Below are positions 1 through 64,000 of a stretch of 64,000 nt of DNA, in pieces (the first letter of the stretch is position 1; every line of letters begins with the position of its first letter). Origin of the DNA: Thiobacillus denitrificans DSM 12475 (GTDB lineage: Bacteria; Pseudomonadota; Gammaproteobacteria; Burkholderiales; Thiobacillaceae); NCBI RefSeq assembly GCF_000376425.1, contig NZ_AQWL01000012.1:1-64000 (forward strand). The letters are read 5' to 3'. Both the position numbers and the translations under genes were made by a program. The notes below the pieces were generated by a model, which saw nothing but the letters and a program-made list of their open reading frames with translations, did not search any database and was not told the origin of the DNA.

Positions 1-189
1 ACGTGCCTGCGAGAATTCATGCGCCTGTTTAGGCCGATAGCCGCGTTGGCCCCGGTTTCGGCGAAGCTCGCGGCTGATCGTGGAGGGATGGCGGTTCATG
101 ATGCGGGCGATGTCGCGCTGCTTATGTCCGGCTTTCAGAAGGATGGCAATTTGGTATCGTTCGTCTCGGGTGAGATGTGCGTATTTCAT
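1..189 (-). CDS. IS30-family transposase, N-terminal part (runs off left edge)
   Basis: On the minus strand an ATG at 189 opens 63 codons that leave the window without a stop. The protein begins MKYAHLTRDERYQIAILL and continues into a helix-turn-helix of the form RDIARIMNRHPSTISRELRR. That is the characteristic N-terminus of IS30-family DDE transposases, which bind the element ends through this domain. The catalytic domain lies outside the window, so intactness cannot be judged. The element reads away from the PRTRC cassette, and its promoter-proximal end should lie within the next 100 bp. Confidence 0.85.
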   Translation of the reverse strand, partial: MKYAHLTRDERYQIAILLKAGHKQRDIARIMNRHPSTISRELRRNRGQRGYRPKQAHEFSQAR

Positions 190-514
190 TCCAGGCAACT
201 TTGACTTGGCGGTCGAGGGGCTCGGATGCTCTCACATCTTGCCCACCCAACCTGTTAATCAGAGTTGCACTTCGAATTTGAACTCGCGCAATGAAATGAT
301 GGTTGGTAATTGCAATTTGTCAGCCTGCGACAAATAACAGGCAATTTAAGGTCCAAATTGCACTGTCCTTTGAATTCTTTATACAGCGAGTTTTCCCGCA
401 ATTACCGATACTCAAATTTGCCAACTGACAGTTCGTTATTTTTGCAATCGAATCGCTAATCCATATTGAATTACTCTCCTGAATTAGGTAGTATTTATCC
501 ATCCGCTTGAATCA
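190..514. other. Non-coding stretch with probable IS30 terminus and promoter region
   Basis: No convincing gene is present. The first part (190 to about 290) should include the outer end of the IS30-type element. The stretch 257-290, containing GTTGCACTTCGAATTTGAAC, is a plausible terminal inverted repeat, but the partner end is outside the window. The rest (300-514) is markedly more AT-rich than the flanking coding DNA and presumably carries the promoter of the PRTRC operon. The insertion sequence lies close enough to this promoter to affect expression, but I see no outward promoter with confidence. Confidence 0.4.
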
Positions 515-577
515 CTATCAAGCGACACAGCAAAGTTGATCGCATCCATTCCGGGTGCGGCTTATGCGAAGAAGGAG
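515..577 (+). promoter_or_regulatory. Conserved 5' leader, copy A (before PRTRC parB)
   Basis: The leader has the core GCAAAGTTGA at 530. A hairpin follows with arms GCATCC (542-547) and GGGTGC (553-558, one G-T pair), then GGCTTATGC (559-567) and an AAGGAG ribosome-binding site at 572-577. The block matches the order of elements in leaders ahead of seven other genes in the window (for example 42199-42241 and 51604-51646). The core-to-ATG distance is 57 nt here against 47-52 nt in the other seven, so this is one of the more divergent copies. Likely a structured mRNA leader controlling translation (inference). Confidence 0.5.
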
Positions 578-586
578 ATTTAAGTC

Positions 587-2287
587 ATGCAATTACCGCT
601 TTCCGCAATTCGGCCCGGAAACAATCCGCGCAAATATTTTGACCCCGAATCCATGCGCGAACTCGAAGATTCGATTCGCGCTAACGGTGTGCTTCAGCCC
701 ATCCTTGTTCGTCCGGTCGGCGAGGACAACTACGAGATCGTGGCAGGTGAGCGCCGCTACCGCGCCGCCAGAACGGTGTTCGGTGAGGAAGGAACCATCT
801 GCGTCGTGGTGCGCGAACTGGACGATGCCGCAGCCGAGGTTGCCGCACTGGTCGAGAATACCCTCCGTTCCGATATGTCTGTGGCCGAGGAGGCTGAAGC
901 GGCTAGTGCTTTGGTAGGCAAGTTCAACGGTGATCGCGAACAGGTCGCCGCGGAACTTGGCTGGCCACTGAGCAAGCTCAACCGCCGCCTCGCCCTGTTG
1001 GAGGCCACACATGCCGTGCGGGATGCGCTCACTCAACGCAAAATCTCGCTCGGTCATGCCGAGTTGCTCGCCGCCGCGCCCAAGGACAAGCAGGACAAGG
1101 TGCTGGAACGGGTAATCGCCAACAGCATTCCGGTTGCGGTGCTCAAACAGCAGTTGGGAGCCATCTCCCACAACCTTGAAGCCGCTATCTTCGACAAGAG
1201 TGATTGCGGCGGTTGCGTCCACAATTCAACGCTTCAGGGACAGATGTTCACGGAAGCATTGGCGGTTGGTCACTGCACTAACCCCGCTTGCTTCAACGAG
1301 AAGACCAATGCGCGTATCGAGGGCATCGCCGCCGAACAGGGCGAGAACTATCCCCGTATCGAAATCCTCAAGGCCGGTTCTACCATCGAGGCCACGCCCC
1401 TGCTGGCGGAAGGCAAGCTCGGGGTGGGCCAGGAACAGTTTTCCGCTTGCCACGGTTGCGGCAACTTCGGATGCACCGTGTCTGCCTTGCCCGGAACCGA
1501 GGGAACCATTGAGTCGAATGTCTGCTTCGACGGCGCCTGCCATACCGGCAAGGTCTCGGCCTACATGAAGTCGCTCCAGAGCCAATCCACCGAGGCTGGC
1601 AAGGAAACCAAGGCCTCCCCCGGCGCGAAGAAGGACTCCAAGCCGAAGGCCTCCGCCAACCCCAACGCCACGCCCACGAAGCTCAAGGACTACCGCTTGA
1701 AGGTGTGGAAAGAGGCGCTCCGTGCCGAGATGGGCAAGAGCATCTACCGTGCGGGTGCCGCCCTTGCCGCCATCGCCCTGTCCGGCAACGCACGTTGCAT
1801 CGCTTCAACGCGCGTCAAGGATGCGGACGAGTTCAAGGGCGTCGGCCAGATCGGCGAAGTGTTCAAGAAAATCACCGAGAAGCCGAGCGGCGAACTGTCC
1901 GGGCTGTTGGCAAAACTGCCTGTCGCCGCCGTGGAGGAACTGTCCGAGAGCGATGTGTGCAAGCTGCTTGCCGCGATGGAAGCCAATCTGTCCGAGCATT
2001 GGAGCCTCAACAAGGATTTCCTGGCCCTGCTTACCAAGAGCGAGATCGAGTCCCTCGCAGAGGAAGTCGGCCTCAAGGCCGCGATGGGCGAGAACTTCAA
2101 GAAGACGCTGTCCGGCAAGAAGGACGAAGTCATCTCGGGCCTGCTGAAGGTCGATAACTTCGACTATTCGGGAACCGTTCCCGCCGTGATGCGCTACGCG
2201 AAAGAAACCCAAGCCGTCCTGGCCTCGGTTGACACCGTGGGTTCCGAAGAAGAGGACGAATCCGCCGCAACCTGCTGTTCCGCCTAA
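587..2287 (+). CDS. PRTRC system ParB-family protein
   Basis: This 566-residue protein opens with a ParB/Spo0J N-terminal domain (residues 1-110) containing the GERRYRAAR box. In ParB proteins this box binds CTP and supports spreading on DNA. A helix-turn-helix region follows at about 110-160. The middle (about 200-320) is rich in paired cysteines (CGGC, CHGCG and others), suggesting bound zinc, and a long Lys/Glu-rich C-terminal part completes it. This architecture is that of the ParB protein of the PRTRC (ParB-related, ThiF-related) cassette, whose function is unknown. The start has an excellent AAGGAG site ten bases upstream. It heads an operon of at least seven genes with very short gaps. 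Confidence 0.88.
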   Translation: MQLPLSAIRPGNNPRKYFDPESMRELEDSIRANGVLQPILVRPVGEDNYEIVAGERRYRAARTVFGEEGTICVVVRELDDAAAEVAALVENTLRSDMSVAEEAEAASALVGKFNGDREQVAAELGWPLSKLNRRLALLEATHAVRDALTQRKISLGHAELLAAAPKDKQDKVLERVIANSIPVAVLKQQLGAISHNLEAAIFDKSDCGGCVHNSTLQGQMFTEALAVGHCTNPACFNEKTNARIEGIAAEQGENYPRIEILKAGSTIEATPLLAEGKLGVGQEQFSACHGCGNFGCTVSALPGTEGTIESNVCFDGACHTGKVSAYMKSLQSQSTEAGKETKASPGAKKDSKPKASANPNATPTKLKDYRLKVWKEALRAEMGKSIYRAGAALAAIALSGNARCIASTRVKDADEFKGVGQIGEVFKKITEKPSGELSGLLAKLPVAAVEELSESDVCKLLAAMEANLSEHWSLNKDFLALLTKSEIESLAEEVGLKAAMGENFKKTLSGKKDEVISGLLKVDNFDYSGTVPAVMRYAKETQAVLASVDTVGSEEEDESAATCCSA

Positions 2288-2299
2288 CTGGAGATTGAT

Positions 2300-2737
2300 A
2301 TGTCCCTTTTTACCCAAATTTACGAACTGGCCGAGAACGCCGCCCTGTCCATGACCTTTGTCGCCAATAAGAAAGAAGGCACCCTGACGGTCACCGTGAT
2401 TCCGAAGGCACTGTCTGACAAGGCCAATCCCGTTCTCTCCACGCCCCTTTCCTTCGAGGCCACCCCGGAGGAACTGGACGCCGATTTCGCTAATGCCCTC
2501 GGCAGCTTCTCCGCCTCGCGCAAAACGCTTGCGGATGCGCTCAAGGACGCGGAAGACGTGATGGCCGCCGCCAAGGATGAAGCCACGAGCAAAGCGACCA
2601 AGGCGATGAAGAAGGCCTCGGATAAGCAGCAGTCCGCGACGGCACCTGCAACTCCCCCCGCCGGCGCCTCCCCGCAGGAAGAAACCCCGGCTCAGGCCGA
2701 AGCCCCCGCCGCCCAAGCAGAAAACCTTTTCGAGTAA
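2300..2737 (+). CDS. PRTRC system protein E
   Basis: The 145-residue product begins MSLFTQIYELAENAALSMTF and has a compact, probably beta-rich N-terminal half. An Ala/Pro/Glu-rich, low-complexity tail follows (from about residue 95) and looks disordered. Length, start and position directly after the ParB-like gene match protein E of PRTRC cassettes. It starts 12 bases after the upstream stop with a GGAG site. Function is unknown for the family. Confidence 0.8.
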   Translation: MSLFTQIYELAENAALSMTFVANKKEGTLTVTVIPKALSDKANPVLSTPLSFEATPEELDADFANALGSFSASRKTLADALKDAEDVMAAAKDEATSKATKAMKKASDKQQSATAPATPPAGASPQEETPAQAEAPAAQAENLFE

Positions 2738-2746
2738 GGAGCCAAG

Positions 2747-2950
2747 ATGAACGTCCAGCAACTGGTTCGCAGTTTTTCCTATTCCGGCATCACCCTCCCC
2801 GACCCCGGTGCCCAACTGAGCGTGGAGGAGGTCAAGGATGTGTTCGCCGCGACCTATCCCGAACTCACCAGCGCCTCCATCGAAGGGCCTGAAACCGTGG
2901 GTACGAAAATGGTTTACACCTTCAAACGCGCTGTCGGGACGAAGGGCTGA
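2747..2950 (+). CDS. PRTRC system protein C
   Basis: A 67-residue protein beginning MNVQQLVRSFSYSG, with a central segment predicting 'VEEVKDVFAATYPEL' and a closing beta segment. Size and order (ParB, E, C, F, B, ThiF) identify it as PRTRC protein C, a small protein of unknown role. AAGGAG lies six bases before the ATG. It sits nine bases after the stop of protein E and is surely co-transcribed. Confidence 0.8.
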   Translation: MNVQQLVRSFSYSGITLPDPGAQLSVEEVKDVFAATYPELTSASIEGPETVGTKMVYTFKRAVGTKG

Positions 2951-2953
2951 ACC

Positions 2954-3163
2954 ATGCAAAGCAAGCGTCCGTTCCAAGACATGACGCGGGAAACCTTGCG
3001 GCAACACCTGACCGGGATTGCCAGCAATGGCCCATGCGAATCAGCCATCAAGGAACTGCAAGCGCATACCAGCACGGCAAAGCATTTGGGTCATGCTTTG
3101 CGGCTGAATGCCGACCCCACGCCCGTCGCCGTTCCGTCAAACGCCCTGCCCATTTTGATCTGA
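2954..3163 (+). CDS. Small hypothetical protein within the PRTRC operon
   Basis: A 69-residue polar protein starting MQSKRPFQDMTRETLRQ. It starts 3 bases after the stop of protein C and ends 5 bases before the start of protein F, so it fits the operon exactly. I recognise no motif. It is not one of the named PRTRC families I know, so it may be a lineage-specific addition. The next gene could be read with an upstream start overlapping this frame, but the tight spacing favours two separate genes. Confidence 0.55.
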   Translation: MQSKRPFQDMTRETLRQHLTGIASNGPCESAIKELQAHTSTAKHLGHALRLNADPTPVAVPSNALPILI

Positions 3164-3168
3164 TCGCC

Positions 3169-4224
3169 ATGACCACTTGCCTCGCACCCCTCGCTCCCGC
3201 ACCTGCGCTGATCCCCTCATTGGATGGGATTCCAGGCGAAATCGTCCTCCGTCCCGAATCAGTGTTTTGGGCCAACATCGCGCTGTGGTGCGATGAAGCT
3301 GGCATCGTCAGGGAAAGTGACTGGAGGCAGGCGAAGGACGCGCAATCACTCGCGGTATCGGCACTTGTCGCTTGGTCATCGCAATTCGTGCAGATGAAGC
3401 ATCTTGGTTGTTCATTCGTCTTTGACGAAGCGGACGACCACACGTTCGAGTACGTGAGCAGTTTCGAGGATATGGCACGTGAGCGCGGCCTGAATCCTGG
3501 CGTACCGCACATCGCCGTGACGATTTTCCCGAATGGCTTTGAGGATCGGGTTATTGGGGAGCGCATCGTGTCCGTCGAGTCGGCCTGCCCCGGACTTGGA
3601 GAAACTGCCCTCGCGGCTATCGGTGCCGCGTCGTATCGCACGGTCAATGTCCTAGACCCCGCTCACGCGATGTATCTGGCCTCTATGACCTACTGGTATG
3701 GGGAGTCTGATGAAACGATGGCGCTTGAGGAAATCGCGTCGATGGGCGAAGACCCAGATTCATTCGGACTCGTCAAAAAGCAGGATTTCCTCGAACTCGC
3801 GCCGGAATGGGCTTGGTGTCCGGGCAGGAAGCTCGGCCCCAAGAAGCTCGCCAGCATCGCCAAGGACAATTCCAGCTCACCGGAAGTCCGCCGGATCGCC
3901 GCCTTGTGCCGCGAAATTTTCCGCTATCTCGCGCAAGATGCCCCCTCCCAGCGCGGCGGGATGTATGACGAAAACTGGTGTGGCTTGGCGATGGCGTTGT
4001 GGTGGGGCCATGAACCGGGTTGCATCATGCAGCGGGTCTGGGACGACCACTACAACCAAGCCATGCAGGGTGGGGAGTCTACTGAAGCCTTCGGAGTTGA
4101 CCTGTTCGAGGCCACGCCGGAAGGGTTCAAGTCGTGGGTCGAGGGCAAACGCACCTGGCTAAAACTTGCATCGTTGCAGGACAGCCTGATCGACCTGATT
4201 AGCGAGGAGGTCAAGAAAGTATGA
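3169..4224 (+). CDS. PRTRC system protein F
   Basis: A 351-residue protein read from the ATG at 3169, just after the previous stop. An upstream ATG in frame at 3034 would overlap the small gene and add 45 residues unlike the rest, so I reject it. The protein is mixed alpha/beta without an obvious catalytic motif. Its place and size correspond to PRTRC protein F, function unknown. Its TGA overlaps the ATG of the next gene (ATGA at 4221-4224), indicating translational coupling. Confidence 0.75.
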   Translation: MTTCLAPLAPAPALIPSLDGIPGEIVLRPESVFWANIALWCDEAGIVRESDWRQAKDAQSLAVSALVAWSSQFVQMKHLGCSFVFDEADDHTFEYVSSFEDMARERGLNPGVPHIAVTIFPNGFEDRVIGERIVSVESACPGLGETALAAIGAASYRTVNVLDPAHAMYLASMTYWYGESDETMALEEIASMGEDPDSFGLVKKQDFLELAPEWAWCPGRKLGPKKLASIAKDNSSSPEVRRIAALCREIFRYLAQDAPSQRGGMYDENWCGLAMALWWGHEPGCIMQRVWDDHYNQAMQGGESTEAFGVDLFEATPEGFKSWVEGKRTWLKLASLQDSLIDLISEEVKKV

Positions 4225-4967
4225 GTACCGAATCAAGAGTCCAGTTCGCGTCCGGCAGGGAGGAAAGCAGCCTCCGCGCCGTGAAGGGAATCGTTTTGTA
4301 CGAATCACAGGGCGGCGGCGAAGCATTCGCCACCGTCCACGGCATCGAGGTCAACGAAGCGGGCCGCGCCACCTTCCTGCCCGGACGGGCCATGACAAAC
4401 GACACGCTCGGCGAGTTGGTCGCCAAGCTGATCCCGAAGTCGAGCTACGACTACCTCCCACCGGAACTCCTTGGCCTCGGGAAAAACTGGATGGTCTGGT
4501 GGTGCCCCGCCGGTCCTCGCACCCTGTTTTTCAAAACGTCATCCGACGACCCCATTGGCGTGAGTACGGTTCGAGTGAACCTGCCACCCTTGGTGTTTGC
4601 CGTCCGTGGCCAACAGTTGTTCGTGTATGCGCTGAAAAAGAACGAAAGGCCGATACCTGGCACCGACCTTTGGATGGCTCCCTTTTACAACTTATGGGAT
4701 TCGGGAAAATTATGCCGAGGCAACGCGCGTCTGCCCAAAAACCTCGCTCCAGATGCAATCCCGAAATGGGAGTCGATGTTCTTCGACAGCGTGTTCACCC
4801 ACCCCAATCCGGTCACCCGCAAATTGACGCTTCATCGCAATAGCCTGACCGGACTCTGGCACGACATCGTGAAGGAACGCTGGAGCCGTTTCCCGCTGAA
4901 CATGCTCGCCCCGTCCGACATGACGCTTGCCAAACTCGTCAAGGCAACCAAAACGCACCAATCCTGA
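4221..4967 (+). CDS. PRTRC system protein B
   Basis: A 248-residue soluble protein beginning MSTESRVQFASGREESS. It contains the segment 'MVWWCPAGPRTLFF' and a conserved-looking 'TDLWMAPFYNLWDSGKLCRG', typical of PRTRC protein B. It overlaps the preceding gene by four bases and precedes the ThiF-like gene by 14. Many PRTRC cassettes place a protein A (JAB/MPN-like) between F and B. None is present here. Confidence 0.75.
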   Translation: MSTESRVQFASGREESSLRAVKGIVLYESQGGGEAFATVHGIEVNEAGRATFLPGRAMTNDTLGELVAKLIPKSSYDYLPPELLGLGKNWMVWWCPAGPRTLFFKTSSDDPIGVSTVRVNLPPLVFAVRGQQLFVYALKKNERPIPGTDLWMAPFYNLWDSGKLCRGNARLPKNLAPDAIPKWESMFFDSVFTHPNPVTRKLTLHRNSLTGLWHDIVKERWSRFPLNMLAPSDMTLAKLVKATKTHQS

Positions 4968-4981
4968 ATCACGGAGACACC

Positions 4982-5806
4982 ATGAACGTCACGCCCATCA
5001 GCCCCAACGTACACACCCTGCCTTCCGATCTGCTCGGCGACGAAGTGACGATTGCACTTGTCGGGTGCGGCGGCACGGGTTCGCGCTTGCTGACCGGACT
5101 AGCCGAATTCAACGCCGCCATGACCGCCCTTGGACATCCAGGCATCCGTGTCACCGTGTTCGAAGACGATCTCGTTTCCGAGGCGAACGTGGGCAGGCAG
5201 GCGTTCTACATGGCTGATGTCGGCCTTCCCAAGGCGACTGTGCTGATGCATCGCGTCAACCTCGCCTTTGGCCTGAATTGGGATGCCGTCTGCCAGCGGT
5301 TTGGTAAGAGAATCGTTCGGACGCGCTTCGACATCGTCATCGGGGCCGTCGATTCTCGTGCCTCCCGCCGAGCCATCCACGAGTATGTGCAAGGAACGCA
5401 GGTGAATTACTGGCTCGACCTTGGCAACACGGCAGATACCGCGCAGTTCATTCTCGGGGAACCTCTCAGCCGTTGGCAAAAGGCGTGGGACCGGCCCAAT
5501 CGTCTGCCCACCATCACCGACCTGTTTCCCGACATCCTCGACGAGAGCATAGCCGAAGACGACACGCCATCCTGTTCGATGGCAGAGGCGCTGGAAAGGC
5601 AGGAGCTTTTCACGAACCGCTGCGTGGCCGATGCCGCCATGAATCTGCTCTGGAGGCTGTTTCGGTACGGTCGAATCGACCATCACGGAGGCTTCCTAAA
5701 TCTGCGAACCAGCCGCATGACTCCCCTGCCATGCGACAAGGATGCATGGAAACGCTTCGGTTATGTCGTGAAGGGCAAGCCGGGTCGCAAGAAAAAGGCA
5801 GCGTAG
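4982..5806 (+). CDS. PRTRC system ThiF-family (E1-like) adenylyltransferase
   Basis: A 274-residue protein with the Rossmann nucleotide loop of ThiF/MoeB/E1 enzymes (GCGGTGSR, residues 28-35). It also has an acidic residue pair after the second strand (VFEDD) and an Arg/Gln segment 'EANVGRQAF' matching the E1 ATP-binding site. Family members adenylate the C-terminus of a ubiquitin-like or sulfur-carrier protein. No such carrier is obvious in the cassette, and I do not see the CxxC zinc pairs of canonical MoeB. The basic tail (GRKKKAA) is unusual. It ends the PRTRC block. Confidence 0.85.
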   Translation: MNVTPISPNVHTLPSDLLGDEVTIALVGCGGTGSRLLTGLAEFNAAMTALGHPGIRVTVFEDDLVSEANVGRQAFYMADVGLPKATVLMHRVNLAFGLNWDAVCQRFGKRIVRTRFDIVIGAVDSRASRRAIHEYVQGTQVNYWLDLGNTADTAQFILGEPLSRWQKAWDRPNRLPTITDLFPDILDESIAEDDTPSCSMAEALERQELFTNRCVADAAMNLLWRLFRYGRIDHHGGFLNLRTSRMTPLPCDKDAWKRFGYVVKGKPGRKKKAA

Positions 5807-5965
5807 GCGTGCAGTTTTGACGGCGAAGGCGTTTTGCCTATTCCGATTCGGGGGTGCAATCCGGCATGCTGACTGGGCATTCGACATAACGACACTACAA
5901 GCGCCGGTTTCTCCGTTACGACAGAACGACGGAAGGATGGCTGAACGGCAACGTGAATTTAGGCT

Positions 5966-6181
5966 ATGGAAAACCCAAACAACTGCGAGACCTGCGACCA
6001 CATTCACCGCCCCGATGGCGGGCATTGCTACATGTTCCGTGATCCGCCCACAGAGGTTTGCTACCAGCACACAAAACGAAGGTTGAGGAGCATAAGCCTG
6101 CCCGCACTGATCGAGCGTGTACTTGCCAATGCCGACCTCAATGTCACCACACAACCGGAGCCCGTTAATGATGACGTTTGA
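5966..6181 (+). CDS. Small Cys/His-rich protein (putative zinc binding)
   Basis: The 71-residue product starts MENPNNCETCDHIH and contains CETC, then HCYMF and a further cysteine (EVC) followed by histidine. This spacing suggests a small zinc site. Short proteins with CxxC...HCYMF recur on plasmids, but I know no function for them. It starts 160 bases after the ThiF gene, and its end overlaps the start of the following membrane protein. Confidence 0.6.
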   Translation: MENPNNCETCDHIHRPDGGHCYMFRDPPTEVCYQHTKRRLRSISLPALIERVLANADLNVTTQPEPVNDDV

Positions 6182-6491
6182 CGCCTATTTCTACCTGTTC
6201 GTGATCCTGGCCGTCGTGCTGTCGGTCTGGACGTTCCACATCGGTAAGCATCGCTTTGCGCTCCGCTGGTACATCAACCTGGTTGGAGCGGGATGGGTGG
6301 CGGTGGCCGTTTTCATGGCCGGTGCCTGGTGGCTCAGCGCCTCCGGCATCATGGCGCAGATACCCGGGCCGAATGCAGTCAAGGTCGGATTTGCAGCGCC
6401 CATGAACGCAACGATTATCGCAATGTCGTGGTACTTCATCGCTATCCAACTACCCGGCTTCATCCGACTGCTCAAAAACCGGCGTCCGTGA
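6168..6491 (+). CDS. Hypothetical membrane protein
   Basis: Read from the ATG at 6168 (CCGGAG site eight bases upstream), this gives 107 residues with three hydrophobic helices at about 6-25, 38-60 and 75-95 and a short basic C-terminus (KNRRP). It overlaps the upstream small gene by 14 bases, suggesting coupled translation. I do not recognise the family. An inner-membrane location is the only inference the sequence supports. Confidence 0.55.
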   Translation: MMTFDAYFYLFVILAVVLSVWTFHIGKHRFALRWYINLVGAGWVAVAVFMAGAWWLSASGIMAQIPGPNAVKVGFAAPMNATIIAMSWYFIAIQLPGFIRLLKNRRP

Positions 6492-6504
6492 GTTGATAAC
6501 GGCG

Positions 6505-7335
6505 ATGAAACGTTACTTGTCGATTTTGAAGTTCCTGGCCACCGCGATGTTGGTCGTCTTGGTGAACGGGGAAGCCTTAGCGTTTGGAAGCCAGGGCCAC
6601 CGGATTGTCGCGGACGTGGCCGACCACTTGCTGAATGCCAAGGCGCGCGTTCGGATCAATCACATCACAGGCGGTGAAAGCCTGGCCGATCTTTCGACCT
6701 TCATGGATGAGGAAAGAAGATCCCTGGGAAAAACGATCGCCGAATGGCATTACCAGAACCTTCCGGTGTGCAGCGCAGCTCGCCCCGAGATGGGGTGCTA
6801 TCGCGGAAACTGCGTGTCCGCACAGATCATGCATATGTATGAACTCCTTGAAAGGCCCGACCTTAGCCCGGATGGACGTAAGGAGACGCTGGCTTTCCTC
6901 GTGCATCTGGTCGGTGACATCCATCAGCCCCTGCATGCCGCTGACAACCATGACCGTGGTGGCAATGATATTCGGGTCCAACTTCCTTACGGCAGGCATG
7001 AGCGGTCTCTGCACCAGGCGTGGGACAGCGACTTCATTAAGGAAGATCTGAGGGGCTGGCGCGAGGAAGACTACGCGGCGTCGCTTTCAGGCTCAAGGCC
7101 AGAGCCTTCAACCAAGCTGGACACCAACATGGTCAGCGCCTGGTTAATGGAGTCACACACACTTGCGCAACAGGTCGCGTATGGCGAAGCCGGCGGATTC
7201 AGTTGTTCAGCGAATCAGGAATATCTCACCGTGGATCAGGCTTATGACGAACATGCGCGAGCCATTCTGAGAGGGCAACTATCCAAGGCTGGACATAGGC
7301 TTGCTGGCATTTTAAACGGCCTCTTCGGGGAGTGA
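6505..7335 (+). CDS. S1/P1-type zinc-dependent nuclease, secreted
   Basis: A 276-residue protein with a signal peptide (residues 1-26, ending ALA). The mature chain would begin FGSQGHR. Zinc ligands of the S1/P1 family can all be placed: GH (32), the Asp of 'LSTFMDEE', His of 'EWHYQN', 'HLVGDIHQPLHAAD' with two His and an Asp, and 'LHQAWDSDF'. The usual mature N-terminal Trp is Phe here. Since that residue binds zinc through its backbone, activity could persist. These enzymes degrade single-stranded DNA/RNA in the periplasm or outside the cell. A TTG 12 bases upstream is an alternative start. Possible roles are nutrient scavenging or attack on incoming DNA. Confidence 0.85.
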   Translation: MKRYLSILKFLATAMLVVLVNGEALAFGSQGHRIVADVADHLLNAKARVRINHITGGESLADLSTFMDEERRSLGKTIAEWHYQNLPVCSAARPEMGCYRGNCVSAQIMHMYELLERPDLSPDGRKETLAFLVHLVGDIHQPLHAADNHDRGGNDIRVQLPYGRHERSLHQAWDSDFIKEDLRGWREEDYAASLSGSRPEPSTKLDTNMVSAWLMESHTLAQQVAYGEAGGFSCSANQEYLTVDQAYDEHARAILRGQLSKAGHRLAGILNGLFGE

Positions 7336-7353
7336 ATTCAGTAATCCAAAGTC

Positions 7354-7381
7354 TTGATATACCCCTTATTTGGTGTATATT
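7354..7381 (+). promoter_or_regulatory. Sigma70-type promoter with overlapping inverted repeat, apparently leaderless
   Basis: A TTGATA hexamer (7354-7359) is separated by 16 bases from TATATT (7376-7381). The expected start of transcription falls at about 7388, on or next to the ATG at 7389, which has no Shine-Dalgarno sequence. The mRNA should therefore be leaderless. A nine-base inverted repeat with one mismatch (arms 7357-7365 and 7372-7380, ATATACCCC/GGTGTATAT) covers the region between the hexamers and would be a natural operator. Confidence 0.55.
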
Positions 7382-7388
7382 TACTTTC

Positions 7389-10300
7389 ATGAAACTTAAA
7401 ACCGACACCAGTTTTGTTGGGACACCTCCGGAAGCAGACCTTGAACGACTAGATCGTTTTCAGTCTCTCCAAGCCGGGCAGTATTGGCGAGCCTTGCTGG
7501 ACGTCGTCGAGGAAGGAATCGACGAGGGCACAATGCTGCTCATCCAGTCAATTCGCTGGGTGGACGATGCCCCCCATACGATCATTCTCCGTCCCCATCC
7601 GTCGAAGATCGGAACGGACACCTATTTGCAGGTTCCTCAAGAGGACGGCACCTTCAGGAAGACATGGTTTCGTTTCGATGAGCACCGCTTCTTGCTCAAG
7701 GATTTCCTCGCGCAGTTCGAGTTCGAGCCGAACTACCAGGCCGTCCGGGGCGAAGAACTTCGTCAGATTCAAGGCAAGATCAATTCGCTGCAAGGCGAAC
7801 TGATCGAAGCCCAAAGCAACCCGGCATTGCTTGCAGGTGTAGTTGAGACAGGCCTGCGCGAGCAGGAACTACAGAAAGTCGCGGCTGCTGTCACCGACGA
7901 GAAGAGTGAGACCAAACATGGTATGCCGTTGCCGGCAGTGCCCGGCAGCGATCTTGTTTCGCTCGCCACCGGAACTGTGGTTGACGCCCTCGGCACCGGC
8001 ATTACCGTTGAGGGTATCGCATCGCTCAAGGAAGCGGCCAAACGAGAGCACCAGGTCGCCACCATCAAGGCTGAATGGATCCAGGGCAAGACGACCGAGA
8101 TCGCCGAAACGATCAGGGCCATGACGCCCTTTTATTCAGAGCAGGCAGCGGCGGCGCTTGCGCAAACCGAGGACGTTCGCAGCTATGTGGCGAAGCTGAT
8201 GCGGGGAATCGAATCTCTCGACCTGTACGTCGGCAAGGATGTTGAAGTCGAGACCATCCGCACAGGCGATGCCGCGCCGAAGGGCACGCCACTCACCTTC
8301 GTCCAGAAGAAGCTCTTGATGGACGAAGAGCTGGCGGTCTGGGCCGACATCGACGAATGGTTCGATTTCAGCAAGGAGGACAAGTTCTTCGATGCGGTAC
8401 GCGAGCATGATTCCCTGGTGAACCAGATTTTCCCGACAGAGCGCTGTGTGCTGGTTATGGCCGTTACCCGCCGTGAGATCGATTACGGCAACCCCTATGA
8501 GAGCGCAGCCAAGAATGCGGAAAACAAGAAAGTTTTCCTACTTGTACGCGACGGGATGAATGTGTATCGGGTGTTTTCCCCGGTGGAAAGCCACCTCGGA
8601 GCCGCACGCCTGTTTCCGTCCAAGAATGACCAGGACCGAATATTCCGCGGCATGGACGGGAGCCAAATCAAGTTCGAGGATGTGGCCTATACAGACAAGC
8701 TGGCCGCGCACGAGAAATTCGCGCTGCACTACAAACGCTTCCTGCTGCTGGTATGCGGACTCGATCACCGCCTCAAGCTTTTCGGTGACTTCTACGAGGG
8801 TCCGCAATCGTTTCACTTCGTCTCGATGGATTTCCAGGAGAAGCATTGTCGCTTCCTGCATGACGACGACGGATCCGGCCTGCTGCCCAGCGGCGAGAAT
8901 CGTTTGCCACTCAAGGAGTGGATCGCGGAAAAGAACAGCTACCTCCGCTCAGGCTCGCGCGTGCTGTGCAATTGGCGTGAAGTAATGAACCCGGATACCG
9001 CGCCAGGGGCCTGCAAGGAAGAACGTGGGCGGAGTAGCGGATTCGACCGCCGCTACTCGCCAAAGAACCGAATGGATGTCACGATCGCCTATCGCGATGG
9101 TGAATCCATTTGTGTCGATGTGGAAGTGTCTGGCTACTCGTACAGCATCCACGGCAATCGAAACTTCAATTGCAAGGTCAACCTGTCCAAGTTCAAGAAT
9201 GGGCACTGGGACTACACCGACCAGCCATTCCTCTGCCTGGATGCCGTGCGCCCAGAGGAATTGCACTGGTATATCCACAATCGGGGGGAGCGTCAGAATC
9301 ACCTCGCCTACATTCGCTTCTTCAAGCACGCGCTGAAGCATATCCAGGCAGAGCTGGTCGGCGAAGGTGAAACCCGCAAACGCCTGACTGAGGCGCTGGC
9401 GGACGGGAGAATCGCCAGCGGCACGGAGGCGGAAGAGATCATCAACCAGGCGGTGATCGCCTGGCGTGCGGCGAACCGGGGCAAGCCATTGCCAGAGCTT
9501 GCCGACGGCGCCGCCCCCCACGCCTGGAAATCGCTGCTCGACCAGATGTACATGCTGGCCGGCGAAGGCCAGCGTCGAACGGTCGAGATCGAGGCCTTCG
9601 TCCGTGATCTCGGCTACGACCCCCTGCGGCTCGTCCTGTCAGGCGGTGCGAAGCTGGTGGTCTATGGCGCACCACGCAGAGAGGAATGCGATGACCGGAT
9701 CGATCGCCATGCCTGGGTGCATCGAATCACGGTAGAACATGGCAAGACCAAGTACATCGAAAAGTCTCGCCGCTGGGCGGTACTGCCCAAGTCGGCCGCG
9801 TCCGAGACAACCCTGCATCAATGGGAGAGTGCCGATCAGTGGTCTGGACGCGAATCCGCTTTCCCCTCGTATGAGCGCAAGCAGGAGATCCTGGAGGAAG
9901 CCGCCCATTTTTCTGCCAGGCTAAGACCGTTCACCGCGACGATGAGCACCGCAACACACTCGTTGCAGCTGGAGGACTGGGCGTGGTTCCGCGAAAGCAT
10001 GATGCGCGGATCCAAGTATGTTGTGAACCCGTCAATAGCCGTGCCGATCGGTGTGGTGTACTACCCCAACAGCAAAGAACTGCGTTACCTGTGCGTTGGC
10101 TCTCACAAACCGCACGCCCTGCTTTACCAGCTTGCACCCGATGACGCTGCCCGCGCGAGCCTCCGCGATAGCTTCGTCAAGCCGTATGCCAGGAAGGACA
10201 AGGCGCGTGAGGACCTTGCCCGAGCGGTCGAAAGCGGGTCGATCTGGTCGTTGATGGAGGTCTCGATCACGGCATTCCAGTCGAATCACGGTGTTTACTG

Positions 10301-10856
10301 CGGTTCCGAGCATGAAATCGATGGCAAGAAGCGTTTCGATCCATCGCTTTCCACCTGGTTCGAGAGATGGAGGGTCGGGATCGAGAAATATGGCCGCGTG
10401 TGGATCGCGGATGGCGCAGTCGATGAAAACGGCAAGCTGGTGCTTGATGACCTGCTGGGCATCAAGCCGCCCGCTGGTCTCGACCCGGTGCGGGTTGTGG
10501 AGATCACGCTGCGACCAAACGAAGGCGTGGAGTCGGCGAAGTTTGCTCATTGGTTCGACATCTGTAAGGGTGAAGAAACCCCACGCAGTTCAGGTAACAG
10601 CTGGTGGCCATCCACACCATCCATGGCAGACGAATCAAAGCGGCTCGTAGAAGGGTTGGGACCAACGGGGTCGTTCATATGGACCGCACAGACCCACCAT
10701 CTTGCCTCTCCCGAAGAGGCACGTGAGTTCATCAAGGGAAAGATATTTCACGTGAACGGCGCGGCCCTCAAGGCCGTCCTTGCCGCTGAGCTACCCGATG
10801 CACCTGCGGCACCCGAAGGCGCGGAGCGCTGGTATTTGGTTGAGGGGAGTGCATGA
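7389..10856 (+). CDS. Large protein of unknown function (1155 residues)
   Basis: I do not recognise this protein. It is 1155 residues, soluble, with no signal peptide or membrane helix. The N-terminal part (about residues 1-130) is followed by a helical, probably coiled segment around 'LRQIQGKINSLQGELIEAQ', then a long mixed region with no Walker, HExxH or nuclease motif I can identify. Several stretches (such as 'RRYSPKNRMDVTIAYRDG' and 'WFRESMMRGSKYVVNPSI') look like ordered domains. The ATG at 7389 is preferred over an in-frame ATG at 7332 because the promoter at 7354-7381 lies between them. Its stop overlaps the next start (ATGA), so the DUF6283 gene is coupled to it. Confidence 0.8.
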   Translation: MKLKTDTSFVGTPPEADLERLDRFQSLQAGQYWRALLDVVEEGIDEGTMLLIQSIRWVDDAPHTIILRPHPSKIGTDTYLQVPQEDGTFRKTWFRFDEHRFLLKDFLAQFEFEPNYQAVRGEELRQIQGKINSLQGELIEAQSNPALLAGVVETGLREQELQKVAAAVTDEKSETKHGMPLPAVPGSDLVSLATGTVVDALGTGITVEGIASLKEAAKREHQVATIKAEWIQGKTTEIAETIRAMTPFYSEQAAAALAQTEDVRSYVAKLMRGIESLDLYVGKDVEVETIRTGDAAPKGTPLTFVQKKLLMDEELAVWADIDEWFDFSKEDKFFDAVREHDSLVNQIFPTERCVLVMAVTRREIDYGNPYESAAKNAENKKVFLLVRDGMNVYRVFSPVESHLGAARLFPSKNDQDRIFRGMDGSQIKFEDVAYTDKLAAHEKFALHYKRFLLLVCGLDHRLKLFGDFYEGPQSFHFVSMDFQEKHCRFLHDDDGSGLLPSGENRLPLKEWIAEKNSYLRSGSRVLCNWREVMNPDTAPGACKEERGRSSGFDRRYSPKNRMDVTIAYRDGESICVDVEVSGYSYSIHGNRNFNCKVNLSKFKNGHWDYTDQPFLCLDAVRPEELHWYIHNRGERQNHLAYIRFFKHALKHIQAELVGEGETRKRLTEALADGRIASGTEAEEIINQAVIAWRAANRGKPLPELADGAAPHAWKSLLDQMYMLAGEGQRRTVEIEAFVRDLGYDPLRLVLSGGAKLVVYGAPRREECDDRIDRHAWVHRITVEHGKTKYIEKSRRWAVLPKSAASETTLHQWESADQWSGRESAFPSYERKQEILEEAAHFSARLRPFTATMSTATHSLQLEDWAWFRESMMRGSKYVVNPSIAVPIGVVYYPNSKELRYLCVGSHKPHALLYQLAPDDAARASLRDSFVKPYARKDKAREDLARAVESGSIWSLMEVSITAFQSNHGVYCGSEHEIDGKKRFDPSLSTWFERWRVGIEKYGRVWIADGAVDENGKLVLDDLLGIKPPAGLDPVRVVEITLRPNEGVESAKFAHWFDICKGEETPRSSGNSWWPSTPSMADESKRLVEGLGPTGSFIWTAQTHHLASPEEAREFIKGKIFHVNGAALKAVLAAELPDAPAAPEGAERWYLVEGSA

Positions 10857-11281
10857 CCGGAAAGCGGAAGCAGCCGACGGTAGTCAGGGTGCGCCAGGCT
10901 GGCAAGGATCATCAGGTCGTCACCGTAGAGGGCGGACGAGGCGCTTACCGGCGCAAACCATGCAGTGATTGCCCGTGGCGGATCGATGCTGTTGGCGAGT
11001 TTCCGGCCGAGGCGTTCCGTCACTCAGCGGGAACTGCCTATGATATGGCGCGCGAGACATTCGCGTGTCATCAATCCGGCACTCGAAAACCATCAATCTG
11101 TGCGGGTTTCATGCTGCGCGGCGCTACACACAACATGTCCGTGCGCCTCGGCCTTATCACTGGTCGGATCAAGAACGATGTTTGCGACGGTGGCTACGAG
11201 CTACATGAAAGCTACCGCGCCATGGCCGTGGCCAACGGCATTGATCCGGATGATCCGGTGCTTTGGCCGTGCAGGCAATGA
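10853..11281 (+). CDS. DUF6283-type protein with cysteine motif
   Basis: A 142-residue protein containing CSDCPWR, then FACHQSG and ICAGF. This arrangement (CxxCPW ... CH ... C) is that of the DUF6283 family, found on phages and plasmids, presumably a metal-binding fold. It starts with an ATGA overlap with the 1155-residue gene, so the pair is probably functionally linked. No catalytic role can be assigned from sequence. Confidence 0.7.
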   Translation: MTGKRKQPTVVRVRQAGKDHQVVTVEGGRGAYRRKPCSDCPWRIDAVGEFPAEAFRHSAGTAYDMARETFACHQSGTRKPSICAGFMLRGATHNMSVRLGLITGRIKNDVCDGGYELHESYRAMAVANGIDPDDPVLWPCRQ

Positions 11282-11379
11282 GAATTGGACGTTTAAATAC
11301 CGCTGCACATTGTTCAGGGCGAGCACTTTGTAGCGTCGAGTCGCTGAATGGACGCGATGAAAAAAGAGGAGAGCACGAA

Positions 11380-11760
11380 ATGATCGAATGTGACCTGGCG
11401 AAGACTCCGTTGACGGCTAACGCACTAGCAAAAGCTCCGGATGCGTCTGGCAACTTACAGAAAATGGTGTTACGGAAGAGGCGATGTGTAGCAATTTTAT
11501 GGGCGCTGGGGATCACCGGGCTGGGAGTGGTAGTCGTTTTGTGGAAGGCCTGGTCGCTCGGCGGTGATGCAGTTGCACTTGCAACTGTGGCTGCCGCTGT
11601 TGCTGCAGCAGCAATTGTGATCGCTGTAGGTGTGGATACCTTTGCGGCTTCAAGAGCGTACGTTCTCCGTGAACGACAGATTGAGAATACCGACAACCGA
11701 GCCCGCCTCGGCTATCAGCCGGCTCCAGAAAAGAAGAGCCTGCTCAGGAAGGCTGCATAG
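11380..11760 (+). CDS. Hypothetical membrane protein
   Basis: Read from ATG 11380 (AGAGGAG upstream), the 126-residue protein has two hydrophobic segments (about 35-55 and 62-82, the second very Ala/Val-rich). It ends in a basic tail, EKKSLLRKAA. A longer frame opens at 11263 but lacks a ribosome-binding site and overlaps the DUF6283 gene. Family unknown. Confidence 0.55.
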   Translation: MIECDLAKTPLTANALAKAPDASGNLQKMVLRKRRCVAILWALGITGLGVVVVLWKAWSLGGDAVALATVAAAVAAAAIVIAVGVDTFAASRAYVLRERQIENTDNRARLGYQPAPEKKSLLRKAA

Positions 11761-11774
11761 TCAAGGAGAAGAGC

Positions 11775-11978
11775 ATGTCACATCCCATTGCTGACGCCAG
11801 GATAATCGACGCTCGTGAACATTTCCGGCCGCCGGGAATTGTTTACAAGGTTCAGATCCGTGTGAGCGTGAACGCAAGATTTCTTTTGGCCGTCGTGAAA
11901 TGCCTCCTTACCCGTAAGGAGTTGCGGATAAACCATACGTTCACGAATGACCCGTTATTGAATGGAGACTTTGAGTGA
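11775..11978 (+). CDS. Small hypothetical protein
   Basis: A 67-residue basic protein beginning MSHPIADARIIDAREHF, with an AAGGAG site ahead of the ATG. Its TGA overlaps the GTG start of the phosphatase gene (GTGA), so it is likely translated with it. No domain recognised. Confidence 0.45.
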   Translation: MSHPIADARIIDAREHFRPPGIVYKVQIRVSVNARFLLAVVKCLLTRKELRINHTFTNDPLLNGDFE

Positions 11979-12838
11979 ACGCTAATCAACGCCGGTTCGT
12001 ATCCGGAAACGACAGCAAAGCCGAACAGGCAGAACGAGTTGTCAGATTCAGCAGAAACAAGAGGGGCCGCGACTTTGTGATCGGAGACATCCACGGCACT
12101 TTCGACCTGGTGCTTGCCGCGATGGAACAAGCCGGATTCAACCCGGAAATCGACCGACTCTTCAGTGTCGGAGATCTTATTGATCGCGGGAACGGATCGC
12201 ATCGCTGTGCGGCATTTCTGGCCAAACCCTACGTCCACTCGGTACGGGGCAATCACGAAGACATGCTCATCGATCTGTATGCGGAGGGAACGCCCTCTCC
12301 GGAAGTACTGCGGGTCGCCGCCCGCTATAACGGCTTCAATTGGTGGCTCGATTTGCCTGAGACTGAGCGGCAGGAGATCCTGGCCGCCATCAGGAAGCTG
12401 CCCCTGGCCATCGAAATCGAAACGGATCGGGGTACGGTCGGCGTGATCCATGCCGACGTGCCACTCGGCATGGCATGGTGCGAATTTCTCGGGATGCTGA
12501 ATGTTGGCGATCCCGCCGTCATCAAGACCTGTCTCTGGGGACGAGACCGGCTTCGCCTGGGGGACATGACCGGGGTCCACGGTGTAGGCAGACTTTTTGT
12601 CGGTCACACACCGCAATGGGGCAACCTTACGAGAGCTGGCAACGTCTATGCGCTCGATACGGGGGCCGTTTTCGGCCAGACGGGGATGAAGGAGGAGGGC
12701 CATCTCACGATGGCCCAGGTGATGACGCGAACTGAGGTGCTCACCGCGCCGCACCGGAAGCCGGGGCTGGTTAATCTGTTCGACGAGGCTGTCCCGGCGG
12801 ATGGCTCGTTCGGTCAGTACGCGACCAAGGCCGCATAG
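11975..12838 (+). CDS. PP-type metallophosphoesterase (phage/bacterial Ser/Thr phosphatase class)
   Basis: A 287-residue protein with the full set of calcineurin-like metal motifs: GDIHG (37-41), GDLIDRG (about 65), GNHED (about 93), the His of 'VGVIHADVP' and 'GHTPQWGN'. This is the pattern of lambda phosphatase and PrpA/B-type enzymes, which use two metal ions to hydrolyse phosphoester bonds in proteins or small molecules. The start is GTG within the stop of the upstream gene. The substrate cannot be told from sequence, and symmetrical Ap4A hydrolase activity is an alternative. Confidence 0.85.
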   Translation: MNANQRRFVSGNDSKAEQAERVVRFSRNKRGRDFVIGDIHGTFDLVLAAMEQAGFNPEIDRLFSVGDLIDRGNGSHRCAAFLAKPYVHSVRGNHEDMLIDLYAEGTPSPEVLRVAARYNGFNWWLDLPETERQEILAAIRKLPLAIEIETDRGTVGVIHADVPLGMAWCEFLGMLNVGDPAVIKTCLWGRDRLRLGDMTGVHGVGRLFVGHTPQWGNLTRAGNVYALDTGAVFGQTGMKEEGHLTMAQVMTRTEVLTAPHRKPGLVNLFDEAVPADGSFGQYATKAA

Positions 12839-12850
12839 GAGAGGACGAGC

Positions 12851-13108
12851 ATGAGGAGCGAACTGCCAAAGGATCCGCCGCCTGGCCTGTTGATGAGTAT
12901 GGCGATCCGCTACGACCACGGTCTTGGGTGTCCGGGCTATTACGACAACTTTCCTCGCTTTGAGGGCGACAACCATCAGAAGCGTCTCGAATCGACGCTC
13001 CGCACGATGCGCCAGATCTACGAGGAAGTCAGCGGCTTTGGCTTCTACGCGCCGGAGCGCGAAGCTGAGTACGCTGCAATGATGCCCGATGACTTCGCAT
13101 GCGGATGA
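12851..13108 (+). CDS. Conserved plasmid hypothetical protein
   Basis: An 85-residue acidic protein containing 'PPPGLLMSMAIRYDHGLG' and a helical second half 'RLESTLRTMRQIYEEV'. Proteins of this form recur on proteobacterial plasmids and phages without known function. The start has GGAG ten bases upstream, 12 bases after the phosphatase. Confidence 0.6.
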   Translation: MRSELPKDPPPGLLMSMAIRYDHGLGCPGYYDNFPRFEGDNHQKRLESTLRTMRQIYEEVSGFGFYAPEREAEYAAMMPDDFACG

Positions 13109-13380
13109 TGAAAATGAATGACGTGCAAATGAAAAATTCACGGGACGCGAACACCACGCTTGAGGGCATCAGGGTTGAGCAAGGGCAGATTTGGCTTGAC
13201 CTCGACAAGCGCATGAATGGCCGGCACGTCCGTGTCGTTTCCGTGGCAGACGGCAAGGCCAAGGTATCGCGCACCAATCCGAATAGTGGCTGGACGAGCG
13301 ACAACACCACGACATTGTCCGTCAGACGCATGCATAAAAGCAGCACTGGCTGGGCGCTATTGAAAGGGGCAACCCCATGA
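13099..13380 (+). CDS. Small protein, possibly SH3/KOW-like beta barrel
   Basis: 93 residues. After a Met-rich start (several ATG codons in frame between 13099 and 13129, true start uncertain), it reads 'IRVEQGQIWLDLDKRMNGR' followed by alternating hydrophobic strands 'HVRVVSVADGKAKVSR'. The pattern resembles the small DUF6354-type beta-barrel proteins of phages (resemblance only). It overlaps both neighbours slightly, as in a compact operon. Confidence 0.5.
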   Translation: MRMMKMNDVQMKNSRDANTTLEGIRVEQGQIWLDLDKRMNGRHVRVVSVADGKAKVSRTNPNSGWTSDNTTTLSVRRMHKSSTGWALLKGATP

Positions 13381-13562
13381 CCATGACCTACTACGTGATT
13401 CTGGGCAGTGTGTACGCGGCTTACGTGCTGGGCGTGATGCACGGGAAAAAACACGAGCACTGGGCAAACGTCGTCATGGCTCTTGCAATTGGCGCTCTGT
13501 GGCCGGTTGCCGTGCTGTACGGAATCTACCTGCAGCATTTTGCCCGCGCCAAGGGCGAGTAA
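13377..13562 (+). CDS. Small membrane protein
   Basis: 61 residues with two hydrophobic helices (about 3-20 and 30-52) separated by HGKKHEHW. The ATG overlaps the stop of the upstream gene (ATGA at 13377-13380). No family recognised. Confidence 0.5.
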   Translation: MTMTYYVILGSVYAAYVLGVMHGKKHEHWANVVMALAIGALWPVAVLYGIYLQHFARAKGE

Positions 13563-13607
13563 TCACCAACTGGGAGCATCAACAGCAAATCCAACGGACT
13601 GACGGAC

Positions 13608-13856
13608 ATGAGTGAAATTATTTCTTATCGCGCAATTCAGGCGTCGCTCGAGCGATGCATGGCGGCCCAGCCGCCTGAAGGCATCGAGTGCAGCTTGAGC
13701 CGCGATGCAAGCCTGCTCGGGGACATCGTTGGTGAAATGATCTGGCGCAAGCTGATCGATATTCCGATGAATGCTGTGACCGGAAAGCACTTGGATGCAC
13801 TGAACCGGTGGATCGTTGTCGATAAACAGGAGGAAGAAAATGCTGATGCCGCATGA
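13608..13856 (+). CDS. Small hypothetical protein
   Basis: 82 residues, acidic and helical, starting MSEIISYRAIQASLERCM. Nothing in it points to function. It overlaps the following membrane-protein start by 17 bases, and the coupling ribosome-binding site (AGGAGG) lies inside its 3' end. Confidence 0.5.
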   Translation: MSEIISYRAIQASLERCMAAQPPEGIECSLSRDASLLGDIVGEMIWRKLIDIPMNAVTGKHLDALNRWIVVDKQEEENADAA

Positions 13857-14193
13857 AGCGCAAGGCTATAGCGAGTGGGTCGTGACCAATTTCCTGACGG
13901 TCCCGGTGCTGATGATTTCAGGGGTGCTGATGGTCGTAACAATCGGTGCGGTGGTTAACTTGCTCAGTAATCCTCAATTGCTAAGAAATGCCGCCATTCT
14001 CGTTCGGCTTGGATTGTTGACGCTACTGGATGGTTGCATGACATGGTACGGGGTGCAGGTTGTCCTGCAATCATCATGGGTCCATGTGTTGACGTTCGGA
14101 AACGCTCTTTGGGTGGTCACCCCTACTGTACTTACCGGACTTATCGTTGTTTCCCTTTTACACAGGGAACAGACACCGGCTGACAACCAGTAA
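13840..14193 (+). CDS. Hypothetical membrane protein
   Basis: Read from ATG 13840, behind a strong AGGAGG, it gives 117 residues with at least three hydrophobic helices (about 18-42, 50-75 and 80-108). An in-frame ATG at 13816 lacks such a site. Function unknown. Confidence 0.55.
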   Translation: MLMPHEAQGYSEWVVTNFLTVPVLMISGVLMVVTIGAVVNLLSNPQLLRNAAILVRLGLLTLLDGCMTWYGVQVVLQSSWVHVLTFGNALWVVTPTVLTGLIVVSLLHREQTPADNQ

Positions 14194-14203
14194 AGGAGCA
14201 TGA

Positions 14204-15196
14204 ATGCCAACCGGAATTGAATGGACGGATGAAACTTGGAACCCAGTGACCGGATGCACCAAAGTGTCATCAGGGTGCAAACACTGCTATGCCAAACATC
14301 AGGCTTGGCCTCGCTTGTCTTCGATGCAGAATACCGTTTACACCAGCCGTGAGTTCGAGGACGTGCGTTGCCACGCGGAACGTCTTGTTCAGCCAGTGCG
14401 TTGGACGAGGCAGCGCAGAATTTTCGTGAACAGTATGTCCGACCTCTTTCATGAAGACGTACCGGACGAGTTCATCGACAGCGTCTTTGGCGTTATGTGG
14501 GCATGCCTCTGGGGCCGCGACGAGCAACCTGGCCACATTTTCCAGGTGCTGACCAAGCGTCCCCAGCGAATGCGCGATTACTTATCGCAGGATCGGCGTG
14601 AACATTGGGCTCACGCCGCTGTGAGCCATGGTGGCGGCATGGATCCGGATGGCATCTACGACCAGGTGATGGATGCGGAAGGTCCGCACCCGCGGATCTG
14701 GCTCGGCGTCAGCGTCGAAGACCAGGTAGCCGCCGATGAGCGTATCCCGTTGCTGCTGCAATCGCCAGCCGCCGTGCGGTGGGTCAGTGCGGAGCCCCTA
14801 CTGGAGCGAGTTGATCTGACATCCATCAGGCTAGCCGGCGGAGACTTCGATGCTTTGCGCGGAGGGGACGTTGGTCATTCCGTGCGGATTGAACGTAGGC
14901 CGTCGCTGGATTGGGTCGTCGTCGGCGGCGAGAGCGGCCCGAACGCCCGCCCGATGCATCCTGATTGGGCAAAAGGTTTGCGCGATCAGTGCGCCGCGGC
15001 CGGCGTGCCATTCCTTTTCAAGCAGTGGGGAGAGTGGGCGGACGCAGAAGATTTTCCGAGCGAGGTCCAGGAAGACTACGACGCGCGTGGTTTGACTGAA
15101 AGCATGTGCATCCGTGTTGGCAAGAGAGCCGCCGGTCGCCTGCTCGATGGCATGCAGCATGACGGTTACCCGGCCAATCAAGGGTCAACATCGTGA
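14204..15196 (+). CDS. DUF5131 / phage Gp37-Gp68 family protein (radical-SAM-like cysteine cluster)
   Basis: A 330-residue protein opening 'GIEWTDETWNPVTGCTKV', with cysteines at 18, 25 and 28 (CX6CX2C, ending in the CKHCYA motif). The segment 'FVNSMSDLFHEDVP' and 'IFQVLTKRPQRM' follow. This is the DUF5131 (Gp37/Gp68) family, common on phages and plasmids. The cysteine triad and barrel-like spacing suggest an iron-sulfur, radical-SAM-related enzyme (inference), but the substrate is unknown. AAGGAG precedes the ATG. Its stop overlaps the next GTG start. Confidence 0.82.
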   Translation: MPTGIEWTDETWNPVTGCTKVSSGCKHCYAKHQAWPRLSSMQNTVYTSREFEDVRCHAERLVQPVRWTRQRRIFVNSMSDLFHEDVPDEFIDSVFGVMWACLWGRDEQPGHIFQVLTKRPQRMRDYLSQDRREHWAHAAVSHGGGMDPDGIYDQVMDAEGPHPRIWLGVSVEDQVAADERIPLLLQSPAAVRWVSAEPLLERVDLTSIRLAGGDFDALRGGDVGHSVRIERRPSLDWVVVGGESGPNARPMHPDWAKGLRDQCAAAGVPFLFKQWGEWADAEDFPSEVQEDYDARGLTESMCIRVGKRAAGRLLDGMQHDGYPANQGSTS

Positions 15197-15798
15197 GCCT
15201 TTTCGAGTTCATCGACTCTCGCATTCGCATGGGACGTATGGATCCCGTGGCAGTGGCGCGGGCCAACCGTTCAGTCCGCACTTTGTCGACCGATTGTCGC
15301 CTTGCGCTCTGCCGGCCACCCGCCGGTCCGGCGGACATCCCGGGCCGAAACGGCAAGTTGGCAGCCCGGGAGCTCCCCTTCCGTGACGCCGGCGCACTGG
15401 TCAACATGCACCACCGCCACCACGCCTCGCCGATTGGTCACCTGTTTTCAGGGGGCGTATTCGATGGCGACGTGCTGTGCGGCGCCGTGATTGCGAGGCG
15501 ACCAGTGGCGAGGAACCTCGATGACGGCAAGACCGTCGAGCTTACGCGTGTCGTCTCCGATGGCACGCGCAACAGCTGCTCGAAAGCGATGGGTTGGGCC
15601 GTTCGGGAGGCCAGGAGACGCGGGTTCGCGCGCGTGATCACCTATACCCTGGAGGACGAACCCGGCGCCAGTCTGCGGGCCGTAGGCTTCCTGGAGGCCG
15701 GACAAAGTCGCGGCGGCAGCTGGAGCCGACCGAGCCGTGCGCGAGAAGCTGAATGTCATCCCGTTACGCCCAAACGGCGCTGGGAAATCTGGTTGTAG
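15193..15798 (+). CDS. XF1762-like (GNAT-related) protein
   Basis: A 201-residue protein whose core (from about residue 65) includes 'MHHRHHASPIGHLFSGGV', 'VIARRPVARNLDDGKTVEL' and 'LRAVGFLEAG'. This pattern belongs to the XF1762 family, a divergent acetyltransferase-like fold found on phages and mobile elements. The first 60 residues are Arg/Pro-rich and atypical, so an internal start is possible. It begins at a GTG inside the DUF5131 stop codon, so the two are translated together. Confidence 0.7.
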   Translation: MSLFEFIDSRIRMGRMDPVAVARANRSVRTLSTDCRLALCRPPAGPADIPGRNGKLAARELPFRDAGALVNMHHRHHASPIGHLFSGGVFDGDVLCGAVIARRPVARNLDDGKTVELTRVVSDGTRNSCSKAMGWAVREARRRGFARVITYTLEDEPGASLRAVGFLEAGQSRGGSWSRPSRAREAECHPVTPKRRWEIWL

Positions 15799-15804
15799 AA
15801 GCGC

Positions 15805-16635
15805 ATGCAGATCCTGAACCGCCACCACCTCGGTGCATGGCCTCCTGACGCGGTCTACATCGGCCGTGGTACACCGCTAGGCAATCCTTACGTCATTGGC
15901 GAGCACGGCAATCGCGACGCGGTATGTGACCAGTATGCCGATCGGATGGCTTACCGTATCCAGCAAGGAGATCCGGTGATCCTGACCGCGCTTCTGGGGC
16001 TCAAGGATGACTCCCGCTTAATCTGTTCATGCGCACCGGCTCGCTGCCACGCATCCGAGATCGAGGCAGCCTGGAAGCGGCTGAAAGAGACCGGGCTGCC
16101 GTCCCGCCGGCGTAGCATGGCCTACGCAGGGATCGGGTCCCGCGTGACACCCGCCGACCAACTCCAGCGTATGACCCGGGCTGCAGCACGGCTTGCCGCC
16201 ATGGGTTACACCTTGCGCTCTGGTGCTGCGCCTGGCGCGGACTCCGCCTTCGAGGCTGGTGCTGGCACAGCAAAGGAAATCTACCTGCCCTGGCGGGCTT
16301 TTAACGGCAGCGTCTCGTCGTTCGTGGAGCCGGCACGTGATGCCTACGAGGTGGCAGCCTGCGTGCACCCTGCTTGGGAAAAGCTGTCGCCGGCGGCCAG
16401 GAAGCTGATGGCCAGGAATTCGCACCAGATCCTTGGTGCGGATCTCAAGGCCCCGGCGGATTTCGTGGTCTGTTTTACAGCTGACGGGGCAGAGAGCGAG
16501 GCCCAGCGCAACGCCGCGACGGGCGGCACCGGCCAGGCGATCGCATTGGCGAGCCGCTGGGGCGTGCCAGTGTTCAATTTCGCCCGAGGCGACGCCGGGG
16601 AACGCTTGCTGATGTACCTGGAGGAAATACGATGA
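15805..16635 (+). CDS. DUF4326-SLOG fusion (nucleotide-binding, YpsA/LOG-like)
   Basis: 276 residues in two domains. Residues 1-90 carry 'YIGRGTPLGNPYVIG' and paired cysteines CSCAPARCH, the DUF4326 pattern. Residues 105-276 start 'AYAGIGSRVTP' and contain 'GAAPGADSAFEAGA' and 'GGTGQAIALA', the Rossmann-like phosphate loops of the SLOG superfamily (DprA/LOG/TIR-associated nucleotide-ligand sensors). SLOG proteins bind or process nucleotide-derived signals, some in antiphage systems. Its neighbours include a macro-domain gene, consistent with NAD/ADP-ribose chemistry (inference). Confidence 0.8.
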   Translation: MQILNRHHLGAWPPDAVYIGRGTPLGNPYVIGEHGNRDAVCDQYADRMAYRIQQGDPVILTALLGLKDDSRLICSCAPARCHASEIEAAWKRLKETGLPSRRRSMAYAGIGSRVTPADQLQRMTRAAARLAAMGYTLRSGAAPGADSAFEAGAGTAKEIYLPWRAFNGSVSSFVEPARDAYEVAACVHPAWEKLSPAARKLMARNSHQILGADLKAPADFVVCFTADGAESEAQRNAATGGTGQAIALASRWGVPVFNFARGDAGERLLMYLEEIR

Positions 16636-16856
16636 GGTTGTTTTCGATGGTCTGCGCGATGTTTGGAGTTCTTGGTTTAGCGGACTGGATGTTTGCCAGA
16701 AGCTTTATCAAGGTCGCACCTGATACCTCGGCGGCGCAAAGCATTGCGGAGCCATGGGTGCTGTATGCGAGTCTTTTTCTGATGTGTTTGGGCCTGTTCT
16801 TTGCGTGGGCGGCATCAGTGAACAGACCAGATGAAAACGAGACTCTCGAACAGTGA
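16632..16856 (+). CDS. Small membrane protein
   Basis: 74 residues, coupled to the SLOG gene by an ATGA overlap. It has a hydrophobic N-terminus (residues 4-25, could be a signal anchor) and a second helix at about 42-62 with an acidic tail. It could anchor or act with the neighbouring SLOG protein, but this rests only on the coupling. Confidence 0.5.
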   Translation: MRLFSMVCAMFGVLGLADWMFARSFIKVAPDTSAAQSIAEPWVLYASLFLMCLGLFFAWAASVNRPDENETLEQ

Positions 16857-16871
16857 GAGGAGCCATCTACC

Positions 16872-17327
16872 ATGCTTGATGAACGACAAGGCAGCATTTT
16901 CGACGCCCCGGTCCGCGCACTGGTGAATCCATGCAATACCGAGGGAATCATGGGCAAGGGACTTGCGCTTGAGTTCAAGCGGCGCTTCCCGGAAGCCTAC
17001 GAGTCCTACCGCCTGGCGTGCATGCGGAAGGAACTCGAGCCTGGCCTGATCCACGACTACTGGTTGGAAGACGGACGCCGCATCGTGCATTTCCCGACCA
17101 AGACGCTTTGGCGCAGCCCGTCGAAAATGGCTTACATCGAGGCCGGGCTGCCGCCACTCGTGGAGTTCGTACGCTTGAACGCCATCGAATCCATTGCGAT
17201 CCCTGCACTTGGCTGTGGGCTGGGCGGCCTGTCGTGGGCCCTTGTGAAGCGAGCGATCGAGGAAGCATTTTCCGCCATACCCCAGGGGGCCGTGGATGTG
17301 TGGCTTTTCCCGCCGGTGAGAAAATAA
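16872..17327 (+). CDS. Macro-domain protein (ADP-ribose binding/hydrolysing)
   Basis: 151 residues, essentially a single macro domain: 'VRALVNPCNTEGIMGKGLAL' (adenosine and ribose loop) and 'IAIPALGCGLGGLSW' (phosphate loop). The closest pattern I know is the N-terminal macro domain of DarG and related bacterial de-ADP-ribosylases. No DarT-like toxin is adjacent, so it is not an obvious toxin-antitoxin pair. Together with the SLOG and XF1762 genes upstream it may form a nucleotide-signal module. GAGGAG precedes the ATG. Confidence 0.85.
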   Translation: MLDERQGSIFDAPVRALVNPCNTEGIMGKGLALEFKRRFPEAYESYRLACMRKELEPGLIHDYWLEDGRRIVHFPTKTLWRSPSKMAYIEAGLPPLVEFVRLNAIESIAIPALGCGLGGLSWALVKRAIEEAFSAIPQGAVDVWLFPPVRK

Positions 17328-17582
17328 ATGTTCGCCCAGGTCGACAACTACTTTGTGATTCCGGTGCCATTCGACGTCGGTGATTTCTATATCTCGGGAA
17401 CTGGGTACCTGTGCGCGAGGACACCCGTAAGAACCGTTCTCGCCGAAGAACCGGTCAGCCAGTATGGGATCACCACCAACAGCAGGATCGTTGGATACGC
17501 ATCCCTGGATATCCAGCGCAAGGCCGGGCTGGATATTTCGGATCCCGGCATGACTGCATTGCTCCTCTTACGACCCAATTGA
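17328..17582 (+). CDS. Small hypothetical protein
   Basis: 84 residues starting MFAQVDNYFVIPVPFDVG, probably mostly beta. The ATG follows directly on the macro-gene stop codon (TAAATG), and the frame ends just before the next gene. No recognisable motif. Confidence 0.45.
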   Translation: MFAQVDNYFVIPVPFDVGDFYISGTGYLCARTPVRTVLAEEPVSQYGITTNSRIVGYASLDIQRKAGLDISDPGMTALLLLRPN

Positions 17583-17584
17583 AA

Positions 17585-18067
17585 ATGACTCAAGCTTCAA
17601 AGAAACCTGGCGCTGGCCGTCCTGTCATCGAGCGCCCCATGCAGAACGTGATCGGTCTGATGCGGCATCTAATCGGCAATGACGCCGGGGTGAACATCCA
17701 GGTTGCGGAAGAGATCGAGGCCATGACTGGGCGCTCGCTCGTGCCTCAGATCGAGGGGAAGAGCAGCGAAGCGAATACGAGGCAGCAGATTTCAAAGCGA
17801 ATTTCGGAGATTGCGGCCGGCGGGAAGCCCATTCCGCACTGGTTCGAGACTGCAGCGCGCGAGTGGTGCGTGCTGGAGGTGATGAGCAGGATCGCCGGGA
17901 AAAACGTCGAACTGAAGGTTGACGCAAGCGCTATCAACCTGACGCGCGCGCCGGCGGCGAGGGTTCTGGCCGAGGACCTGGTGGGTCTCGTGCTTCACCA
18001 TGCTGCAATCCGCGAAGAAAAAAAGGTCGCAGCATGTCTGCGGCTGATCGAAAAGTTGAACGATTGA
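17585..18067 (+). CDS. Hypothetical protein with N-terminal GAGRP motif
   Basis: 160 residues from ATG 17585, two bases after the previous stop. The start reads 'KKPGAGRPVIERPM', followed by a helical, polar body. The longer frame starting 17411 lies over the previous gene and is rejected. A DNA-binding role is possible from the basic start (low confidence). A 220-bp gap follows. Confidence 0.5.
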   Translation: MTQASKKPGAGRPVIERPMQNVIGLMRHLIGNDAGVNIQVAEEIEAMTGRSLVPQIEGKSSEANTRQQISKRISEIAAGGKPIPHWFETAAREWCVLEVMSRIAGKNVELKVDASAINLTRAPAARVLAEDLVGLVLHHAAIREEKKVAACLRLIEKLND

Positions 18068-18287
18068 CACCTTCTGAAGTGAGAAGTCCGCCTTTCTGAG
18101 CTTGGACGAATAGTGCACGGAATACCTTTAGAAGGTGGTTTCCGGGTCAGCCATGATGAATTAGCCTTCCGATCGGCGCCAGGCAAGTCTGGGAATTTTA
18201 TTTTCGGTGTCGTTTCCAAGCAGGTTGATTTTGTAGGATGTCCGGAATGGGCATTCCATATGTCGACCCTCGGCGAGAAAATCAATC
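18068..18287 (+). other. Intergenic region
   Basis: 220 bp between the GAGRP gene and the PH-domain gene. I find no convincing gene. A 68-codon frame at 18113-18319 lacks a ribosome-binding site and overlaps the next start. It probably holds the promoter for the PH-domain and sigma-factor genes, but no hexamer pair is clear enough to report. Confidence 0.3.
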
Positions 18288-18794
18288 ATGAGTTCCTATG
18301 TCTTAGACAACCTCGTTGACAGCGAAGACGTCCTCTACTTCAGTACGGTGTCGTACTGGGCCTACATCAACTATGCGATGGTCTCGTTGGTAATAGCGGT
18401 TGTCGCTTGGTTTCTTCATACCAACTGGTACTTGCCAATTTTTGTGCCTGTCGTGCTGCTCTCGCTGTCAGTTGGCAACATTATCCTTCTTAAGGTGCTC
18501 CGCGATGCAAACGAACTCGCCGTCACCAACCAACGCGTGATTATCAAAACAGGCTGGCTCTGGCAGAAAAGCGCGGTTCTGTACCTCTCCAGGGTCGAGG
18601 GCGTGGAGGTTAACCAGAGCCTGCTCGGCCGCATCCTGAACTACGGCACGGTACAGGTGAGGGGCGTCGGTACGGAGGTCTTTCCCGTGCCCTATGTGAT
18701 CGACCCGACCGAATTCCGTCGTCAGGTATTCGAGGCTGCAAGCGCGTGCAAGGCAGCGCATCCTCAGGCCGAAGAATCACCCATGCCCGCCTAA
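18288..18794 (+). CDS. Bacterial PH-domain membrane protein (bPH2/YdbT-like)
   Basis: 168 residues. Two membrane helices (about 24-45 and 48-70) are followed by a compact beta domain reading 'ANELAVTNQRVIIKTGWLW', 'YLSRVEGVEVNQSLLGRIL' and 'YGTVQVRGVG'. This is the classical signature of bacterial PH-like domains of the DUF304/YdbT type. Such proteins sit at the inner membrane with unknown roles. It precedes the membrane-tethered sigma factor by 28 bases, so the two may work together in envelope sensing (inference). Confidence 0.85.
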   Translation: MSSYVLDNLVDSEDVLYFSTVSYWAYINYAMVSLVIAVVAWFLHTNWYLPIFVPVVLLSLSVGNIILLKVLRDANELAVTNQRVIIKTGWLWQKSAVLYLSRVEGVEVNQSLLGRILNYGTVQVRGVGTEVFPVPYVIDPTEFRRQVFEAASACKAAHPQAEESPMPA

Positions 18795-18822
18795 TCCGCA
18801 TACATTTCCCTGGAACCTATAA

Positions 18823-20010
18823 ATGGAACAGCACAACGATGAGACCCTGATGCTCTTATACGGAGCTGGCGAACTTCAACGCTTCCAGGTTCTTTTCGAC
18901 AACTGGCGGCATGCCGTCTACCGCTACCTCTACCATCTGGTTCGTGAGGACGCAGAAGCGGTCTACCAGGCAACCTGGCTGAAATTCATCGAGCGTCGTG
19001 CAGAATACACGGAGAATAGCCGCTTCAAGCCGTGGCTATTTGGCATCGCCCACGGACAGCTGATGGAAAATCTGACGGCGCGCAGGATGGAAAAAATCAT
19101 GGAGGTTGAAGACGCGGCCGTCGAAATCTCCAGCCACAATTTGCATGAACTCCACTTCCGCTCGCGCTTCGAGCAAGGATTGATGGAAGCGATCAGCGCA
19201 CTGCCGGCGCCGATGAAAGAAGCTTTTCTTTTGTCGGAGGAAGGCCTGACGATAGAGGAGATCGCCGAAGCCGTCTGCGTGAGCAATGCCGTGGCAACGT
19301 CCAGGTTGGAACACGCCCACGCCATCGTCATCAAAACACTTTCCGCCTGGGGCGTCCCCATGGGCGACACCTCAGAGACCTGGAAAACAATCCGGGACGT
19401 TGAGCGCAACGATATCCTCGACGACCAGCTTTTGGCGACCTCGAAGCTCCCGGACTGGCCGCCCAAGCTCGTCAACCTCGATGTACCCGCGGAGTCTGAA
19501 GCAGAGGATAAGAGCCCCACCTCGATCTGGAGCAAGGTAAGGCCTTCGTACGCGATTGCCGGACTGCTCTTGTCCATTGCGGTTGGCGCAGCCTTCTTCG
19601 CTTCCGTCATTCCGGCAACGGTAAAACGCGAGTTCCAACAGGCCAAATCGGTAACGAAGAAGGCATCCCAGCCGCCTGCGAAGATGGCCGAACCGACAAT
19701 CCCCCCTGCCCCATCTCTGGGAGGTGTAAAAACCGCTCCGTTGGTCGATGTGTCCGCAGAAGCTGCGCGCAAACCACGAGCGAAAGTGGCCGCCAAACCA
19801 GCATTGAAGCGCCCGAAAGTTGACGAAGTGACTGATGAGGCATTGGATGACGCTCAGGTCGTTGCAGACGACGCCAGCGCCAAAGTCACCCCTGAGCCAG
19901 CACCCCCGCAGCCGCCGAAGATGGTCTGGGTACGGCAACCCGACAACTCGTACTGGAAGGATTCGATACCGATCGGGACCGCGCCGTTTTTCATCGAGGG
20001 AAGTCGATAG
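18823..20010 (+). CDS. ECF-type sigma factor fused to a membrane segment and Pro-rich tail
   Basis: 395 residues. Residues 15-80 match sigma-70 region 2 ('RYLYHLVREDAEAVYQATWL', 'WLFGIAHG'). Residues 120-175 match region 4 (ALPAPMKEAF, then a helix-turn-helix 'LTIEEIAEAVCVSNAVATSR'). A single membrane helix lies at about 243-265, followed by an Ala/Pro/Lys-rich tail and a closing aromatic segment (YWKDSIPIG). Free ECF factors are about 180 residues. The extension makes this a membrane-anchored factor that may need proteolysis or carry its own anti-sigma. There is no separate anti-sigma gene. Its target promoters are unknown. Confidence 0.85.
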   Translation: MEQHNDETLMLLYGAGELQRFQVLFDNWRHAVYRYLYHLVREDAEAVYQATWLKFIERRAEYTENSRFKPWLFGIAHGQLMENLTARRMEKIMEVEDAAVEISSHNLHELHFRSRFEQGLMEAISALPAPMKEAFLLSEEGLTIEEIAEAVCVSNAVATSRLEHAHAIVIKTLSAWGVPMGDTSETWKTIRDVERNDILDDQLLATSKLPDWPPKLVNLDVPAESEAEDKSPTSIWSKVRPSYAIAGLLLSIAVGAAFFASVIPATVKREFQQAKSVTKKASQPPAKMAEPTIPPAPSLGGVKTAPLVDVSAEAARKPRAKVAAKPALKRPKVDEVTDEALDDAQVVADDASAKVTPEPAPPQPPKMVWVRQPDNSYWKDSIPIGTAPFFIEGSR

Positions 20011-20058
20011 GCAGTGGCGGCTTCGTTTTTTTGGTGACGACGCCTCGCAAACGCTGTA

Positions 20059-20113
20059 TTGACGCGGGCTTCCGCGACACGTAACATTTTCGTTTATATT
20101 AACAATATTGTTA
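20059..20113 (+). promoter_or_regulatory. Promoter and palindromic operator of the condensin operon
   Basis: TTGACG (20059-20064) and TAACAT (20082-20087) are spaced by 17 bases, a near-consensus sigma70 promoter. Transcription should begin at about 20094. The initially transcribed region holds a perfect 14-bp palindrome TAACAATATTGTTA (20100-20113). A half-site GTAACA at 20081-20086 inside the -10 mirrors TGTTAC at 20109-20114. The layout is that of an autoregulated operator for the winged-helix protein encoded 13 bases downstream. Confidence 0.7.
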
Positions 20114-20126
20114 CGCGAAGCGTGGA

Positions 20127-20414
20127 ATGCAAAATAACTCTGTGATCCTGACGGACGCCGCGATACGTGCTTTCCTGAACAAACCCCTAACCAAGGCAGA
20201 ATCCATTGCCCTTTGGTGGTTCGTGGCCAACCTGCCCGCCGGCGGTGACGTCATTTCGCTAGCAAGCTTGGCTGAAACTCTCAAGGTTCCGAGAGAGCGT
20301 TTGAGTCCGACTATAAAACGTCTTTGCGAAATTGGCTTTCTGGTGCGCGGCGCCAAGATTGCCCTTTCCTATCACTACAAACTGAACCCGGTCTTCATCC
20401 GCATCCTTTCATGA
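20127..20414 (+). CDS. Winged-helix regulator leading the MukFEB-JetD operon
   Basis: 95 residues: 'ESIALWWFVANLPAGGDVIS' and 'LASLAETLKVPRERLSPTIK' form a helix-turn-helix. A wing 'GFLVRGAKIALSYHYKLNP' follows, the plan of MarR/RepL-like winged-helix proteins. Its stop is embedded in the next start (ATGA at 20411-20414), so it is translationally coupled to the kleisin gene and belongs to the system. Since a promoter with a palindrome lies just upstream, autorepression is the simplest model. An alternative is a plasmid-recognition subunit. Confidence 0.8.
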   Translation: MQNNSVILTDAAIRAFLNKPLTKAESIALWWFVANLPAGGDVISLASLAETLKVPRERLSPTIKRLCEIGFLVRGAKIALSYHYKLNPVFIRILS

Positions 20415-21727
20415 ACGGACAAGGTCAGACCGGCGTCAACGAAATTATCCAGACCGTCCTTGACGACGGGTTATCGCTGGATCTTTGGCCTCGCGATGTC
20501 GCCCTTTTGGTTCTCATCCAGAAAAAAATGAATTCCGGAACGGGGTTTTCCTTCGCCATGGAGGGCGGCGAATTGCGTTCCCTGGCGGCAAAGGTGGATG
20601 GGCTGGAGGTCAAGGATTCGTCGGGTACCGAGAAACGTCTGACTGAAAGCATAAACAGGCTGATCCGGGCCAACTGTCTGGCCCGCGCAGACCTCTCGCG
20701 CCTGCGCAATATCGAAGACACGGAATACCAGCTCACATCCCTCGGCGAAAGCATTGCCTCCTGGCATATCGAGCACACCCGCTTCAGCGGGGAACCGATG
20801 GCCGCCATTCTGCAGGTGTTCAATGGCCAGATCGTCGATCTGCATGCCAAAGCGCTGAACCTCGAAGGGGATGAGGATTGGCGGAGGGACATCCTGTTGC
20901 CGATGCAGGTGGTCCTGAAGGACATGCTCGTGAACGTCCAGCGTCACCAGCGAGAGCTGGACCGTCAACATGAAGCGCTGCGTGCTTTCATCCCCACGCT
21001 TCTGACGGAAAACAGCGAAGCCTCCATTGACCAGTGCGAGCAGCAACTGACACAGGTCATCCGCACCATCGACGACCTTCAGGAAGTTACGCTCTCCTCA
21101 TCCAGCAAGGCGTTCGAACTGCTCTATCAGATCGAAATCGCCGGCGAGAACAAGAAGATCGAAGGAGTAGGCCCCGTCTGTCAGGACATCACGCGGCGCA
21201 TGCATTCCATCGTGCAGTGGACCGCGCAGCGGGCCACAGACTGGGTTGAGCATCACGGCGTTGTGCACGATTTTCTTCGGAGCGTTATTCGCATCGATCG
21301 CCAGCGACGTCTCACTGAAGCGCTCAAACACGCTATCGCAATCCCTCCGGACTGGTCGCTCAGGATCAGCCTGGAACCCCGACTGATCAGGATGCGCGAG
21401 GATGTCCGGCAGCAGAGCCGGACGAGGTCTGCGCCCAGACTGCCTCGCCGCGATTATGCGCAGGAGAAGGTGCCGCACGTCGAAGATGAATTGCCGGGTC
21501 GCCTCAGGGCCCTGCTCGACCAGAAGCTAGCTGAAGGCGAGGCCCGATGGAGCGAGATTGTCACTGCCGCGATCACAGAAGGCGCTGACCCAGACAATGT
21601 ATTCGCTCACTTGTCCTGGCTCATGGGTGAAATGGTGAGGTCAGGCAAGATCGATGCCGGAGAGCGAAACTGGGTGCCGGTGGCCAGCGGCATGCGCATG
21701 GAAGAACTAAGGATAACTGCACCATGA
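20411..21727 (+). CDS. jetA: MukF/MksF (JetA)-like kleisin
   Basis: 438 residues from ATG 20411. An in-frame ATG at 20324 lies inside the regulator and is rejected. The chain shows the MukF plan: N-terminal winged helix (1-110) ending 'YQLTSLGESIASWHIE', a helical middle with an amphipathic segment 'LPMQVVLKDMLVNVQRHQRE', then 'IVQWTAQRATDWVEHH' and 'VIRIDRQRRLTEAL'. A C-terminal winged helix (about 360-438) completes it. Each of these blocks can be laid alongside E. coli MukF from memory. Kleisins bridge the two SMC heads. It overlaps jetB by four bases. Confidence 0.88.
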   Translation: MNGQGQTGVNEIIQTVLDDGLSLDLWPRDVALLVLIQKKMNSGTGFSFAMEGGELRSLAAKVDGLEVKDSSGTEKRLTESINRLIRANCLARADLSRLRNIEDTEYQLTSLGESIASWHIEHTRFSGEPMAAILQVFNGQIVDLHAKALNLEGDEDWRRDILLPMQVVLKDMLVNVQRHQRELDRQHEALRAFIPTLLTENSEASIDQCEQQLTQVIRTIDDLQEVTLSSSSKAFELLYQIEIAGENKKIEGVGPVCQDITRRMHSIVQWTAQRATDWVEHHGVVHDFLRSVIRIDRQRRLTEALKHAIAIPPDWSLRISLEPRLIRMREDVRQQSRTRSAPRLPRRDYAQEKVPHVEDELPGRLRALLDQKLAEGEARWSEIVTAAITEGADPDNVFAHLSWLMGEMVRSGKIDAGERNWVPVASGMRMEELRITAP

Positions 21728-22371
21728 ATTACCTCGACAGGCATTTTGTCGATGCGGACCTGATTCTGCGCCGAGGCGGCCATATCAACCGGTCGAACCT
21801 CTCTCTCTATCAGTTCCTCATCGACCACTTCGATGACCTCAAGGCCTTCTACCAAGGCTACCAGTGCGAACTGGTCCAGCACTCAGATGGTTTCTTCTTC
21901 CTGATGTCGAAGGGAGGGCTCATTCCGAGCAGAATCCTGCCGAAGCCTTGTGTCCATCTGGGCATGTTCATTGCCCTGAAAACACGGGATCCGGAAATCA
22001 CCCGCTCGTCCGGCCGGATCAGCCTGCCCAATCTAATGCAGTCAATTGAGACCTCTGTTCCCCGCGAGACGCTGCAGCAGGTCTATGCGCCCAAACAACG
22101 GGAATCCTCGTCCGACAACCGAATCGCCGACGAGATCAAGAAAGCATTGAAGACTCTTGTCGACTTGCGTTTCATCGAGATGCACGGAGATGCCATCAAG
22201 CCGCTGGAAGCCATTCACCGTTTCGCCGAACTCGCACGGCACGACAATAACCCGGATGAGATCAGTCGTTTGGTGCTGACGGAGCACAAAGGCGTGGCCT
22301 TCCAGGCCTTCGGTGAAGAGAGCGAAGAAGAAGCTGACGATGATAGGGATGAAAATGAAGGGAAGGATTGA
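21724..22371 (+). CDS. jetB: MukE/MksE (JetB)-like condensin subunit
   Basis: 215 residues. 'LRRGGHINRSNLSLYQFL', 'FYQGYQCELVQHSDGFFFL' and 'GLIPSRILPK' parallel the opening of MukE. 'IKKALKTLVDLRFIEMHG' parallels its C-terminal winged helix. As in MukE, the chain ends in a highly acidic tail (ESEEEADDDRDENEG). MukE-type (KITE) subunits dimerise and bind the kleisin and DNA. ATGA overlap with jetA, and its 3' end overlaps the SMC start. Confidence 0.88.
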   Translation: MNYLDRHFVDADLILRRGGHINRSNLSLYQFLIDHFDDLKAFYQGYQCELVQHSDGFFFLMSKGGLIPSRILPKPCVHLGMFIALKTRDPEITRSSGRISLPNLMQSIETSVPRETLQQVYAPKQRESSSDNRIADEIKKALKTLVDLRFIEMHGDAIKPLEAIHRFAELARHDNNPDEISRLVLTEHKGVAFQAFGEESEEEADDDRDENEGKD

Positions 22372-25300
22372 ACAGATTGCCTATATCGGTTGGCTCGGCA
22401 TCGACTATGAAGCCATCACGCTGGACAAGGGGGCCTTCACCGGCCTGATCGGGCCAAGCGGAGCCGGTAAGTCGACCCTGACAATGTGCCTGGCCTACGC
22501 CCAGCTGCCTGACCGCCGGGTACTGGACATTAGTCCCATTTCTGACCTGCAGGACCCCCATAACGCCGGGAAGGACAGTCTGCTCGGCCGGATCAGTCCG
22601 AACTATGGGTACGCTTATGTCGTGCTGGATATCCTGACCCGGCACGGCAAGCGTCTGATCGCCGGCATCCATGCTCAAGGCGAGGACGGCCGCGGAAACC
22701 TTACCCGCTTCTACATCGACAACTACCCGGAAGGGGCCCCGCTGCAGGACGCCTTACGGATCAGTGAAGGTGATACCCAGCATTACCCCGATCTGCCTGA
22801 TCTGAAACGCAGTCTGGCCGCCAGAGGGTACGACCTCCATATCTGCCGGCAGGTGCAGGATTACGGACAGGTGCTTTATGAAGCTGGCGTGCTGCCGACC
22901 AATCTCGCCGATTTCTCGGACCGGTCGCTCTACAGCAAGCTCATCGAGGCAACATACCGGGGCGGCATTTCCGCAGATGTAGCGAGCAAACTCAAGGACT
23001 ACCTCCTGCCCGAGGACCGGAAGGTCCCTGAGATGGTCTCCAAAATTCAGGAATGTACCAGTCAGGTCTTCAGTACCCGACGTACGCTGGGCGACGCAGA
23101 TCGACAGCTCAACCTGCTCCAGGCTACTTACGGCACCGGTAAGGAAATTGTGTTGAACGCCCTCCGGCATGAGATCGATGTGCAGCATGTCGTCGAACTG
23201 GAGATTGAAAGACTGGAACGCGAGGTCACCGCGGACATGGAGACGCTGTCCAGCAAGACTCAAGAGGTCGATCTGCTGTCAAAAGACATCCGGACGACCG
23301 AGGAGACTATTCAAACCCTTCAGCAGAGCACCCAAACTGAACTTAGAACTGAAGAAGGTTTGATGGATGTCCGGGGTAAAGAGGTACAGACCAAAGAAAC
23401 TGCACATGACGCTGCCAAGGGCCAACTGCGTCAGTTCAAGAAAGGCGAGAAAGCGTGGAAGGCTGCGGCCGGCATACACGCCGATCGCGATCCAACTTGG
23501 TTGGCAGATTGGCTGGATAATGAAATTGAAAATCGCGGTAACGACATTGCCAGGAAAGGATTGGAAATAGAGGGGCTTCAGGCGAGCCGCGCCGCCCTAG
23601 TTGTCGGTACAGTCAATACGAAAACAGCTACCCTCGCAAAGTCTGTCGGCGGCCAGACGCTGGAAGAGGTTTTTGATGAATCAGGCGATCAACAAGCCGT
23701 CGCATTGGAAATGGGACTTTGCGGCCTGGTAGATGGCGTTGTAGGGGTCACGCCGGATGTTCTGGTCAACCTGGAATCCAGCCAGGATTTGCCGGACATC
23801 TTCTGGCTTGGCGAACGCTCTCCCAGTGAAGCAACGGTCAGAACCGTCGGACAATGGAACGTATCGGCCGGCGCCGGCGGCTACATCGTGTCGAGCAAGC
23901 GCAGACATCCCGTTTTCGGCAGGCAGGCCCGCGAGAACCGGATAACGGAGATTGATAAAAACATCAAAATCCTGCTCGACAAGCAAAAAACCTATCGCAT
24001 CGAGAAAGAAGGCGAGGACGGCAAAGGCGGACTCAAGGGCCGCCTCAGTTCACTGCAAATGAACCACGAGGCGATCGCCTTCTTCATTGAAAATCGAGGC
24101 AATGCCATTGCCATCGAGCAGAACGCAGAAACCGCCAAAAAGGCTCATGAAGATGCCAGCCGCCTTCACGGTGAATCTCAGTTCAAGGTGAATGATCTTA
24201 GAAATAAGTTGCTCAAGGTTGGCGAGCCCCACCAGGAAAATCTCAAAGAGCTAAACAACAAGAAAACCAAGGCGGAACGAACACTGGATGAAATCAGTAA
24301 ACGTCTTCCAGGCAAACAGGATTCGCTGAAAGAAAATCAAGATCAGCTCCGGAAGCAGCGCGATTCCATGGCGTCGATGATCGAAACTCTTGGGCAACAA
24401 GGCGAATCCTTCCTGTCCGATGCCCGAGGGATGGAATCACCGCTGCCGGACATCTATAACATCGAACAGACACGACGAATCATCAATCTGAGAAACGCGC
24501 TTGAAAGTGAATCGCCCTCAAGACTGGAGTTGATTCAAGCTGCCTCGCCGACAGACACGTCGAGTTGCATCCGGCTCTGGCCTATGCTGCTCGAAATCTT
24601 GCGCGACCGGATCGTGCTCGATCTGGCCGATATGGACGGCGCCGATTTACTCAGCGAAATGCGGAAGAGACGGAACAACCTGAATGACCAGCTGGGGCTA
24701 CAGGAAAACGAAGTCAGAATTCAGGCCCGCTCGCTGCATAGCGCGATCCAGTCATCCGTGTCTTCCCAGCGGAACCGAATCCGGGCGCTCAGCAAGCTCG
24801 GTGAAGACATCCACTTCGGCAACATCGTCGGCATCCGCATCGTCGTCGATACCCGCCAGGAAATGCTGTCCATGCTGGAGGGATTCGCCGATCAGATGTC
24901 GCTGTTCCAGGACAATACCAAGCCAGTCGACCAGTCCCTCCGGGAATTCTTCGCGGCGGCCAGCGAGAAGTACAAGTTCACGGGGGAGGAACTGCTGGAC
25001 TACCGGAATTACATGGACCTCAGAATCGAGGCACGGCGTAAAAATAAGGAATGGGAAACCGCCTCCTCCCTGTCCGGCGGCGAATCGATCGGTGGCGGCT
25101 TGGCCATAGCCCTGATGCTGTCGAGATCGATGGCATCCCGAGGCGAAATCAAGCCTGAACAGATCACCCCCCTTTTCGTCATCGACGAACTGCACCGGCT
25201 CGATCCAAAGGGCCAGGGCATGATCGTTGACTTCGCCAAGCGCGAGGGCTTCCAGGTCTATGTCACAGCCCAGGCCCTGAAGCCGAACTTTGAATGCACG

Positions 25301-25384
25301 CTCTATACGCTTGAGCGCATATACGATCCTGAAGAACGGCTCATCATCCGGGGTCAGGAGAAGAAGCTGCCCCATGCCGCCTGA
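22355..25384 (+). CDS. jetC: MukB/MksB (JetC)-like SMC ATPase
   Basis: 1009 residues from ATG 22355 (AGGG upstream; ATG 22349 is also possible). Walker A GPSGAGKST lies at 33-41. Coiled-coil arms lie at about 240-380 and 590-700, flanking a small hinge (about 390-530, around 'GDQQAVALEMGLCGLVDG'). The ABC signature LSGGES lies at 906-911 and Walker B LFVIDELHRLD at about 940-950. The SGGESIGGG block with the following helix is MukB-like. It is much shorter than MukB (about 1480), as in Mks/Wadjet ATPases. It should extrude DNA loops by ATP hydrolysis. Overlaps both neighbours. Confidence 0.9.
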   Translation: MKGRIEQIAYIGWLGIDYEAITLDKGAFTGLIGPSGAGKSTLTMCLAYAQLPDRRVLDISPISDLQDPHNAGKDSLLGRISPNYGYAYVVLDILTRHGKRLIAGIHAQGEDGRGNLTRFYIDNYPEGAPLQDALRISEGDTQHYPDLPDLKRSLAARGYDLHICRQVQDYGQVLYEAGVLPTNLADFSDRSLYSKLIEATYRGGISADVASKLKDYLLPEDRKVPEMVSKIQECTSQVFSTRRTLGDADRQLNLLQATYGTGKEIVLNALRHEIDVQHVVELEIERLEREVTADMETLSSKTQEVDLLSKDIRTTEETIQTLQQSTQTELRTEEGLMDVRGKEVQTKETAHDAAKGQLRQFKKGEKAWKAAAGIHADRDPTWLADWLDNEIENRGNDIARKGLEIEGLQASRAALVVGTVNTKTATLAKSVGGQTLEEVFDESGDQQAVALEMGLCGLVDGVVGVTPDVLVNLESSQDLPDIFWLGERSPSEATVRTVGQWNVSAGAGGYIVSSKRRHPVFGRQARENRITEIDKNIKILLDKQKTYRIEKEGEDGKGGLKGRLSSLQMNHEAIAFFIENRGNAIAIEQNAETAKKAHEDASRLHGESQFKVNDLRNKLLKVGEPHQENLKELNNKKTKAERTLDEISKRLPGKQDSLKENQDQLRKQRDSMASMIETLGQQGESFLSDARGMESPLPDIYNIEQTRRIINLRNALESESPSRLELIQAASPTDTSSCIRLWPMLLEILRDRIVLDLADMDGADLLSEMRKRRNNLNDQLGLQENEVRIQARSLHSAIQSSVSSQRNRIRALSKLGEDIHFGNIVGIRIVVDTRQEMLSMLEGFADQMSLFQDNTKPVDQSLREFFAAASEKYKFTGEELLDYRNYMDLRIEARRKNKEWETASSLSGGESIGGGLAIALMLSRSMASRGEIKPEQITPLFVIDELHRLDPKGQGMIVDFAKREGFQVYVTAQALKPNFECTLYTLERIYDPEERLIIRGQEKKLPHAA

Positions 25385-26348
25385 TGCCCTTGAGATTGCC
25401 CTGCTAGCCAGGCTCATTGAGCACGGCACCAGCCCCGAGAGCACTCGTAATCGCGCCCTGATCAGGCGCTATGAGACCGCTGGCTGGCTGATGCCATCGA
25501 GCCGGCGCAACGAATGGCTTGTCCGCGACGAAGCCAGGCTGCTTATACGATCTCGTCTGGCGAAACTGCTGCCGGGCTGGGAGGCGGATTTCAAACTGTT
25601 GCGGGCGCATGGGCTTGACCCCCGAAAGCCTCAGGACATTGAGGCCCTGCCAGCGCTTCGCAGGCCTGCCGTGGCCGAAGGGAAGATCAACAGACGCAAC
25701 TGGAAGAGTGCCGCAGGTCTTGGGCCCAAACGAAAAAGCATGCTGAAGACCGAGGCCATGCTGACCAGCGACTGGGTGATGCGTTTGCGCCCGAACAAAG
25801 GCCTGCTCGCCAAATGGGAAGATGGTTCGACCGATTTGTGGGAGATGGCCCAGAGCTGGACAGAGTGCCCGATCCCCCAGCGTCAGTGGCTGAATCTGCG
25901 GGAATTCGCAGGCACCCCGCCGGCCGCGGTGATCACCTGCGAGAACCTTGGGGCCTACATCGATCTGCCGCTGCCCGAAAACGCGCTTGCGGTGTTTTCG
26001 CCTGGTAAGCATACGGAAATAGCAATTGAGTTATTGGCCAAACTCCCTACATCGAAATGGGTGCATTTCGGTGACATAGATCCTGAAGGACTGGAGATCG
26101 TCGAACAGATCGCCATTGTATCTGGCCGGAAAATAGCCTTGTACATCCCTTCCTTTGCCAGCGAATACGTGGAGTCGGGCATGGCACAGAAGAAAAAGGT
26201 TGTTTGGGAAATCGAATCAGAACATCCCGTGCTGAAGGCTCTAGCCACGCGAGGAGAAGGGCTCTATCAGGAGGTGTTTATGCTTGATACTCGACTGGAA
26301 AATGAGATAGCGGAACTGTCCGGTCATGTCCGACCTACTTACCCATAA
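25374..26348 (+). CDS. jetD: JetD/MksG-like TOPRIM nuclease
   Basis: 324 residues from ATG 25374 (GTCAGGAG upstream), overlapping the SMC gene by 11 bases. A longer frame from 25290 lies wholly within the SMC gene and is rejected. The N-terminal two thirds form an arm-like helical domain. The C-terminal part has TOPRIM landmarks: Glu 190 in 'AVITCENLGAY' and the acidic pair in HFGDIDPEGLEI (233-236). This matches the DUF2220-type JetD/MksG nuclease of Wadjet, related to topoisomerase VI, which cuts plasmid DNA after loop extrusion. It is the diagnostic subunit that separates a defence system from a plain MukBEF condensin. Confidence 0.87.
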   Translation: MPPDALEIALLARLIEHGTSPESTRNRALIRRYETAGWLMPSSRRNEWLVRDEARLLIRSRLAKLLPGWEADFKLLRAHGLDPRKPQDIEALPALRRPAVAEGKINRRNWKSAAGLGPKRKSMLKTEAMLTSDWVMRLRPNKGLLAKWEDGSTDLWEMAQSWTECPIPQRQWLNLREFAGTPPAAVITCENLGAYIDLPLPENALAVFSPGKHTEIAIELLAKLPTSKWVHFGDIDPEGLEIVEQIAIVSGRKIALYIPSFASEYVESGMAQKKKVVWEIESEHPVLKALATRGEGLYQEVFMLDTRLENEIAELSGHVRPTYP

Positions 26349-26350
26349 AA

Positions 26351-26385
26351 AAACCCGGCAGTCACAAGGACTATCCGGGTTGGGT
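26351..26385. terminator. Bidirectional terminator between jetD and the convergent genes
   Basis: Inverted repeat AAACCCGG (26351-26358) / CCGGGTT (26375-26381) with a 16-base loop, preceded by a run of A and followed by T-rich bases. It can stop transcription from both jetD and the minus-strand gene at 26396, whose 3' ends converge here. Confidence 0.65.
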
Positions 26386-26395
26386 TGCATAACGC

Positions 26396-26599
26396 CTATC
26401 TCGAAGCGAAAGCTCTTCTCATGATCTCCGGCATGCGGTAAACATGTCGATGACCCTGAGGAGCTGGCGCGATCTCGAAGGCTTTCGGATCCTTCCAGAC
26501 CCTCTGCCACTGATTTTCAGGAGACTCATAGAACATCTCAGCCGAAATCACAGTCCAGAGGTTGACGGGACCGAAGGTAATATCAGGCCAAATGACCAT
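26396..26599 (-). CDS. Small hypothetical protein
   Basis: 67 residues from the ATG at 26599 (GAAGGAGAAGAGC upstream). The sequence reads MVIWPDITFGPVNLWTVISA and ends with an Arg-rich helix. It lies 11 bases downstream of the VWA gene, so it is co-transcribed with it. Not recognised. Confidence 0.55.
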   Translation of the reverse strand: MVIWPDITFGPVNLWTVISAEMFYESPENQWQRVWKDPKAFEIAPAPQGHRHVYRMPEIMRRAFASR

Positions 26600-26610
26600 G
26601 CTCTTCTCCT

Positions 26611-28557
26611 TCAAAGCAAGTTGCGTAACGCCCTGAACACGGCAGCCGGGATTTCTGCATCGTTGGCCGCCACGCCTGTGGGCATGATTTTTTCGAACTG
26701 GCGAAGGTGACAATCCGCGACCCCAATCAATACCGCAGTCGCTTCAATGCCATAACGCCGGCTTTCCGACACCGCTGCTTCCAGTGCCTCAAAGCTGTTC
26801 GGCGCTCCATCCGTCACGTACATGAGGATCTTGCGTTCCTCAGTCCGCTTCGCGAGCTGTCCAACCGCAAACGTCGTCGCTGCACCCATCTGTGTTCCCC
26901 CTCTTGGTTGGAGAGACATCCGGGCCACGAATTTGCGCCAGGGCTCGTCGAAGGTTCCCAGTGGATCGATGACGTCATCGAACAACGCGGCAGCCACTTT
27001 CACATCAAAGCGGCTCATCACTTCCCCCATGGAGGCGGCAGCGAGGTAGACCGTATCGATCGTGCCTGACATGCTTCCAGAGCGATCCAGTACCATGTAA
27101 ACAGCGGTATTGATCGCTTCGTTTTCGTCGCTTTTCTGGAAAATACGCACATCCCCGATCCGAGTCCGTGCCAGTCGGCTGGTGTCGATCCTGCCCGAAT
27201 ACGCAAGATGACGGTCCACATCCTTCCTGGCCTGGAGCAGTTGGTCGAGTTTGAGCGCGATCCTGGTGGTCGCCTTACGGGCGTCTGTGATGCGCTGACG
27301 GTACACGGCGTCGTTAGGGTGAAGTGGGTATGCGCTCACCTGTTCGACTTCAGTTGCTTCCCTGTGGTCACCTTCGAGAAGACCGGATTCCCGGATCAAC
27401 TCCTCCAGTCCTTTCGCCAAGCTCCCCAGATCGGAGTCCTCAGCATCCAGAACAGCCTGGGCAGTGGACGGATCGCACTGTCCAGCTCCAGAACCCCCGG
27501 CACCTTCCTGAGCATTCGCATGGGATTGGGTCTGGGACTTGGATTCACCTGATTCCGAAGAACCTGAAGCACTGTCAGAACCTTGCGGTCCTTCCTCAGC
27601 CTCCGATTTCCCTCCGGCCGAGCCATCCTTGCTGTTATCAGCATCGTCACCTTTGGATCCGGAAGCGGCAGCATCGCTGTCGTTCCCCTTGCCATCGGTT
27701 TCTTCGCCCTTGCCAGCTTGACCCTGACTGTCGCTATCGGTTTCTTCACCTTTGGCGGCTTGATCCTGAACGTCCTGCTCTTGGTCGGACTCATCCTGGT
27801 TTTCACCGGACTCACCCTTGCCTGAACCTGACTGCCCTTCAGCCTTCTGGGAATCGTCCTGTTCTCCCTGCTCGCCTTGCTGCTGCGAGCCTTGCCGGGG
27901 TTGAGGCTGTTCCTGTGAAGAGGCCTTGAGCACGGCCATGATCGTTTCTACTGCACGGTGGACATCCGCTGCCGTTTGACCCAGTTTTGTCGCTGCCCTG
28001 GCACATTCCAGCACCTGGTCAGCCACATCACCGAAGTCTTGGCGGGCGTAGTCCTTGGCGGGATCGACCCAATCCTGGCAAAAGCTATGACCCAACTCCT
28101 CGTAGCGCAAGGCATAGAGAAGCAAGGCCATCAGCTTGTTCGCCGGATGCGCATCGGCTTCCGGCTCGGTGAAAAACCCAAGCTTTCGCATAAGCCCCGC
28201 CGTACGGTTCAGGTTCTTCTTGGAACCCGGAAAGACCTGGCCGATGGCCCGCTCGATCCGGATGTCCTCGATGAGGTTCCTAAATCCGTTGAACACCACG
28301 CCCATTTGATGCCCGAGCAGGGTGTATTCCGGATCCGAGAAGCGCAAATGCGCAGCCTCGTGATCCAGGAGCCCCTCGATGACAGTGGCGTCCTCTTCAG
28401 AGCCAATAGCCTTGAGGGAAGGAAGATGAATCACGCGCGTCGTATGGTTCACATGAGCGCCCATCTTGTCATCGAACCGCACATCGATACCCATCTGCCC
28501 TGCGACAACCTTGGCGATGATGGGTAGGGACCTACCGATTGTTTGCTGCTGGTACAT
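26611..28557 (-). CDS. CobT-like VWA-domain protein with HExxH motif
   Basis: 648 residues from the ATG at 28557 with AAGGAG. The N-terminal domain has HEAAH (66-70) and 'GFRNLIEDIRIERAIG', the pattern of CobT/VWA-containing proteins. Residues about 225-345 are a Gln/Glu/Ser/Gly/Asp low-complexity linker. The C-terminal VWA domain has the MIDAS motif DRSGSMS, followed by 'GGTQMGAA' and 'YVTDGAPN'. CobT-type proteins work with a MoxR/CobS AAA+ ATPase to load metals or remodel partners, but no such ATPase is in the window. A conserved leader (copy B) precedes it. Confidence 0.85.
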   Translation of the reverse strand: MYQQQTIGRSLPIIAKVVAGQMGIDVRFDDKMGAHVNHTTRVIHLPSLKAIGSEEDATVIEGLLDHEAAHLRFSDPEYTLLGHQMGVVFNGFRNLIEDIRIERAIGQVFPGSKKNLNRTAGLMRKLGFFTEPEADAHPANKLMALLLYALRYEELGHSFCQDWVDPAKDYARQDFGDVADQVLECARAATKLGQTAADVHRAVETIMAVLKASSQEQPQPRQGSQQQGEQGEQDDSQKAEGQSGSGKGESGENQDESDQEQDVQDQAAKGEETDSDSQGQAGKGEETDGKGNDSDAAASGSKGDDADNSKDGSAGGKSEAEEGPQGSDSASGSSESGESKSQTQSHANAQEGAGGSGAGQCDPSTAQAVLDAEDSDLGSLAKGLEELIRESGLLEGDHREATEVEQVSAYPLHPNDAVYRQRITDARKATTRIALKLDQLLQARKDVDRHLAYSGRIDTSRLARTRIGDVRIFQKSDENEAINTAVYMVLDRSGSMSGTIDTVYLAAASMGEVMSRFDVKVAAALFDDVIDPLGTFDEPWRKFVARMSLQPRGGTQMGAATTFAVGQLAKRTEERKILMYVTDGAPNSFEALEAAVSESRRYGIEATAVLIGVADCHLRQFEKIMPTGVAANDAEIPAAVFRALRNLL

Positions 28558-28562
28558 GGCAA

Positions 28563-28628
28563 CTCCTTGAATATGACTCGAAACAGTCGAGCCTTCAGCC
28601 TTGCGAGTAAGAGTTGATGAACAAGGCT
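28563..28628 (-). promoter_or_regulatory. Conserved 5' leader, copy B (before VWA gene)
   Basis: On the minus strand the core GCAAGGCTGA begins at 28604. A hairpin with perfect five-base arms (28577-28581 and 28587-28591) and an AAGGAG site at 28563-28568 follow. The core is 47 nt from the ATG. Upstream, CATCAACTCTTAC matches the equivalent block of copy E (CATCAACCCTTAT). AGCCTTG (28622-28628) can also pair with CAAGGCT of the core, giving a second possible stem. Confidence 0.6.
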
Positions 28629-28728
28629 TTATATGTTGCCGAATCGTTTTTTCGGGCGTTGGTTTGCGCCCTCCTTTCGATACAATGTCATGCGCGTGTA
28701 TAACTTTCAGCAATCCAAAGGACATAAG

Positions 28729-29715
28729 ATGACCGAAAGCAATCGAGGAGAAGAGCGTCGGAACGTTTCCGTGCCTGAAACGCTGCTGGACCGGATGGTG
28801 ACCATTCTTGAAAAGGAACACCGTTCTCGAGCCATTCGCTTCTACCTGCTGGTTGGTGCAATCATCCTGCCCTCCCTCATATACGCCGTGGCAACTTCTG
28901 CATTCCTGAACAAGAACCAGGAGCAAAACCCCAAGGAATATGCGGCGCTGGTCAAGATCGATGGTGAGATCGCGGACGGCAAAGAGGCCTCCGCCCTGGC
29001 AATCATGCCGGCGCTGGAATCGGCGTTCAAAGATGAAAAGGCCAAGGGCGTCGTGCTGCTGATCAATTCTCCCGGCGGCACACCCGTTCAGGCGGGCGTA
29101 ATTCACGACCGCATCCTCGAGCTCAAACAGAAGTACCACAAGCCTGTCATCGCGATGGGCCGCGACATGATGACCAGCGGTGCCTACATGGTCGCGGTGG
29201 CCGCAGACAAGATTTACGCCAACGAGGCGTCCCTGGTGGGCTCCGTCGGGGTGGTCATTCGCGGCTTCGGCCTGTCCAACGTCTTACAGCGCTATGGGGT
29301 CGAGCGCCGCGTGTACGCGGCCGGCAAGAACAAGAACACCATGGACCCGTTCAGCCCGGAAAAAGCGGAGGACGTCGCAAAGACCAAGGAAATGCTGGAC
29401 AAGATCCACCAGCAGTTCATCGCCAAGGTGAAGGCTGGCCGCGGAAACCGCCTGAAGAAGGACGACGACTTCCTCTTCACTGGCGGGTACTGGACCGGGA
29501 CTGAAGCCCAGGAATACGGCCTGATCGATGCTGTCGCCGACCTGCCAAAGGTGCTGCAAGACAACTTTGGCGTCGAGGCATTGAAAGACATGAACAAGAA
29601 GGACTTCTTCGCTGAATTGAGCAAAAAATTCTTCGGCGGGTTCAGCCTGTCGGCAAATGGCCTGGACTTCAAGTCCGGTGTCTATGCCGAAGTCGAGCCC
29701 GGACAGATTTATTAA
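28729..29715 (+). CDS. S49-family (SppA-like) membrane serine peptidase
   Basis: 328 residues from ATG 28729 (AAAGGA upstream). An N-terminal membrane helix (about 36-57) is followed by the S49 domain: 'LLINSPGGTPVQA', the nucleophile loop 'DMMTSGAYMVAVAADKIYA', and the catalytic Lys region 'YAAGKNKNTMDPF'. SppA-type enzymes use a Ser-Lys dyad to degrade signal peptides. The length suits the single-domain SppA of Gram-positive type rather than the double-domain E. coli form. It is transcribed divergently from the VWA gene. Confidence 0.9.
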   Translation: MTESNRGEERRNVSVPETLLDRMVTILEKEHRSRAIRFYLLVGAIILPSLIYAVATSAFLNKNQEQNPKEYAALVKIDGEIADGKEASALAIMPALESAFKDEKAKGVVLLINSPGGTPVQAGVIHDRILELKQKYHKPVIAMGRDMMTSGAYMVAVAADKIYANEASLVGSVGVVIRGFGLSNVLQRYGVERRVYAAGKNKNTMDPFSPEKAEDVAKTKEMLDKIHQQFIAKVKAGRGNRLKKDDDFLFTGGYWTGTEAQEYGLIDAVADLPKVLQDNFGVEALKDMNKKDFFAELSKKFFGGFSLSANGLDFKSGVYAEVEPGQIY

Positions 29716-29739
29716 CCCAACCTAGAAAGGAGCCACGAA

Positions 29740-29862
29740 ATGGATGACATCGTCAACGCGCTGACCAACCTCGGCGCCTGGGGGGCCGGACTCGTCGCGC
29801 TGGCACACCTAGCGGCCAACGCCGTGAGTCCGCTGGTGTATTCCTCGGTCTACTGCTTCTGA
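29740..29862 (+). CDS. 40-residue hydrophobic peptide
   Basis: AAAGGAG stands eight bases before an ATG that opens 40 codons, MDDIVNALTNLGAWGAG..., ending SSVYCF. Most of the peptide is one hydrophobic helix. It follows the S49 peptidase by 24 bases and is closed by a strong terminator, so it is the last gene of that operon. It could be a small membrane partner of the peptidase. No family is known to me. Confidence 0.6.
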   Translation: MDDIVNALTNLGAWGAGLVALAHLAANAVSPLVYSSVYCF

Positions 29863-29877
29863 CCGAGTCCAGCCCAG

Positions 29878-29908
29878 AGCCGGGTGCGCAACACCCGGCT
29901 TTTTTTTT
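29878..29908 (+). terminator. Rho-independent terminator
   Basis: Stem AGCCGGGTG (29878-29886) / CACCCGGCT (29892-29900), five-base loop, followed by eight T. It ends the S49 operon. Confidence 0.9.
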
Positions 29909-29934
29909 CTAACGCACGCCATTGAGGGAATTGG

Positions 29935-30903
29935 ATGCACCTGATCGAGGAGATCTTTGTAGCCATGAGCCATTTACTGAATCGCCTGATGAAATTCTCG
30001 GTGGACGTCACCCGCGCCCTGATGGGAGGACGCCAGGAAACCTTTCTCGTACGGGCCGCTTTTGGCTGCCTACTGGTCGGAATTTTTCTGGTCGTGGGCG
30101 GCATACAGAGCCATTGGGCGGTCTTGGTAGCGGCGGCAGTGCCCGGCGTACTGTTCATGGTGCTGCTCTCAGCCGCCTATGCGGGAGCCAAATCGTTCTT
30201 CACGGTGACCGGCATGGGCGTGGTCGCCCTGTTCGCTATCCTGTGGCTGTTCAACATGGATAACGCCCAATACCTTGTCCTGGCTACCGGCATGCTGTTC
30301 GTGACGGGAATGATCGCTTTTCTGGACGGGGCCATGGTTTCAAGCATGATCCGTGGGGCGCTCGCCGATATGCGCGTCAAGAGCACGCTCAAGCGCATCG
30401 CGGGCAAGACCGGGCATGTGATCCACAATGTCCTGCTCCAAAGCGAGCTGTATTCCTGCGAAATCGACCATATCCTGATCAACCACGCGGGAGTATTTGT
30501 CGTTGAAACCAAGGGCATGTCCGGACGGATTTTCAATCAGGGCGAAAACATGCCCTGGATTCAGGCGCCGTCCACCGACCACAGCATGGAGTTCGAATCT
30601 CCGATTGAACAGAACGCACGCCACGTCAGCGTTCTGAAGGAGCTGCTTGGCACCGAGTACCCGATCTACAGCCTGGTCGTTTTCACGAACGCGACATTTG
30701 CCAACGCGATGCCTTCGAACGTGATCCAGGTGGGTGACCTGAAGAAGTACATCCGGCAGTTCAAACACAAGGCCATCGTGTCTTCTGCACAGGCACATGC
30801 CTTGAACACGATCGAGTCCAAGCGGGACACCTCCAGGGCGGGCCAACGCGAGCATCGGCGGCGGGTGGAGGAGCGCCGACTGCGGGAGCATATGGCTGGG
30901 TAG
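29935..30903 (+). CDS. NERD-domain membrane protein
   Basis: 322 residues with four membrane helices in the first 140 (about 40-60, 62-80, 85-104 and 110-132). A NERD nuclease-related domain follows at about 150-270: 'LYSCEIDHILINHAGVFVVETKG' gives the conserved Asp, then the Glu-Lys pair of the PD-(D/E)xK-like core. The C-terminus is Arg/Glu-rich. NERD domains are predicted nucleases. The membrane-fused form may act on incoming DNA (inference). An ATG at 29965 is an alternative start. Confidence 0.8.
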   Translation: MHLIEEIFVAMSHLLNRLMKFSVDVTRALMGGRQETFLVRAAFGCLLVGIFLVVGGIQSHWAVLVAAAVPGVLFMVLLSAAYAGAKSFFTVTGMGVVALFAILWLFNMDNAQYLVLATGMLFVTGMIAFLDGAMVSSMIRGALADMRVKSTLKRIAGKTGHVIHNVLLQSELYSCEIDHILINHAGVFVVETKGMSGRIFNQGENMPWIQAPSTDHSMEFESPIEQNARHVSVLKELLGTEYPIYSLVVFTNATFANAMPSNVIQVGDLKKYIRQFKHKAIVSSAQAHALNTIESKRDTSRAGQREHRRRVEERRLREHMAG

Positions 30904-31259
30904 CAAAGTTATCCACAGTTCCCGTGGGTAACGTTGTGGATATGTGACAGGTCGATGAAGATCCGTCCAGAGATGCTCGGTTTCGTTGGTACCCGCCCAT
31001 TTGTTAGGCAAACACTATGAAAATTCGGTGTTTTTCGCTTCTCTGACCGGCTCTTGGTAGGTTTTTGGTTTTAGTTGTTCTTTTTCAATAGCCAGTTTTC
31101 TTATACTGATTTTCCTACTTAAATTAGCCATTTTGCGTCGGTTGATTAGTTATGTTTAGTAGGCAAAAGTCGAGATTTACTCTTTTTGCCTAACAACGCA
31201 CTTGTCATTGTTCTGCTTATTGTATATGTTATTTATATTCTCCTCCGCTTGTACGCGTC
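30904..31259 (+). promoter_or_regulatory. Upstream region of parA: DnaA box, repeats, promoter
   Basis: A perfect DnaA box TTATCCACA is at 30909-30917, with an inverted near-match (TTGTGGATA) at 30934-30942. The 12-mer TTGTTAGGCAAA occurs at 31001-31012, again exactly inverted at 31185-31196, and with two mismatches at 31156-31167. Between them lies strongly AT-rich DNA. TTGTCA (31203-31208), 16 bases, TATGTT (31225-31230) is a plausible parA promoter. The repeats may be the ParA/ParB operator or initiator sites. The DnaA box raises the possibility of an origin. Confidence 0.55.
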
Positions 31260-32408
31260 ATGGCTCTTAGATCAACGTTCGCTATAACGTCTGGATTGCA
31301 ATACAGGTTGCGTGCTGCCGGCGCGTTGCTTGGTGTGACTGACAATACGCTTCGGACTTATTCGGACAACGCCGGGATCGAGGTCAAGCGCGCCTCCGAT
31401 TTCAGCCCCGGTGCACCGCCCGTACGTGTCTTCTTGCCGGAAACGCTTTTCCAACTCGCTCAATGGCGGCGAGCGCAGGGATATATCAAGATCCCGCAGT
31501 TTGCGCGGAGCCCAATCGTCCTCGCGATTTACGTAATCAAGGGCGGAACCGGGAAGACCACGACGGCCGTTGAGTTAGCCATTCACCTTCAGATGATGGG
31601 CCTGCGCGTGGCGCTCATCGATATCGACATCCAGGGCAACGCCACCCAATCCATGGGGTACGAACCTGATCTAACGATGGACGAGGCGACGGCGTATGAG
31701 GTTAACGCTGATGCTATCGTGCAGGACACCTTTGCCTCGATCATGCTGCCGTTTCTAGACCGTAGCCGCGGGAGCCTGGCTTTACGTGCCGAAGTTGGCG
31801 AAGGCGTCATCAAGAAACCGTTCGGCGAACACGGGCCTCATCTCATCCCAGCCGACACCTTCATTGGAGATCTCGAACAGGGGTTGGCACTCGCCAAGGG
31901 ACAGCGGGAGCTCTACATTCGGCAGATGATCGAAGCCTCGAAGGATGGCAGCGTCCCTGGGTTCAATGCATCCAATTACGACGTGATCCTGTTTGATTGC
32001 CCGCCCAATGTTTCTTTCACGTCAACCGCAGCCATGGCGGCCGCAGATATCGTTGTTTCCCCGATCCGGCTCGACGCCTTCAGCGTGAAGGGCCTGACCA
32101 AGGTCATGAATGAGATTACTGCGATGGATGAAGCCTATAAGCTGCGTCCGCAGCTGGTTATCCTGCCGACGCATTATTCGCCCCATTTGGCTCGTATTGG
32201 GCGGATGCAGTCACAGCTCAACAAATACCGAGACATGCTGGCACCCAACGTGATCTCGACAAGCGAGGAATTCCCGAAATCGCTTGAGAACTACCTGCCG
32301 CTGTCCTTGCAAAAGCCCACATCGACGCCAGCCAGCGAATATCGCATGTTCGCCGAGTTCATGTTCAAGAAGATCGTCGATCTGGGTTCGAAAGGGGGTG
32401 GCAAATGA
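31260..32408 (+). CDS. parA: ParA, type Ia partition ATPase
   Basis: 382 residues. An N-terminal helix-turn-helix-like domain (about 15-75) precedes a deviant Walker A box KGGTGKTT (94-101), 'VALIDIDIQGNATQSMG' (A' motif) and 'YDVILFDCPPNVSFTS' (Walker B). Size and N-terminal domain identify a type Ia ParA that both moves the plasmid and represses its own promoter, fitting the repeats upstream. It overlaps parB by four bases (ATGA). Confidence 0.92.
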   Translation: MALRSTFAITSGLQYRLRAAGALLGVTDNTLRTYSDNAGIEVKRASDFSPGAPPVRVFLPETLFQLAQWRRAQGYIKIPQFARSPIVLAIYVIKGGTGKTTTAVELAIHLQMMGLRVALIDIDIQGNATQSMGYEPDLTMDEATAYEVNADAIVQDTFASIMLPFLDRSRGSLALRAEVGEGVIKKPFGEHGPHLIPADTFIGDLEQGLALAKGQRELYIRQMIEASKDGSVPGFNASNYDVILFDCPPNVSFTSTAAMAAADIVVSPIRLDAFSVKGLTKVMNEITAMDEAYKLRPQLVILPTHYSPHLARIGRMQSQLNKYRDMLAPNVISTSEEFPKSLENYLPLSLQKPTSTPASEYRMFAEFMFKKIVDLGSKGGGK

Positions 32409-33472
32409 AAATACGAAAACTCACACCAGGCCCCGCGATGCCGCTGCCGGACTTTAAGCAGCCCGCAGAGTTGGGCGATGCTTCGGCGCAAGAAAGCCCG
32501 AGCGACAAGCCTGGCACCACAGACGCGCCAAGCGCTCCTGAAGCCCACGTTGATACTGATGCCGCGCCTTCCCCGGCGGCAAATGATGAAGAGCCCAAGG
32601 TCACAGGCGCCACTGAATCTCCTGTTGAGGATTCGCAGCAGATCGAAACCAGAGAGTACGTCGAGCCCACGAAGGACGAGCTGGGGGTTCTTGAGCAGAT
32701 TGCGATAGAAAAAATCCTCACTTCGCCGTTCCAGCCGAGACTTTACTTTGATGAACAGTCCCTTGAGGACCTGGCGGAGAACATTCGCGAGGTTGGCGGC
32801 CTCGTTGAGCCCATTAAGGTAAGGCCGCTGGCCGATGGGCGATTCGAGCTCATTTCCGGTGAGCGCCGGGTGCGTGCTTACCGTATCAACGGCGCACCAG
32901 AGATTCCAGCCTGGATAAAGGCCATGGACGATGGCACTGCGTTCAAGGAAGCCTGCGCAGAGAACCTCAACCGTGAGGATCTGACGCTGTATGAGAAGGC
33001 GGCCGCTTACAAGCGTGCGCTCGATGAAGGCCACGCCAAAAGCCAGCGAGCGCTCGCCGTGCTGTCCGGCGTGAACCGTATGGATATTCAGCGGTGTCTG
33101 GGAATTTTCAAACTCCCGCCCGCTGCCATCAAGGTCATCGCGGCAAACAAAGACATCCTGGCGCTGAGCCATATCGAACACCTCGTCGATTACGCGACAA
33201 ACGGACACGGTGATCTGGTGGCCCAGGGATTGGAATTGGTCAGCAAGGATCGCCTGAAGCGGGACATGCTTATCAGCTGGATCGAGAAACAAGCCAAGCC
33301 AAAGAACGCCGTGCAGACCTTCCATCAGTATTCCCTGCATGGCAAGCCGCTGGGCCGGATGGTTATCAAGAGCAAGAAGGTTTCATTCAACCTGGACAGC
33401 GAAGAAAACTCAAAGCTTCTGGTTGAGGCCTTTGAGAAAGCGATAGCCAGCCTGGGAGGCACGAAAGGGTAA
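32405..33472 (+). CDS. parB: ParB centromere-binding protein
   Basis: 355 residues. A disordered acidic N-terminus (1-90) leads to the ParB domain with 'TSPFQPRLYFDEQSLEDLAE' and GERRVRAYR (152-160), then 'ENLNREDLTLYEKAAAYKR', a helix-turn-helix (about 205-240), and a small C-terminal dimer domain. ParB binds parS, and the palindromes directly downstream (33519-33639) are the obvious targets. Confidence 0.93.
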   Translation: MKIRKLTPGPAMPLPDFKQPAELGDASAQESPSDKPGTTDAPSAPEAHVDTDAAPSPAANDEEPKVTGATESPVEDSQQIETREYVEPTKDELGVLEQIAIEKILTSPFQPRLYFDEQSLEDLAENIREVGGLVEPIKVRPLADGRFELISGERRVRAYRINGAPEIPAWIKAMDDGTAFKEACAENLNREDLTLYEKAAAYKRALDEGHAKSQRALAVLSGVNRMDIQRCLGIFKLPPAAIKVIAANKDILALSHIEHLVDYATNGHGDLVAQGLELVSKDRLKRDMLISWIEKQAKPKNAVQTFHQYSLHGKPLGRMVIKSKKVSFNLDSEENSKLLVEAFEKAIASLGGTKG

Positions 33473-33518
33473 TGTTGACTAATTTAGTCGGGAATACAGG
33501 GCACAAGCAGGCAGGCCG

Positions 33519-33639
33519 TGGCACAAGTTGTGCCATCCTGCCGCCAGCCATTGCGGGGGGCGATTGTTTGGTCAGGCATCGGGTGGCACAGGTTGTGCCA
33601 CCCCGCCTCCCCCAACGACCAGTGGCACAAGTTGTGCCG
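33519..33639. repeat. parS-like centromere: three 17-bp palindromes
   Basis: TGGCACAAGTTGTGCCA occurs at 33519-33535. With one change (G for A) it recurs at 33584-33600, and with a final G at 33623-33639. Spacings between starts are 65 and 39 bases. A half site GGCACAAG lies at 33500. The sequences are near-perfect palindromes around a central G and sit just after parB, as partition sites of ParABS plasmids do. Short frames running through the region are artefacts. Confidence 0.88.
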
Positions 33640-33678
33640 CCCGACCGAGGAAGACCACACCAACCCGAACAACAGACC

Positions 33679-33709
33679 AGGGCCGCCACAAGCGGCCCTG
33701 TTTCTTTTT
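33679..33709 (+). terminator. Terminator after parAB/parS
   Basis: Stem AGGGCCGC (33679-33686) / GCGGCCCT (33692-33699) with loop CACAA, then GTTTCTTTTT. Confidence 0.8.
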
Positions 33710-33781
33710 GGAGAATAAAAATGTAGGCGTCCAGACTGATGCGCTTTGCCAGCTGCGGCAACAGTTAGCAAAGCAAAAAAA

Positions 33782-33811
33782 GAAAGCCCACGACGGCAAT
33801 CGTGGGCTTTC
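33782..33811. terminator. Strong 12-bp hairpin, terminator on the minus strand or leader structure
   Basis: GAAAGCCCACGA (33782-33793) pairs with TCGTGGGCTTTC (33800-33811). A run of A precedes it, so a U tract would form only in minus-strand RNA. No minus-strand gene lies just to the right. It may block antisense transcription or act in an RNA controlling the downstream initiator candidate. Confidence 0.55.
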
Positions 33812-33913
33812 AGTGGATCGTGGAGATTGGGGTCCTCACAAATCCGTAGTGCTGATCGGATAGTAGGACTGCTGTCTCCGCGTGTCAAGGAACCCGAGAC
33901 TCAGGAGTCAGAA

Positions 33914-34978
33914 ATGTCCCGTGATTTGCGCTGGGCGCAACATCTAGCCAAGCCCAACTTCCCCAAATACGTTTTACACGTAATGCGTATCGTCGCGTCG
34001 TCTTCCAAATTCGACGGGATTTCCAATCGATCCCGCGAAGTCCTGTATTACCTATCTTCTTTGGTTGATACAAAAACTCGGGAAGCCATGATTTTTGCAA
34101 CAAAAGAAACAATCGCGAGAAATACTGGATGTAGCGAACCCACCGTATATCGTGCACTTCGTGAAATTGAAGAAAATGGATTGATTTTTCGTAACGCACA
34201 AAAATTCAACCCGGATAGCGGATTTTTCAGAATTGGAGAAATTCAATTTACTGAAAAGTTTTACGAGATCGTCGGACATCCCGTGAAGCCCGACAGCATT
34301 CCACAGCATACCGGCGAAAGTCAGAAAACCGCGGCGGGCGGCGCCAGTGCTGCAGCCACGAAACCCACTCAGGGCGCGGCTTTGCAGGAATCACCGTCTA
34401 TCAACATGATCGACAATACCCAGATAAAAAACCCTTACCAAAAACAAAAAATAAGCAACGCTAGCCCACTGGAAAAGCCAGGACAAAACCGGCTTCCAGA
34501 GTCCCTGCGATGGCTTGTCGACCAAGGATTGATGAACGATCGGCAGGTCATCAACGTGATGTGGAAGGCGAAGCAGGCCAAGCAACGGCTTCAGGACCTT
34601 CTGGACGTCAAGCGCCATGTCATCGAGTCAGGCCAGATCAGGAACCTGCCTGGCTATCTGTGGAAGCTGCTCGATTCAGGTGACGACTATGGCTATGTGG
34701 CGAGAAAGGCCAGGGAGGACGCAACCCATCAGCAGCAGGCTGCAAGCCTTGGCAACGAGCTGCAGGATCTGCTTAGCGGCATGACCGGGAAGGTGTTGCG
34801 GCTGGCCACCGGTGGGGTATTCAGGCGGGATGCGGCGCCGGATGGGTTCCTGGAGTTCTACGATGCCGAGGGCTGCCGGCGCGGGGTCTGCCCAACCAAC
34901 CTTAGCTGGTTTGAGCAGATCAAGGCTCGTGGCTACGAACTGGTGGATGAAGCGATCGCGTTTGGGGGTGCAGCGTGA
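33914..34978 (+). CDS. Helix-turn-helix protein, candidate replication initiator
   Basis: 354 residues from ATG 33914 (AGGAG upstream). A long in-frame extension to 33746 reads through the hairpin and is rejected. Residues 15-110 form a winged helix ('ATKETIARNTGCSEPTVYRA', 'LREIEENGLIFRN'). The middle is low complexity. The C-terminal half ('ESLRWLVDQGLMNDRQVINV', 'NLPGYLWKLLDSG') resembles the layout of lambda O-like and plasmid initiator proteins. Tandem 16-bp repeats start 4 bases after its stop. Initiator function is an inference; a transcription factor is the alternative. Confidence 0.6.
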   Translation: MSRDLRWAQHLAKPNFPKYVLHVMRIVASSSKFDGISNRSREVLYYLSSLVDTKTREAMIFATKETIARNTGCSEPTVYRALREIEENGLIFRNAQKFNPDSGFFRIGEIQFTEKFYEIVGHPVKPDSIPQHTGESQKTAAGGASAAATKPTQGAALQESPSINMIDNTQIKNPYQKQKISNASPLEKPGQNRLPESLRWLVDQGLMNDRQVINVMWKAKQAKQRLQDLLDVKRHVIESGQIRNLPGYLWKLLDSGDDYGYVARKAREDATHQQQAASLGNELQDLLSGMTGKVLRLATGGVFRRDAAPDGFLEFYDAEGCRRGVCPTNLSWFEQIKARGYELVDEAIAFGGAA

Positions 34979-34981
34979 TTT

Positions 34982-35045
34982 TCCTCACTCACTCATCCGC
35001 GCAATTGCTCATCTCCTCAATTGCTCATTCCCTCAATTACTCAAT
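34982..35045. repeat. Four tandem 16-bp repeats
   Basis: Units beginning at 34982, 34998, 35014 and 35030 share the pattern CTCAATTGCTCAT. The second and third contain CAATTGCTCAT exactly, the first is TCCTCACTCACTCATC, and the fourth is CCCTCAATTACTCAAT. The 13-mer CTCAATTACTCAA (35032-35044) recurs inverted at 51259-51271 ahead of the ribbon-helix-helix gene. It could be iterons of the upstream gene or sites of the second partition system. Confidence 0.6.
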
Positions 35046-35235
35046 CCGTCTTGCTTTCGGGCGGCGTGATGACACCGGTCTGATCGAGCTTGTCGAGACG
35101 TTTCTTGGCCGCAGCAAGCCCGCGGCGAGCAGGCAGGTTGGCGGCGCCGGCCGCGCGTTCCTCGTCCGAGACCTCCTCTTGGAGTGCCTTGATGACGTCA
35201 ATCAGGACTTCTTTGGGTGGATTGGCCATGGTCAT
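35041..35235 (-). CDS. Small hypothetical protein
   Basis: Reading minus from the ATG at 35235 gives 64 residues, MTMANPPKEVLIDVIKALQE, then a basic, helical segment 'RRGLAAAKKRLDKLDQ'. The composition is protein-like, but the ribosome-binding site is weak, and its end overlaps the tandem repeats. It is opposite to all neighbouring genes. Moderate support only. Confidence 0.45.
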   Translation of the reverse strand: MTMANPPKEVLIDVIKALQEEVSDEERAAGAANLPARRGLAAAKKRLDKLDQTGVITPPESKTD

Positions 35236-35370
35236 TGTTCGCGTTGCGCGGAGAAATTCTATCCGACCAGACCGGCCTCTGGTTTTGACGCTTCGGATCG
35301 GGGGGGGCAATTTTTTATGATGTTGTTGATTTCTATAGCGAGTTTCCCCGCGACAAAGCTGGCCGTATTG

Positions 35371-35437
35371 GGCTGTGTGCCTCAATTCTCCAGGCAACGT
35401 TGAAGCTCGGGGTGTTCTCGAGCATTTACTTAGGAGG
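35371..35437 (+). promoter_or_regulatory. Conserved 5' leader, copy C (before nrdJ)
   Basis: GGCTGTGTGCCTCAATTCTC (35371-35390), then core GCAACGTTGA at 35394. A hairpin GCTCG (35405-35409) / CGAGC (35419-35423) and AGGAGG at 35432-35437 follow. The core starts exactly 49 nt before the ATG, as in copies D, E and G. The upstream block closely matches that of copy E. Confidence 0.65.
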
Positions 35438-35442
35438 TTGCT

Positions 35443-37929
35443 ATGTTGATGAATGAGCTGTCAGTCTCAAACGAGCCCCAGGAAATCTCTAGCGAGGTTC
35501 TTCTGGAAAAATACTGCAAGGGTGGCGAAACCACGCATGAAGAAATTTTCATGCGTGTTGCTGAGGCCCTCGCAGCGGTGGAACCGAAGGATCAGGAACA
35601 CTGGAAGAACGAGTTCTACCAAGCCATGATGGATGGTTTCGTGCCTGCTGGGCGCATTGCGTCCGCAGCTGGTACCGCCATCAAGGCAACCCTGATCAAC
35701 TGCTTCGTGCAGCCGGTCGGGGATGCAGTATCCAAAATCGTGGATGGGAAACCATCGATCTACGAGGCGCTGGCCCAGGCAGCCGAGACCATGCGTCGCG
35801 GTGGCGGGGTTGGGTATGACTTCTCCTCGATCCGTCCCAACGGCGCACAGGTGAAAGGCACCCATTCACGGGCATCCGGACCGTTGAGCTTCATGAAGGT
35901 CTTCGATGCAAGCTGTTCCACCGTGGAGTCAGCCGGTTCCCGCCGTGGCGCTCAGATGGGTGTCATGCGGTGCGATCACCCTGATATCGAGGCGTTTATC
36001 CACGCCAAAGACGAAGGGGACTTCCGTAACTTCAACCTGTCCATCGGTGTGACGGACCCCTTCATGGAGGCCGTGAAAACGGACTCCGAGTGGGAGCTGG
36101 TCCATGTCTCCGAGCCGGACCCGAAGGAATACCCGGATGCCTATCAGCGCGAAAGCGACGGCAAATGGGTCTACCGCAAAGTGCAGGCCAAGGATCTGTG
36201 GAACCTGGTCATGCTGTCCACCTATGACCACGCAGAGCCCGGCATCCTGTTCCTGGACCGGATCAACAAGGACAACAACCTCGACTACTGTGAGGTGATC
36301 GAGGCTAGCAATCCTTGTGCCGAGCAAATGCTGCCCCCGTACGGGTGCTGCTGTCTCGGTTCGACGAACCTGAGCAAGTTCGTTCGTCAGCCGTTCACGG
36401 AAAAAGCCACGTTTGACATGGCAACTTTCCGTAAAACAGTAGGAACCGGCATCAGGATGCTCGACAACGTTCTGGACGCCACTTACTGGCCGCTGGAAGC
36501 GCAGCAAAAAGAGGCCCATGCAAAACGACGCATCGGGCTTGGCTTCCTTGGTCTGGGTGACGCCTTGATCATGTTGGGTTTGAAGTACAACACGGACGAA
36601 GGTCGTGAGTTCGCCGAGCAAATTGCGATGAACATGCGCGACGCTGCGTATGACGCATCCATCGCTCTGGCGAAGGAAAAAGGTGCTTTCCCGCTGTTTG
36701 ACGCGGAGAAGTATCTGGGCAGCGGCTTTGCTTCGCGTCTTCCCGAAGACATGAAGTTGGCTATCGCGGAGCACGGCATTCGCAACTCCCACCTGCTGTC
36801 GATCGCGCCCACCGGGACCATCTCCCTTGCGTTTGCCGACAATGCCAGCAATGGTATTGAGCCTGCGTTTTCCTGGACTTACATCCGGAAGAAGCGCATG
36901 GCCGACGGTAGCAAGAGGGAGTACGAGGTCGCTGACCATGCCTGGCGTTTGTACCGGAGCATGGGTGGTGACATGGAGAACCTGCCTGAGAGCTTTGTGA
37001 CGGCGCTGGAGATGTCTGCCAGTGACCACATGAAGATGCTCAAGGTTGTCCAGCCGTACGTCGATTCGGCAATTTCGAAAACGGTGAACATCCCGGCGGA
37101 CTACCCTTACGAGGACTTCAAGGACCTCTACCTTGAGGCCTGGGAAGCAAATCTGAAGGGGTTGGCGACCTACCGTCCGAACGCGGTCCTTGGTGCTGTT
37201 CTGTCCACCACGCCGAGCACGCCGGAAGCGCCCAAGCCTGAGGCAATGATGGAAGACAATCCGCTGCGCAAGCAGTTCGAGAGTCGTCCGCTTGGCGATC
37301 TGGAGTCATTGACCCGCAAGGTCGAGTACGCGACCCAGGAAGGCAAGAAAACGGCTTATGTCGCGATCTCCTTCACGAGCGTAAAAGGTGTTGTGAACGG
37401 CGAGGAAGTGGAAATCGAGCGCCCGTTCGAGTTCTTCCTTCCGGCTGGCCAGAATACTGCGGACCATCAGTGGGCCATGGCCTCGATGCGGCTGCTGTCG
37501 ATGGCTGCGCGGACCGGTGCACCAATCGCCAAAGCGCTGCACGACATGCGCAAGGTGGTTTGGACGTCCGGCCCCGTGCGGTGCGGTCATCTGGTCAAGG
37601 ACGATGGTACGCGAGTGCCGATGTTCCACGACTCGGAAACCGCAGCTATCGGCTACAGCCTGCAGCAGATGCTGATAAAGCGTGGCTTCCTGGATGCGGA
37701 TGGCAATCAGGTTCCTGTCCATGCCTTGGCTGCGCGTTTCACGGGTCGCGATGCGATGGAGGGCGGTTTGTCGATCCAGGAGGACACTGCTGGCGGGGCG
37801 GATTATTCGTCGTCGCTAAGCTACCAGCCGACTGGTGCGAAATGCCCCGAATGCGGTGCGTTCGCGTTGCGTAAGGTGGATGGCTGCAAGCGCTGTGATG
37901 CGTGTGGCGCTGAAATGGGCTGCGGTTGA
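35443..37929 (+). CDS. nrdJ: Class II (cobalamin-dependent) ribonucleotide reductase
   Basis: 828 residues. The sequence holds 'GRIASAAGTAIKATLINCFV' with the first redox Cys, the active-site loop 'NPCAEQMLPPYGCCCLGSTN' with the radical Cys and Glu, and 'SIAPTGTISLAFADNASNGI' for phosphate binding. A C-terminal zinc ribbon (CPECG ... CKRCDACG) carries the closing cysteines. This is the adenosylcobalamin-using NrdJ type, which reduces ribonucleotides with or without oxygen. Plasmid carriage would supply deoxynucleotides during replication or transfer. A conserved leader and a strong AGGAGG precede it. There is no B12 riboswitch that I can see. Confidence 0.93.
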   Translation: MLMNELSVSNEPQEISSEVLLEKYCKGGETTHEEIFMRVAEALAAVEPKDQEHWKNEFYQAMMDGFVPAGRIASAAGTAIKATLINCFVQPVGDAVSKIVDGKPSIYEALAQAAETMRRGGGVGYDFSSIRPNGAQVKGTHSRASGPLSFMKVFDASCSTVESAGSRRGAQMGVMRCDHPDIEAFIHAKDEGDFRNFNLSIGVTDPFMEAVKTDSEWELVHVSEPDPKEYPDAYQRESDGKWVYRKVQAKDLWNLVMLSTYDHAEPGILFLDRINKDNNLDYCEVIEASNPCAEQMLPPYGCCCLGSTNLSKFVRQPFTEKATFDMATFRKTVGTGIRMLDNVLDATYWPLEAQQKEAHAKRRIGLGFLGLGDALIMLGLKYNTDEGREFAEQIAMNMRDAAYDASIALAKEKGAFPLFDAEKYLGSGFASRLPEDMKLAIAEHGIRNSHLLSIAPTGTISLAFADNASNGIEPAFSWTYIRKKRMADGSKREYEVADHAWRLYRSMGGDMENLPESFVTALEMSASDHMKMLKVVQPYVDSAISKTVNIPADYPYEDFKDLYLEAWEANLKGLATYRPNAVLGAVLSTTPSTPEAPKPEAMMEDNPLRKQFESRPLGDLESLTRKVEYATQEGKKTAYVAISFTSVKGVVNGEEVEIERPFEFFLPAGQNTADHQWAMASMRLLSMAARTGAPIAKALHDMRKVVWTSGPVRCGHLVKDDGTRVPMFHDSETAAIGYSLQQMLIKRGFLDADGNQVPVHALAARFTGRDAMEGGLSIQEDTAGGADYSSSLSYQPTGAKCPECGAFALRKVDGCKRCDACGAEMGCG

Positions 37930-38018
37930 GCCCAAGATGAGTGAGCGACAATGTCTCCAAGACAAGCAACATCGTCCGGATGTTGTCTGCTTATTCACGT
38001 CCAATGGCTGATGCCACA

Positions 38019-38054
38019 AACCTCCATGCGCCCTGTGCCGTGGAGGTTTTTTTT
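38019..38054 (+). terminator. Terminator after nrdJ
   Basis: Stem AACCTCCA (38019-38026) / TGGAGGTT (38041-38048) followed by a run of T. A second hairpin without a T run (arms around ACATC at 37968-37973 and GATGT at 37979-37983) lies upstream. Confidence 0.85.
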
Positions 38055-38075
38055 GCTCTGGGAGTGCGATAGATC

Positions 38076-39401
38076 ATGAGACTGGTAAAGAAAAACCGCA
38101 TCGGGCAGGCCTATGAGGCCGCCGGCAACGCTCTTTCTGCCGAGGACGCTGAAACCATCAAGCGCTACTGGAAGGGTGACCGCTCGATCGCAGGCGATGT
38201 GAGCTACATTCTGCATAAAGTCCATGCGGCCGACCTCTGGATCGCGTGCGACTGCCGTGACGACGACACCCCCATCCTGTTTCCCCGGCAGGACGCCAAC
38301 GGGCGCTATGTGCCGGTCAGGAACCCGGAGCGCGCCGCACACCACGAAGATTGCGTCTTCCATTGGGAAGAAGGTTCCCTTGGCCAGCACGGAACACATT
38401 TGGCAAAACCCCACGAGTGGCCCGACCTGATCCTGTTTCGGCCTGGCAGGGAGCATTCATCCGGGACGCGGGGTTCCCGTATATCCGATGTGGAACGAGT
38501 CAAACCCGTCGACCGGCTGCAGCAGATCTTCCAGAAGCTGATGGAGGAGGCACATCTGAACCGCATGACAGCCAAATATTTCGGACTTAAAGAGCAGCTT
38601 GAGGCGATGCGCTTGGTGGCCAGGGGCAAACCCATTGGCCTCAAGGACTTTACGCTCGACCAGGTGCTTTGGACGCATCCCGACTGGGTCACGAAAGATT
38701 GGGCCGCGCGCGCGCTGCACAAGCTACGGGAGGGTGGATGGCCGCTTAACCTACCCCTTCAAGGATACGTGATCACACTCGCCGAAAACATCGTTGACCG
38801 GGCCATTTATCTTGAGGGCGGAACCGTCCTGCATATTGAGGGGAAAATGAGCCGGATACGCCTGCCGGATGGGGCGCCAGTCGGTGGCCCGCACGTGGTC
38901 ATCATCGGAGTCAAGATGGACGACAAGGACGAAAAGCTTCAGCTGGTACGCGCTTTCGCCCAGCCCATCCTCGAAGCCCACAACATCTTCCCCGTCGCCA
39001 CGGCGCAGCAGCGCCAAACTGCCCATGCACTGCGCTGGGTGCTCAAGAAGGTGGCCGAATCGAACCAGGACCTGGAACGCGTTGAAGTCGAGAAACCGCT
39101 GTATCCGATCGAGTTCGAGGAAGAGGAGGAGGAACCTGTTTTGCCGGATTTCATCGTGCGGTCCTATGAACACTCCATGGTGGTCGCCGAGATGAGCGGC
39201 GTCCAGAACGAAGCACGCAGCGCGCAGGTGGAAAGGATGGCCAAGATCGGCCCAGTATTCGAAGAGTTCCGTGCATCCCTTACGAAGCGCGAGGCAGACA
39301 GCCGGATCGCCAAAAAGGTCATGGGCTGGCTCAAGGCGAGCGGCGCTTTTGAAAGGGCGGAGGGGGTGGTGCCGACGAGCGCAGGTTCGGTGGCCACCTG
39401 A
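38076..39401 (+). CDS. Hypothetical protein with N-terminal CxC...H...C site (DUF1173-like)
   Basis: 441 residues. The N-terminal 90 residues contain 'WIACDCRDDDTPILF' and 'RAAHHEDCVFHW', a probable zinc site resembling DUF1173 proteins of plasmids (resemblance from memory, moderate). The rest is mixed, with 'HALRWVLKKVAESNQDLERV' and an acidic stretch EEEEEEP. Function unknown. GGGAG lies before the ATG. Confidence 0.65.
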   Translation: MRLVKKNRIGQAYEAAGNALSAEDAETIKRYWKGDRSIAGDVSYILHKVHAADLWIACDCRDDDTPILFPRQDANGRYVPVRNPERAAHHEDCVFHWEEGSLGQHGTHLAKPHEWPDLILFRPGREHSSGTRGSRISDVERVKPVDRLQQIFQKLMEEAHLNRMTAKYFGLKEQLEAMRLVARGKPIGLKDFTLDQVLWTHPDWVTKDWAARALHKLREGGWPLNLPLQGYVITLAENIVDRAIYLEGGTVLHIEGKMSRIRLPDGAPVGGPHVVIIGVKMDDKDEKLQLVRAFAQPILEAHNIFPVATAQQRQTAHALRWVLKKVAESNQDLERVEVEKPLYPIEFEEEEEEPVLPDFIVRSYEHSMVVAEMSGVQNEARSAQVERMAKIGPVFEEFRASLTKREADSRIAKKVMGWLKASGAFERAEGVVPTSAGSVAT

Positions 39402-39414
39402 GAAAAGCATCCAA

Positions 39415-39726
39415 ATGAGCCAACATTTTTATTCCACCCAGGACGCCGGCGGCACGGGCATCACGATCATGATGGGCTACGACCGGCCGCTCGGGCACTA
39501 TTTCCTCGTTGTAGAGAGGGATGGCACCGAAGACCCCATCTACACAAATCTTCGCGATGATGGCCCGTTCCACAAGTCCTTGTGGTATTACCGCGCCAAG
39601 CTCGACGAGCTCGGGCTGGCCGTCCCGAGTGCGATGTACCGGGAGATCGAGCGTGACCAAAAAAACAACATCGGAAATCGCCGTGTGCTTTGGGACAAGA
39701 ACGGCATCGTCAATGTCAGTCCTTGA
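39415..39726 (+). CDS. Conserved plasmid hypothetical protein
   Basis: 103 residues starting MSQHFYSTQDAGGTGITIMM. 'GYDRPLGHYFLVVERDG' and the ending 'NNIGNRRVLWDKNG' are familiar from proteins carried on many proteobacterial plasmids and ICEs, function unknown. It begins 13 bases after the preceding stop. The true start is the ATG at 39415; an extension to 39271 overlaps the upstream gene. Confidence 0.65.
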   Translation: MSQHFYSTQDAGGTGITIMMGYDRPLGHYFLVVERDGTEDPIYTNLRDDGPFHKSLWYYRAKLDELGLAVPSAMYREIERDQKNNIGNRRVLWDKNGIVNVSP

Positions 39727-40196
39727 CGACGAATCTTTCGGTTTTTAGCGTTCCGTTTGAACCATCCAGTTGGTAATATCCTTTCATCCGCGGGCAACTG
39801 CCATCTCCCTTGTGGCAATCTCAACGGTTCCTCCCACCGGCCCGCGGACCCCACCCTACCACGCAGCACACTCCACCCCTCAGAACATCAAAAGCCTGGA
39901 CGTTGTACGCCGTCATCTGTGGACGCCAGAAGCTTAACGCTAGCTACAATTTCGCATGCCATCCCAAAATATCACCGCCCCTGGCACACCCCTTCAACAT
40001 CCATTGTCAACCCGCAATATCTACTCGTCACGAAAGGACAAGAAACTGCGTGGAAGCCAATAACGGCGAGGGTTTATGGCAGGCGATAATTTTGCCATTT
40101 CATGGTTTTATCATTGTGTGCGCATGTATGATTTTGTATCATATCCATGTGAGCAAAACCCAACATTTTGGTCACAGCAGTCTCCTCTGTACATTT
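39727..40196. other. Non-coding stretch of 470 bp
   Basis: No frame here is convincing: candidates lack ribosome-binding sites and have atypical composition. A perfect inverted repeat TATGAT-TTTGT-ATCATA stands at 40127-40143 in AT-rich DNA. It is followed 53 bases later by a strong terminator. This arrangement could encode a short RNA or be the regulatory region of the small membrane genes downstream. Confidence 0.4.
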
Positions 40197-40229
40197 GGGC
40201 CGTCGCTACTGACGGCCCCCCTTTTTTTT
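40197..40229 (+). terminator. Rho-independent terminator
   Basis: GGGCCGTC (40197-40204) / GACGGCCC (40211-40218) with loop GCTACT, then CC and nine T. It lies before, not after, the next gene, so it ends an upstream transcript. Confidence 0.85.
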
Positions 40230-40244
40230 AGCGGAGTTAGCCAG

Positions 40245-40460
40245 GTGCGGATAGTCGAGTGGTTTGGCTCTTTGACTGGCCTACTCGGAGCGGGATTGCT
40301 GGCGCTTAATGCTGACTTCTCTGGATGGGGTTTTGCTGCTTTTCTGGTGTCGAATTTCGCTTGGATCGCCTTTGGAGTTATGTCCAAGTCATGGGGATTG
40401 GTGACAATGCAAGTTGGCTTCACCGCGACAAGCATTCTGGGGATGTACCGGTGGCTTTAA
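40245..40460 (+). CDS. Small three-helix membrane protein (GTG start)
   Basis: A GTG at 40245, eight bases after GCGGAG, opens 71 codons: 'VEWFGSLTGLLGAGLLALN', 'SGWGFAAFLVSNFAWIAFG' and 'WGLVTMQVGFTATSILGMYR' are three membrane helices. I have seen this pattern in small uncharacterised membrane proteins of plasmids and chromosomes. Longer frames upstream run through the terminator and are not credible. Its stop overlaps the next start (TAATG). Confidence 0.65.
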   Translation: MRIVEWFGSLTGLLGAGLLALNADFSGWGFAAFLVSNFAWIAFGVMSKSWGLVTMQVGFTATSILGMYRWL

Positions 40461-40771
40461 TGACCGTCCTTAAGCGTTGGTTGCGCGTCCGGCGCAGTTT
40501 CATTGTCCAACTGATTGCCCTTGGCACGTTCGCCGTTGCCTTGCTGGTTCTCACCACGGGTTTTGCGCCAGGCCGCTTCTGCCAGTCGTGCAGTGCTGAA
40601 GAAACCGTGATTTTTAGCGGACTGTCCGTGATTGTTGCCCTGGTATTTGCGTTTTTTGGGTACTGGCTGATAGTGATTGAGCACTATCACTCTTTACATG
40701 GTCGTACCCCCCTCGCTCAAGCAGGGGTCCAGCATGTGGGATTTAGGAGTCTTCTAATTCCGCGTCGCTAA
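40460..40771 (+). CDS. Small membrane protein
   Basis: 103 residues from ATG 40460. It has a basic start (MTVLKRWLRVRR), two membrane helices at about 15-34 and 52-73, and a short CQSC pair between them. It is coupled to the upstream gene. Unknown family. Confidence 0.5.
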   Translation: MTVLKRWLRVRRSFIVQLIALGTFAVALLVLTTGFAPGRFCQSCSAEETVIFSGLSVIVALVFAFFGYWLIVIEHYHSLHGRTPLAQAGVQHVGFRSLLIPRR

Positions 40772-40823
40772 ACGTTATTCGCAACGCTGAAGGCCCAAAT
40801 GTCTTGGGTCACTGTAAAAGGAG
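40766..40823 (+). promoter_or_regulatory. Conserved 5' leader, copy D (before 40830 gene)
   Basis: Core GCAACGCTGA at 40781, hairpin CCCAA (40794-40798) / TTGGG (40804-40808), and AAGGAG at 40818-40823. The core lies exactly 49 nt before the ATG at 40830. The preceding CTAAACGTTATTC aligns with CATCAACTCTTACTC of copy B. Confidence 0.65.
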
Positions 40824-40829
40824 AGTGCG

Positions 40830-42083
40830 ATGCTTAAAGGTTTTGCAATTACCCCCGTAGTTCTTGGCCGTATTTCCATCGGCACCATCGTCGAAAACAA
40901 GGGCAAGAAATTGCCCATGAAACTCGACTACATTCAGATCACCAGCAACATCCAGAAGGACGGAGCCTGGATGATGCATCCGGTGGCAGAAAAGCTGGCA
41001 AAAGAGCAAAAGGACAAGATCCGTTCGATCCCGGTCCGCATCATGTTTGACCGGCCTGATCTGAACTTTCGGGCTGAATACTCGGCGTTCAACGAAAAAG
41101 GGCGGCTGCTTTGTTCTGGCAACGGTGAAAAGGCACGTCGCCGTGATCCGCAGTCCGAAACTGGCATCACCGAGTGCGCGTGCCCTGGTTCCGACCTGTG
41201 CGAGTTCGGTGCTCAAAACCGCTGTAAGCCATTCGGGCGCCTGCTCGTTTGTCTGGAAGACAGTTGGGATAATGATCCGCTGTCCGGGTTCATGTTTCGC
41301 ACCACGTCTTTCAATTCCATCCGCGCCCTGACTGCACGTCTGGAGTATCTGGCGGCCGCTTCTGGCAAGCAAATGGCCGGGATGCCCTGCAACCTGGTCA
41401 TGCGCGCGAAATCCACGTCGGCATCCATGCGTCGTCCGATCTATTATCTTGACCTCGAGCCAAGGGGTGGATTGCTCAAAGCCATGGCCGATGCCAAGGC
41501 AAAGCGCACGGAGATGCAAGAAGGCGGTTTCCAACGTGAGGCACTTGAGGAAGCGGTACGGCTTGGCTACGAGCAGTCAGCTTTCGTTGACGTTGACACT
41601 GACGATGATGGGCAGGACGTCGTAGCAGAGTTCTTCAACCAGGAGTTCATCGATCCGGAAACCGGCGAAGTTATCCGTTCCGGCGAGGCAGGCTCCTCGG
41701 GTGCATTTGCTGGCGACCAGCCCCGTGCAGGTGCGCAGGCTTCGAGCGGACAGGCAGCCAATGCCCGGACGACCGAAAATCAGACGCACGACGCATCTGG
41801 CAGACCTTTCGAGGAAATGACGGATGATGAACTGATCGGGCAAGTCGACGAGAAACTGGTCGAATCCCTGAAAAAGTCCATCGCGCGCATCCCGAACCTG
41901 CAAGATGAGAGTTCCATTTCGGGAGCGCGGATCTGGAATACCACCCGTTTCGCTCCAAGCGCGGCAGCCATGTACCTGATCGAAAGACACCTGAACAAAC
42001 AGTTGTCCCAGATCAAAGGGCTGCCCTTGGAAGGATCTTCTGCGGAAGAAGCTCAACAGGCACAAACTCGAAAGAGCGCCTGA
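40830..42083 (+). CDS. Plasmid 'hydrolase or metal-binding' family protein (RDF-like)
   Basis: 417 residues. The N-terminal domain opens 'MLKGFAITPVVLGRISIG' and continues to a cysteine set 'CACPGSDLCEFGAQNRCKP', probably binding zinc. 'FMFRTTSFNSIRALTARLEY' follows. The C-terminal half is Gln/Ala-rich and disordered. Proteins of this kind are common on conjugative plasmids and are often named hydrolase or metal-binding. They resemble phage recombination-directionality factors (inference from memory). A conserved leader and terminator show it is a single-gene transcript. Confidence 0.7.
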   Translation: MLKGFAITPVVLGRISIGTIVENKGKKLPMKLDYIQITSNIQKDGAWMMHPVAEKLAKEQKDKIRSIPVRIMFDRPDLNFRAEYSAFNEKGRLLCSGNGEKARRRDPQSETGITECACPGSDLCEFGAQNRCKPFGRLLVCLEDSWDNDPLSGFMFRTTSFNSIRALTARLEYLAAASGKQMAGMPCNLVMRAKSTSASMRRPIYYLDLEPRGGLLKAMADAKAKRTEMQEGGFQREALEEAVRLGYEQSAFVDVDTDDDGQDVVAEFFNQEFIDPETGEVIRSGEAGSSGAFAGDQPRAGAQASSGQAANARTTENQTHDASGRPFEEMTDDELIGQVDEKLVESLKKSIARIPNLQDESSISGARIWNTTRFAPSAAAMYLIERHLNKQLSQIKGLPLEGSSAEEAQQAQTRKSA

Positions 42084-42093
42084 AGTAAGACCG

Positions 42094-42128
42094 AGACCCG
42101 ACATCCCTGTGATGCGGGTCTTTTTTTT
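42094..42128 (+). terminator. Rho-independent terminator
   Basis: AGACCCG (42094-42100) / CGGGTCT (42115-42121), extended by CATC/GATG, followed by a T run. Confidence 0.9.
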
Positions 42129-42174
42129 GCATAAATAATTTCTTCTGGCTGTCGGACAGGTGCAGCGTCCTACA

Positions 42175-42241
42175 GGCCTGTGTGCATCAACCCTTATGGC
42201 AACGTCGGAGTCATCCTTCGGATGGCGCGTATGCAAAGGAG
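42175..42241 (+). promoter_or_regulatory. Conserved 5' leader, copy E (before 42248 gene)
   Basis: GGCCTGTGTGCATCAACCCT (42175-42194), core GCAACGTCGG at 42199. Hairpin CATCC (42212-42216) / GGATG (42220-42224), then GGCGCGTATGC and AAGGAG (42236-42241). The core is exactly 49 nt before the ATG at 42248. It matches copy G at 51604-51646 in about 38 of 43 positions even though the genes downstream are unrelated. Confidence 0.75.
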
Positions 42242-42247
42242 TTTTTT

Positions 42248-42511
42248 ATGAACACCATGACCAAAAGCCTGGTAGACGAAGGCCTTGTGCTGAAATGCCC
42301 TGGCTGCGGAGAGTGCTCAAGCGTATCCCGAGAGTACATTGACGCGAAAGATAGTCCTATGTCCTCGCAATACGAGAAGGGGGAGATTGCACCGATCCGT
42401 CACGCCAGCGAAGAAGGCTGGGAGTGCGGCCATTGCCACGCCCTCAACTTGCAGGATCTCTGGTACGAACCGGTGATCGCGAAGGGACACATGCTTACCT
42501 TGCGCCACTAA
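42248..42511 (+). CDS. Small zinc-ribbon-like protein
   Basis: 87 residues with CPGCGEC near the start (about residues 17-23) and CGHCH at about 61-65: two CxxC knuckles, the mark of a zinc ribbon. No further domain. It is preceded by one of the best copies of the conserved leader, so its translation is probably regulated together with ssb and the methyltransferase. Confidence 0.65.
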   Translation: MNTMTKSLVDEGLVLKCPGCGECSSVSREYIDAKDSPMSSQYEKGEIAPIRHASEEGWECGHCHALNLQDLWYEPVIAKGHMLTLRH

Positions 42512-42564
42512 CGCTAAGAAAAGGGGCGTGGCTTTCGCGCCTCCCTCTTGTACTAGCAGCTCTT

Positions 42565-42629
42565 ACGTTGCCTTTGGCACGTAGGGGCTTTCACATGAAG
42601 CCCGGGATGTACCCAGGCAGATAGGAGAT
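42565..42629 (+). promoter_or_regulatory. Structured leader of the 42635 gene (possible divergent copy I)
   Basis: Two hairpins stand before this gene: ACGTTGCC TTT GGCACGT (42565-42582, one bulge) and GGGCTT (42585-42590) / AAGCCC (42598-42603), followed by AGGAG. GGCACGTAGG resembles the core of the ssb leader (ACAACGTAG), but spacing to the ATG is longer (58 nt). Membership in the leader family is uncertain. Confidence 0.4.
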
Positions 42630-42634
42630 GAAAA

Positions 42635-42964
42635 ATGAACCCAATGAAAGTGCGATTTGCTGGCGCTGACTGTGTTGCCAGCTTTGACCGTTACACCAGC
42701 ACGATGAACGTGGCGATCCAGCTGTTCGACGCCGTGGACGGAGTGCCGGTCTGTACCGCGACGGTAAACGTCGATCCCTTGGAAGATGGGATGTGCGCGG
42801 TGAAGAACTGGAGCGAGAACGACGGGATGGAAGAAGCGTTGATCTCGGCAGGCATCATCGAGTCCGAGGTCTGCGACTACCAGCGTAGCGGCTATATCTC
42901 GGCCCCAGTCTACCGACTGACCGAAGCCGCGCGCGAGGCCGTCCAAGCTACTGTGCCGAGGTGA
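42635..42964 (+). CDS. DUF4313-like plasmid protein
   Basis: 109 residues. 'TMNVAIQLFDAVDGVPVCTA' followed by 'TVNVDP' and 'VKNWSENDGMEEALISAGII' match the pattern I associate with DUF4313, a family nearly confined to plasmids. Function unknown. Its gene is four bases from the next. Confidence 0.65.
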   Translation: MNPMKVRFAGADCVASFDRYTSTMNVAIQLFDAVDGVPVCTATVNVDPLEDGMCAVKNWSENDGMEEALISAGIIESEVCDYQRSGYISAPVYRLTEAAREAVQATVPR

Positions 42965-42967
42965 GTC

Positions 42968-43780
42968 ATGGCTAAAAACCTCAATGAGCAGCAGCGCAAG
43001 ATCCTGGTCGATGCTCTGGTCAACGATTACCTCGACAGCATGGACAACGACTCGGGTTACGCTGAGTACGTAGTCAGGCAGGGTTTTTCCGGGATCGAGC
43101 ACCGTTCCGACGATGATCTCATCGCTGACTGTCGCTCGGCCGGCCTGGAGCACGCCATTGATGAAGCCGGTTTGCTATTGAGCCGCTTTGTCGTGTCGTA
43201 TATCGACGGAAAGGACAGAAATGACGTGCTTTTTGTCGATTTCCAGGCAGAGGACTTGGATCATGCAGTTGAACAGTTCGGCTCCTGGGCCAGTTCTTTC
43301 GAGGGCGGCATGGAAATGTTGTACGGCATGCCCGGATGGGTGTACGACCTTCAGCCTGGCTCGCAGGTTGTGTGGCGAGACCCGGACGCCGGCAAGACCT
43401 CCGGGATCTACTCGGTAGTCGGGATCAACACCGACAGCGGCCGCGTCGAGAACAGGGATACCGTGATTCGGCTCAAGAACGACGCCGGTTCCGAAGCCGA
43501 AGCTCTGCCTCGCGAGCTATACAAACCACTGGACGAAACGCAGGAAAGCGTCGGGGTGGCCGCGACCAAGTTCGTTGTCCGAGTCGCCGACCTGAGGAAG
43601 TGGGGGCAGTTGGACCCGAATTCTGAGATAGGCGAACCGGGCGACGGTGCGTGGGATTCCCACACGACCCTGATGGACCTGATTGACGAAGCACGAGAGC
43701 TCATTGGCGTAACAAAAGCCGATCCGCCGCCTCCCGCCCAAACTGCCCCGATGCCCACGCTGGCAAAGGACGCAGGCTGA
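42968..43780 (+). CDS. Hypothetical protein
   Basis: 270 residues, acidic. The first part is helical. The middle 'GMPGWVYDLQPGSQVVWRDP' followed by 'SGIYSVVGINTDSGRV' looks like a small beta barrel. The C-terminus is Pro-rich (DPPPPAQTAPMP). It belongs to the same two-gene unit as the DUF4313-like gene, closed by the terminator at 43794. Not recognised. Confidence 0.55.
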   Translation: MAKNLNEQQRKILVDALVNDYLDSMDNDSGYAEYVVRQGFSGIEHRSDDDLIADCRSAGLEHAIDEAGLLLSRFVVSYIDGKDRNDVLFVDFQAEDLDHAVEQFGSWASSFEGGMEMLYGMPGWVYDLQPGSQVVWRDPDAGKTSGIYSVVGINTDSGRVENRDTVIRLKNDAGSEAEALPRELYKPLDETQESVGVAATKFVVRVADLRKWGQLDPNSEIGEPGDGAWDSHTTLMDLIDEARELIGVTKADPPPPAQTAPMPTLAKDAG

Positions 43781-43793
43781 GTTGATCCTCTCT

Positions 43794-43829
43794 AGCCCTC
43801 GGTTGCCATGTGCACTGAGGGCTTCTCTT
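43794..43829 (+). terminator. Terminator with GCCATGTGC loop
   Basis: AGCCCTC (43794-43800) / GAGGGCT (43817-43823), loop containing GCCATGTGC, followed by a T/C-rich tail. The terminator after the next gene (45569) has the same nine bases in its loop. Confidence 0.6.
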
Positions 43830-43845
43830 ATTGTGGGTTGTTGGT

Positions 43846-43902
43846 CAAATCAAAGGGCAAGGCTTGTAGCTGACCCATTCGGGCGGCGGCTATTGCTAGG
43901 AG
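43846..43902 (+). promoter_or_regulatory. Conserved 5' leader, copy F (before GHKL gene)
   Basis: GTCAAATCAAAGG, core GCAAGGCTTG at 43857. A short hairpin CCC ATTC GGG (43874-43883) and GGCGGCTATTGC follow, then AGGAG at 43898-43902. The order and the GGCG..TAT(T)GC..AGGAG block match copies E and G with insertions of a few bases. Core to ATG is 52 nt. Confidence 0.5.
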
Positions 43903-43908
43903 ATCTCT

Positions 43909-45564
43909 ATGCAAGCAGTGAAAGAAATTACCCTTGAAGTAAACGAAAAAAACCTCATGAAGAGTCTGCGCTTCGCGTTCACCACGAACACCACGCTTTT
44001 CAAAGAGCTGATGCAGAACGGCGACAGGGCCGGCGCCTCGGAAATCCGTATTGCCCTCGAATCTGATGGCGATAACACCATGGTTGCGGTCATCGAGGAC
44101 AATGGTTGCGGGATCGACGACTTGAGCCTTCTGCTGTCGGTCGCCGTAAGCGGATGGTCCGATGAGGTCATGCAGCACCGTTCCCCGTATGGCCTTGGCT
44201 TCCTGGCGGCGCTTTATGCGACTGAGACCATCGAGGTCGAGTCGCGCGGCTTCAAGGCGGCGTTCGATTCGCAGGCTGCGCTGGCATTCCAGCCGGTCCT
44301 CGTTGAACCGCACGCTGAAAGCGCAAATAAACCTGGCACACGACTCGTTCTTCATGGGCTGAAGCTTGGACTCGGCGAAGCGCGTGGCGCGATCCAGCGC
44401 TTTGCAAAGGGATTCCCGGCTCAAGTGATTCTGGATGGCGCTGAAGTCGAGCGTTGTTACGCCTTGGACGCGGCAGACCGGATTTTCGTGCAAACACCGA
44501 TTGGCCTCGTTTCGATGCCTTGTCTTGAAACTGGCTATACGCACGAAAGCACGGTTTGCTACTTGCAGGGGTTCTTCATTTACTCAAGCTCCAGCCATTT
44601 CGACGGCAGATCTCCCACAGTGATCCACCTCGACCCGGAGAAATTCGCTGCACGGATGCCGGACAGGGACGTGCTAGTCGACCAGCACGACCGCGTGAAG
44701 GAGATCGAGAAAGTGTTGTCCTCGCTCTGGCGCGAAACGCTCATCCAAAAGAAGGTTGAAATGCCGGCGACGGAGTTCCTCGACCATTACCATGCGGCCA
44801 TCCAGATGTACGGGGAGGAACTTGCCAACGACATCCCGTTGTTGTCACGGCATAACGTGGAAGTTTTCACGGAAATGCCGTTCATGACGCACGACTGGGA
44901 CGATTTCACCGGACATCCCAAGGAACACATCACGAAGGAAGCTGTAGAGCGTGGCAGGGTGCTCTTGGTTGGGATCGAAGACGGTATCGAGGATGACGTC
45001 TCCGCCTGGAACTACGCTTGGCGTCGCAAAGCAGTTGTTGTGCCATCGTATCTGCATGACGGCCATTGGGCCAATCCGTATGTTCTCCGGATTGCTTCAA
45101 TGAAAACCGATGCCGTGATTCGTGGGGAATACGCCCGTGGCCGGATGAGCGGGGCCTATGTCTACAGCGAGGTCGTGCTCTGCGAGGATTTCGTTCTCAA
45201 AGCGGAGGACGAAGACGGCAACAGCCTGGACGTGCAGATCATCGATGACGAAATCATGTTCGCCGGCAATGTTTTTTTAGTCCCCAGGAATGCCAAGTCG
45301 TCTGGCTGGGCGGTTCGTCAGGCTTCCAACTTCGAGAATGAGCATGATGAATTCCTCGAAGATAAGCAGGATGCCGACGATACTGAACTTCTCCGGAAGA
45401 TTCAGGAGTTGCGCGGTCTGCCGCCTGCTGAAGTGCTCCAAGGCCTCATCGCGGAGCACTACTGGAAACTGGAGAACTACCCGTCCTTGATCGGAAAGAC
45501 CTTTACGATTGCCGTTGATATTGATGGCAAGTTCGAGGTCGCCGAGTTTTCCCTTAAGCAGTAA
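43909..45564 (+). CDS. GHKL-type (HSP90/histidine-kinase fold) ATPase
   Basis: 551 residues. The first 130 carry the Bergerat fold: N box 'KELMQNGDRAGASEI' (Glu 33, Asn 37, Asp 39), G1 box DNGCGID (64-70) and G2 box SPYGLGFLAAL (92-102). No kinase dimerisation His box, TOPRIM or MutL motif follows. The remaining 400 residues are unassigned, and the C-terminus is acidic. It could be a chaperone-like or DNA-gating ATPase. A conserved leader precedes it and a terminator closes it, so it forms a single-gene unit. Confidence 0.8.
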   Translation: MQAVKEITLEVNEKNLMKSLRFAFTTNTTLFKELMQNGDRAGASEIRIALESDGDNTMVAVIEDNGCGIDDLSLLLSVAVSGWSDEVMQHRSPYGLGFLAALYATETIEVESRGFKAAFDSQAALAFQPVLVEPHAESANKPGTRLVLHGLKLGLGEARGAIQRFAKGFPAQVILDGAEVERCYALDAADRIFVQTPIGLVSMPCLETGYTHESTVCYLQGFFIYSSSSHFDGRSPTVIHLDPEKFAARMPDRDVLVDQHDRVKEIEKVLSSLWRETLIQKKVEMPATEFLDHYHAAIQMYGEELANDIPLLSRHNVEVFTEMPFMTHDWDDFTGHPKEHITKEAVERGRVLLVGIEDGIEDDVSAWNYAWRRKAVVVPSYLHDGHWANPYVLRIASMKTDAVIRGEYARGRMSGAYVYSEVVLCEDFVLKAEDEDGNSLDVQIIDDEIMFAGNVFLVPRNAKSSGWAVRQASNFENEHDEFLEDKQDADDTELLRKIQELRGLPPAEVLQGLIAEHYWKLENYPSLIGKTFTIAVDIDGKFEVAEFSLKQ

Positions 45565-45568
45565 CCCC

Positions 45569-45607
45569 AACCCCTGTGTCGCCATGTGCGCCAGGGGTTA
45601 TTTTTTG
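45569..45607 (+). terminator. Rho-independent terminator
   Basis: AACCCCTG (45569-45576) / CAGGGGTT (45592-45599), loop containing GCCATGTGC, then ATTTTTT. Confidence 0.88.
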
Positions 45608-45690
45608 CCCAAAAAGCGGCCGATTTTCACTCTTCGGATCAAGGGGTCGAATTGGTATCTTGTCAGGGTCCCATTACCTGCGAACCCAAC

Positions 45691-46188
45691 ATGAAAAAGC
45701 TCTCGAAGCTGAAACAGGCCAAGCGCTTGCTGGCTGACATCACCGCCCCGGCGGATCCAGACGTGTTCATCGAAATGCTCGATGTGTTCCGGGAGGCCAC
45801 CGGGACAAACGGCGCTGTCGAGGGCCAAATTAACCTTGACCAGGTGGGGAGCATCGGGGAGGGCGGGAAGGTGCCCGATACGCCGCTGAATCGCGGAATG
45901 GCGGGTGTGTATGCGGCCTTGGTTGAACGCGACGTAAAGGCTCCGACTGGCTATCTGGTACGTCTGGGGGCCTTGTCTCAACTCTTTGTCAGCCCGGAGA
46001 TTGTCGAGCGGTACGTGGTCGACGGTGGCGAGAATGGGGAGCCGAACGTCAACCCCGTGCTGCTCAAAGCCGCCGCGGTCGCTCGGTTCTCGGTTGCACC
46101 CAAGAAGTTCGGTTTCGTTATCGAGGATGTGCTCGAAAAAGCGGCCAATCTGGAGTCCTTGGAAGAAGACAGCCAGGAGGCGGCGTGA
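45691..46188 (+). CDS. Hypothetical protein
   Basis: 165 residues from ATG 45691, beginning with a Lys-rich helix (MKKLSKLKQAKRLLAD). The body has 'TPLNRGMAGVYAALVERDVK' and ends acidic (SLEEDSQEAA). The ATG lacks a good ribosome-binding site. No family known to me. Confidence 0.5.
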   Translation: MKKLSKLKQAKRLLADITAPADPDVFIEMLDVFREATGTNGAVEGQINLDQVGSIGEGGKVPDTPLNRGMAGVYAALVERDVKAPTGYLVRLGALSQLFVSPEIVERYVVDGGENGEPNVNPVLLKAAAVARFSVAPKKFGFVIEDVLEKAANLESLEEDSQEAA

Positions 46189-46296
46189 AAAACCATGCCT
46201 TTTTCGAGTGATCCGCCAAACCCTGCGGCTGAACCGTTATCAGCGGCCGTTACGCAACCTGTCAGTCAGTAAATGTTAGACCACGAGGGTAAACGA

Positions 46297-46725
46297 ATGG
46301 CAACCCGAGCCAACCGCGCCAAAAAGCCCACCGCCTTGAAAACTGCGGTCCAGGAATACATGAACGAGTCTCATCTGGAGGAATTCAAGGCAAGCCTCTT
46401 GCAGATGCGCCAGAAGTGCTTGATGGACATAGAGAACGCAAATGAGGGTGGCAACGAAGAACTGTCGCCGGCTCCGGACAATGCAGACCGCTCCGACCAG
46501 CGTATGGAGATCGAGAACCGTGCGCGCAACATAGAACGTCTGGTTAACTTGAAGCGAGAAATCGAAGCCGCACTTCGCCGCATTGAAGGAGGCGAATTCG
46601 GCTATTGCGAGGAGTCGGGAGATGAAATCGGCTTGGACCGACTGCGTGCCAATCCGCTGGCTCGCTACTCCTTCGAGGCGCAAAGCCGCCTGGAACACCT
46701 TGGGAAGCTTCGGGCTGCAGCATGA
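46297..46725 (+). CDS. DksA/TraR-family protein lacking the zinc cysteines
   Basis: 142 residues. A coiled-coil (about 25-100) has the tip 'APDNADRSDQRMEIE', keeping the two Asp of the DksA tip but with Ser for the usual Ala. The globular end reads 'GEFGYCEESGDEIGLDRL' and 'ARYSFEAQSR', where the four zinc Cys become Cys, Ser, Ser, Ala. Zinc-free DksA paralogues exist in pseudomonads and work under zinc limitation. DksA-like proteins bind RNA polymerase and change promoter choice. The start could be 24 bases earlier. It is coupled to the SDR gene by ATGA. Confidence 0.85.
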   Translation: MATRANRAKKPTALKTAVQEYMNESHLEEFKASLLQMRQKCLMDIENANEGGNEELSPAPDNADRSDQRMEIENRARNIERLVNLKREIEAALRRIEGGEFGYCEESGDEIGLDRLRANPLARYSFEAQSRLEHLGKLRAAA

Positions 46726-47573
46726 GCAGTGTCAAGCAGAGCGTCCTCATCACCGGCTGCTCCTCCGGAATCGGTCTGGAAACGGCCAAGGCGCTTGCCG
46801 CCCGCGGTTGGCGTGTGTTTGCCACCGCGCGCTCGGCAAAAGACGTCGACGAGCTGGCGCACGCGGCATTCGAGACCCTGCAGCTCGACATGGCTGACAG
46901 CGAGAGCATCCGCAATGCGGTAGCCGACGTGTTGGATCGTACTGGTGGCACGCTCGATGCCCTATTCAACAACGCCGGTTACGGCCAAATCGGGGCCGTT
47001 GAGGATCTCACGCGCGACGCGCTGCGCGAGCAGTTCGAGACCAACCTGTTCGGCGCAATCGAACTCACCAATCTCGTGATTCCCATCATGCGGCGCCAGG
47101 GCCACGGCCGCATCGTCTTCAACAGTTCCGTGCTGGGCTATGCCGCCTTTCCCTATAGAGGGGCCTATGTGGCCTCGAAGTTTGCGATGGAGGGTATTTG
47201 CGACACCTTGCGGCAGGAAATGGCCTGCACAGGTATCGTCGTGAGCCTCGTTGAGCCCGGACCAATCGTCTCCCGTTTTCGGGAGAATTGCCTGCCCCCA
47301 TTCAAGCGGCATATCGGCTGGCAAACCAGCGTCCACAGCAAACAGTACGAAGCCCAGCTCGCACGGTTGAACAAGCCCGGCCCGGCTGCACCGTTCACGC
47401 TACCGGCCTCTGCGGTGGTGAGGGTCGTCATCCATGCCCTGGAATCGGGTCGTCCGCGACCCCGCTACCAGGTCACTTTCCCGGCCATCCTCTTCTGGTG
47501 GATCAAGCGCTTCCTGCCCGTCCGTGCCATGGATTGTCTGCTAAGCAAGGCGTCAGGTACCGGAACCAAGTGA
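46722..47573 (+). CDS. SDR-family oxidoreductase
   Basis: 283 residues. Classical short-chain dehydrogenase motifs: TGCSSGIG (cofactor loop, about 11-18), NNAGYGQ (about 84), and the catalytic Ser of 'VFNSSVLGYAAFPYRGAY' with the YVASK dyad. The basic residue pattern after the second strand (ATARS) suggests NADP. The C-terminal extension with 'YQVTFPAILFWWIKRFLP' is like retinol/17-beta-type SDRs. Substrate unknown. Metabolic cargo paired with the DksA variant. Confidence 0.88.
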   Translation: MSSVKQSVLITGCSSGIGLETAKALAARGWRVFATARSAKDVDELAHAAFETLQLDMADSESIRNAVADVLDRTGGTLDALFNNAGYGQIGAVEDLTRDALREQFETNLFGAIELTNLVIPIMRRQGHGRIVFNSSVLGYAAFPYRGAYVASKFAMEGICDTLRQEMACTGIVVSLVEPGPIVSRFRENCLPPFKRHIGWQTSVHSKQYEAQLARLNKPGPAAPFTLPASAVVRVVIHALESGRPRPRYQVTFPAILFWWIKRFLPVRAMDCLLSKASGTGTK

Positions 47574-47620
47574 AAATGACGCGCTACTGGGCTGAGCATT
47601 TCTGACGTGAGGAGACTGCC

Positions 47621-47797
47621 ATGGCACGAAATGTCACGGCGGCTGTTCTCGGCCTTCCCGCCATCACCCGCCGGCACACAGCAGGGGCCGACGCCATCCT
47701 CGCTGAAACCGCACGCGGAAGCTCGATCCTTGAATCCGTCCGTTGGCACATCCGCGACCTTCCGCAAACGCTCCAGGTGACTTCGCCCCACGGCTAA
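47621..47797 (+). CDS. 58-residue hypothetical protein
   Basis: GAGGAG stands upstream of an ATG opening 58 codons, MARNVTAAVLGLPAITRR..., ending TSPHG. It lies 47 bases after the SDR gene and ends just before the convergent rep gene. Amphipathic helices only. It could be the stub of a longer gene truncated by rearrangement at the rep boundary. Confidence 0.4.
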   Translation: MARNVTAAVLGLPAITRRHTAGADAILAETARGSSILESVRWHIRDLPQTLQVTSPHG

Positions 47798-47812
47798 AGC
47801 TCGAGAGGCGTA

Positions 47813-49435
47813 TCAAGTGACTTGGTGAAGCTGCCATGCCATCCAGGACTGGAAATCCCTGTCCTTGGCTTCCGGAAGGAAACTGGCATGCAACTCTGGT
47901 CGCGCTTCCGCAAGCCACTGGCAGAACAGAATGAAATACATCCCGTCCAGCTTTCCCGGCTTGAACATTATGCGGTCCTGCGGTCGTGCGGCAAGATGGT
48001 CCTCCATGAGCTTGTCACGCTCCTCCGGGGGCATTGCTTGAATCGCCGGGGTGAGAATGCCGCGCTGGTGCGCTGCAAACCTCTCCTGCAGGGTTCGCAT
48101 TCGCTGTTCTTCGATCTCCTGCTGCTTCTTCTTTGCCGCCTCCTCGAGAAGTCTGGCGTCTTCCGCTTCGCTTTGCTCCTCGCCTTTGGCAATGTTGGCC
48201 AATATGCCACGGAAGAACGCTACCCTCGAATAGACCCTCGAGCCCTTGTTGCGTAGACGGCTCTCCGCTATCGGCAGTCGTTTTAGCGCTTCGGCGACCT
48301 GGTCGTAAGGATACAGCTGGCTCAAATTTGAAATCTCCTGCTCGGGGAAGCCGATGTCTTCGAGCAGTTTGAGCGACTCAGGCGGCCAGCCAAGCGGGAA
48401 ATCAAACCCTTTCTGCAATTTAGGCACGAACTTGAATCGAAGGCGAACTACCCGGCGGCCGGACTTTTCTTCCTTGAACTCCACGGTGTGGTTGAGCGCT
48501 GGGTGCGCGTTCAGAATTTCCAGCCCTGGTACCAGATACCGACGCTTGAAATCCTTGTAGTCGCTCACTTTCTTGGCGCCTTTTTGGTCGACTTGCACAA
48601 ATCGGCTCGGTCCGATGATGAGGTCGATCCAGGTCGCCAGGTCCAGCGCGGGCGTTACTTTCGCCGACGTGCCTATGTAACGCCAGATGTTCTGGTACAG
48701 GCCGAAGGCGGCTTCTTGGCCAGGACCACTGTCGCGCCCAATTCCGCTCAGCACCGTCCACGAGAGGTTTGCCCACATGTTCGGCTCAAGAAACCAGAGC
48801 AGAATTTCAGGTTCGAACGCGAAGCGCGTGTAGCCAAGCTTCTCACCCACACCCTTGTCTCGCCTGATCAGGAAGGGGGCGACCGACTCATATTGGACCG
48901 TCCCATCTTCGCCGAGCACGTTCCACGCAAAACGGAAGCCGACCAGCTCGGCCAAGGTTTCGTGAATGCGTTCCATGTTCGAAGCGCTCAATCCAGCAAG
49001 CCTTGCCAATTCCTTGGTACGAATCTCGAACAGGGGGGTTGCACGGTCTTCTCGGACCTTTCGCACTAGCGCCTGCGCCTGCTCTTTCCTCCTCGATCGG
49101 AGGTCCAATTGAACGGCCAGCGGCAGGGCCTCAAGGAGCTTGCGCGCGGAGAGCTTCAGGGAGACGTCCCGTCGTTCGGGTATGGAATGGATGGCGGCGA
49201 CTGGCTTGCGGTAGAGATTGATTGCCTCCGGCAACAGGAGTTCGTCGGAGTGAAACAGGTTTTCTTGCTTGCCGCGGGTTTTTGGCTCGTCGGCCAAGAT
49301 CTCGAAATGATCGCGCAACTCGTCTTCTTCGGTCACAACCTTCAGCAATTCAGGCATTGGCTGATCCGTCGTGGCCTCGTTTTCGGTAGACTGTACCGGC
49401 GATGTCCTAGGCTGTTTTGTCTTGTCGCGATTCAT
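47813..49435 (-). CDS. Plasmid replication initiator, Rep_3 type
   Basis: 540 residues. A disordered N-terminus is followed by two winged-helix domains: 'VSLKLSARKLLEALPLAVQL' and 'IRTKELARLAGLSASNMERI', then 'LWFLEPNMWANLSWTVLSGI' and 'KVSDYKDFKRRYLVPGLEIL'. This is the Rep_3/RepA plan. The C-terminus adds a Gln/Glu-rich coiled coil (KKKQQEIEEQRMRTLQERFA) and a final helical part, making it longer than usual (about 300-400). Iterons lie immediately upstream of its start, and inverted half-iterons overlap its promoter region, so autoregulation is likely. Confidence 0.85.
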   Translation of the reverse strand: MNRDKTKQPRTSPVQSTENEATTDQPMPELLKVVTEEDELRDHFEILADEPKTRGKQENLFHSDELLLPEAINLYRKPVAAIHSIPERRDVSLKLSARKLLEALPLAVQLDLRSRRKEQAQALVRKVREDRATPLFEIRTKELARLAGLSASNMERIHETLAELVGFRFAWNVLGEDGTVQYESVAPFLIRRDKGVGEKLGYTRFAFEPEILLWFLEPNMWANLSWTVLSGIGRDSGPGQEAAFGLYQNIWRYIGTSAKVTPALDLATWIDLIIGPSRFVQVDQKGAKKVSDYKDFKRRYLVPGLEILNAHPALNHTVEFKEEKSGRRVVRLRFKFVPKLQKGFDFPLGWPPESLKLLEDIGFPEQEISNLSQLYPYDQVAEALKRLPIAESRLRNKGSRVYSRVAFFRGILANIAKGEEQSEAEDARLLEEAAKKKQQEIEEQRMRTLQERFAAHQRGILTPAIQAMPPEERDKLMEDHLAARPQDRIMFKPGKLDGMYFILFCQWLAEARPELHASFLPEAKDRDFQSWMAWQLHQVT

Positions 49436-49453
49436 TGCCTTATCTGTCGGTGT

Positions 49454-49504
49454 GGTGGCATCACAACTAAACTTGACGCCATCATAGCACTTGCCATGGT
49501 GGCA
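49454..49504. promoter_or_regulatory. Inverted half-iterons in the rep promoter region
   Basis: GGTGGCA at 49454-49460 and TGGTGGCAG at 49497-49505 are reverse complements of the GCCACC core of the iterons. Opposite-facing half-sites next to the initiator gene are the usual operators for Rep autorepression. Confidence 0.45.
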
Positions 49505-49547
49505 GCAGGTGTCTTTCGTGTGCCATCAAAGCACTGAGGTTATGCCA

Positions 49548-49668
49548 AAACGCCACCTTGCGCAGATTTGCCACCTCACTCTGCAGAACCGCCACCTTGC
49601 CCATGCAAAACAGCCACTTTGGCGCGCAAATACGCCACCGTGGCCATGCCGAAACGCCACCACATGGC
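49548..49668. repeat. Iteron array, candidate oriV
   Basis: GCCAC cores stand at 49552, 49570, 49591, 49613, 49634 and 49656. Spacings are 18, 21, 22, 21 and 22 bases, so successive sites face the same side of the helix. The consensus is about AAACGCCACC. An AT-rich tract (49669-49700, with TTATAAATCATTGTTTAT) follows as a possible melting region. I found no clear DnaA box here. The array lies directly upstream of rep. Confidence 0.8.
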
Positions 49669-49809
49669 TTATAAATCATTGTTTATATTGAATAATGATG
49701 GGTTGAAACTCTTGGGAGTGTTTCGTAACTCTACAAACAGTCGTTGTTGTTTAGTTCAAAATGAGCCAGTTCAAACCCCCAGCGCTCTGGTTGAATGGTG
49801 GCTTTTTTG

Positions 49810-49916
49810 CATACGTTAGGCGTATGTGGGTGGTAAAAGTGGCGTATTGGCATACGTAATAGGTATGTACGGTAATCAACGAGGGCGTGCATACGAAATC
49901 TGTGCACATGGGTATG
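49810..49916. repeat. Three CATAC/GTATG inverted repeats (operator or centromere)
   Basis: CATAC-7-GTATG at 49810-49826 and 49851-49867, and CATAC-17-GTATG at 49890-49916. The third spacer is longer by ten bases, about one helical turn, so arm faces are preserved. Centres are 41 and 44 bases apart. They precede the gene at 49938 and are probably bound by its product or by the partition proteins downstream. Confidence 0.6.
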
Positions 49917-49937
49917 TGAGTCGGTAAACTACTGGGC

Positions 49938-50417
49938 ATGGCCGAGATAAAGGACCCACGCGGAAAGCTTCTCCTGGGAGAGGCGGTCAGGCTGCTCGTG
50001 CAGTCCGGAGTCTCTGGCGTGGCGATCACCGACTTCATTAATGAATATTCCGAAGTTGTCCAAAGCAGCCTAGTCGAACAACAGGCGCCCATCAGCGACC
50101 TCAAGGCTCAAATGAAAGAGGCGGTTAGAGAGGTGCTGCATGAACTCGCGCCACCTTCCAGAAGGGCAGGCGCTGAAAAGCGAAAACGTGTCCCGGTAGT
50201 TGTCGACGGCCTGAGAACCTCTCTCTCACTGCACGCCAGCCTGCTTTCAAAGACTGAGGACACGCTTGGCACCAGCAAACAGGCGCGTCTTCTGCTCAAC
50301 GAGCTCGCAAATTCCAAGCCGGCTGACCATCCCAATCGTTCCGCCTGGGTCGAGGAGCAGCTGAGGCACCATTTGACGCTGATCAAGGCCGAGGCCGCCA
50401 TTAAGACGGCGCACTAG
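49938..50417 (+). CDS. Hypothetical protein, possible plasmid regulator
   Basis: 159 residues. N-terminal helices 'KLLLGEAVRLLVQSGVSG' and 'AITDFINEYSEVVQSSLVEQ' could form a DNA-binding element. A basic linker (SRRAGAEKRKR) and a helical C-terminus follow. Its position behind three inverted repeats and upstream of a parA operon suggests a copy-number or partition regulator. Not recognised. Confidence 0.5.
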   Translation: MAEIKDPRGKLLLGEAVRLLVQSGVSGVAITDFINEYSEVVQSSLVEQQAPISDLKAQMKEAVREVLHELAPPSRRAGAEKRKRVPVVVDGLRTSLSLHASLLSKTEDTLGTSKQARLLLNELANSKPADHPNRSAWVEEQLRHHLTLIKAEAAIKTAH

Positions 50418-50425
50418 AGGGGCCG

Positions 50426-50478
50426 GGCCATAGATTGCCCGTTTAGCAGGGCTACCGGGCCCCAATCTGGCCTTTTTT
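50426..50478 (+). terminator. Terminator
   Basis: GGCCATAGATTG (50426-50437) pairs with CAATCTGGCC (50463-50472) with a two-base bulge, and six T follow. It separates the regulator candidate from the second partition operon. Confidence 0.65.
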
Positions 50479-50512
50479 GTTGTCCGAGACCCAGAAGGTT
50501 TTACTCCATTCC

Positions 50513-50589
50513 TCATTTACTCATATCAATTGATCATTTGATGTTGAGTAATGCATCATTTGCGCTTATCATTTACTCACATCAATTGA
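50513..50589. repeat. 21-bp direct repeats upstream of the second parA
   Basis: The 21-mer opening TCATTTACTCA and ending ATCAATTGA occurs at 50513-50533 and 50569-50589 (one difference). Additional GAGTAAT copies lie at 50545-50551, 50587-50593 and 50609-50613. They lie in an AT-rich region right before the small parA, as the centromeres of ParF/ParG-type systems do. The motif returns at 51259-51271 and in the tandem repeats at 34982-35045. Confidence 0.65.
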
Positions 50590-50614
50590 GTAATTTCTCA
50601 AAAGGGGTGAGTAA

Positions 50615-51253
50615 ATGATTCTCGTGGTCGCAGCGGAAAAAGGCGGGGTGGGCAAATCGACCATCGCCTTGAACCTGGCGGTGCATCTCGCCGTGAACGA
50701 TGTGGATCTGGTGCTTGTGGATACCGATACCCAACGCACTTGTGCGCAATTTGTTGACCGGCGAGACGAAGCCGGCATCAAGCCACGCATCCATTGCATC
50801 CAGCGCACCGGGAATGTTGCCAACACCTTGCGAGACCTGGACACCAAGCATCAAGTCGTCATCGTTGATGCGGGCGGACGGGATTCCATCGAGATGCGGT
50901 CTGCCGCGACAGTAGCGCAGCTGATGCTGGTCCCGACAGGGGCTTCACAGCCGGACCTTGAGACCATGCCAAGGGTGAACGAGATCATCAAGACGGCAAA
51001 GGTCTACAACCCCAATCTGCAGGCCTTTGCGGTGCTTTCCATGGCTTCCCCCAACCCGCTGGTGTCTGAAACGACGGAAGCCCAGGATCTGTTGCAGGAG
51101 TTTTCCGAGATGCACTTGGCAGATACGGTCATCAGATCCCGTCAAATCTACAAGCGAGCTATGGCAGACGGAATTGGTGTCGTTGAGACAGACCACGGCC
51201 AGGCAAAGGCAGAGATCCAGCTGCTGGCGCAGGAATTCATCGATCTTGAGTGA
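50615..51253 (+). CDS. Small ParA (ParF-type) partition ATPase
   Basis: 212 residues beginning directly with the deviant Walker A box (EKGGVGKST, residues 8-16). 'LVLVDTDTQRTCAQFVDRRD' and 'HQVVIVDAGGRDS' follow. There is no N-terminal DNA-binding domain, which marks type Ib ParA proteins (ParF). These are regulated by a partner ribbon-helix-helix protein, and one is encoded 31 bases downstream. This is a second, independent partition locus. Confidence 0.9.
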   Translation: MILVVAAEKGGVGKSTIALNLAVHLAVNDVDLVLVDTDTQRTCAQFVDRRDEAGIKPRIHCIQRTGNVANTLRDLDTKHQVVIVDAGGRDSIEMRSAATVAQLMLVPTGASQPDLETMPRVNEIIKTAKVYNPNLQAFAVLSMASPNPLVSETTEAQDLLQEFSEMHLADTVIRSRQIYKRAMADGIGVVETDHGQAKAEIQLLAQEFIDLE

Positions 51254-51284
51254 TGCATTTGAGTAATTGAGTAGGAGGGTTGCC

Positions 51285-51545
51285 ATGTCCAAATTCAAGG
51301 TATCAACCAAAGGGCGGGAAAAAGCTCCGGTGCCACCAGGGGCTGGCGTGAAAAGTGTCGACAAGTTCATTCAAGGGGCGGCACTGGCCGATGCGGTCAC
51401 GCAGGGGAGGGGGGTCAAGCCGATGCGCCTCAATCTAGAGATTGACGTCGAAATTCACCGCAAGCTCAAGATTCGGGCGGCAGAGCGCGGCGTCTCGATC
51501 TCAAAGCTGGTTCGGGACCTGATCGACAAAGAATTGGAAAGCTGA
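51285..51545 (+). CDS. Ribbon-helix-helix partner (ParG-like)
   Basis: 86 residues from ATG 51285 (AGGAGG upstream). A flexible basic N-terminus (about 1-45) is followed by 'MRLNLEIDVEIHRKLKIRAA' and 'GVSISKLVRDLIDKEL', a complete ribbon-helix-helix fold. In ParG proteins the tail stimulates ParF ATPase and the fold binds the centromere. A GAGTAATTGAG element lies just before the gene. The in-frame ATG at 51267 has no site. Confidence 0.82.
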   Translation: MSKFKVSTKGREKAPVPPGAGVKSVDKFIQGAALADAVTQGRGVKPMRLNLEIDVEIHRKLKIRAAERGVSISKLVRDLIDKELES

Positions 51546-51580
51546 TGCACTGACCCTGCTGCAGGAGGAGGAGGCTCGCA

Positions 51581-51646
51581 GGGCCTGTCGCTCAATCCTA
51601 AAAGCAACGTCGTAGTCATCCCTTCGGATGGCGCGTATGCGAGGAG
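51581..51646 (+). promoter_or_regulatory. Conserved 5' leader, copy G (before methyltransferase)
   Basis: GGGCCTGTCGCTCAATCCT (51581-51599), core GCAACGTCGT at 51604. Hairpin CATCC (51617-51621) / GGATG (51626-51630) has loop CTTC. GGCGCGTATGC and AGGAG (51642-51646) follow. Core to ATG is exactly 49 nt. Confidence 0.75.
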
Positions 51647-51652
51647 AATAAA

Positions 51653-53203
51653 ATGTTTGATCTATTGGAACCCGATGCCATGTCGGTGGCGGTCTACACG
51701 CCGCTGGACGGGCTTATCGCGGAGTATCGCCAGAAGCGGGCTGCAATCGTGGAAATTGCCGGTTACGTGGCGGGCCAAACCGATGTCATGACCTATTTTC
51801 TGAACGGTGCCCAGGTGGAGCACGGCTATGGTTCGCTTTCCGCGAACAACCTGTTCCAGGCTGACCACGCGATCCGTTCCCTGGACGCCTACTACTGGTC
51901 GATGGCCATGAACCTCACGGATGTCCTCGAGGTCATGGACGCCAAGCGGCGCAACGAATGGTCTGAGCAGATCCGCGGGCACAAGACTCCACCGTTCGAA
52001 CCAGAAAACGTCAAGGCGACCCTGCAGGATCTGATGGCCCAGCGCCAGAAGTTCTTTGCCGAGCGTATCGATGGCCTGTTCAACAACCTGAGCGATGAGC
52101 ATGTGACCAACAGCCCAATGGGGTTTGGTAAACGCATGATCATTGGATGGGTGCTCGACAGCTACGGCTTCGTGAACCACAGTCGCGTCGAATATCTGCA
52201 TGATTTGCGGACAGTCGTAGCCAAGTTCATGGGACGTGGAGAAGTGCCGCGAGGACTCACTTACAAGGATGTGGACGCCATTCATAGGGCACAAGCCTAT
52301 GGGGAGTGGCATTCCTTCGATGGCGGGAGCTGGCGCATTCGGCTGTACAAGAAGGGCACGGCGCATCTCGAAATTCACCCCGAGATGGCCTGGCGGCTTA
52401 ACCAGGTGCTCGCCTGGCTGCATCCTGCAGCCATCCCCAGCGAGTTCCGCAAAAAGCCTTCGAAGCCCCGCAAGGAGTTCGACCTCAGGGTGGACCTCCT
52501 TCCATTCGAGGTCATCACCGAGCTGGAGAACGGCTATCTGAGTTCAGATGGACAGCGCCTGACGTTCCATTCCCCCGTGAAAGAGGCGACACGCCGTGCC
52601 CTGGAATACGTCGGAGGTACGCCGGAAGGCCTGTTCGGATGGGCTTTTGACTACGACATCACGGAAGTCCGTGTCGAGATCCTGCGTCTGGGCTATCTGC
52701 CGGAGCGAGTCAGCCATCAATACTTCCCGACCCCGCCTGGACTGGCGTGCAGGGTGATTGAGATGGCTGAGATTGGGCCTGATGACACGGTGCTGGAGCC
52801 AAGCGCCGGGCTGGGTGGCATTGCGGACCTACTGCCGGTGGATCAAACCACCTGCGTCGAGATCAGCAAGCTGCACTGCAAGGTGCTGGTGGCCAAGGGT
52901 TTCAATACGGTCTGCACCGACTTCCTCGCCTGGAATCCTGGAGTGAAGTTCGGCAAGATCGTGATGAACCCGCCGTTCGCAAACGGCCGAGCCATCGTGC
53001 ACCTGCAACACGCGGCGTCTTTGTTACAGGATGACGGCGTGCTGGTGGCGGTGATGCCTGGTTCCCTGGTTAGAAAGCAGCTGATTGAAGGTTACGACCA
53101 CGAATGGAGTGCGCCTGTTCAAGGCGAATTCGAGGACACGGGCGTTTCCGTCGCAGTTGTTCGACTGACCAAGGAGGCTTCTAGCCAATCCCTTTTCGGG
53201 TAA
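51653..53203 (+). CDS. DUF4942 protein with C-terminal adenine-specific DNA methyltransferase
   Basis: 516 residues. The N-terminal 260 form a DUF4942-type domain ('MGFGKRMIIGWVLDSYGFVN'). The C-terminal third is a class I methyltransferase with EPSAGLGG (382-389, cofactor loop) and NPPF (439-442, catalytic, N6-adenine type). The intermediate 'SHQYFPTPPGLACRVIEMAE' is the usual region before motif I. There is no companion restriction gene. On plasmids such enzymes protect incoming DNA from host restriction. The conserved leader fits expression during establishment (inference). Confidence 0.85.
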   Translation: MFDLLEPDAMSVAVYTPLDGLIAEYRQKRAAIVEIAGYVAGQTDVMTYFLNGAQVEHGYGSLSANNLFQADHAIRSLDAYYWSMAMNLTDVLEVMDAKRRNEWSEQIRGHKTPPFEPENVKATLQDLMAQRQKFFAERIDGLFNNLSDEHVTNSPMGFGKRMIIGWVLDSYGFVNHSRVEYLHDLRTVVAKFMGRGEVPRGLTYKDVDAIHRAQAYGEWHSFDGGSWRIRLYKKGTAHLEIHPEMAWRLNQVLAWLHPAAIPSEFRKKPSKPRKEFDLRVDLLPFEVITELENGYLSSDGQRLTFHSPVKEATRRALEYVGGTPEGLFGWAFDYDITEVRVEILRLGYLPERVSHQYFPTPPGLACRVIEMAEIGPDDTVLEPSAGLGGIADLLPVDQTTCVEISKLHCKVLVAKGFNTVCTDFLAWNPGVKFGKIVMNPPFANGRAIVHLQHAASLLQDDGVLVAVMPGSLVRKQLIEGYDHEWSAPVQGEFEDTGVSVAVVRLTKEASSQSLFG

Positions 53204-53211
53204 CCCTCTCC

Positions 53212-53249
53212 AACCACCAATTCGCTTGCCGATTGGTGGTTTTTCTTTT
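53212..53249 (+). terminator. Rho-independent terminator
   Basis: AACCACCAAT (53212-53221) / ATTGGTGGTT (53232-53241), then TTTCTTTT. Confidence 0.9.
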
Positions 53250-53349
53250 GGCCGGAATCGGTGTCCCAATGTCGATTGGGACACCTAAAGAATTCTTGTG
53301 AATGGCTGGAACAGCGCGGTGAAGACTAGCTGGCGATGTGACGTAGCAA

Positions 53350-53652
53350 TCAGGCGTCGATGACCTTTTCATCGTTGTCATGCGTGCTCATCTGCGCGAT
53401 ACGGTCGTTGTCCTTCTCACGGATTACGGCAGCCACCTCCGCAGGCAGAAGCTCGAGCAAGGCTTCCCTGGTCATGGTGTAGCCCTTCATGTCCATAATC
53501 TTGAATTTCAGCATGGGCGGGCAGGCGCCGCCGTTTTTGGCGAGCGACAGCTGCTGCTTCTTGACGCCCAGCCGATCTGCCAGAGCAGTTAGCGTCAAAT
53601 GGTTCGTCTGCAGCAGGTATTCGATTTCTTCAGGCCAGTTTCTTTGGGTCAT
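53350..53652 (-). CDS. Cro/CI-type helix-turn-helix regulator
   Basis: 100 residues. 'LTLTALADRLGVKKQQLSLA' is a clear helix-turn-helix near the N-terminus. 'GYTMTREALLELLPAEVAAV' follows. A perfect palindrome lies 20 bases upstream of its start (53673-53694), so autoregulation is likely. It is separated from the recombinase operon by its own promoter region. Confidence 0.75.
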   Translation of the reverse strand: MTQRNWPEEIEYLLQTNHLTLTALADRLGVKKQQLSLAKNGGACPPMLKFKIMDMKGYTMTREALLELLPAEVAAVIREKDNDRIAQMSTHDNDEKVIDA

Positions 53653-53672
53653 GGATCAATTTGTCAATTAGT

Positions 53673-53694
53673 CGTTGACACTTGTCAACGACTC
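53673..53694. promoter_or_regulatory. 22-bp perfect palindrome, probable operator
   Basis: GTCGTTGACA-CT-TGTCAACGAC (53673-53694), with a further half-site TTGTCAA at 53663-53669. It sits just ahead of the helix-turn-helix gene and overlaps where its promoter should be. Confidence 0.7.
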
Positions 53695-53774
53695 GTTTAC
53701 ACTAAATTCATCTTAGCACTTTCTGGCGACTCAACACGACAGCAAAACTGCCGTAAATAGGTTGTAAGGAAGTG

Positions 53775-53790
53775 GAGTCGGAACCGACTC
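53775..53790. repeat. Short palindrome near recombinase gene end
   Basis: GAGTCGG-AA-CCGACTC, 35 bases beyond the stop of the tyrosine recombinase. It could be part of an attachment or resolution site for that enzyme, or a simple hairpin. A GC-rich inverted repeat with a T run (53816-53845) overlaps the recombinase 3' end. Confidence 0.35.
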
Positions 53791-53824
53791 AAAGTATCAC
53801 TGACACAGAGATCTTGGCCCGGGT

Positions 53825-55054
53825 TTAATCCCTGGGCTTTTTTTTGGGGAGGGCCAGTGTCTCGGTGACTTCCTTGTGCATCTTCGCGAATTCGGTGTGC
53901 AAGTATTGACTGGTTGTGGAAACGTCCTCGTGGCCCATGTAATCCCGCGTCTTTACCATATCTACGCCGCTGCCCACCAGATGGGTTGCTGCCGAATGCC
54001 TAAACCAGTGCGCTGAAGCCTGGGCGAGCTGCGCAACGGCATAGGTGTCCCCCTTTGCCATCATTTCGTTCTTCGTGCCGTCCAGAATCTCCTTCAAGAG
54101 CTTGTGGATGTGCTGGCGGGACAGAGACCTGCGAATCCTGCTGCCCTGCGCGTAGCGACTCGAACACAACAATGGCGTTTCATCGCCTGGGAGCGGCCTG
54201 CCTGACAGACCAATGGACTCACGATATAGCGCGCACTCATCCAGAAATTCCTCCGAGATTGGGACAGAACGCCATTTGTCACCCTTCCCAAGAACATCCA
54301 ACCCCCAAATGTCGTTGCCTTGCTCGTCCTTGGATCGCCTGACCTGGCCCATCTTGTTGATTGCCACCTCGGAAATTCGCATAGCCGTCTGGTAGAGCAC
54401 GACAATAATCCAGCGCCGGCGGGCCTTCTCGGCTTTCTGTTCGTCCGTGCCCTCAGGCATCTGCTCAATATGCTCAAGCAAATACACGATGGTTGGCTTG
54501 TCGAGGTATCGTGTGACGCCGCGTTTATCCTTGATTTGGCGGGGCTTCATCAGGGAAAGCGGGTTCCCCTTCAAGTAGCCGGCTTGCACTAGCCAGGAAA
54601 ACATGACGTTGATGATGATCATGGCCTGTCGTGCTGAAGCAATGGAGAGCGGGCCATTGAATGGCCTCCACTCAGGGTGCCCAAACGGTCGCTTGGTGGG
54701 ATTTATCCACGTTGTTGCTGGAAACGGATTCAACAGGAATTCGCGGTATTCAACCAAATCCTCATGGGTCAGCTCCGAAATTGGCATTCCCTTGTTGGTT
54801 ACTGCCCAGAGCACGAGCCGGCGCACTTCCTTGAGGTAGTTGGCATGGGTCGTTGGCTTGATCTTGAACGCGGCGAGCCATGCATTGATCGCAGACAGGT
54901 CATCCCGAGCCCGGATAATAGTGTGAGCTGTCGCCGGCGCACGATTCTGGCCAACCCAGAACTTTGGCGCCATCGGAAGGCTGAAAATCTCTGGCAAGCC
55001 ATCGCCTGTCAGAGTCAGTTTGGACGCCTTCATCAGGGTTGTCTTGCTGCTCAT
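53825..55054 (-). CDS. Tyrosine recombinase (integrase/resolvase type)
   Basis: 409 residues. A SAM-like core-binding domain (about 35-180) is followed by the catalytic domain with the Arg of 'YQTAMRISEVAINK', a Lys in 'GKGDKWRSVPI', the HxxR of 'SAHWFRHSAATHL', the His of 'YMGHEDVSTTSQY' and the Tyr at the end of that block. The set R-K-H-R-H-Y is complete, so it should be active. Function may be plasmid multimer resolution or integration. It is the last gene of the minus-strand operon and overlaps the helicase gene by four bases. Confidence 0.92.
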   Translation of the reverse strand: MSSKTTLMKASKLTLTGDGLPEIFSLPMAPKFWVGQNRAPATAHTIIRARDDLSAINAWLAAFKIKPTTHANYLKEVRRLVLWAVTNKGMPISELTHEDLVEYREFLLNPFPATTWINPTKRPFGHPEWRPFNGPLSIASARQAMIIINVMFSWLVQAGYLKGNPLSLMKPRQIKDKRGVTRYLDKPTIVYLLEHIEQMPEGTDEQKAEKARRRWIIVVLYQTAMRISEVAINKMGQVRRSKDEQGNDIWGLDVLGKGDKWRSVPISEEFLDECALYRESIGLSGRPLPGDETPLLCSSRYAQGSRIRRSLSRQHIHKLLKEILDGTKNEMMAKGDTYAVAQLAQASAHWFRHSAATHLVGSGVDMVKTRDYMGHEDVSTTSQYLHTEFAKMHKEVTETLALPKKKPRD

Positions 55055-56679
55055 ACGCGTTCATCTTCCAAGACGCACCACGATTCGATGATCGAGGCGA
55101 CGATGTTGGCGTCCTTCTTGCTGAGCTGCTCCCCCGATCGCAGGCGCTTAACGATATCGGGCACGTTCACCCTGGCGATTTCATCTTCTGTTACCGGTTC
55201 CTGCTGCGGTAGGGCAGGGCGCGCGTAGTCGCGCTTGAAGCCTGACAGGATCGGGAAAAGGAGCTGGCGGTGGTCGAATTCGCGGAGCCAGTCGATGACT
55301 TTATCGCCTACCTGCAGCCCCTTGAGAGCGCGCGTCATGGCGACGTAGTGGAGGTTGATCTCCTCCTGGTCCGGGTACTCCGGCTTGCCGGTTTTCTTGT
55401 CCTTCCCCACGGCAAGCTCGGCGTAATCGTCCAGCAGGCGCACGTGTTCCCACTCGAGGCCCTTCGCCTTGTGCGCGGTGGTGAGGATGATCTCTTTGCC
55501 GGTAATCACCGACATGGTTTCCTTCCGGATGCGCTCGACCAGCCCGGGAATTGCGCTGCCGTAAGTGTCGACGATCTTGATGAGCGAGATGGACTCGCGG
55601 TCTTCGAGGCTCTCGGCGTAGCGTCGGAATTCCTCCCAATCCTTGAAGGCCTGAAAAAAGCGGTCCTTGATGAGCCCCAAGGTTCTGTTGCTCAGGTAGA
55701 AGGCGTCCAGTATGGACGACATGCGGTAGTTCTCCACACCACCCAAGTAAGCAAACGGCCGTCCGGCCAATACATGGCTCACCGCCTCGCTGAACAAGGC
55801 GCTGTTGGACCGGCTAATGACCGTGTGCGGCGCGTCGGCGTTGATGCCCCATTGGGTTATCGCCGCACCCATACCCCTGAGCGGGCGTTTCTCGCCGCGC
55901 CAGTCTTTCAGGAGCATGGTGGCCAGGCTGGCAAGGCCTGCGCCAAATCGGAACGAAGCAGTCAGGAACATCTGTTCGTCGGCAATGTGTTTGAAATCCT
56001 CCATCGCATTCACGGCGCCACGGAAACCGTAGATTCCCTGGTATGGGTCGCCCACCAGAATCTTGCGGCAATCCTGCTGCTTCACAATCGCGTAGATAAG
56101 CTGGTTCGAGTCCTGGGCCTCATCGAGAAGGATGCACCCCTTTCGGATGGTGGGCCGGGAAAGCTGGAAAAGCTTGAGATAACCATCGTGAGGCATGGAT
56201 ACCCCGGTGTTGCCGCGGTCCTGCATCATGTCCCAAGCCTTCTTGGCGTAGTCCACGACCCGGCCAACGTGCTGCTCTTCGATGCGCACGCGGCGTGCGT
56301 GGTACGGGACGATGTCGTTATCTGTGGACGTGAAATATGCGTTCACGACATCCAGAACAACCCCAGCGGACACCAGATCGATCTCCAAGGCTTTGGCCAG
56401 CTGGTAAGGCTTTGGATTGCCCAGTTTGTGGGTGTAGTGGCGACCGAAGCCAGAATAGGCCAGGCCGTGCGTTGTCAGGCACTTCACATTGCCCGGAAAT
56501 TTGGTTTCCGCTTCCTGCTTGATTGCCTTGTTGAAAGCCAGATAGAGGAATTGCTCGCGCGGCCTTCGCTTGGCGTATTCGGCCAGGACGCTGGTCTTTC
56601 CGCAGCCCGCAAAGGCGGTTACGAGAAGCGTATTGGCCTCGGTGCTGCAGATCGCTTCTTGTTCGTCAGTCAGTTGCAT
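55051..56679 (-). CDS. UvrD/FBH1-like superfamily 1 helicase
   Basis: 542 residues. Motif I 'TAFAGCGKTSVLAEYA' (about 21-36), Ia 'LAFNKAIKQEA', motif II LLDEAQD, III 'ILVGDPYQGIYGFRGAVNAM', V 'ILTTAHKAKGLEWEHV' and VI 'LHYVAMTRALKGL'. The AFNKA form and short length are those of the FBH1-like group of UvrD-family 3'-5' helicases, which dismantle recombination intermediates. It overlaps the recombinase and the HD-M48 gene, implying joint action on DNA ends or junctions. Confidence 0.9.
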   Translation of the reverse strand: MQLTDEQEAICSTEANTLLVTAFAGCGKTSVLAEYAKRRPREQFLYLAFNKAIKQEAETKFPGNVKCLTTHGLAYSGFGRHYTHKLGNPKPYQLAKALEIDLVSAGVVLDVVNAYFTSTDNDIVPYHARRVRIEEQHVGRVVDYAKKAWDMMQDRGNTGVSMPHDGYLKLFQLSRPTIRKGCILLDEAQDSNQLIYAIVKQQDCRKILVGDPYQGIYGFRGAVNAMEDFKHIADEQMFLTASFRFGAGLASLATMLLKDWRGEKRPLRGMGAAITQWGINADAPHTVISRSNSALFSEAVSHVLAGRPFAYLGGVENYRMSSILDAFYLSNRTLGLIKDRFFQAFKDWEEFRRYAESLEDRESISLIKIVDTYGSAIPGLVERIRKETMSVITGKEIILTTAHKAKGLEWEHVRLLDDYAELAVGKDKKTGKPEYPDQEEINLHYVAMTRALKGLQVGDKVIDWLREFDHRQLLFPILSGFKRDYARPALPQQEPVTEDEIARVNVPDIVKRLRSGEQLSKKDANIVASIIESWCVLEDERV

Positions 56680-57781
56680 GTCGTGCCTCTAGGCGTGCGA
56701 TGCGGCCGTCGATCCATGGAATGCTGCGGTCGCCGTGAATGTGTTGCTTGGCCCATTTGATGGCCTTGATCGTTAGGTCCGGTCCTGCTACCTCAACCGC
56801 GTAGTCGTCTGCCGATCGCTCGAACCAGTGCTGGATTCTGAACGTTGCCATGGCTGCCACGACAATCAATCCGATAAAGGCCCAAAGCTGTCCGTATGGC
56901 GCGAAGTGGTTGCCTGCGAACGCTATGAGCAGTTTCCCGAGCTTGAAAAAAAGCAGGATGAATGCAAACCAAAATACCGAGTGGAGTTTATGCAGATGTC
57001 CAATCTCATGGGCGAGGATCGGGCGAACCAGCGGCCTCGGGCAAGCTTCCACAACATCACGTGTTACCGCGATGAAAGGCGGGAACGCAAACACCCCGGA
57101 ACGTGTAAACCAGAACATGGGCAGGTACCAAGGAGTGAACAGACCGTGCTTCTCGACAACTCGAATGGGGAACCGCGAAAGAAGTGTGCCTTCGGACAAC
57201 CGCCTTGCCTCTTTCTTCCAGTGCTTCACAGCGTTGTGGTCGAAAGTAAGCGGCCCTGATGTCACTGTTGTCGCGAAGTGGCCAAGCGCCAGTTTCAGCT
57301 TGGCAATCGCCGGGCGGTATCGATTGTCCGCCATGTCGACAAGCTGCCGCCTGACGTCACTAGAGGCGCCGATAGCACGCTCCTCATCTGTGTTGTCGTA
57401 AAGGTCGCTCAGCTTTATCCGCATTGCGCCAACATTCCCGGAATCAATGATGCGGTCGATAAATGCTGGATAGGTCTCACCATCCAGTCGCCGGAGGAGC
57501 TGGCACATCTCGATTTCCTCTTCCGTATATCCTTGTTCACGTAGGAAATCTGCTGTTGCATGTACAACGTCCTCGAGGACATCATGAAGCAGGGCGGCAT
57601 GCTTCTCAGCTTCGGTTGATGCCGATCCCAGTCGCGCCATCACTCGCATGGGGTGGAAGTAGTAGGGCACACCGAGTTTGTCCACCTGGTCTGCGTGGAG
57701 GCTGGAGGCAAGCGTGATGGTGTCGAGAATGGAAGGGTGCTTGATGATTTTGGCTTTCCTTGCCCACGGCGAGATGCGCAT
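56666..57781 (-). CDS. HD (RelA/SpoT-type hydrolase-like) - M48 metallopeptidase fusion
   Basis: 371 residues. Residues 20-160 form an HD domain: 'HPMRVMARLG', 'LLHDVLEDVV' (HD with ED) and 'MRIKLSDLYDN', the arrangement of SpoT/MESH1 (p)ppGpp hydrolases. Residues 215-371 form an integral-membrane M48 peptidase with HEIGH (258-262), a third ligand Glu 321 in 'FERSADDYAVE', and two or three membrane helices. I know of no standard protein with this pairing. It shares one base with the nuclease gene and 14 with the helicase gene. Confidence 0.85.
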   Translation of the reverse strand: MRISPWARKAKIIKHPSILDTITLASSLHADQVDKLGVPYYFHPMRVMARLGSASTEAEKHAALLHDVLEDVVHATADFLREQGYTEEEIEMCQLLRRLDGETYPAFIDRIIDSGNVGAMRIKLSDLYDNTDEERAIGASSDVRRQLVDMADNRYRPAIAKLKLALGHFATTVTSGPLTFDHNAVKHWKKEARRLSEGTLLSRFPIRVVEKHGLFTPWYLPMFWFTRSGVFAFPPFIAVTRDVVEACPRPLVRPILAHEIGHLHKLHSVFWFAFILLFFKLGKLLIAFAGNHFAPYGQLWAFIGLIVVAAMATFRIQHWFERSADDYAVEVAGPDLTIKAIKWAKQHIHGDRSIPWIDGRIARLEARHATD

Positions 57782-58440
57782 TACATCCCTCTCATGGCTA
57801 GATAAATCTTCTGCGCCGTCTTGTCGCCTACGCCCTTGATGCCTTTGATGTCATCCAGCGAGGCGTTGGCGACAGCCTGGACGGTTTTGAAGTGCCTGGC
57901 CAGGACGATGGCAGTGGTTGCTCCGACCCCGGGCAGGCCTTCGAGGACATAGCGTGTCATGAGCTCGCTGGCGCTGGTGGTTGGTTTGTTGGCGCGCAGT
58001 GAAGGAACGTAGCCCAGGCCTTGCTGGCAATGCCGAGCCATGATTGCAATCATCGCTGCAGACTGCCTCGCATTGGCCGAATGCATGAGCTGGGCTCCAG
58101 TCAGGACAGCGATCCATGAGAGGGCTCCTTCGAGGGCAACCGGCTCAATGCAGGAGCGCGTGGAAAAAATGTCCCCTTCCACAAGAATCACGGCCAGGTC
58201 GCAAGTGGCCGCCATCATCTCAACCTGGGCGAACAGCCTACGGTCAAGGATGGAGGCGATAAAATCCGGTGCGCTCTTGCGCTCGACGACAGCACGCTCG
58301 CCGATCAGGTAGTCGCCGGCATCGAGGTCTCGCATGTTGGTGCGGATATTCTGGGTAGTACCGAGAATGCCTGGAATGCCCGAAGCCGCCTCCGCGGTAT
58401 CGCAAACGATTTCAATGAAAACAGGCTCTTTTGCCGGCAT
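57781..58440 (-). CDS. ERCC4/XPF-type nuclease with helix-hairpin-helix
   Basis: 219 residues from ATG 58440 (GGGGA upstream). An in-frame ATG 42 bases earlier is possible. Residues 5-130 carry the nuclease core: 'EIVCDTAE', GDYLIG and the active-site ERKSAPD (53-59). Residues 170-219 are a tandem helix-hairpin-helix ('LEGLPGVGATTAIVLARHF', 'IKGIKGVGDKTAQKIY'). Such enzymes cut branched DNA next to single-strand junctions. Its placement with helicase and recombinase suggests a DNA-processing machine. Confidence 0.9.
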   Translation of the reverse strand: MPAKEPVFIEIVCDTAEAASGIPGILGTTQNIRTNMRDLDAGDYLIGERAVVERKSAPDFIASILDRRLFAQVEMMAATCDLAVILVEGDIFSTRSCIEPVALEGALSWIAVLTGAQLMHSANARQSAAMIAIMARHCQQGLGYVPSLRANKPTTSASELMTRYVLEGLPGVGATTAIVLARHFKTVQAVANASLDDIKGIKGVGDKTAQKIYLAMRGM

Positions 58441-58441
58441 G

Positions 58442-58756
58442 TCAGTGTCCCCGTTCTGTTGTAACGGAGAGAACCGTGACATATCCGCTGTTTATCGCAT
58501 TTGTGGCCTGAAATGGCCCGGTGAATCTGGTAAAGCCGCTTGTTTTTCGCAAAAAAACCGCGCAAATTGGTGTTTTTGTAGGACAAAATCGTATTGCAAA
58601 GGCAGTTTTTACTGGTTTCTGGCTAAATACGGCTGCTTGGTCGCTGTTTTCGCCAATTTTCTTTGAATATATGGTGCGTATGCCTCGTTTTCGCCATCCG
58701 GCGTGAACGTAGTCGAAATAGGCAATCGCCTGCAATCCCCCAAAATCAAGCTTCAT
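58442..58756 (-). CDS. Doubtful ORF coupled to the upstream gene, possible remnant
   Basis: 104 codons on the minus strand starting in an ATGA overlap with the 58753 gene. The first 30 residues (MKLDFGGLQAIAYFDYV) look protein-like. From about residue 35 the DNA becomes AT-rich and the translation loses protein character. It could be a short real peptide followed by decayed sequence, or non-coding DNA. It fills the 300-bp gap ahead of the ERCC4 gene, and I see nothing else there. Confidence 0.3.
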   Translation of the reverse strand: MKLDFGGLQAIAYFDYVHAGWRKRGIRTIYSKKIGENSDQAAVFSQKPVKTAFAIRFCPTKTPICAVFLRKTSGFTRFTGPFQATNAINSGYVTVLSVTTERGH

Positions 58757-59298
58757 TGTTTTTCTCCTAGCCCCAACTCGGTAATGACGCTTCCGAACAT
58801 TTCATCGACTTCAGCGGGGTCGAGCTGAAAGGCCACGAACAGTGCGGCTCCGCGGTTAATGAGATCGAGGAGGGTGCGTTCCATCTCGGCAATGCTGGCA
58901 AATTCGGTCGCGTAACTGCCATCAGGGTTGCGGGTGATCATGACTTCGCAGAGCAGGGCCATCAGCAAGCCAATGGCGCCGACGCCGCGATGGAGGAACC
59001 AGAGAAAATGCGGCCACTGCCGTACCAGTGTGAGAAAGAACGCCCTGACTTCAGGAATTTCGCAAAGCTCGCGCGAATCGCTATCGTAGCCCCTGACCTG
59101 GAACATGAGCGATGCTTTGAACCGGCGCATGTTCTCCTCGGAGTCTGTCAGCACATGGAGACGCTCAAGCACGCTGCTAATGCGAGAGGCCTCGACTTCC
59201 TGGCGCGTGATGTCGAGAAGGATGAGTCCTGGTTCCGTCGTCTTGGCCAGCCCGTCCGCGTCGAGAATCTGAACCTTGATCCCATTGATCGCGTTCAT
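58753..59298 (-). CDS. Hypothetical protein
   Basis: 181 residues from ATG 59298 (GGAGATCCACCC upstream), overlapping the upstream gene by four bases. It opens 'MNAINGIKVQILDADGLAK'. The centre contains a hydrophobic segment 'VRQWPHFLWFLHRGVGAIGL' and the C-terminus 'QLDPAEVDEMFGSVITEL'. Family not recognised. Confidence 0.6.
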   Translation of the reverse strand: MNAINGIKVQILDADGLAKTTEPGLILLDITRQEVEASRISSVLERLHVLTDSEENMRRFKASLMFQVRGYDSDSRELCEIPEVRAFFLTLVRQWPHFLWFLHRGVGAIGLLMALLCEVMITRNPDGSYATEFASIAEMERTLLDLINRGAALFVAFQLDPAEVDEMFGSVITELGLGEKQ

Positions 59299-59690
59299 GG
59301 GTGGATCTCCCAGGCCGTGTAGATGCAACGGTCAGGCCGGTTCTCGAAGGTGTCGTACACCACACCATCGATTACCGCGAAAACGTGCTTGGCGACCCGA
59401 CAGATGTAGCGGCCAGACCGGTACGTCTCGCAGAACGCCTGAGGATTCATTCGCCGTTGTCCCTTTGCGGCAGGGAAAGCAATCTTGCTGACGCAGGGCT
59501 GCGCATTGAGCCACTTCGCCAGGTCGAACCGTTGGCTGCATTTGCGGCCGGCGGTGGCCAGCCGATCGTAGGCCTCGTCGTATGGGATGGCGAGTGCCAG
59601 GGCGACGGCGCGAACCGTGCAGTCAACCTTTTGGCGGGGGCGCTTCGATTGTGCGCGGCCCGCATCGTGGATAATCCATGGGTAACTCAT
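59295..59690 (-). CDS. Papain-like cysteine-protease-fold protein
   Basis: 131 residues. 'DCTVRAVALALAIPYDEAYD' near the N-terminus and 'GRYICRVAKHVFAVIDGVVYDT' near the C-terminus give the Cys...His order and spacing of small papain-like (C39/C1-type) proteins common on phages and plasmids. The start at 59690 overlaps the previous stop (ATGA). An ATG nine bases earlier is less likely. Target unknown. Confidence 0.65.
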   Translation of the reverse strand: MSYPWIIHDAGRAQSKRPRQKVDCTVRAVALALAIPYDEAYDRLATAGRKCSQRFDLAKWLNAQPCVSKIAFPAAKGQRRMNPQAFCETYRSGRYICRVAKHVFAVIDGVVYDTFENRPDRCIYTAWEIHP

Positions 59691-60001
59691 AGCGCGCACC
59701 CCGACATTTCTTCGGCGTGGTTTTGGCTCCGGCTTGCCCAGTAGCCGCTCGCAACCCTTCGAACGTTGGCCAGCGCTTCCCCGGGATTCTCAAGCTGCAA
59801 GCCGTAAATCGGGTCGCCAAATCGCCTCGCTTCGCGCTGTTCGTTGAGCTCGTCCGCCTGGGCTTTTGCTTCCAGCCAAGGAAGGCCCGTTCCAATGACT
59901 TTGCGTGAACTTCCAAACCCTGTGCTGAGGTATACCGTGTATCGCGCAACCGCTTGATGGCTTTCGCGGTACATTTTGAGGGCCTGGTCGGTTTCGCTCA
60001 T
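59687..60001 (-). CDS. Small hypothetical protein
   Basis: 104 residues from ATG 60001 (GGAGGG upstream). A helical N-terminus 'ETDQALKMYRESHQAVARYT', a beta segment, and a second helix 'WLEAKAQADELNEQREARRF'. No known family. Coupled to the next gene. Confidence 0.55.
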   Translation of the reverse strand: MSETDQALKMYRESHQAVARYTVYLSTGFGSSRKVIGTGLPWLEAKAQADELNEQREARRFGDPIYGLQLENPGEALANVRRVASGYWASRSQNHAEEMSGCAL

Positions 60002-60044
60002 GGTGCGTGACCCTCCTGTTCCGTTGCCTTGGTCAATCATTTTT

Positions 60045-60635
60045 CTAGCCTATTCCAGCACTTGGTACGGGACGGGACTTCCCGGTCTCGGCACAATGCT
60101 GCCTTATCTCGTCAAATTCCAGCCAGATCACGACACCTTCGAAGTCGATCTTGTAACTTAGGTTCTCGTCATCCTCGTCTATCTTCAGGACAATGCCTTC
60201 GTCCCCGGTGTAAAGCCCGTGCTTTGCCATGTCGTCAACGACCGCGATGACGTCGCCAATACTCAAGTACCCCTTATGCGCGTTTCCGCCGCCTTCCTCG
60301 GGCGTGTCGTCGTCAGGGAAAAAGTCGCGCAAGGACCTCTTCTTTTTGGCCCTTGTAGGCTTCTTGGGCAGCGGGTTGGCGAGACGGTGCATCCTGAAGT
60401 GCCTCAGCTCGGCGGCAGACACCTTGGGCAGGCCGCGCACCGCATCGTCCCAATGGGCCGCTCGATCCGGGTCTGCAATAAGTCGGGACAGGTAGTTCTC
60501 CGTGATTCCCCAACGGTAGGCGACATCAACGAGCCTCCAGCCGAAACGCTCTATGTGCCGACGAAAGGCCCCTGGGGTGAGCCTCGATAATTCCTTGGCG
60601 TTACTTCCGTTGCTGTTCCTGATGTCTTGTGACAT
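60045..60635 (-). CDS. Hypothetical protein with helix-turn-helix-like N-terminus
   Basis: 196 residues. 'FRRHIERFGWRLVDVAYRWG' and 'ITENYLSRLIADPDRAAHWD' suggest a helix-turn-helix. A basic linker (KKPTRAKKKRS) and a beta-rich C-terminal part around 'GDVIAVVDDMAKHG' and 'DEGIVLKIDEDDENLSYKID' follow. First gene of the long minus-strand operon and a candidate regulator of it. No ribosome-binding site is obvious at the ATG. Confidence 0.6.
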   Translation of the reverse strand: MSQDIRNSNGSNAKELSRLTPGAFRRHIERFGWRLVDVAYRWGITENYLSRLIADPDRAAHWDDAVRGLPKVSAAELRHFRMHRLANPLPKKPTRAKKKRSLRDFFPDDDTPEEGGGNAHKGYLSIGDVIAVVDDMAKHGLYTGDEGIVLKIDEDDENLSYKIDFEGVVIWLEFDEIRQHCAETGKSRPVPSAGIG

Positions 60636-60866
60636 TAAATTTGATAGGCCCCGGTTGCTATTCGTGGTGACTCATACCCGTCGCATTCCAAAAAACGGCC
60701 GACCCGCCCATTATCTATTTCATAGAAGACAGGTACGTCACTGGTAAGTCCTTGTCTTTATTACGGACTTGCCGATTATAGGCCAACGGCGGCCGCACAA
60801 CACTACCTTTTTTCTGGACTCATTGTAGCTTCTAAATGACATTATTACAATATTGTCGTTTACGGC
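60636..60866. other. Divergent intergenic region
   Basis: Between the minus-strand operon and ssb. It contains an inverted repeat AAGTCC (60746-60751) / GGACTT (60765-60770) and an ACAATATTGT palindrome at 60847-60856. The palindrome is the same ten bases as the core of the condensin-operon operator at 20102-20111. No gene. Confidence 0.45.
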
Positions 60867-60894
60867 TTGCAAATGATAATAAAATATGGATAAT
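60867..60894 (+). promoter_or_regulatory. Putative ssb promoter
   Basis: TTGCAA (60867-60872), 16 bases, GATAAT (60889-60894). Transcription would start near 60901, giving a 5' leader of about 170 nt that ends in leader copy H. The ACAATATTGT palindrome lies 10 bases upstream of the -35. Confidence 0.5.
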
Positions 60895-61022
60895 ACATAA
60901 CAGATATTACAAGCGTGGATCGTAGGCATTTCGCCGAAACGCACGATTTGGGTATCAAGCGCGGAGCAGTCGATCTGTATGCTGTGTCTCCGTATAGACC
61001 GTGCAGAGCCAAGGTTGGCGAA

Positions 61023-61064
61023 GCACAACGTAGCCGGCCGGGACGGTCGGTTTTATTGAAGGAG
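61023..61064 (+). promoter_or_regulatory. Conserved 5' leader, copy H (before ssb)
   Basis: GCACAACGTAG (61023-61033), hairpin CCGGCC (61034-61039) / GGTCGG (61045-61050, one G-T pair), then AAGGAG at 61059-61064. GCAC starts 50 nt before the ATG. A further hairpin GCCAA-GG-TTGGC lies just upstream (about 61006-61017). Same order as the other leaders. Confidence 0.6.
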
Positions 61065-61072
61065 CATGTGAA

Positions 61073-61633
61073 ATGGCAAGCGTGAACAAGGTGATCGTTG
61101 TTGGTAACCTGGGCCAAGACCCCGAGATGCGTTACCTCCCCTCGGGCGATGCGGTGGCGAATTTCTCCGTCGCTACCACGGATACGTGGAAAGACAAGGA
61201 AGGCAACAAGCAGGAAGCTACCGAGTGGCATCGTTGTTCGGTGTTTGGCCGCACCGCCGAGGTCTGTGGCCAATATCTCAAGAAAGGCAGCCAGGTTTAC
61301 ATCGAGGGCGGCCTGCGCACCCGGAAATACACCGACAAGGAAGGTATCGAGCGCTACTCGACCGAGATTCGCGTCGATCAGATGAAGATGCTCGGAAGCC
61401 GTCAGGGCGGTGGTCAGGCTGATGGAGGCAACGCCCCGCGTCAGGCCCAGCCCAGTCGTAATCAGGGCCAAAACAATGGCGGCGGTCAGCGCCCTCAGGC
61501 GCAAGGCAGTGGTGGCAATGGGCGTCCTGCCAGCAGCGGGTTCGATGACATGGACGACGACATCCCGTTTGGGTCAAACAGCATCGGCCATGACGTGATC
61601 TGGCGCAAGCTGAGCCGCACCCGCGTGGTTTAA
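61073..61633 (+). CDS. ssb: Single-stranded DNA-binding protein
   Basis: 186 residues. OB fold at 1-110 ('[20 protein letters not shown]', '[14 protein letters not shown]', '[12 protein letters not shown]'), a Gly/Gln-rich linker, then DDMDDDIPF. The acidic DDDIPF motif normally ends SSB and recruits partner proteins. Here it is followed by 20 more residues rich in basic and hydrophobic side chains, ending RTRVV. Plasmid ssb genes assist replication and establishment. A conserved leader and a probable promoter precede it. Confidence 0.95.
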
Positions 61634-61710
61634 GCGGTCGTTCAATGACTCCGGTTGGCCGTGTGGCCGCCGGAGGTAGAGCCACACCTTATAAATGCAC
61701 TGATCTAAAA

Positions 61711-61917
61711 ATGGTGAAATCTCATCAAGTTCTGTCCGGTGCCATGGTGCGCCGCCTCATGCGCAAAAACCGTGTCTCCATTGCCGGTCTCGCGGCGAAA
61801 AACCAGCTCACGCGAAAGCGCGTGCGCGAGGTGCGGAAGAACGGTATTGAAGGATTTCTGGCTGAAGAATGGTGTTGTCTGATCACCGGGAAGAAGCCTG
61901 GCTGTCCGGCTGCGTAA
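61711..61917 (+). CDS. Small conserved plasmid protein (helix-turn-helix-like)
   Basis: 68 residues from ATG 61711: 'LSGAMVRRLMRKNRVSIAGL' followed by 'RVREVRKNGIEGFLAEEW' and 'ITGKKPG'. Proteins of this shape recur on plasmids and look like a small helix-turn-helix. Neither this ATG nor the one at 61645 has a clear ribosome-binding site. Function unknown. Confidence 0.55.
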   Translation: MVKSHQVLSGAMVRRLMRKNRVSIAGLAAKNQLTRKRVREVRKNGIEGFLAEEWCCLITGKKPGCPAA

Positions 61918-61938
61918 CGGAAGGACGACGAGAAGGAG

Positions 61939-62259
61939 ATGGTTTTGCCCTACACAGTAACCCCTGAAGACATGTCGTCGATCACCGACGTGGAATTGGC
62001 ATTCAGCACTGATCGTCTGCTCCCGGTCTGGGAAGACATCCCACCTGAATTCCGCACCGGCAACCTCTACACGAAACTGGCAGAGGCGATCTTCTTCGGG
62101 TGGGACTTGCCTACGTGCCAGATCGACATGAAAGCCGGTTTCGAACCTGAGGCACTCAACCGGACCGTACGGGCGCACCTGCAATCATTTGGCCCGAAAC
62201 ACCAACACAAGATCGCCGGAGTGGGATACATGATCGCGCAAGCGGCGGTACTGTGCTAG
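61939..62259 (+). CDS. Conserved plasmid hypothetical protein
   Basis: 106 residues behind GAAGGAG. 'AFSTDRLLPVWEDIPPEFRT' followed by 'GNLYTKLAEAIFFGWDLPTC' is a pattern I have seen on several proteobacterial plasmids. No known role. It sits between the ssb and parE genes. Confidence 0.65.
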   Translation: MVLPYTVTPEDMSSITDVELAFSTDRLLPVWEDIPPEFRTGNLYTKLAEAIFFGWDLPTCQIDMKAGFEPEALNRTVRAHLQSFGPKHQHKIAGVGYMIAQAAVLC

Positions 62260-62339
62260 CGAGTGGAATGACAGGCGACTTGGCGGATTGAAATTGGCAC
62301 CAAACAAAGAACACGATTGAGCGGAAGGACAGCGAGCAA

Positions 62340-64000
62340 ATGGCAAAGGACTACAGCGCAGCCTCGATCAAGGTGCTCAAAGGCCTTGAACCGGTCCGGG
62401 CCCGGCCCGGCATGTACACCCGGACCGACAACCCCCTCCACGTCATCCAGGAGGTCATCGACAACTCGGCGGACGAAGCCCTCGCTGGGCACGCTTCGCA
62501 AATTGGCGTCCGGTTGTGGCTGGATGGCTCCGTCACCGTCAGCGATGATGGCCGCGGCATTCCCGTCGAACCTCACCCCCAGGAAAAAGAACCCACTGTT
62601 GTCGTGGTGCTGACCCGTCTGCACGCCGGCGGCAAGTTCGACAAAACCACCGGCGAAGGGGCCTACGCATTCTCTGGCGGCCTGCATGGCGTTGGCGTGT
62701 CAGTGACCAATGCCCTCGCCTCTCGTCTTGCCGTGACGGTCAAGCGTGACGGCCACATCAACGAGGTCGAGTTCGTTGACGGCGGCAAGATTGGCAAAAA
62801 GCTCTCGGTGATCGGCAAATGCGCCAAGAAGGAAACCGGCACGACGATCCGCGTCTGGCCCGACCCCGCTTTCTTCGAGTCAGCCAAGATCCCAGAGCGG
62901 GAGCTTGCGCGCCTGCTCCGCGCCAAGGCCGTTCTTCTGCCCGGGGTGACTTTCAGGCTGGAAATCGAGCGCCATGACAGCGTCGACGAGCGGGTTTTCT
63001 GCTACCAGGGTGGGCTGTCCGACTACCTGGCGGAGCAGGTGCCTCCGGATGATGCCGTCGTGCCCGTGTACGCGGGCGAGGCCTACGCCGACGGCAACAA
63101 CGGATTTGCAAAAGGCGAAGGCGCGGCGTGGGCGGTGACCTGGTCGGATTCCGCCACTTTTTCTGAGTCCTATGTGAACCTGATCCCTACCCTGCAAGGC
63201 GGAACTCACGAGGCGGGCCTGCGCGCCGGCGTGTTCGAGGCGGTCAAATCCTTCGCCGAGCATCACGCCCTGTTGCCCCGCGGCGTTCAGCTGCGCCAGG
63301 AGGATGTGACGGGACGCATGTCCTTCGTGCTCTCCGCACGCCTACTCGACCCCCAGTTTCAGGGCCAGGTGAAGGAGAAGCTGAATTCGCGCGAGGCCGT
63401 GAAGCTGGTGTCGACCATGTGCCGAGACCCCTTCGAGGTTTGGCTCAATGCCCACGTCGAGCATGGTAGGACCATAGCAGAGATGGCGGCCAAGGCGGCT
63501 GCAGCACGACTCAAATCTGCCCAGAAAACCGAGAAGAAAAAGACTTCCGGCGTGGCCGTGCTCCCGGGCAAGCTGTCCGACGCCGCCACGGACGACCCAA
63601 CGATCCGCGAGCTGTTCCTCGTGGAAGGCGACTCCGCCGGCGGCAGCGCCAAGCAGGCGCGCGACAGGGAGACCCAGGCCATCCTGCCCTTGCGCGGCAA
63701 GGTAATGAATTCCTGGGAAACCGACCCCAATGCGCTCTACGCCAACAAGGAAATCCACGACATCGCGGTGGCCCTCGGTGTGGAACGGCATGGGCTGGAC
63801 AGCAACCCAGACCTCTCAGGCCTGCGCTACCACAAGGTCGTGATCATGACCGATGCAGACGTGGACGGTGCGCACATCTCCACCCTGCTGCTCACGCTCT
63901 TCTTCCGGCACTTCCCGAAACTCGTGGAGCTTGGCCATATCCATGTCGCGCAACCGCCGCTGTATCGGGTGGACGTGCCGGCGAAGGGCAAAAAACCGGC
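62340..64000 (+). CDS. parE: Topoisomerase IV subunit B (ParE), 3' end beyond window
   Basis: 553 residues are visible with no stop. A GHKL ATPase domain ('EVIDNSADEALAG', DDGRGIP at 69-75, 'GLHGVGVSV'), a transducer domain, and a TOPRIM part with 'FLVEGDSAGGSAKQARDRET' and 'VIMTDADVDGAHIS' are all present. The opening 'KVLKGLEPVRARPGMYT' and 'LPLRGKVMNSWE' favour ParE over GyrB. A plasmid-borne decatenase would help separate large replicons. A parC partner should follow to the right. GGAAGGA stands before the ATG. Confidence 0.92.
   Translation, partial: MAKDYSAASIKVLKGLEPVRARPGMYTRTDNPLHVIQEVIDNSADEALAGHASQIGVRLWLDGSVTVSDDGRGIPVEPHPQEKEPTVVVVLTRLHAGGKFDKTTGEGAYAFSGGLHGVGVSVTNALASRLAVTVKRDGHINEVEFVDGGKIGKKLSVIGKCAKKETGTTIRVWPDPAFFESAKIPERELARLLRAKAVLLPGVTFRLEIERHDSVDERVFCYQGGLSDYLAEQVPPDDAVVPVYAGEAYADGNNGFAKGEGAAWAVTWSDSATFSESYVNLIPTLQGGTHEAGLRAGVFEAVKSFAEHHALLPRGVQLRQEDVTGRMSFVLSARLLDPQFQGQVKEKLNSREAVKLVSTMCRDPFEVWLNAHVEHGRTIAEMAAKAAAARLKSAQKTEKKKTSGVAVLPGKLSDAATDDPTIRELFLVEGDSAGGSAKQARDRETQAILPLRGKVMNSWETDPNALYANKEIHDIAVALGVERHGLDSNPDLSGLRYHKVVIMTDADVDGAHISTLLLTLFFRHFPKLVELGHIHVAQPPLYRVDVPAKGKKP

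Follow-up and report, generated by a model that had tools for sequence, protein, structure and literature searches.

In the Wadjet type I model, loop extrusion stalls on a small DNA circle and JetD cuts it. The parts of a 2023 review used here (PMC10586767) describe Wadjet JetABCD as a four-part kleisin-KITE-SMC-TOPRIM system, treat its relation to MukBEF as unresolved and call a defence past of MukBEF a 'tempting' speculation, and a 2025 study (PMC7617805) notes the absence of JetD from MukBEF. MksBEFG, found in C. glutamicum and Pseudomonas, joins MukBEF-like subunits to the nuclease MksG, while the housekeeping MukBEF of Enterobacteria and relatives is made of the MukF, MukE and MukB families.

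Here we analysed a 64,000-nucleotide stretch of a Thiobacillus denitrificans DSM 12475 contig (hereafter the window), in which one cassette has the same four-part plan as Wadjet. Positions 20127-26348 hold five overlapping genes, encoding a winged-helix protein, MukF, MukE, a short MukB and a JetD-type TOPRIM nuclease (Table 1). An earlier note, made from the letters alone, had claimed these five overlapping ORFs, a set of motifs and a plasmid-like setting; all the ORFs and overlaps are present, and GPSGAGKS, LSGGES, VIDELHRLD, the JetD E190 and GDID and the acidic tail of MukE were each located. The plasmid-like setting was also upheld, as the contig (89,547 bases, with ends lacking the overlap that would show circularity) carries two ParB-domain proteins, one ParA and one Rep3-type initiator.

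Table 1. Features of the cassette and its upstream region (window coordinates)
Feature	Position	Strand	Evidence or remark
Sigma-70-like promoter match TTGACG-17-TAACAT	20059..20087	+	consensus scan
Perfect palindrome TAACAATATTGTTA	20100..20113	.	candidate operator of the winged-helix protein, putative function
Winged-helix/MarR-like protein, 95 aa	20127..20414	+	Pfam matches below threshold only, for example MarR_2 0.083
MukF-type kleisin, 438 aa	20411..21727	+	PRK05260 7.1e-42, MukF_M 1.8e-12
MukE/MksE-type KITE subunit, 215 aa, acidic C-terminal tail	21724..22371	+	PF21980 6e-25, PF04288 3.6e-16
Short MukB-type SMC ATPase, 1009 aa	22355..25384	+	PRK04863 2.8e-87; PF04310, PF16330
Walker A GPSGAGKS, MukB 33-40	22451..22474	+	
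ABC signature LSGGES, MukB 906-911	25070..25087	+	
Walker B VIDELHRLD, MukB 942-950	25178..25204	+	
JetD-type nuclease, 324 aa, N-terminal part and TOPRIM	25374..26348	+	JetD_C 1.2e-7, above cut-off
JetD E190, TOPRIM acidic residue	25941..25943	+	E in 7/7 short-, 16/16 full- and 8/8 divergent-clade rows
JetD D234-x-D236, TOPRIM DxD (GDID)	26073..26081	+	kept in the same 31 rows

Judged by profile, this is a condensin of the MukBEF lineage that carries a Wadjet-type nuclease, not a Wadjet of types I-III. Its kleisin, KITE and SMC proteins matched the MukF, MukE and MukB models at 7e-42, 9e-15 and 3e-87, respectively. Within the kleisin, MukF_M cleared its Pfam cut-off, with KicB (0.0016) below its own and PRK05260 below the equivalog cut-off; PF04288 and PF21980 both exceeded theirs in the KITE subunit, as did PF04310 and PF16330 in the head and hinge of the SMC (MukB_N 8.5e-31, MukB_hinge 3.6e-7), for which the best PDB matches were MukB. 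In contrast to these strong matches, no PADLOC JetA family matched the window kleisin at E values up to 1, and JetB1 (0.0011) and JetC1 (5.7e-6; best stretch 526-689, the hinge end and second arm) matched weakly. Wadjet types I-III were ruled out by profile as a label, the likeness to them lying in the four-part plan and in the JetD fold and motif. With MksBEFG the window shares a match to the MksE Pfam model (6e-25) and a best fold match to MksG, but the MksE equivalog NF040858 scored 16.9 bits where the cut-off is 400 (NCBIfam MksE 0.0034) and the window MukB did not cluster with MksB in the tree, where two MksBEF sets (without tested MksG) stood as a distant outgroup (100/100; the sets were preset as outgroup and only their mutual grouping counts as a result). 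Profiles, trees and fold bear out the proposal of the earlier note that the cassette belongs to the Wadjet/Mks defence family as a branch of Muk type, not as Wadjet type I.

The cassette and housekeeping MukBEF share the MukB N-terminal and hinge domains and, in those housekeeping loci that were read, the F-E-B order of genes. They differ in the jetD gene that follows mukB in the window, in the MukB arms (196/196 residues, against approximately 443 and 384 in housekeeping MukB) and in the distribution of the window cassette, which is accessory and argues against its folding the chromosome as a housekeeping system. None of the window proteins reached the NCBIfam equivalog cut-offs for MukF, MukE and MukB, indicating distant family members rather than orthologues, and the length of 1009 aa with such arms, compared with a long MukB of ~1480 aa, likewise means that the window MukB is not an orthologue of the housekeeping protein. 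Alternative starts for mukB lie at 22349 or at a GTG at 22313. MukB of the other cassette clades measures ~1470-1530 aa, the coiled-coil arms of the short clade being about half as long. The mukFEB-jetD loci of Burkholderia pyrrocinia pBPJTT and E. coli DETEC-P881 follow the same four-gene plan, publicly annotated as MukB/MukE with a DUF2220 or 'Wadjet ... JetD domain' protein, but encode full-length MukB (1473 and 1527 aa) and belong to other clades than the window; DETEC-P881, in which two ORFs are annotated across the kleisin region, was placed by 92.6% DNA identity to a Kluyvera cassette.

The JetD candidate matched JetD_C (formerly DUF2220) above cut-off over part of that C-terminal model and PADLOC JetD1 at 4.5e-8, while a search of NCBIfam with it gave no match. 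Its AF2 model (pLDDT 92.9) matched the folds of MksG 8b7f (best), JetD 7til and Topo VI-A, which together with the profiles places it among JetD TOPRIM nucleases. The earlier note would have withdrawn its reading had this protein lacked such a profile match or the SMC fallen in an unrelated ABC family, and neither was the case. The E/D/D residues were kept in all 31 JetD rows counted from the three cassette clades; a few of these rows lie at contig edges with the remaining cassette unseen, and L075, L078 (a JetD fragment without an aligned E) and L081 stood outside the count. At the C-terminal ExE pair of the short clade, position 298 is Y or F in 6/7 rows and E300 is kept. In the part of the MksG paper used here, E349/E351 are the proposed nucleophile pair in JetD (PMC10123090); if the ExE pair corresponds to them, the change at position 298 means that the cutting chemistry may differ. 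As read from its sequence, the cassette couples a true relative of MukBEF, which folds the E. coli chromosome, to a JetD subunit, and we infer that the latter cuts DNA.

The four-gene linkage recurs across distant bacteria. Among 56 loci fetched with the JetD profile, 23 had adjacent mukF, mukE, mukB and jetD (with mukE of L043 and jetD of L080 each split in two ORFs), 9 were partial, at contig edges or weak, and the others were stray jetD genes of Aeromonas (21) and Motilimonas (3). Presence of the cassette is patchy: MukB was found in 0/36 other genomes of the same genus, apart from a short Walker-type match, and a megablast-sensitivity search of 72,556 plasmid records gave no near-identical copy. 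When 397 genomes were searched for the MukF family, 33 matches came up; 32 passed the equivalog cut-off and were taken as housekeeping, the remaining one being the window, which was also recovered, with two fragments, by a MukF-alignment search of 399 genomes of the order. In the plasmid collection, each search with MukB returned 15 records, 14 of them enterobacterial or Aeromonas and housekeeping by organism and annotation, and one, from Burkholderia, non-housekeeping and accompanied by JetD. These MukF and plasmid MukB searches yielded no non-housekeeping MukFEB without JetD, but non-housekeeping MukFEB is itself too rare to make this a strong test. Searches with JetD matched 6 of 369 genomes class-wide (the query's own A. 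caviae, a new full-length mukFEB-jetD in G1076, one genome holding fragments and three weak matches) and, with the first JetD alignment, 8 of 398 in the phylum (the window and seven weak).

When MksBEF served as the root, the trees nested housekeeping MukBEF among JetD-armed lineages, which supports its origin in a JetD-armed anti-DNA defence condensin whose JetD was afterwards lost, moved or disarmed; resting as it does on long branches and JetD-led sampling, we give this origin even odds. The competing account, possible though somewhat short of an even chance, is that the nesting is an artefact, that housekeeping MukBEF and JetD-armed MukFEB are sisters, and that the JetDs of Aeromonas and Motilimonas are later transfers; it bears on the evolutionary reading and not on the function of the window. 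The very long outgroup branches, to which the short clade attaches, and the JetD-led sampling fit such an artefact, as does the absence of a JetD-like protein from most housekeeping lineages searched (230/247 genomes of the order gave no match). Also in its favour, the Aeromonas and Motilimonas genomes examined, which carry housekeeping MukB only, do not all have the stray jetD linked to mukB, the two being ~26 kb apart in A. sobria (jetD upstream) and on different contigs in Motilimonas. Against an artefact, an AU test rejected a single JetD+ clade (p = 0.017; groups set by JetD presence after an earlier MukB tree had been seen), the topology was unchanged after three removals, and the stray JetDs together with D2, the second Aeromonas JetD paralogue, were split from the other JetDs by a branch (99/97 in an unrooted tree), forming a group that matches the housekeeping MukB clade. 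One Motilimonas relative, moreover, has a degenerate JetD directly 3' of housekeeping mukB. The MukB tree left out same-genome duplicates (L097-L101, L105-L108) and MukB below 950 aa; the first JetD tree left out duplicates, L017, L034, L036, L081, L112 and rows below 240 aa, with L050 trimmed to its last 320 residues; the second used 38 chosen rows, with the D2 rows L160/L161 trimmed likewise, and the concatenated tree 27 chosen rows, four housekeeping ones without MukF. The stray JetDs are mostly intact and may still cooperate with housekeeping MukBEF or regulate it, whereas in D2 the catalytic glutamate is replaced and, by residue count, the first aspartate is missing in some rows but not all; dN/dS was calculated for 16 of 22 stray JetDs, using the 82 of 120 pairs below saturation. 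JetD-armed true MukFEB and the JetD relics, one of them in an operon with housekeeping MukBEF, provide concrete material on the Wadjet-MukBEF relation and raise the questions of whether MukBEF can be made to pass DNA to JetD and whether the Aeromonas JetD still depends on MukBEF. On this reading, which the relatives suggest, ordinary MukBEF may descend from anti-plasmid weapons of this kind.

The window cassette, in which the ATPase and TOPRIM motifs are intact, most likely restricts small circular DNA (probability about 0.8). By homology, MukB-MukF-MukE would load on DNA and extrude loops with ATP; on a small closed circle two motors would exhaust the DNA and stall, activating a bound JetD dimer, which by analogy with the published Wadjet I model would use its TOPRIM metal site to cut both strands. 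Large or linear DNA would be spared, since extrusion on it would not run to the end. The earlier note further suggested that a resident plasmid may use the cassette to exclude competitors and itself escape, perhaps by size; of the relatives found, the Burkholderia cassette alone is on a record deposited as a plasmid, the other named complete cassettes being on genome contigs that may be chromosomal or plasmid-borne. The half-length arms may alter the DNA-measuring property, making this clade a natural test of how SMC arm length sets it. MukBEF of Enterobacteria is a segregation machine, and the cassette could instead be a plasmid maintenance condensin in which MukFEB compacts or segregates a large replicon, with JetD serving not as a defence effector but as a Topo VI-like subunit for resolution or regulation. 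The partition and Rep3 genes of the contig might suggest this, as might the JetD-like proteins with replaced catalytic residues that lie next to housekeeping mukB or at other sites of genomes that carry it. We consider this quite improbable, given the unbroken catalytic conservation in the cassette-clade JetD rows counted and the occurrence of cassettes in other genome contigs, where some adjoin transposition genes or genes of Gabija, CBASS, AbiE or restriction systems. These neighbours (GajA and AbiEii at L041; a CBASS cyclase, E1-E2 and AbiEii at L187; BovA at L059; type IIG restriction at L031; SAVED/nucleotidyltransferase/ThiF genes at L002; TniQ/TnsA-like/Mu-type transposition genes at L027, L030 and L044) are genes chosen by eye at the few loci examined, without control loci, and are not a measure of enrichment. 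The anti-phage systems among them would also suit a cassette that targets circularised phage genomes in preference to plasmids, which we regard as unlikely: the JetABCD/MksBEFG literature, in the parts used here, concerns plasmids (PMC10586767, PMC10123090), and no relative was found in the phage collection or confirmed in viral contigs (patterns matching 6, 41 and 93 stretches), a result of little weight for or against this alternative. A phage origin of the cassette was set aside on the same searches.

The 95-aa winged-helix protein is a probable regulator and would probably control the operon via the palindrome at 20100-20113. The palindrome was absent upstream of six short-clade relatives, and an operator common to the short clade was dropped as a candidate. 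The promoter-like match was not above chance (2 found in the region against a mean of 2.9 in shuffles). The winged-helix gene itself is kept at the same place in the short-MukB clade, with a homologue immediately 5' of mukF in 5/6 relatives and a remnant tail in L026.

The kleisin, KITE and SMC encoded in the five-gene cassette (see the table) belong, as judged by profile scores, in the MukBEF lineage, and all three scores agree with the assignment made by eye in the earlier note. The genes overlap and all lie on the plus strand. The condensin subunits exceeded the Pfam cut-offs of MukF_M, MukE, MksE, MukB_N and MukB_hinge and fell short of the NCBIfam equivalog cut-offs, and are thus distant members of the lineage; the best solved relatives of the SMC were MukB structures. 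Unlike JetABCD, the cassette gave no PADLOC match to JetA at E values up to 1, and its scores for JetB1 (0.0011) and JetC1 (5.7e-6) were far below those of the MukF, MukE and MukB profiles, with JetD1 at 4.5e-8. A phmmer search of solved structures with the JetD sequence found no match at E values up to 1. Its structure model (27 aligned sequences, mean pLDDT 92.9) matched Corynebacterium glutamicum MksG (8b7f, E 3.2e-7), Pseudomonas aeruginosa JetD (7til) and Topo VI-A, with low TM-scores (about 0.4 or less) that perhaps reflect differing domain placement.

Features of the window, of another contig of the same genome (C10) and of loci from other genomes
Feature	Location	Strand	Remarks
Winged-helix-like protein, 95 aa	window 20127-26348, first gene	+	
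MukF-type kleisin	same, second gene	+	PRK05260 E 7.1e-42
MukE/MksE-type KITE protein, acidic tail	same, third gene	+	PRK05256 E 8.7e-15
MukB-type SMC, 1009 aa	same, fourth gene	+	PRK04863 E 2.8e-87
JetD-type protein, 324 aa	same, last gene	+	
DUF5131 protein	window 14204-15196		Pfam 9.9e-94; PADLOC candidate families PDC-M30B/M41B
ParB	window 587-2287		
ParA	window 31260-32408		
Second ParB-domain protein	window 32405-33472		
Rep3-type initiator	window 47813-49435	-	
Ribonucleotide reductase	window 35443-37929		
Gp3-like recombination directionality factor	window 40830-42083		
Phage-type integrase	window 53825-55054		
Topoisomerase IV A-like gene	contig 65405 (L192)		by eye
Condensin-nuclease locus	L112 (G000:C10:44000-58000) 7261-13962 and L196 62-3202		contig C10
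Divergent cassette, DETEC-P881	L195 14013-21765		
MukF N-terminal fragment	L188 3918-4271		G1439
619-aa MukB ORF and jetD	L040 8130-10984		4.36-Mb contig
D2	L174 6543-7520; L160-L172		Aeromonas and relatives
JetD-like gene of G599	L173 8139-9092		

In JetABCD/MksBEFG (PMC10586767, PMC10123090), JetD cuts once the condensin has fully extruded a small DNA circle, and by homology the condensin and JetD of the window would act likewise. The Walker A, signature and Walker B motifs of MukB and the TOPRIM triad are all intact, which supports a putatively active machine. Position 298 of JetD is Y or F in six of seven rows of the window's clade, with E300 retained; we infer that it is perhaps the first of the two C-terminal glutamates proposed as JetD nucleophiles, and since it is replaced the detail of cleavage in this clade may differ.

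To collect relatives, genome_contigs (84,980 species by its description) was scanned with an alignment of the window, Burkholderia plasmid and Aeromonas JetDs. The scan matched 131 stretches, 56 of which encode a relative, a lower bound because two strict peptide patterns were used. According to HMMs built for the analysis, mukF, mukE, mukB and jetD were adjacent in 23 of the 56 loci, jetD stood alone in 24 (21 Aeromonas, three Motilimonas), and nine were partial, weak or at contig edges. The complete cassettes formed three groups. The short-MukB group, that of the window, was found in Gallionella, Sideroxydans, Rhodocyclaceae, Nitrosomonadales, an unclassified betaproteobacterium and Rhodoferax. 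The full-length group (MukB of ~1470 aa) includes Pseudomonas lini, Duganella, Endozoicomonas and a Burkholderia plasmid, together with MAGs titled Binatia, Bryobacterales and Myxococcales, titles possibly wrong through misbinning. The divergent group (1515-1527 aa) occurs in Enterobacteriaceae, Tatumella, Vibrio and Pseudoalteromonas. Between aligned domain borders, the MukB arms measured 188-197 residues in the short clade (five rows) and 440-445 and 382-397 in full-length proteins (eleven rows, housekeeping MukB included). A winged-helix gene lies directly 5' of mukF in five of six short-clade relatives (phmmer E 7.5e-20 or better), and in L026 it is reduced to a tail.

The divergent cassette was present, as a second mukFEB locus, in one of 5426 complete Escherichia coli genomes, DETEC-P881, in an island with integrase-domain, UvrD-helicase and ATP-dependent nuclease genes; two ORFs are annotated in the kleisin region of this cassette. 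In G1439, from the window's order, a MukF fragment (L188) lies near a contig end beside an integrase-like gene (by eye). Locus L040, with no mukF or mukE match, is possibly a decayed cassette. In NCBI annotation, individual genes of these loci already bear the names MukB and JetD (Burkholderia plasmid, DETEC-P881). In the parts of the open-licence PMC literature covered, we found neither JetD-armed operons of the MukBEF lineage described nor any account of JetD co-occurring with housekeeping MukBEF in a genome; the operons may already be listed in the supplement of PMC7617805, a study that built a wide-ranging tree of MksB and compiled a list of operons.

Among 22 genomes searched for MukB, the six from Aeromonas and three from Motilimonas carried only housekeeping MukB. 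Both housekeeping MukB and divergent MukB with JetD were present in five Enterobacteriaceae/Tatumella genomes and in Vibrio tetraodonis, and Pseudoalteromonas sp. G4 had the divergent one alone. In Aeromonas, 11 of the 21 loci show both mukB and the stray jetD, and in all 11 jetD is on the mukB strand and downstream of it; in two more genomes it follows mukB at ~10 kb, but in A. sobria it is ~26 kb upstream on the same strand. In the A. caviae record, genes unrelated to condensins (by eye) separate the two, so the arrangement is one of proximity, not an operon, and in the three Motilimonas they are on separate contigs. Of the aligned rows, 20 of 22 from Aeromonas and 3/3 from Motilimonas have the intact triad; L064 and L068 each miss one acidic residue, and in L070 the gene is divided into two ORFs. 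The A. caviae JetD model, with an only fair pLDDT of 78, matched MksG, JetD and Topo VI-A.

In the order to which A. caviae belongs, 247 genomes were searched and 17 had a JetD-like protein: seven with stray JetD and the conserved paralogue D2, six with D2 alone, three Motilimonas and G599. D2 adjoins an aspC-like gene (by eye) in the six D2 loci inspected. Its catalytic glutamate is replaced in all eight aligned rows (seven D, one N) and its first DxD aspartate in six of them; both aspartates are retained in L160, and L161 carries D and E there. In G599 the JetD-like gene follows a housekeeping mukB, its start 3 bases beyond the mukB end. This mukB shares 73-74% identity with the Motilimonas one and has mukF and mukE ahead of it and a tpiA-like gene (by eye) nearby, as in Aeromonas; the JetD-like protein has substitutions at the catalytic glutamate and at the second aspartate of DxD. 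Pfam at 0.01 gave no family for the G599 protein or A. caviae D2, and their kinship to JetD is given by profile searches (E 1.4e-76 and 3.7e-44, respectively) and alignment. Median pairwise dN/dS was 0.25 for stray JetD (16 sequences), 0.15 for D2 (11) and 0.07 for MukB (10), so both JetD kinds evolve faster than MukB and both look to be under purifying selection.

Trees of MukB (50 rows, one MksB outgroup) and of concatenated MukF, MukE and MukB (27 rows, two MksBEF outgroups) gave the same order: the short clade with JetD, the full-length group with JetD, then the divergent group and Endozoicomonas, with JetD, beside housekeeping MukBEF. Key supports in the concatenated tree were 90/96 and 94/95, and 100/100 for the housekeeping clade. 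Constraining all 17 JetD-bearing rows to one clade changed the log-likelihood by -10.9 units (p-AU 0.017; 0.022 for the complementary form of this split). In quick trees the order was unchanged after dropping L037 and L038, the divergent group or one outgroup, with SH-aLRT values of 85-96 at the two key nodes. In a JetD tree without outgroup, a branch (99/97) separated Aeromonas JetD, D2, Motilimonas and G599 from the other rows, mirroring the housekeeping MukB clade; an earlier JetD tree had put Endozoicomonas on that side (92/80), and the operonic JetD branching partly disagrees with the MukB tree. Loss of JetD by MukBEF is favoured, and unproven: the outgroup branches are very long and are joined by the short clade, composition is biased, and the sampling was JetD-led.

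The neighbourhoods of the relatives, picked by eye and without control loci, fit an accessory defence module. Neighbours included GajA (E 2e-240) and AbiEii at L041, a CBASS cyclase, E1-E2 and AbiEii at L187, BovA at L059, a type IIG restriction enzyme at L031 and a WYL protein at L044; the two of 10 scanned neighbour proteins without a match were both from L046. Loci L027, L030 and L044 have TniQ, TnsA-like or Mu-type transposase genes nearby, and two of four proteins scanned at L027 had no match. The Burkholderia cassette adjoins SAVED, nucleotidyltransferase and ThiF genes. In the window, one of the four genes nearest the cassette scanned with PADLOC, that of the DUF5131 protein, matched candidate families.

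The contig that begins with the window is 89,547 bases long and appears plasmid-like from its two ParB-type, ParA and Rep3 genes; no overlap was found between the contig ends, and a circular form stays putative. Recombination, integrase, reductase and topoisomerase genes are also encoded (see the table). Such a gene set may point to a large plasmid or to a phage-plasmid. In 36 other genomes of the genus, the cassette MukB gave at most short Walker-type matches. The window's own genome encodes a second JetD-family protein (PADLOC JetD1 1e-15) on C10, behind a 1667-aa SMC without PADLOC match and further upstream genes, which by eye are likely of KITE, kleisin and WYL type.
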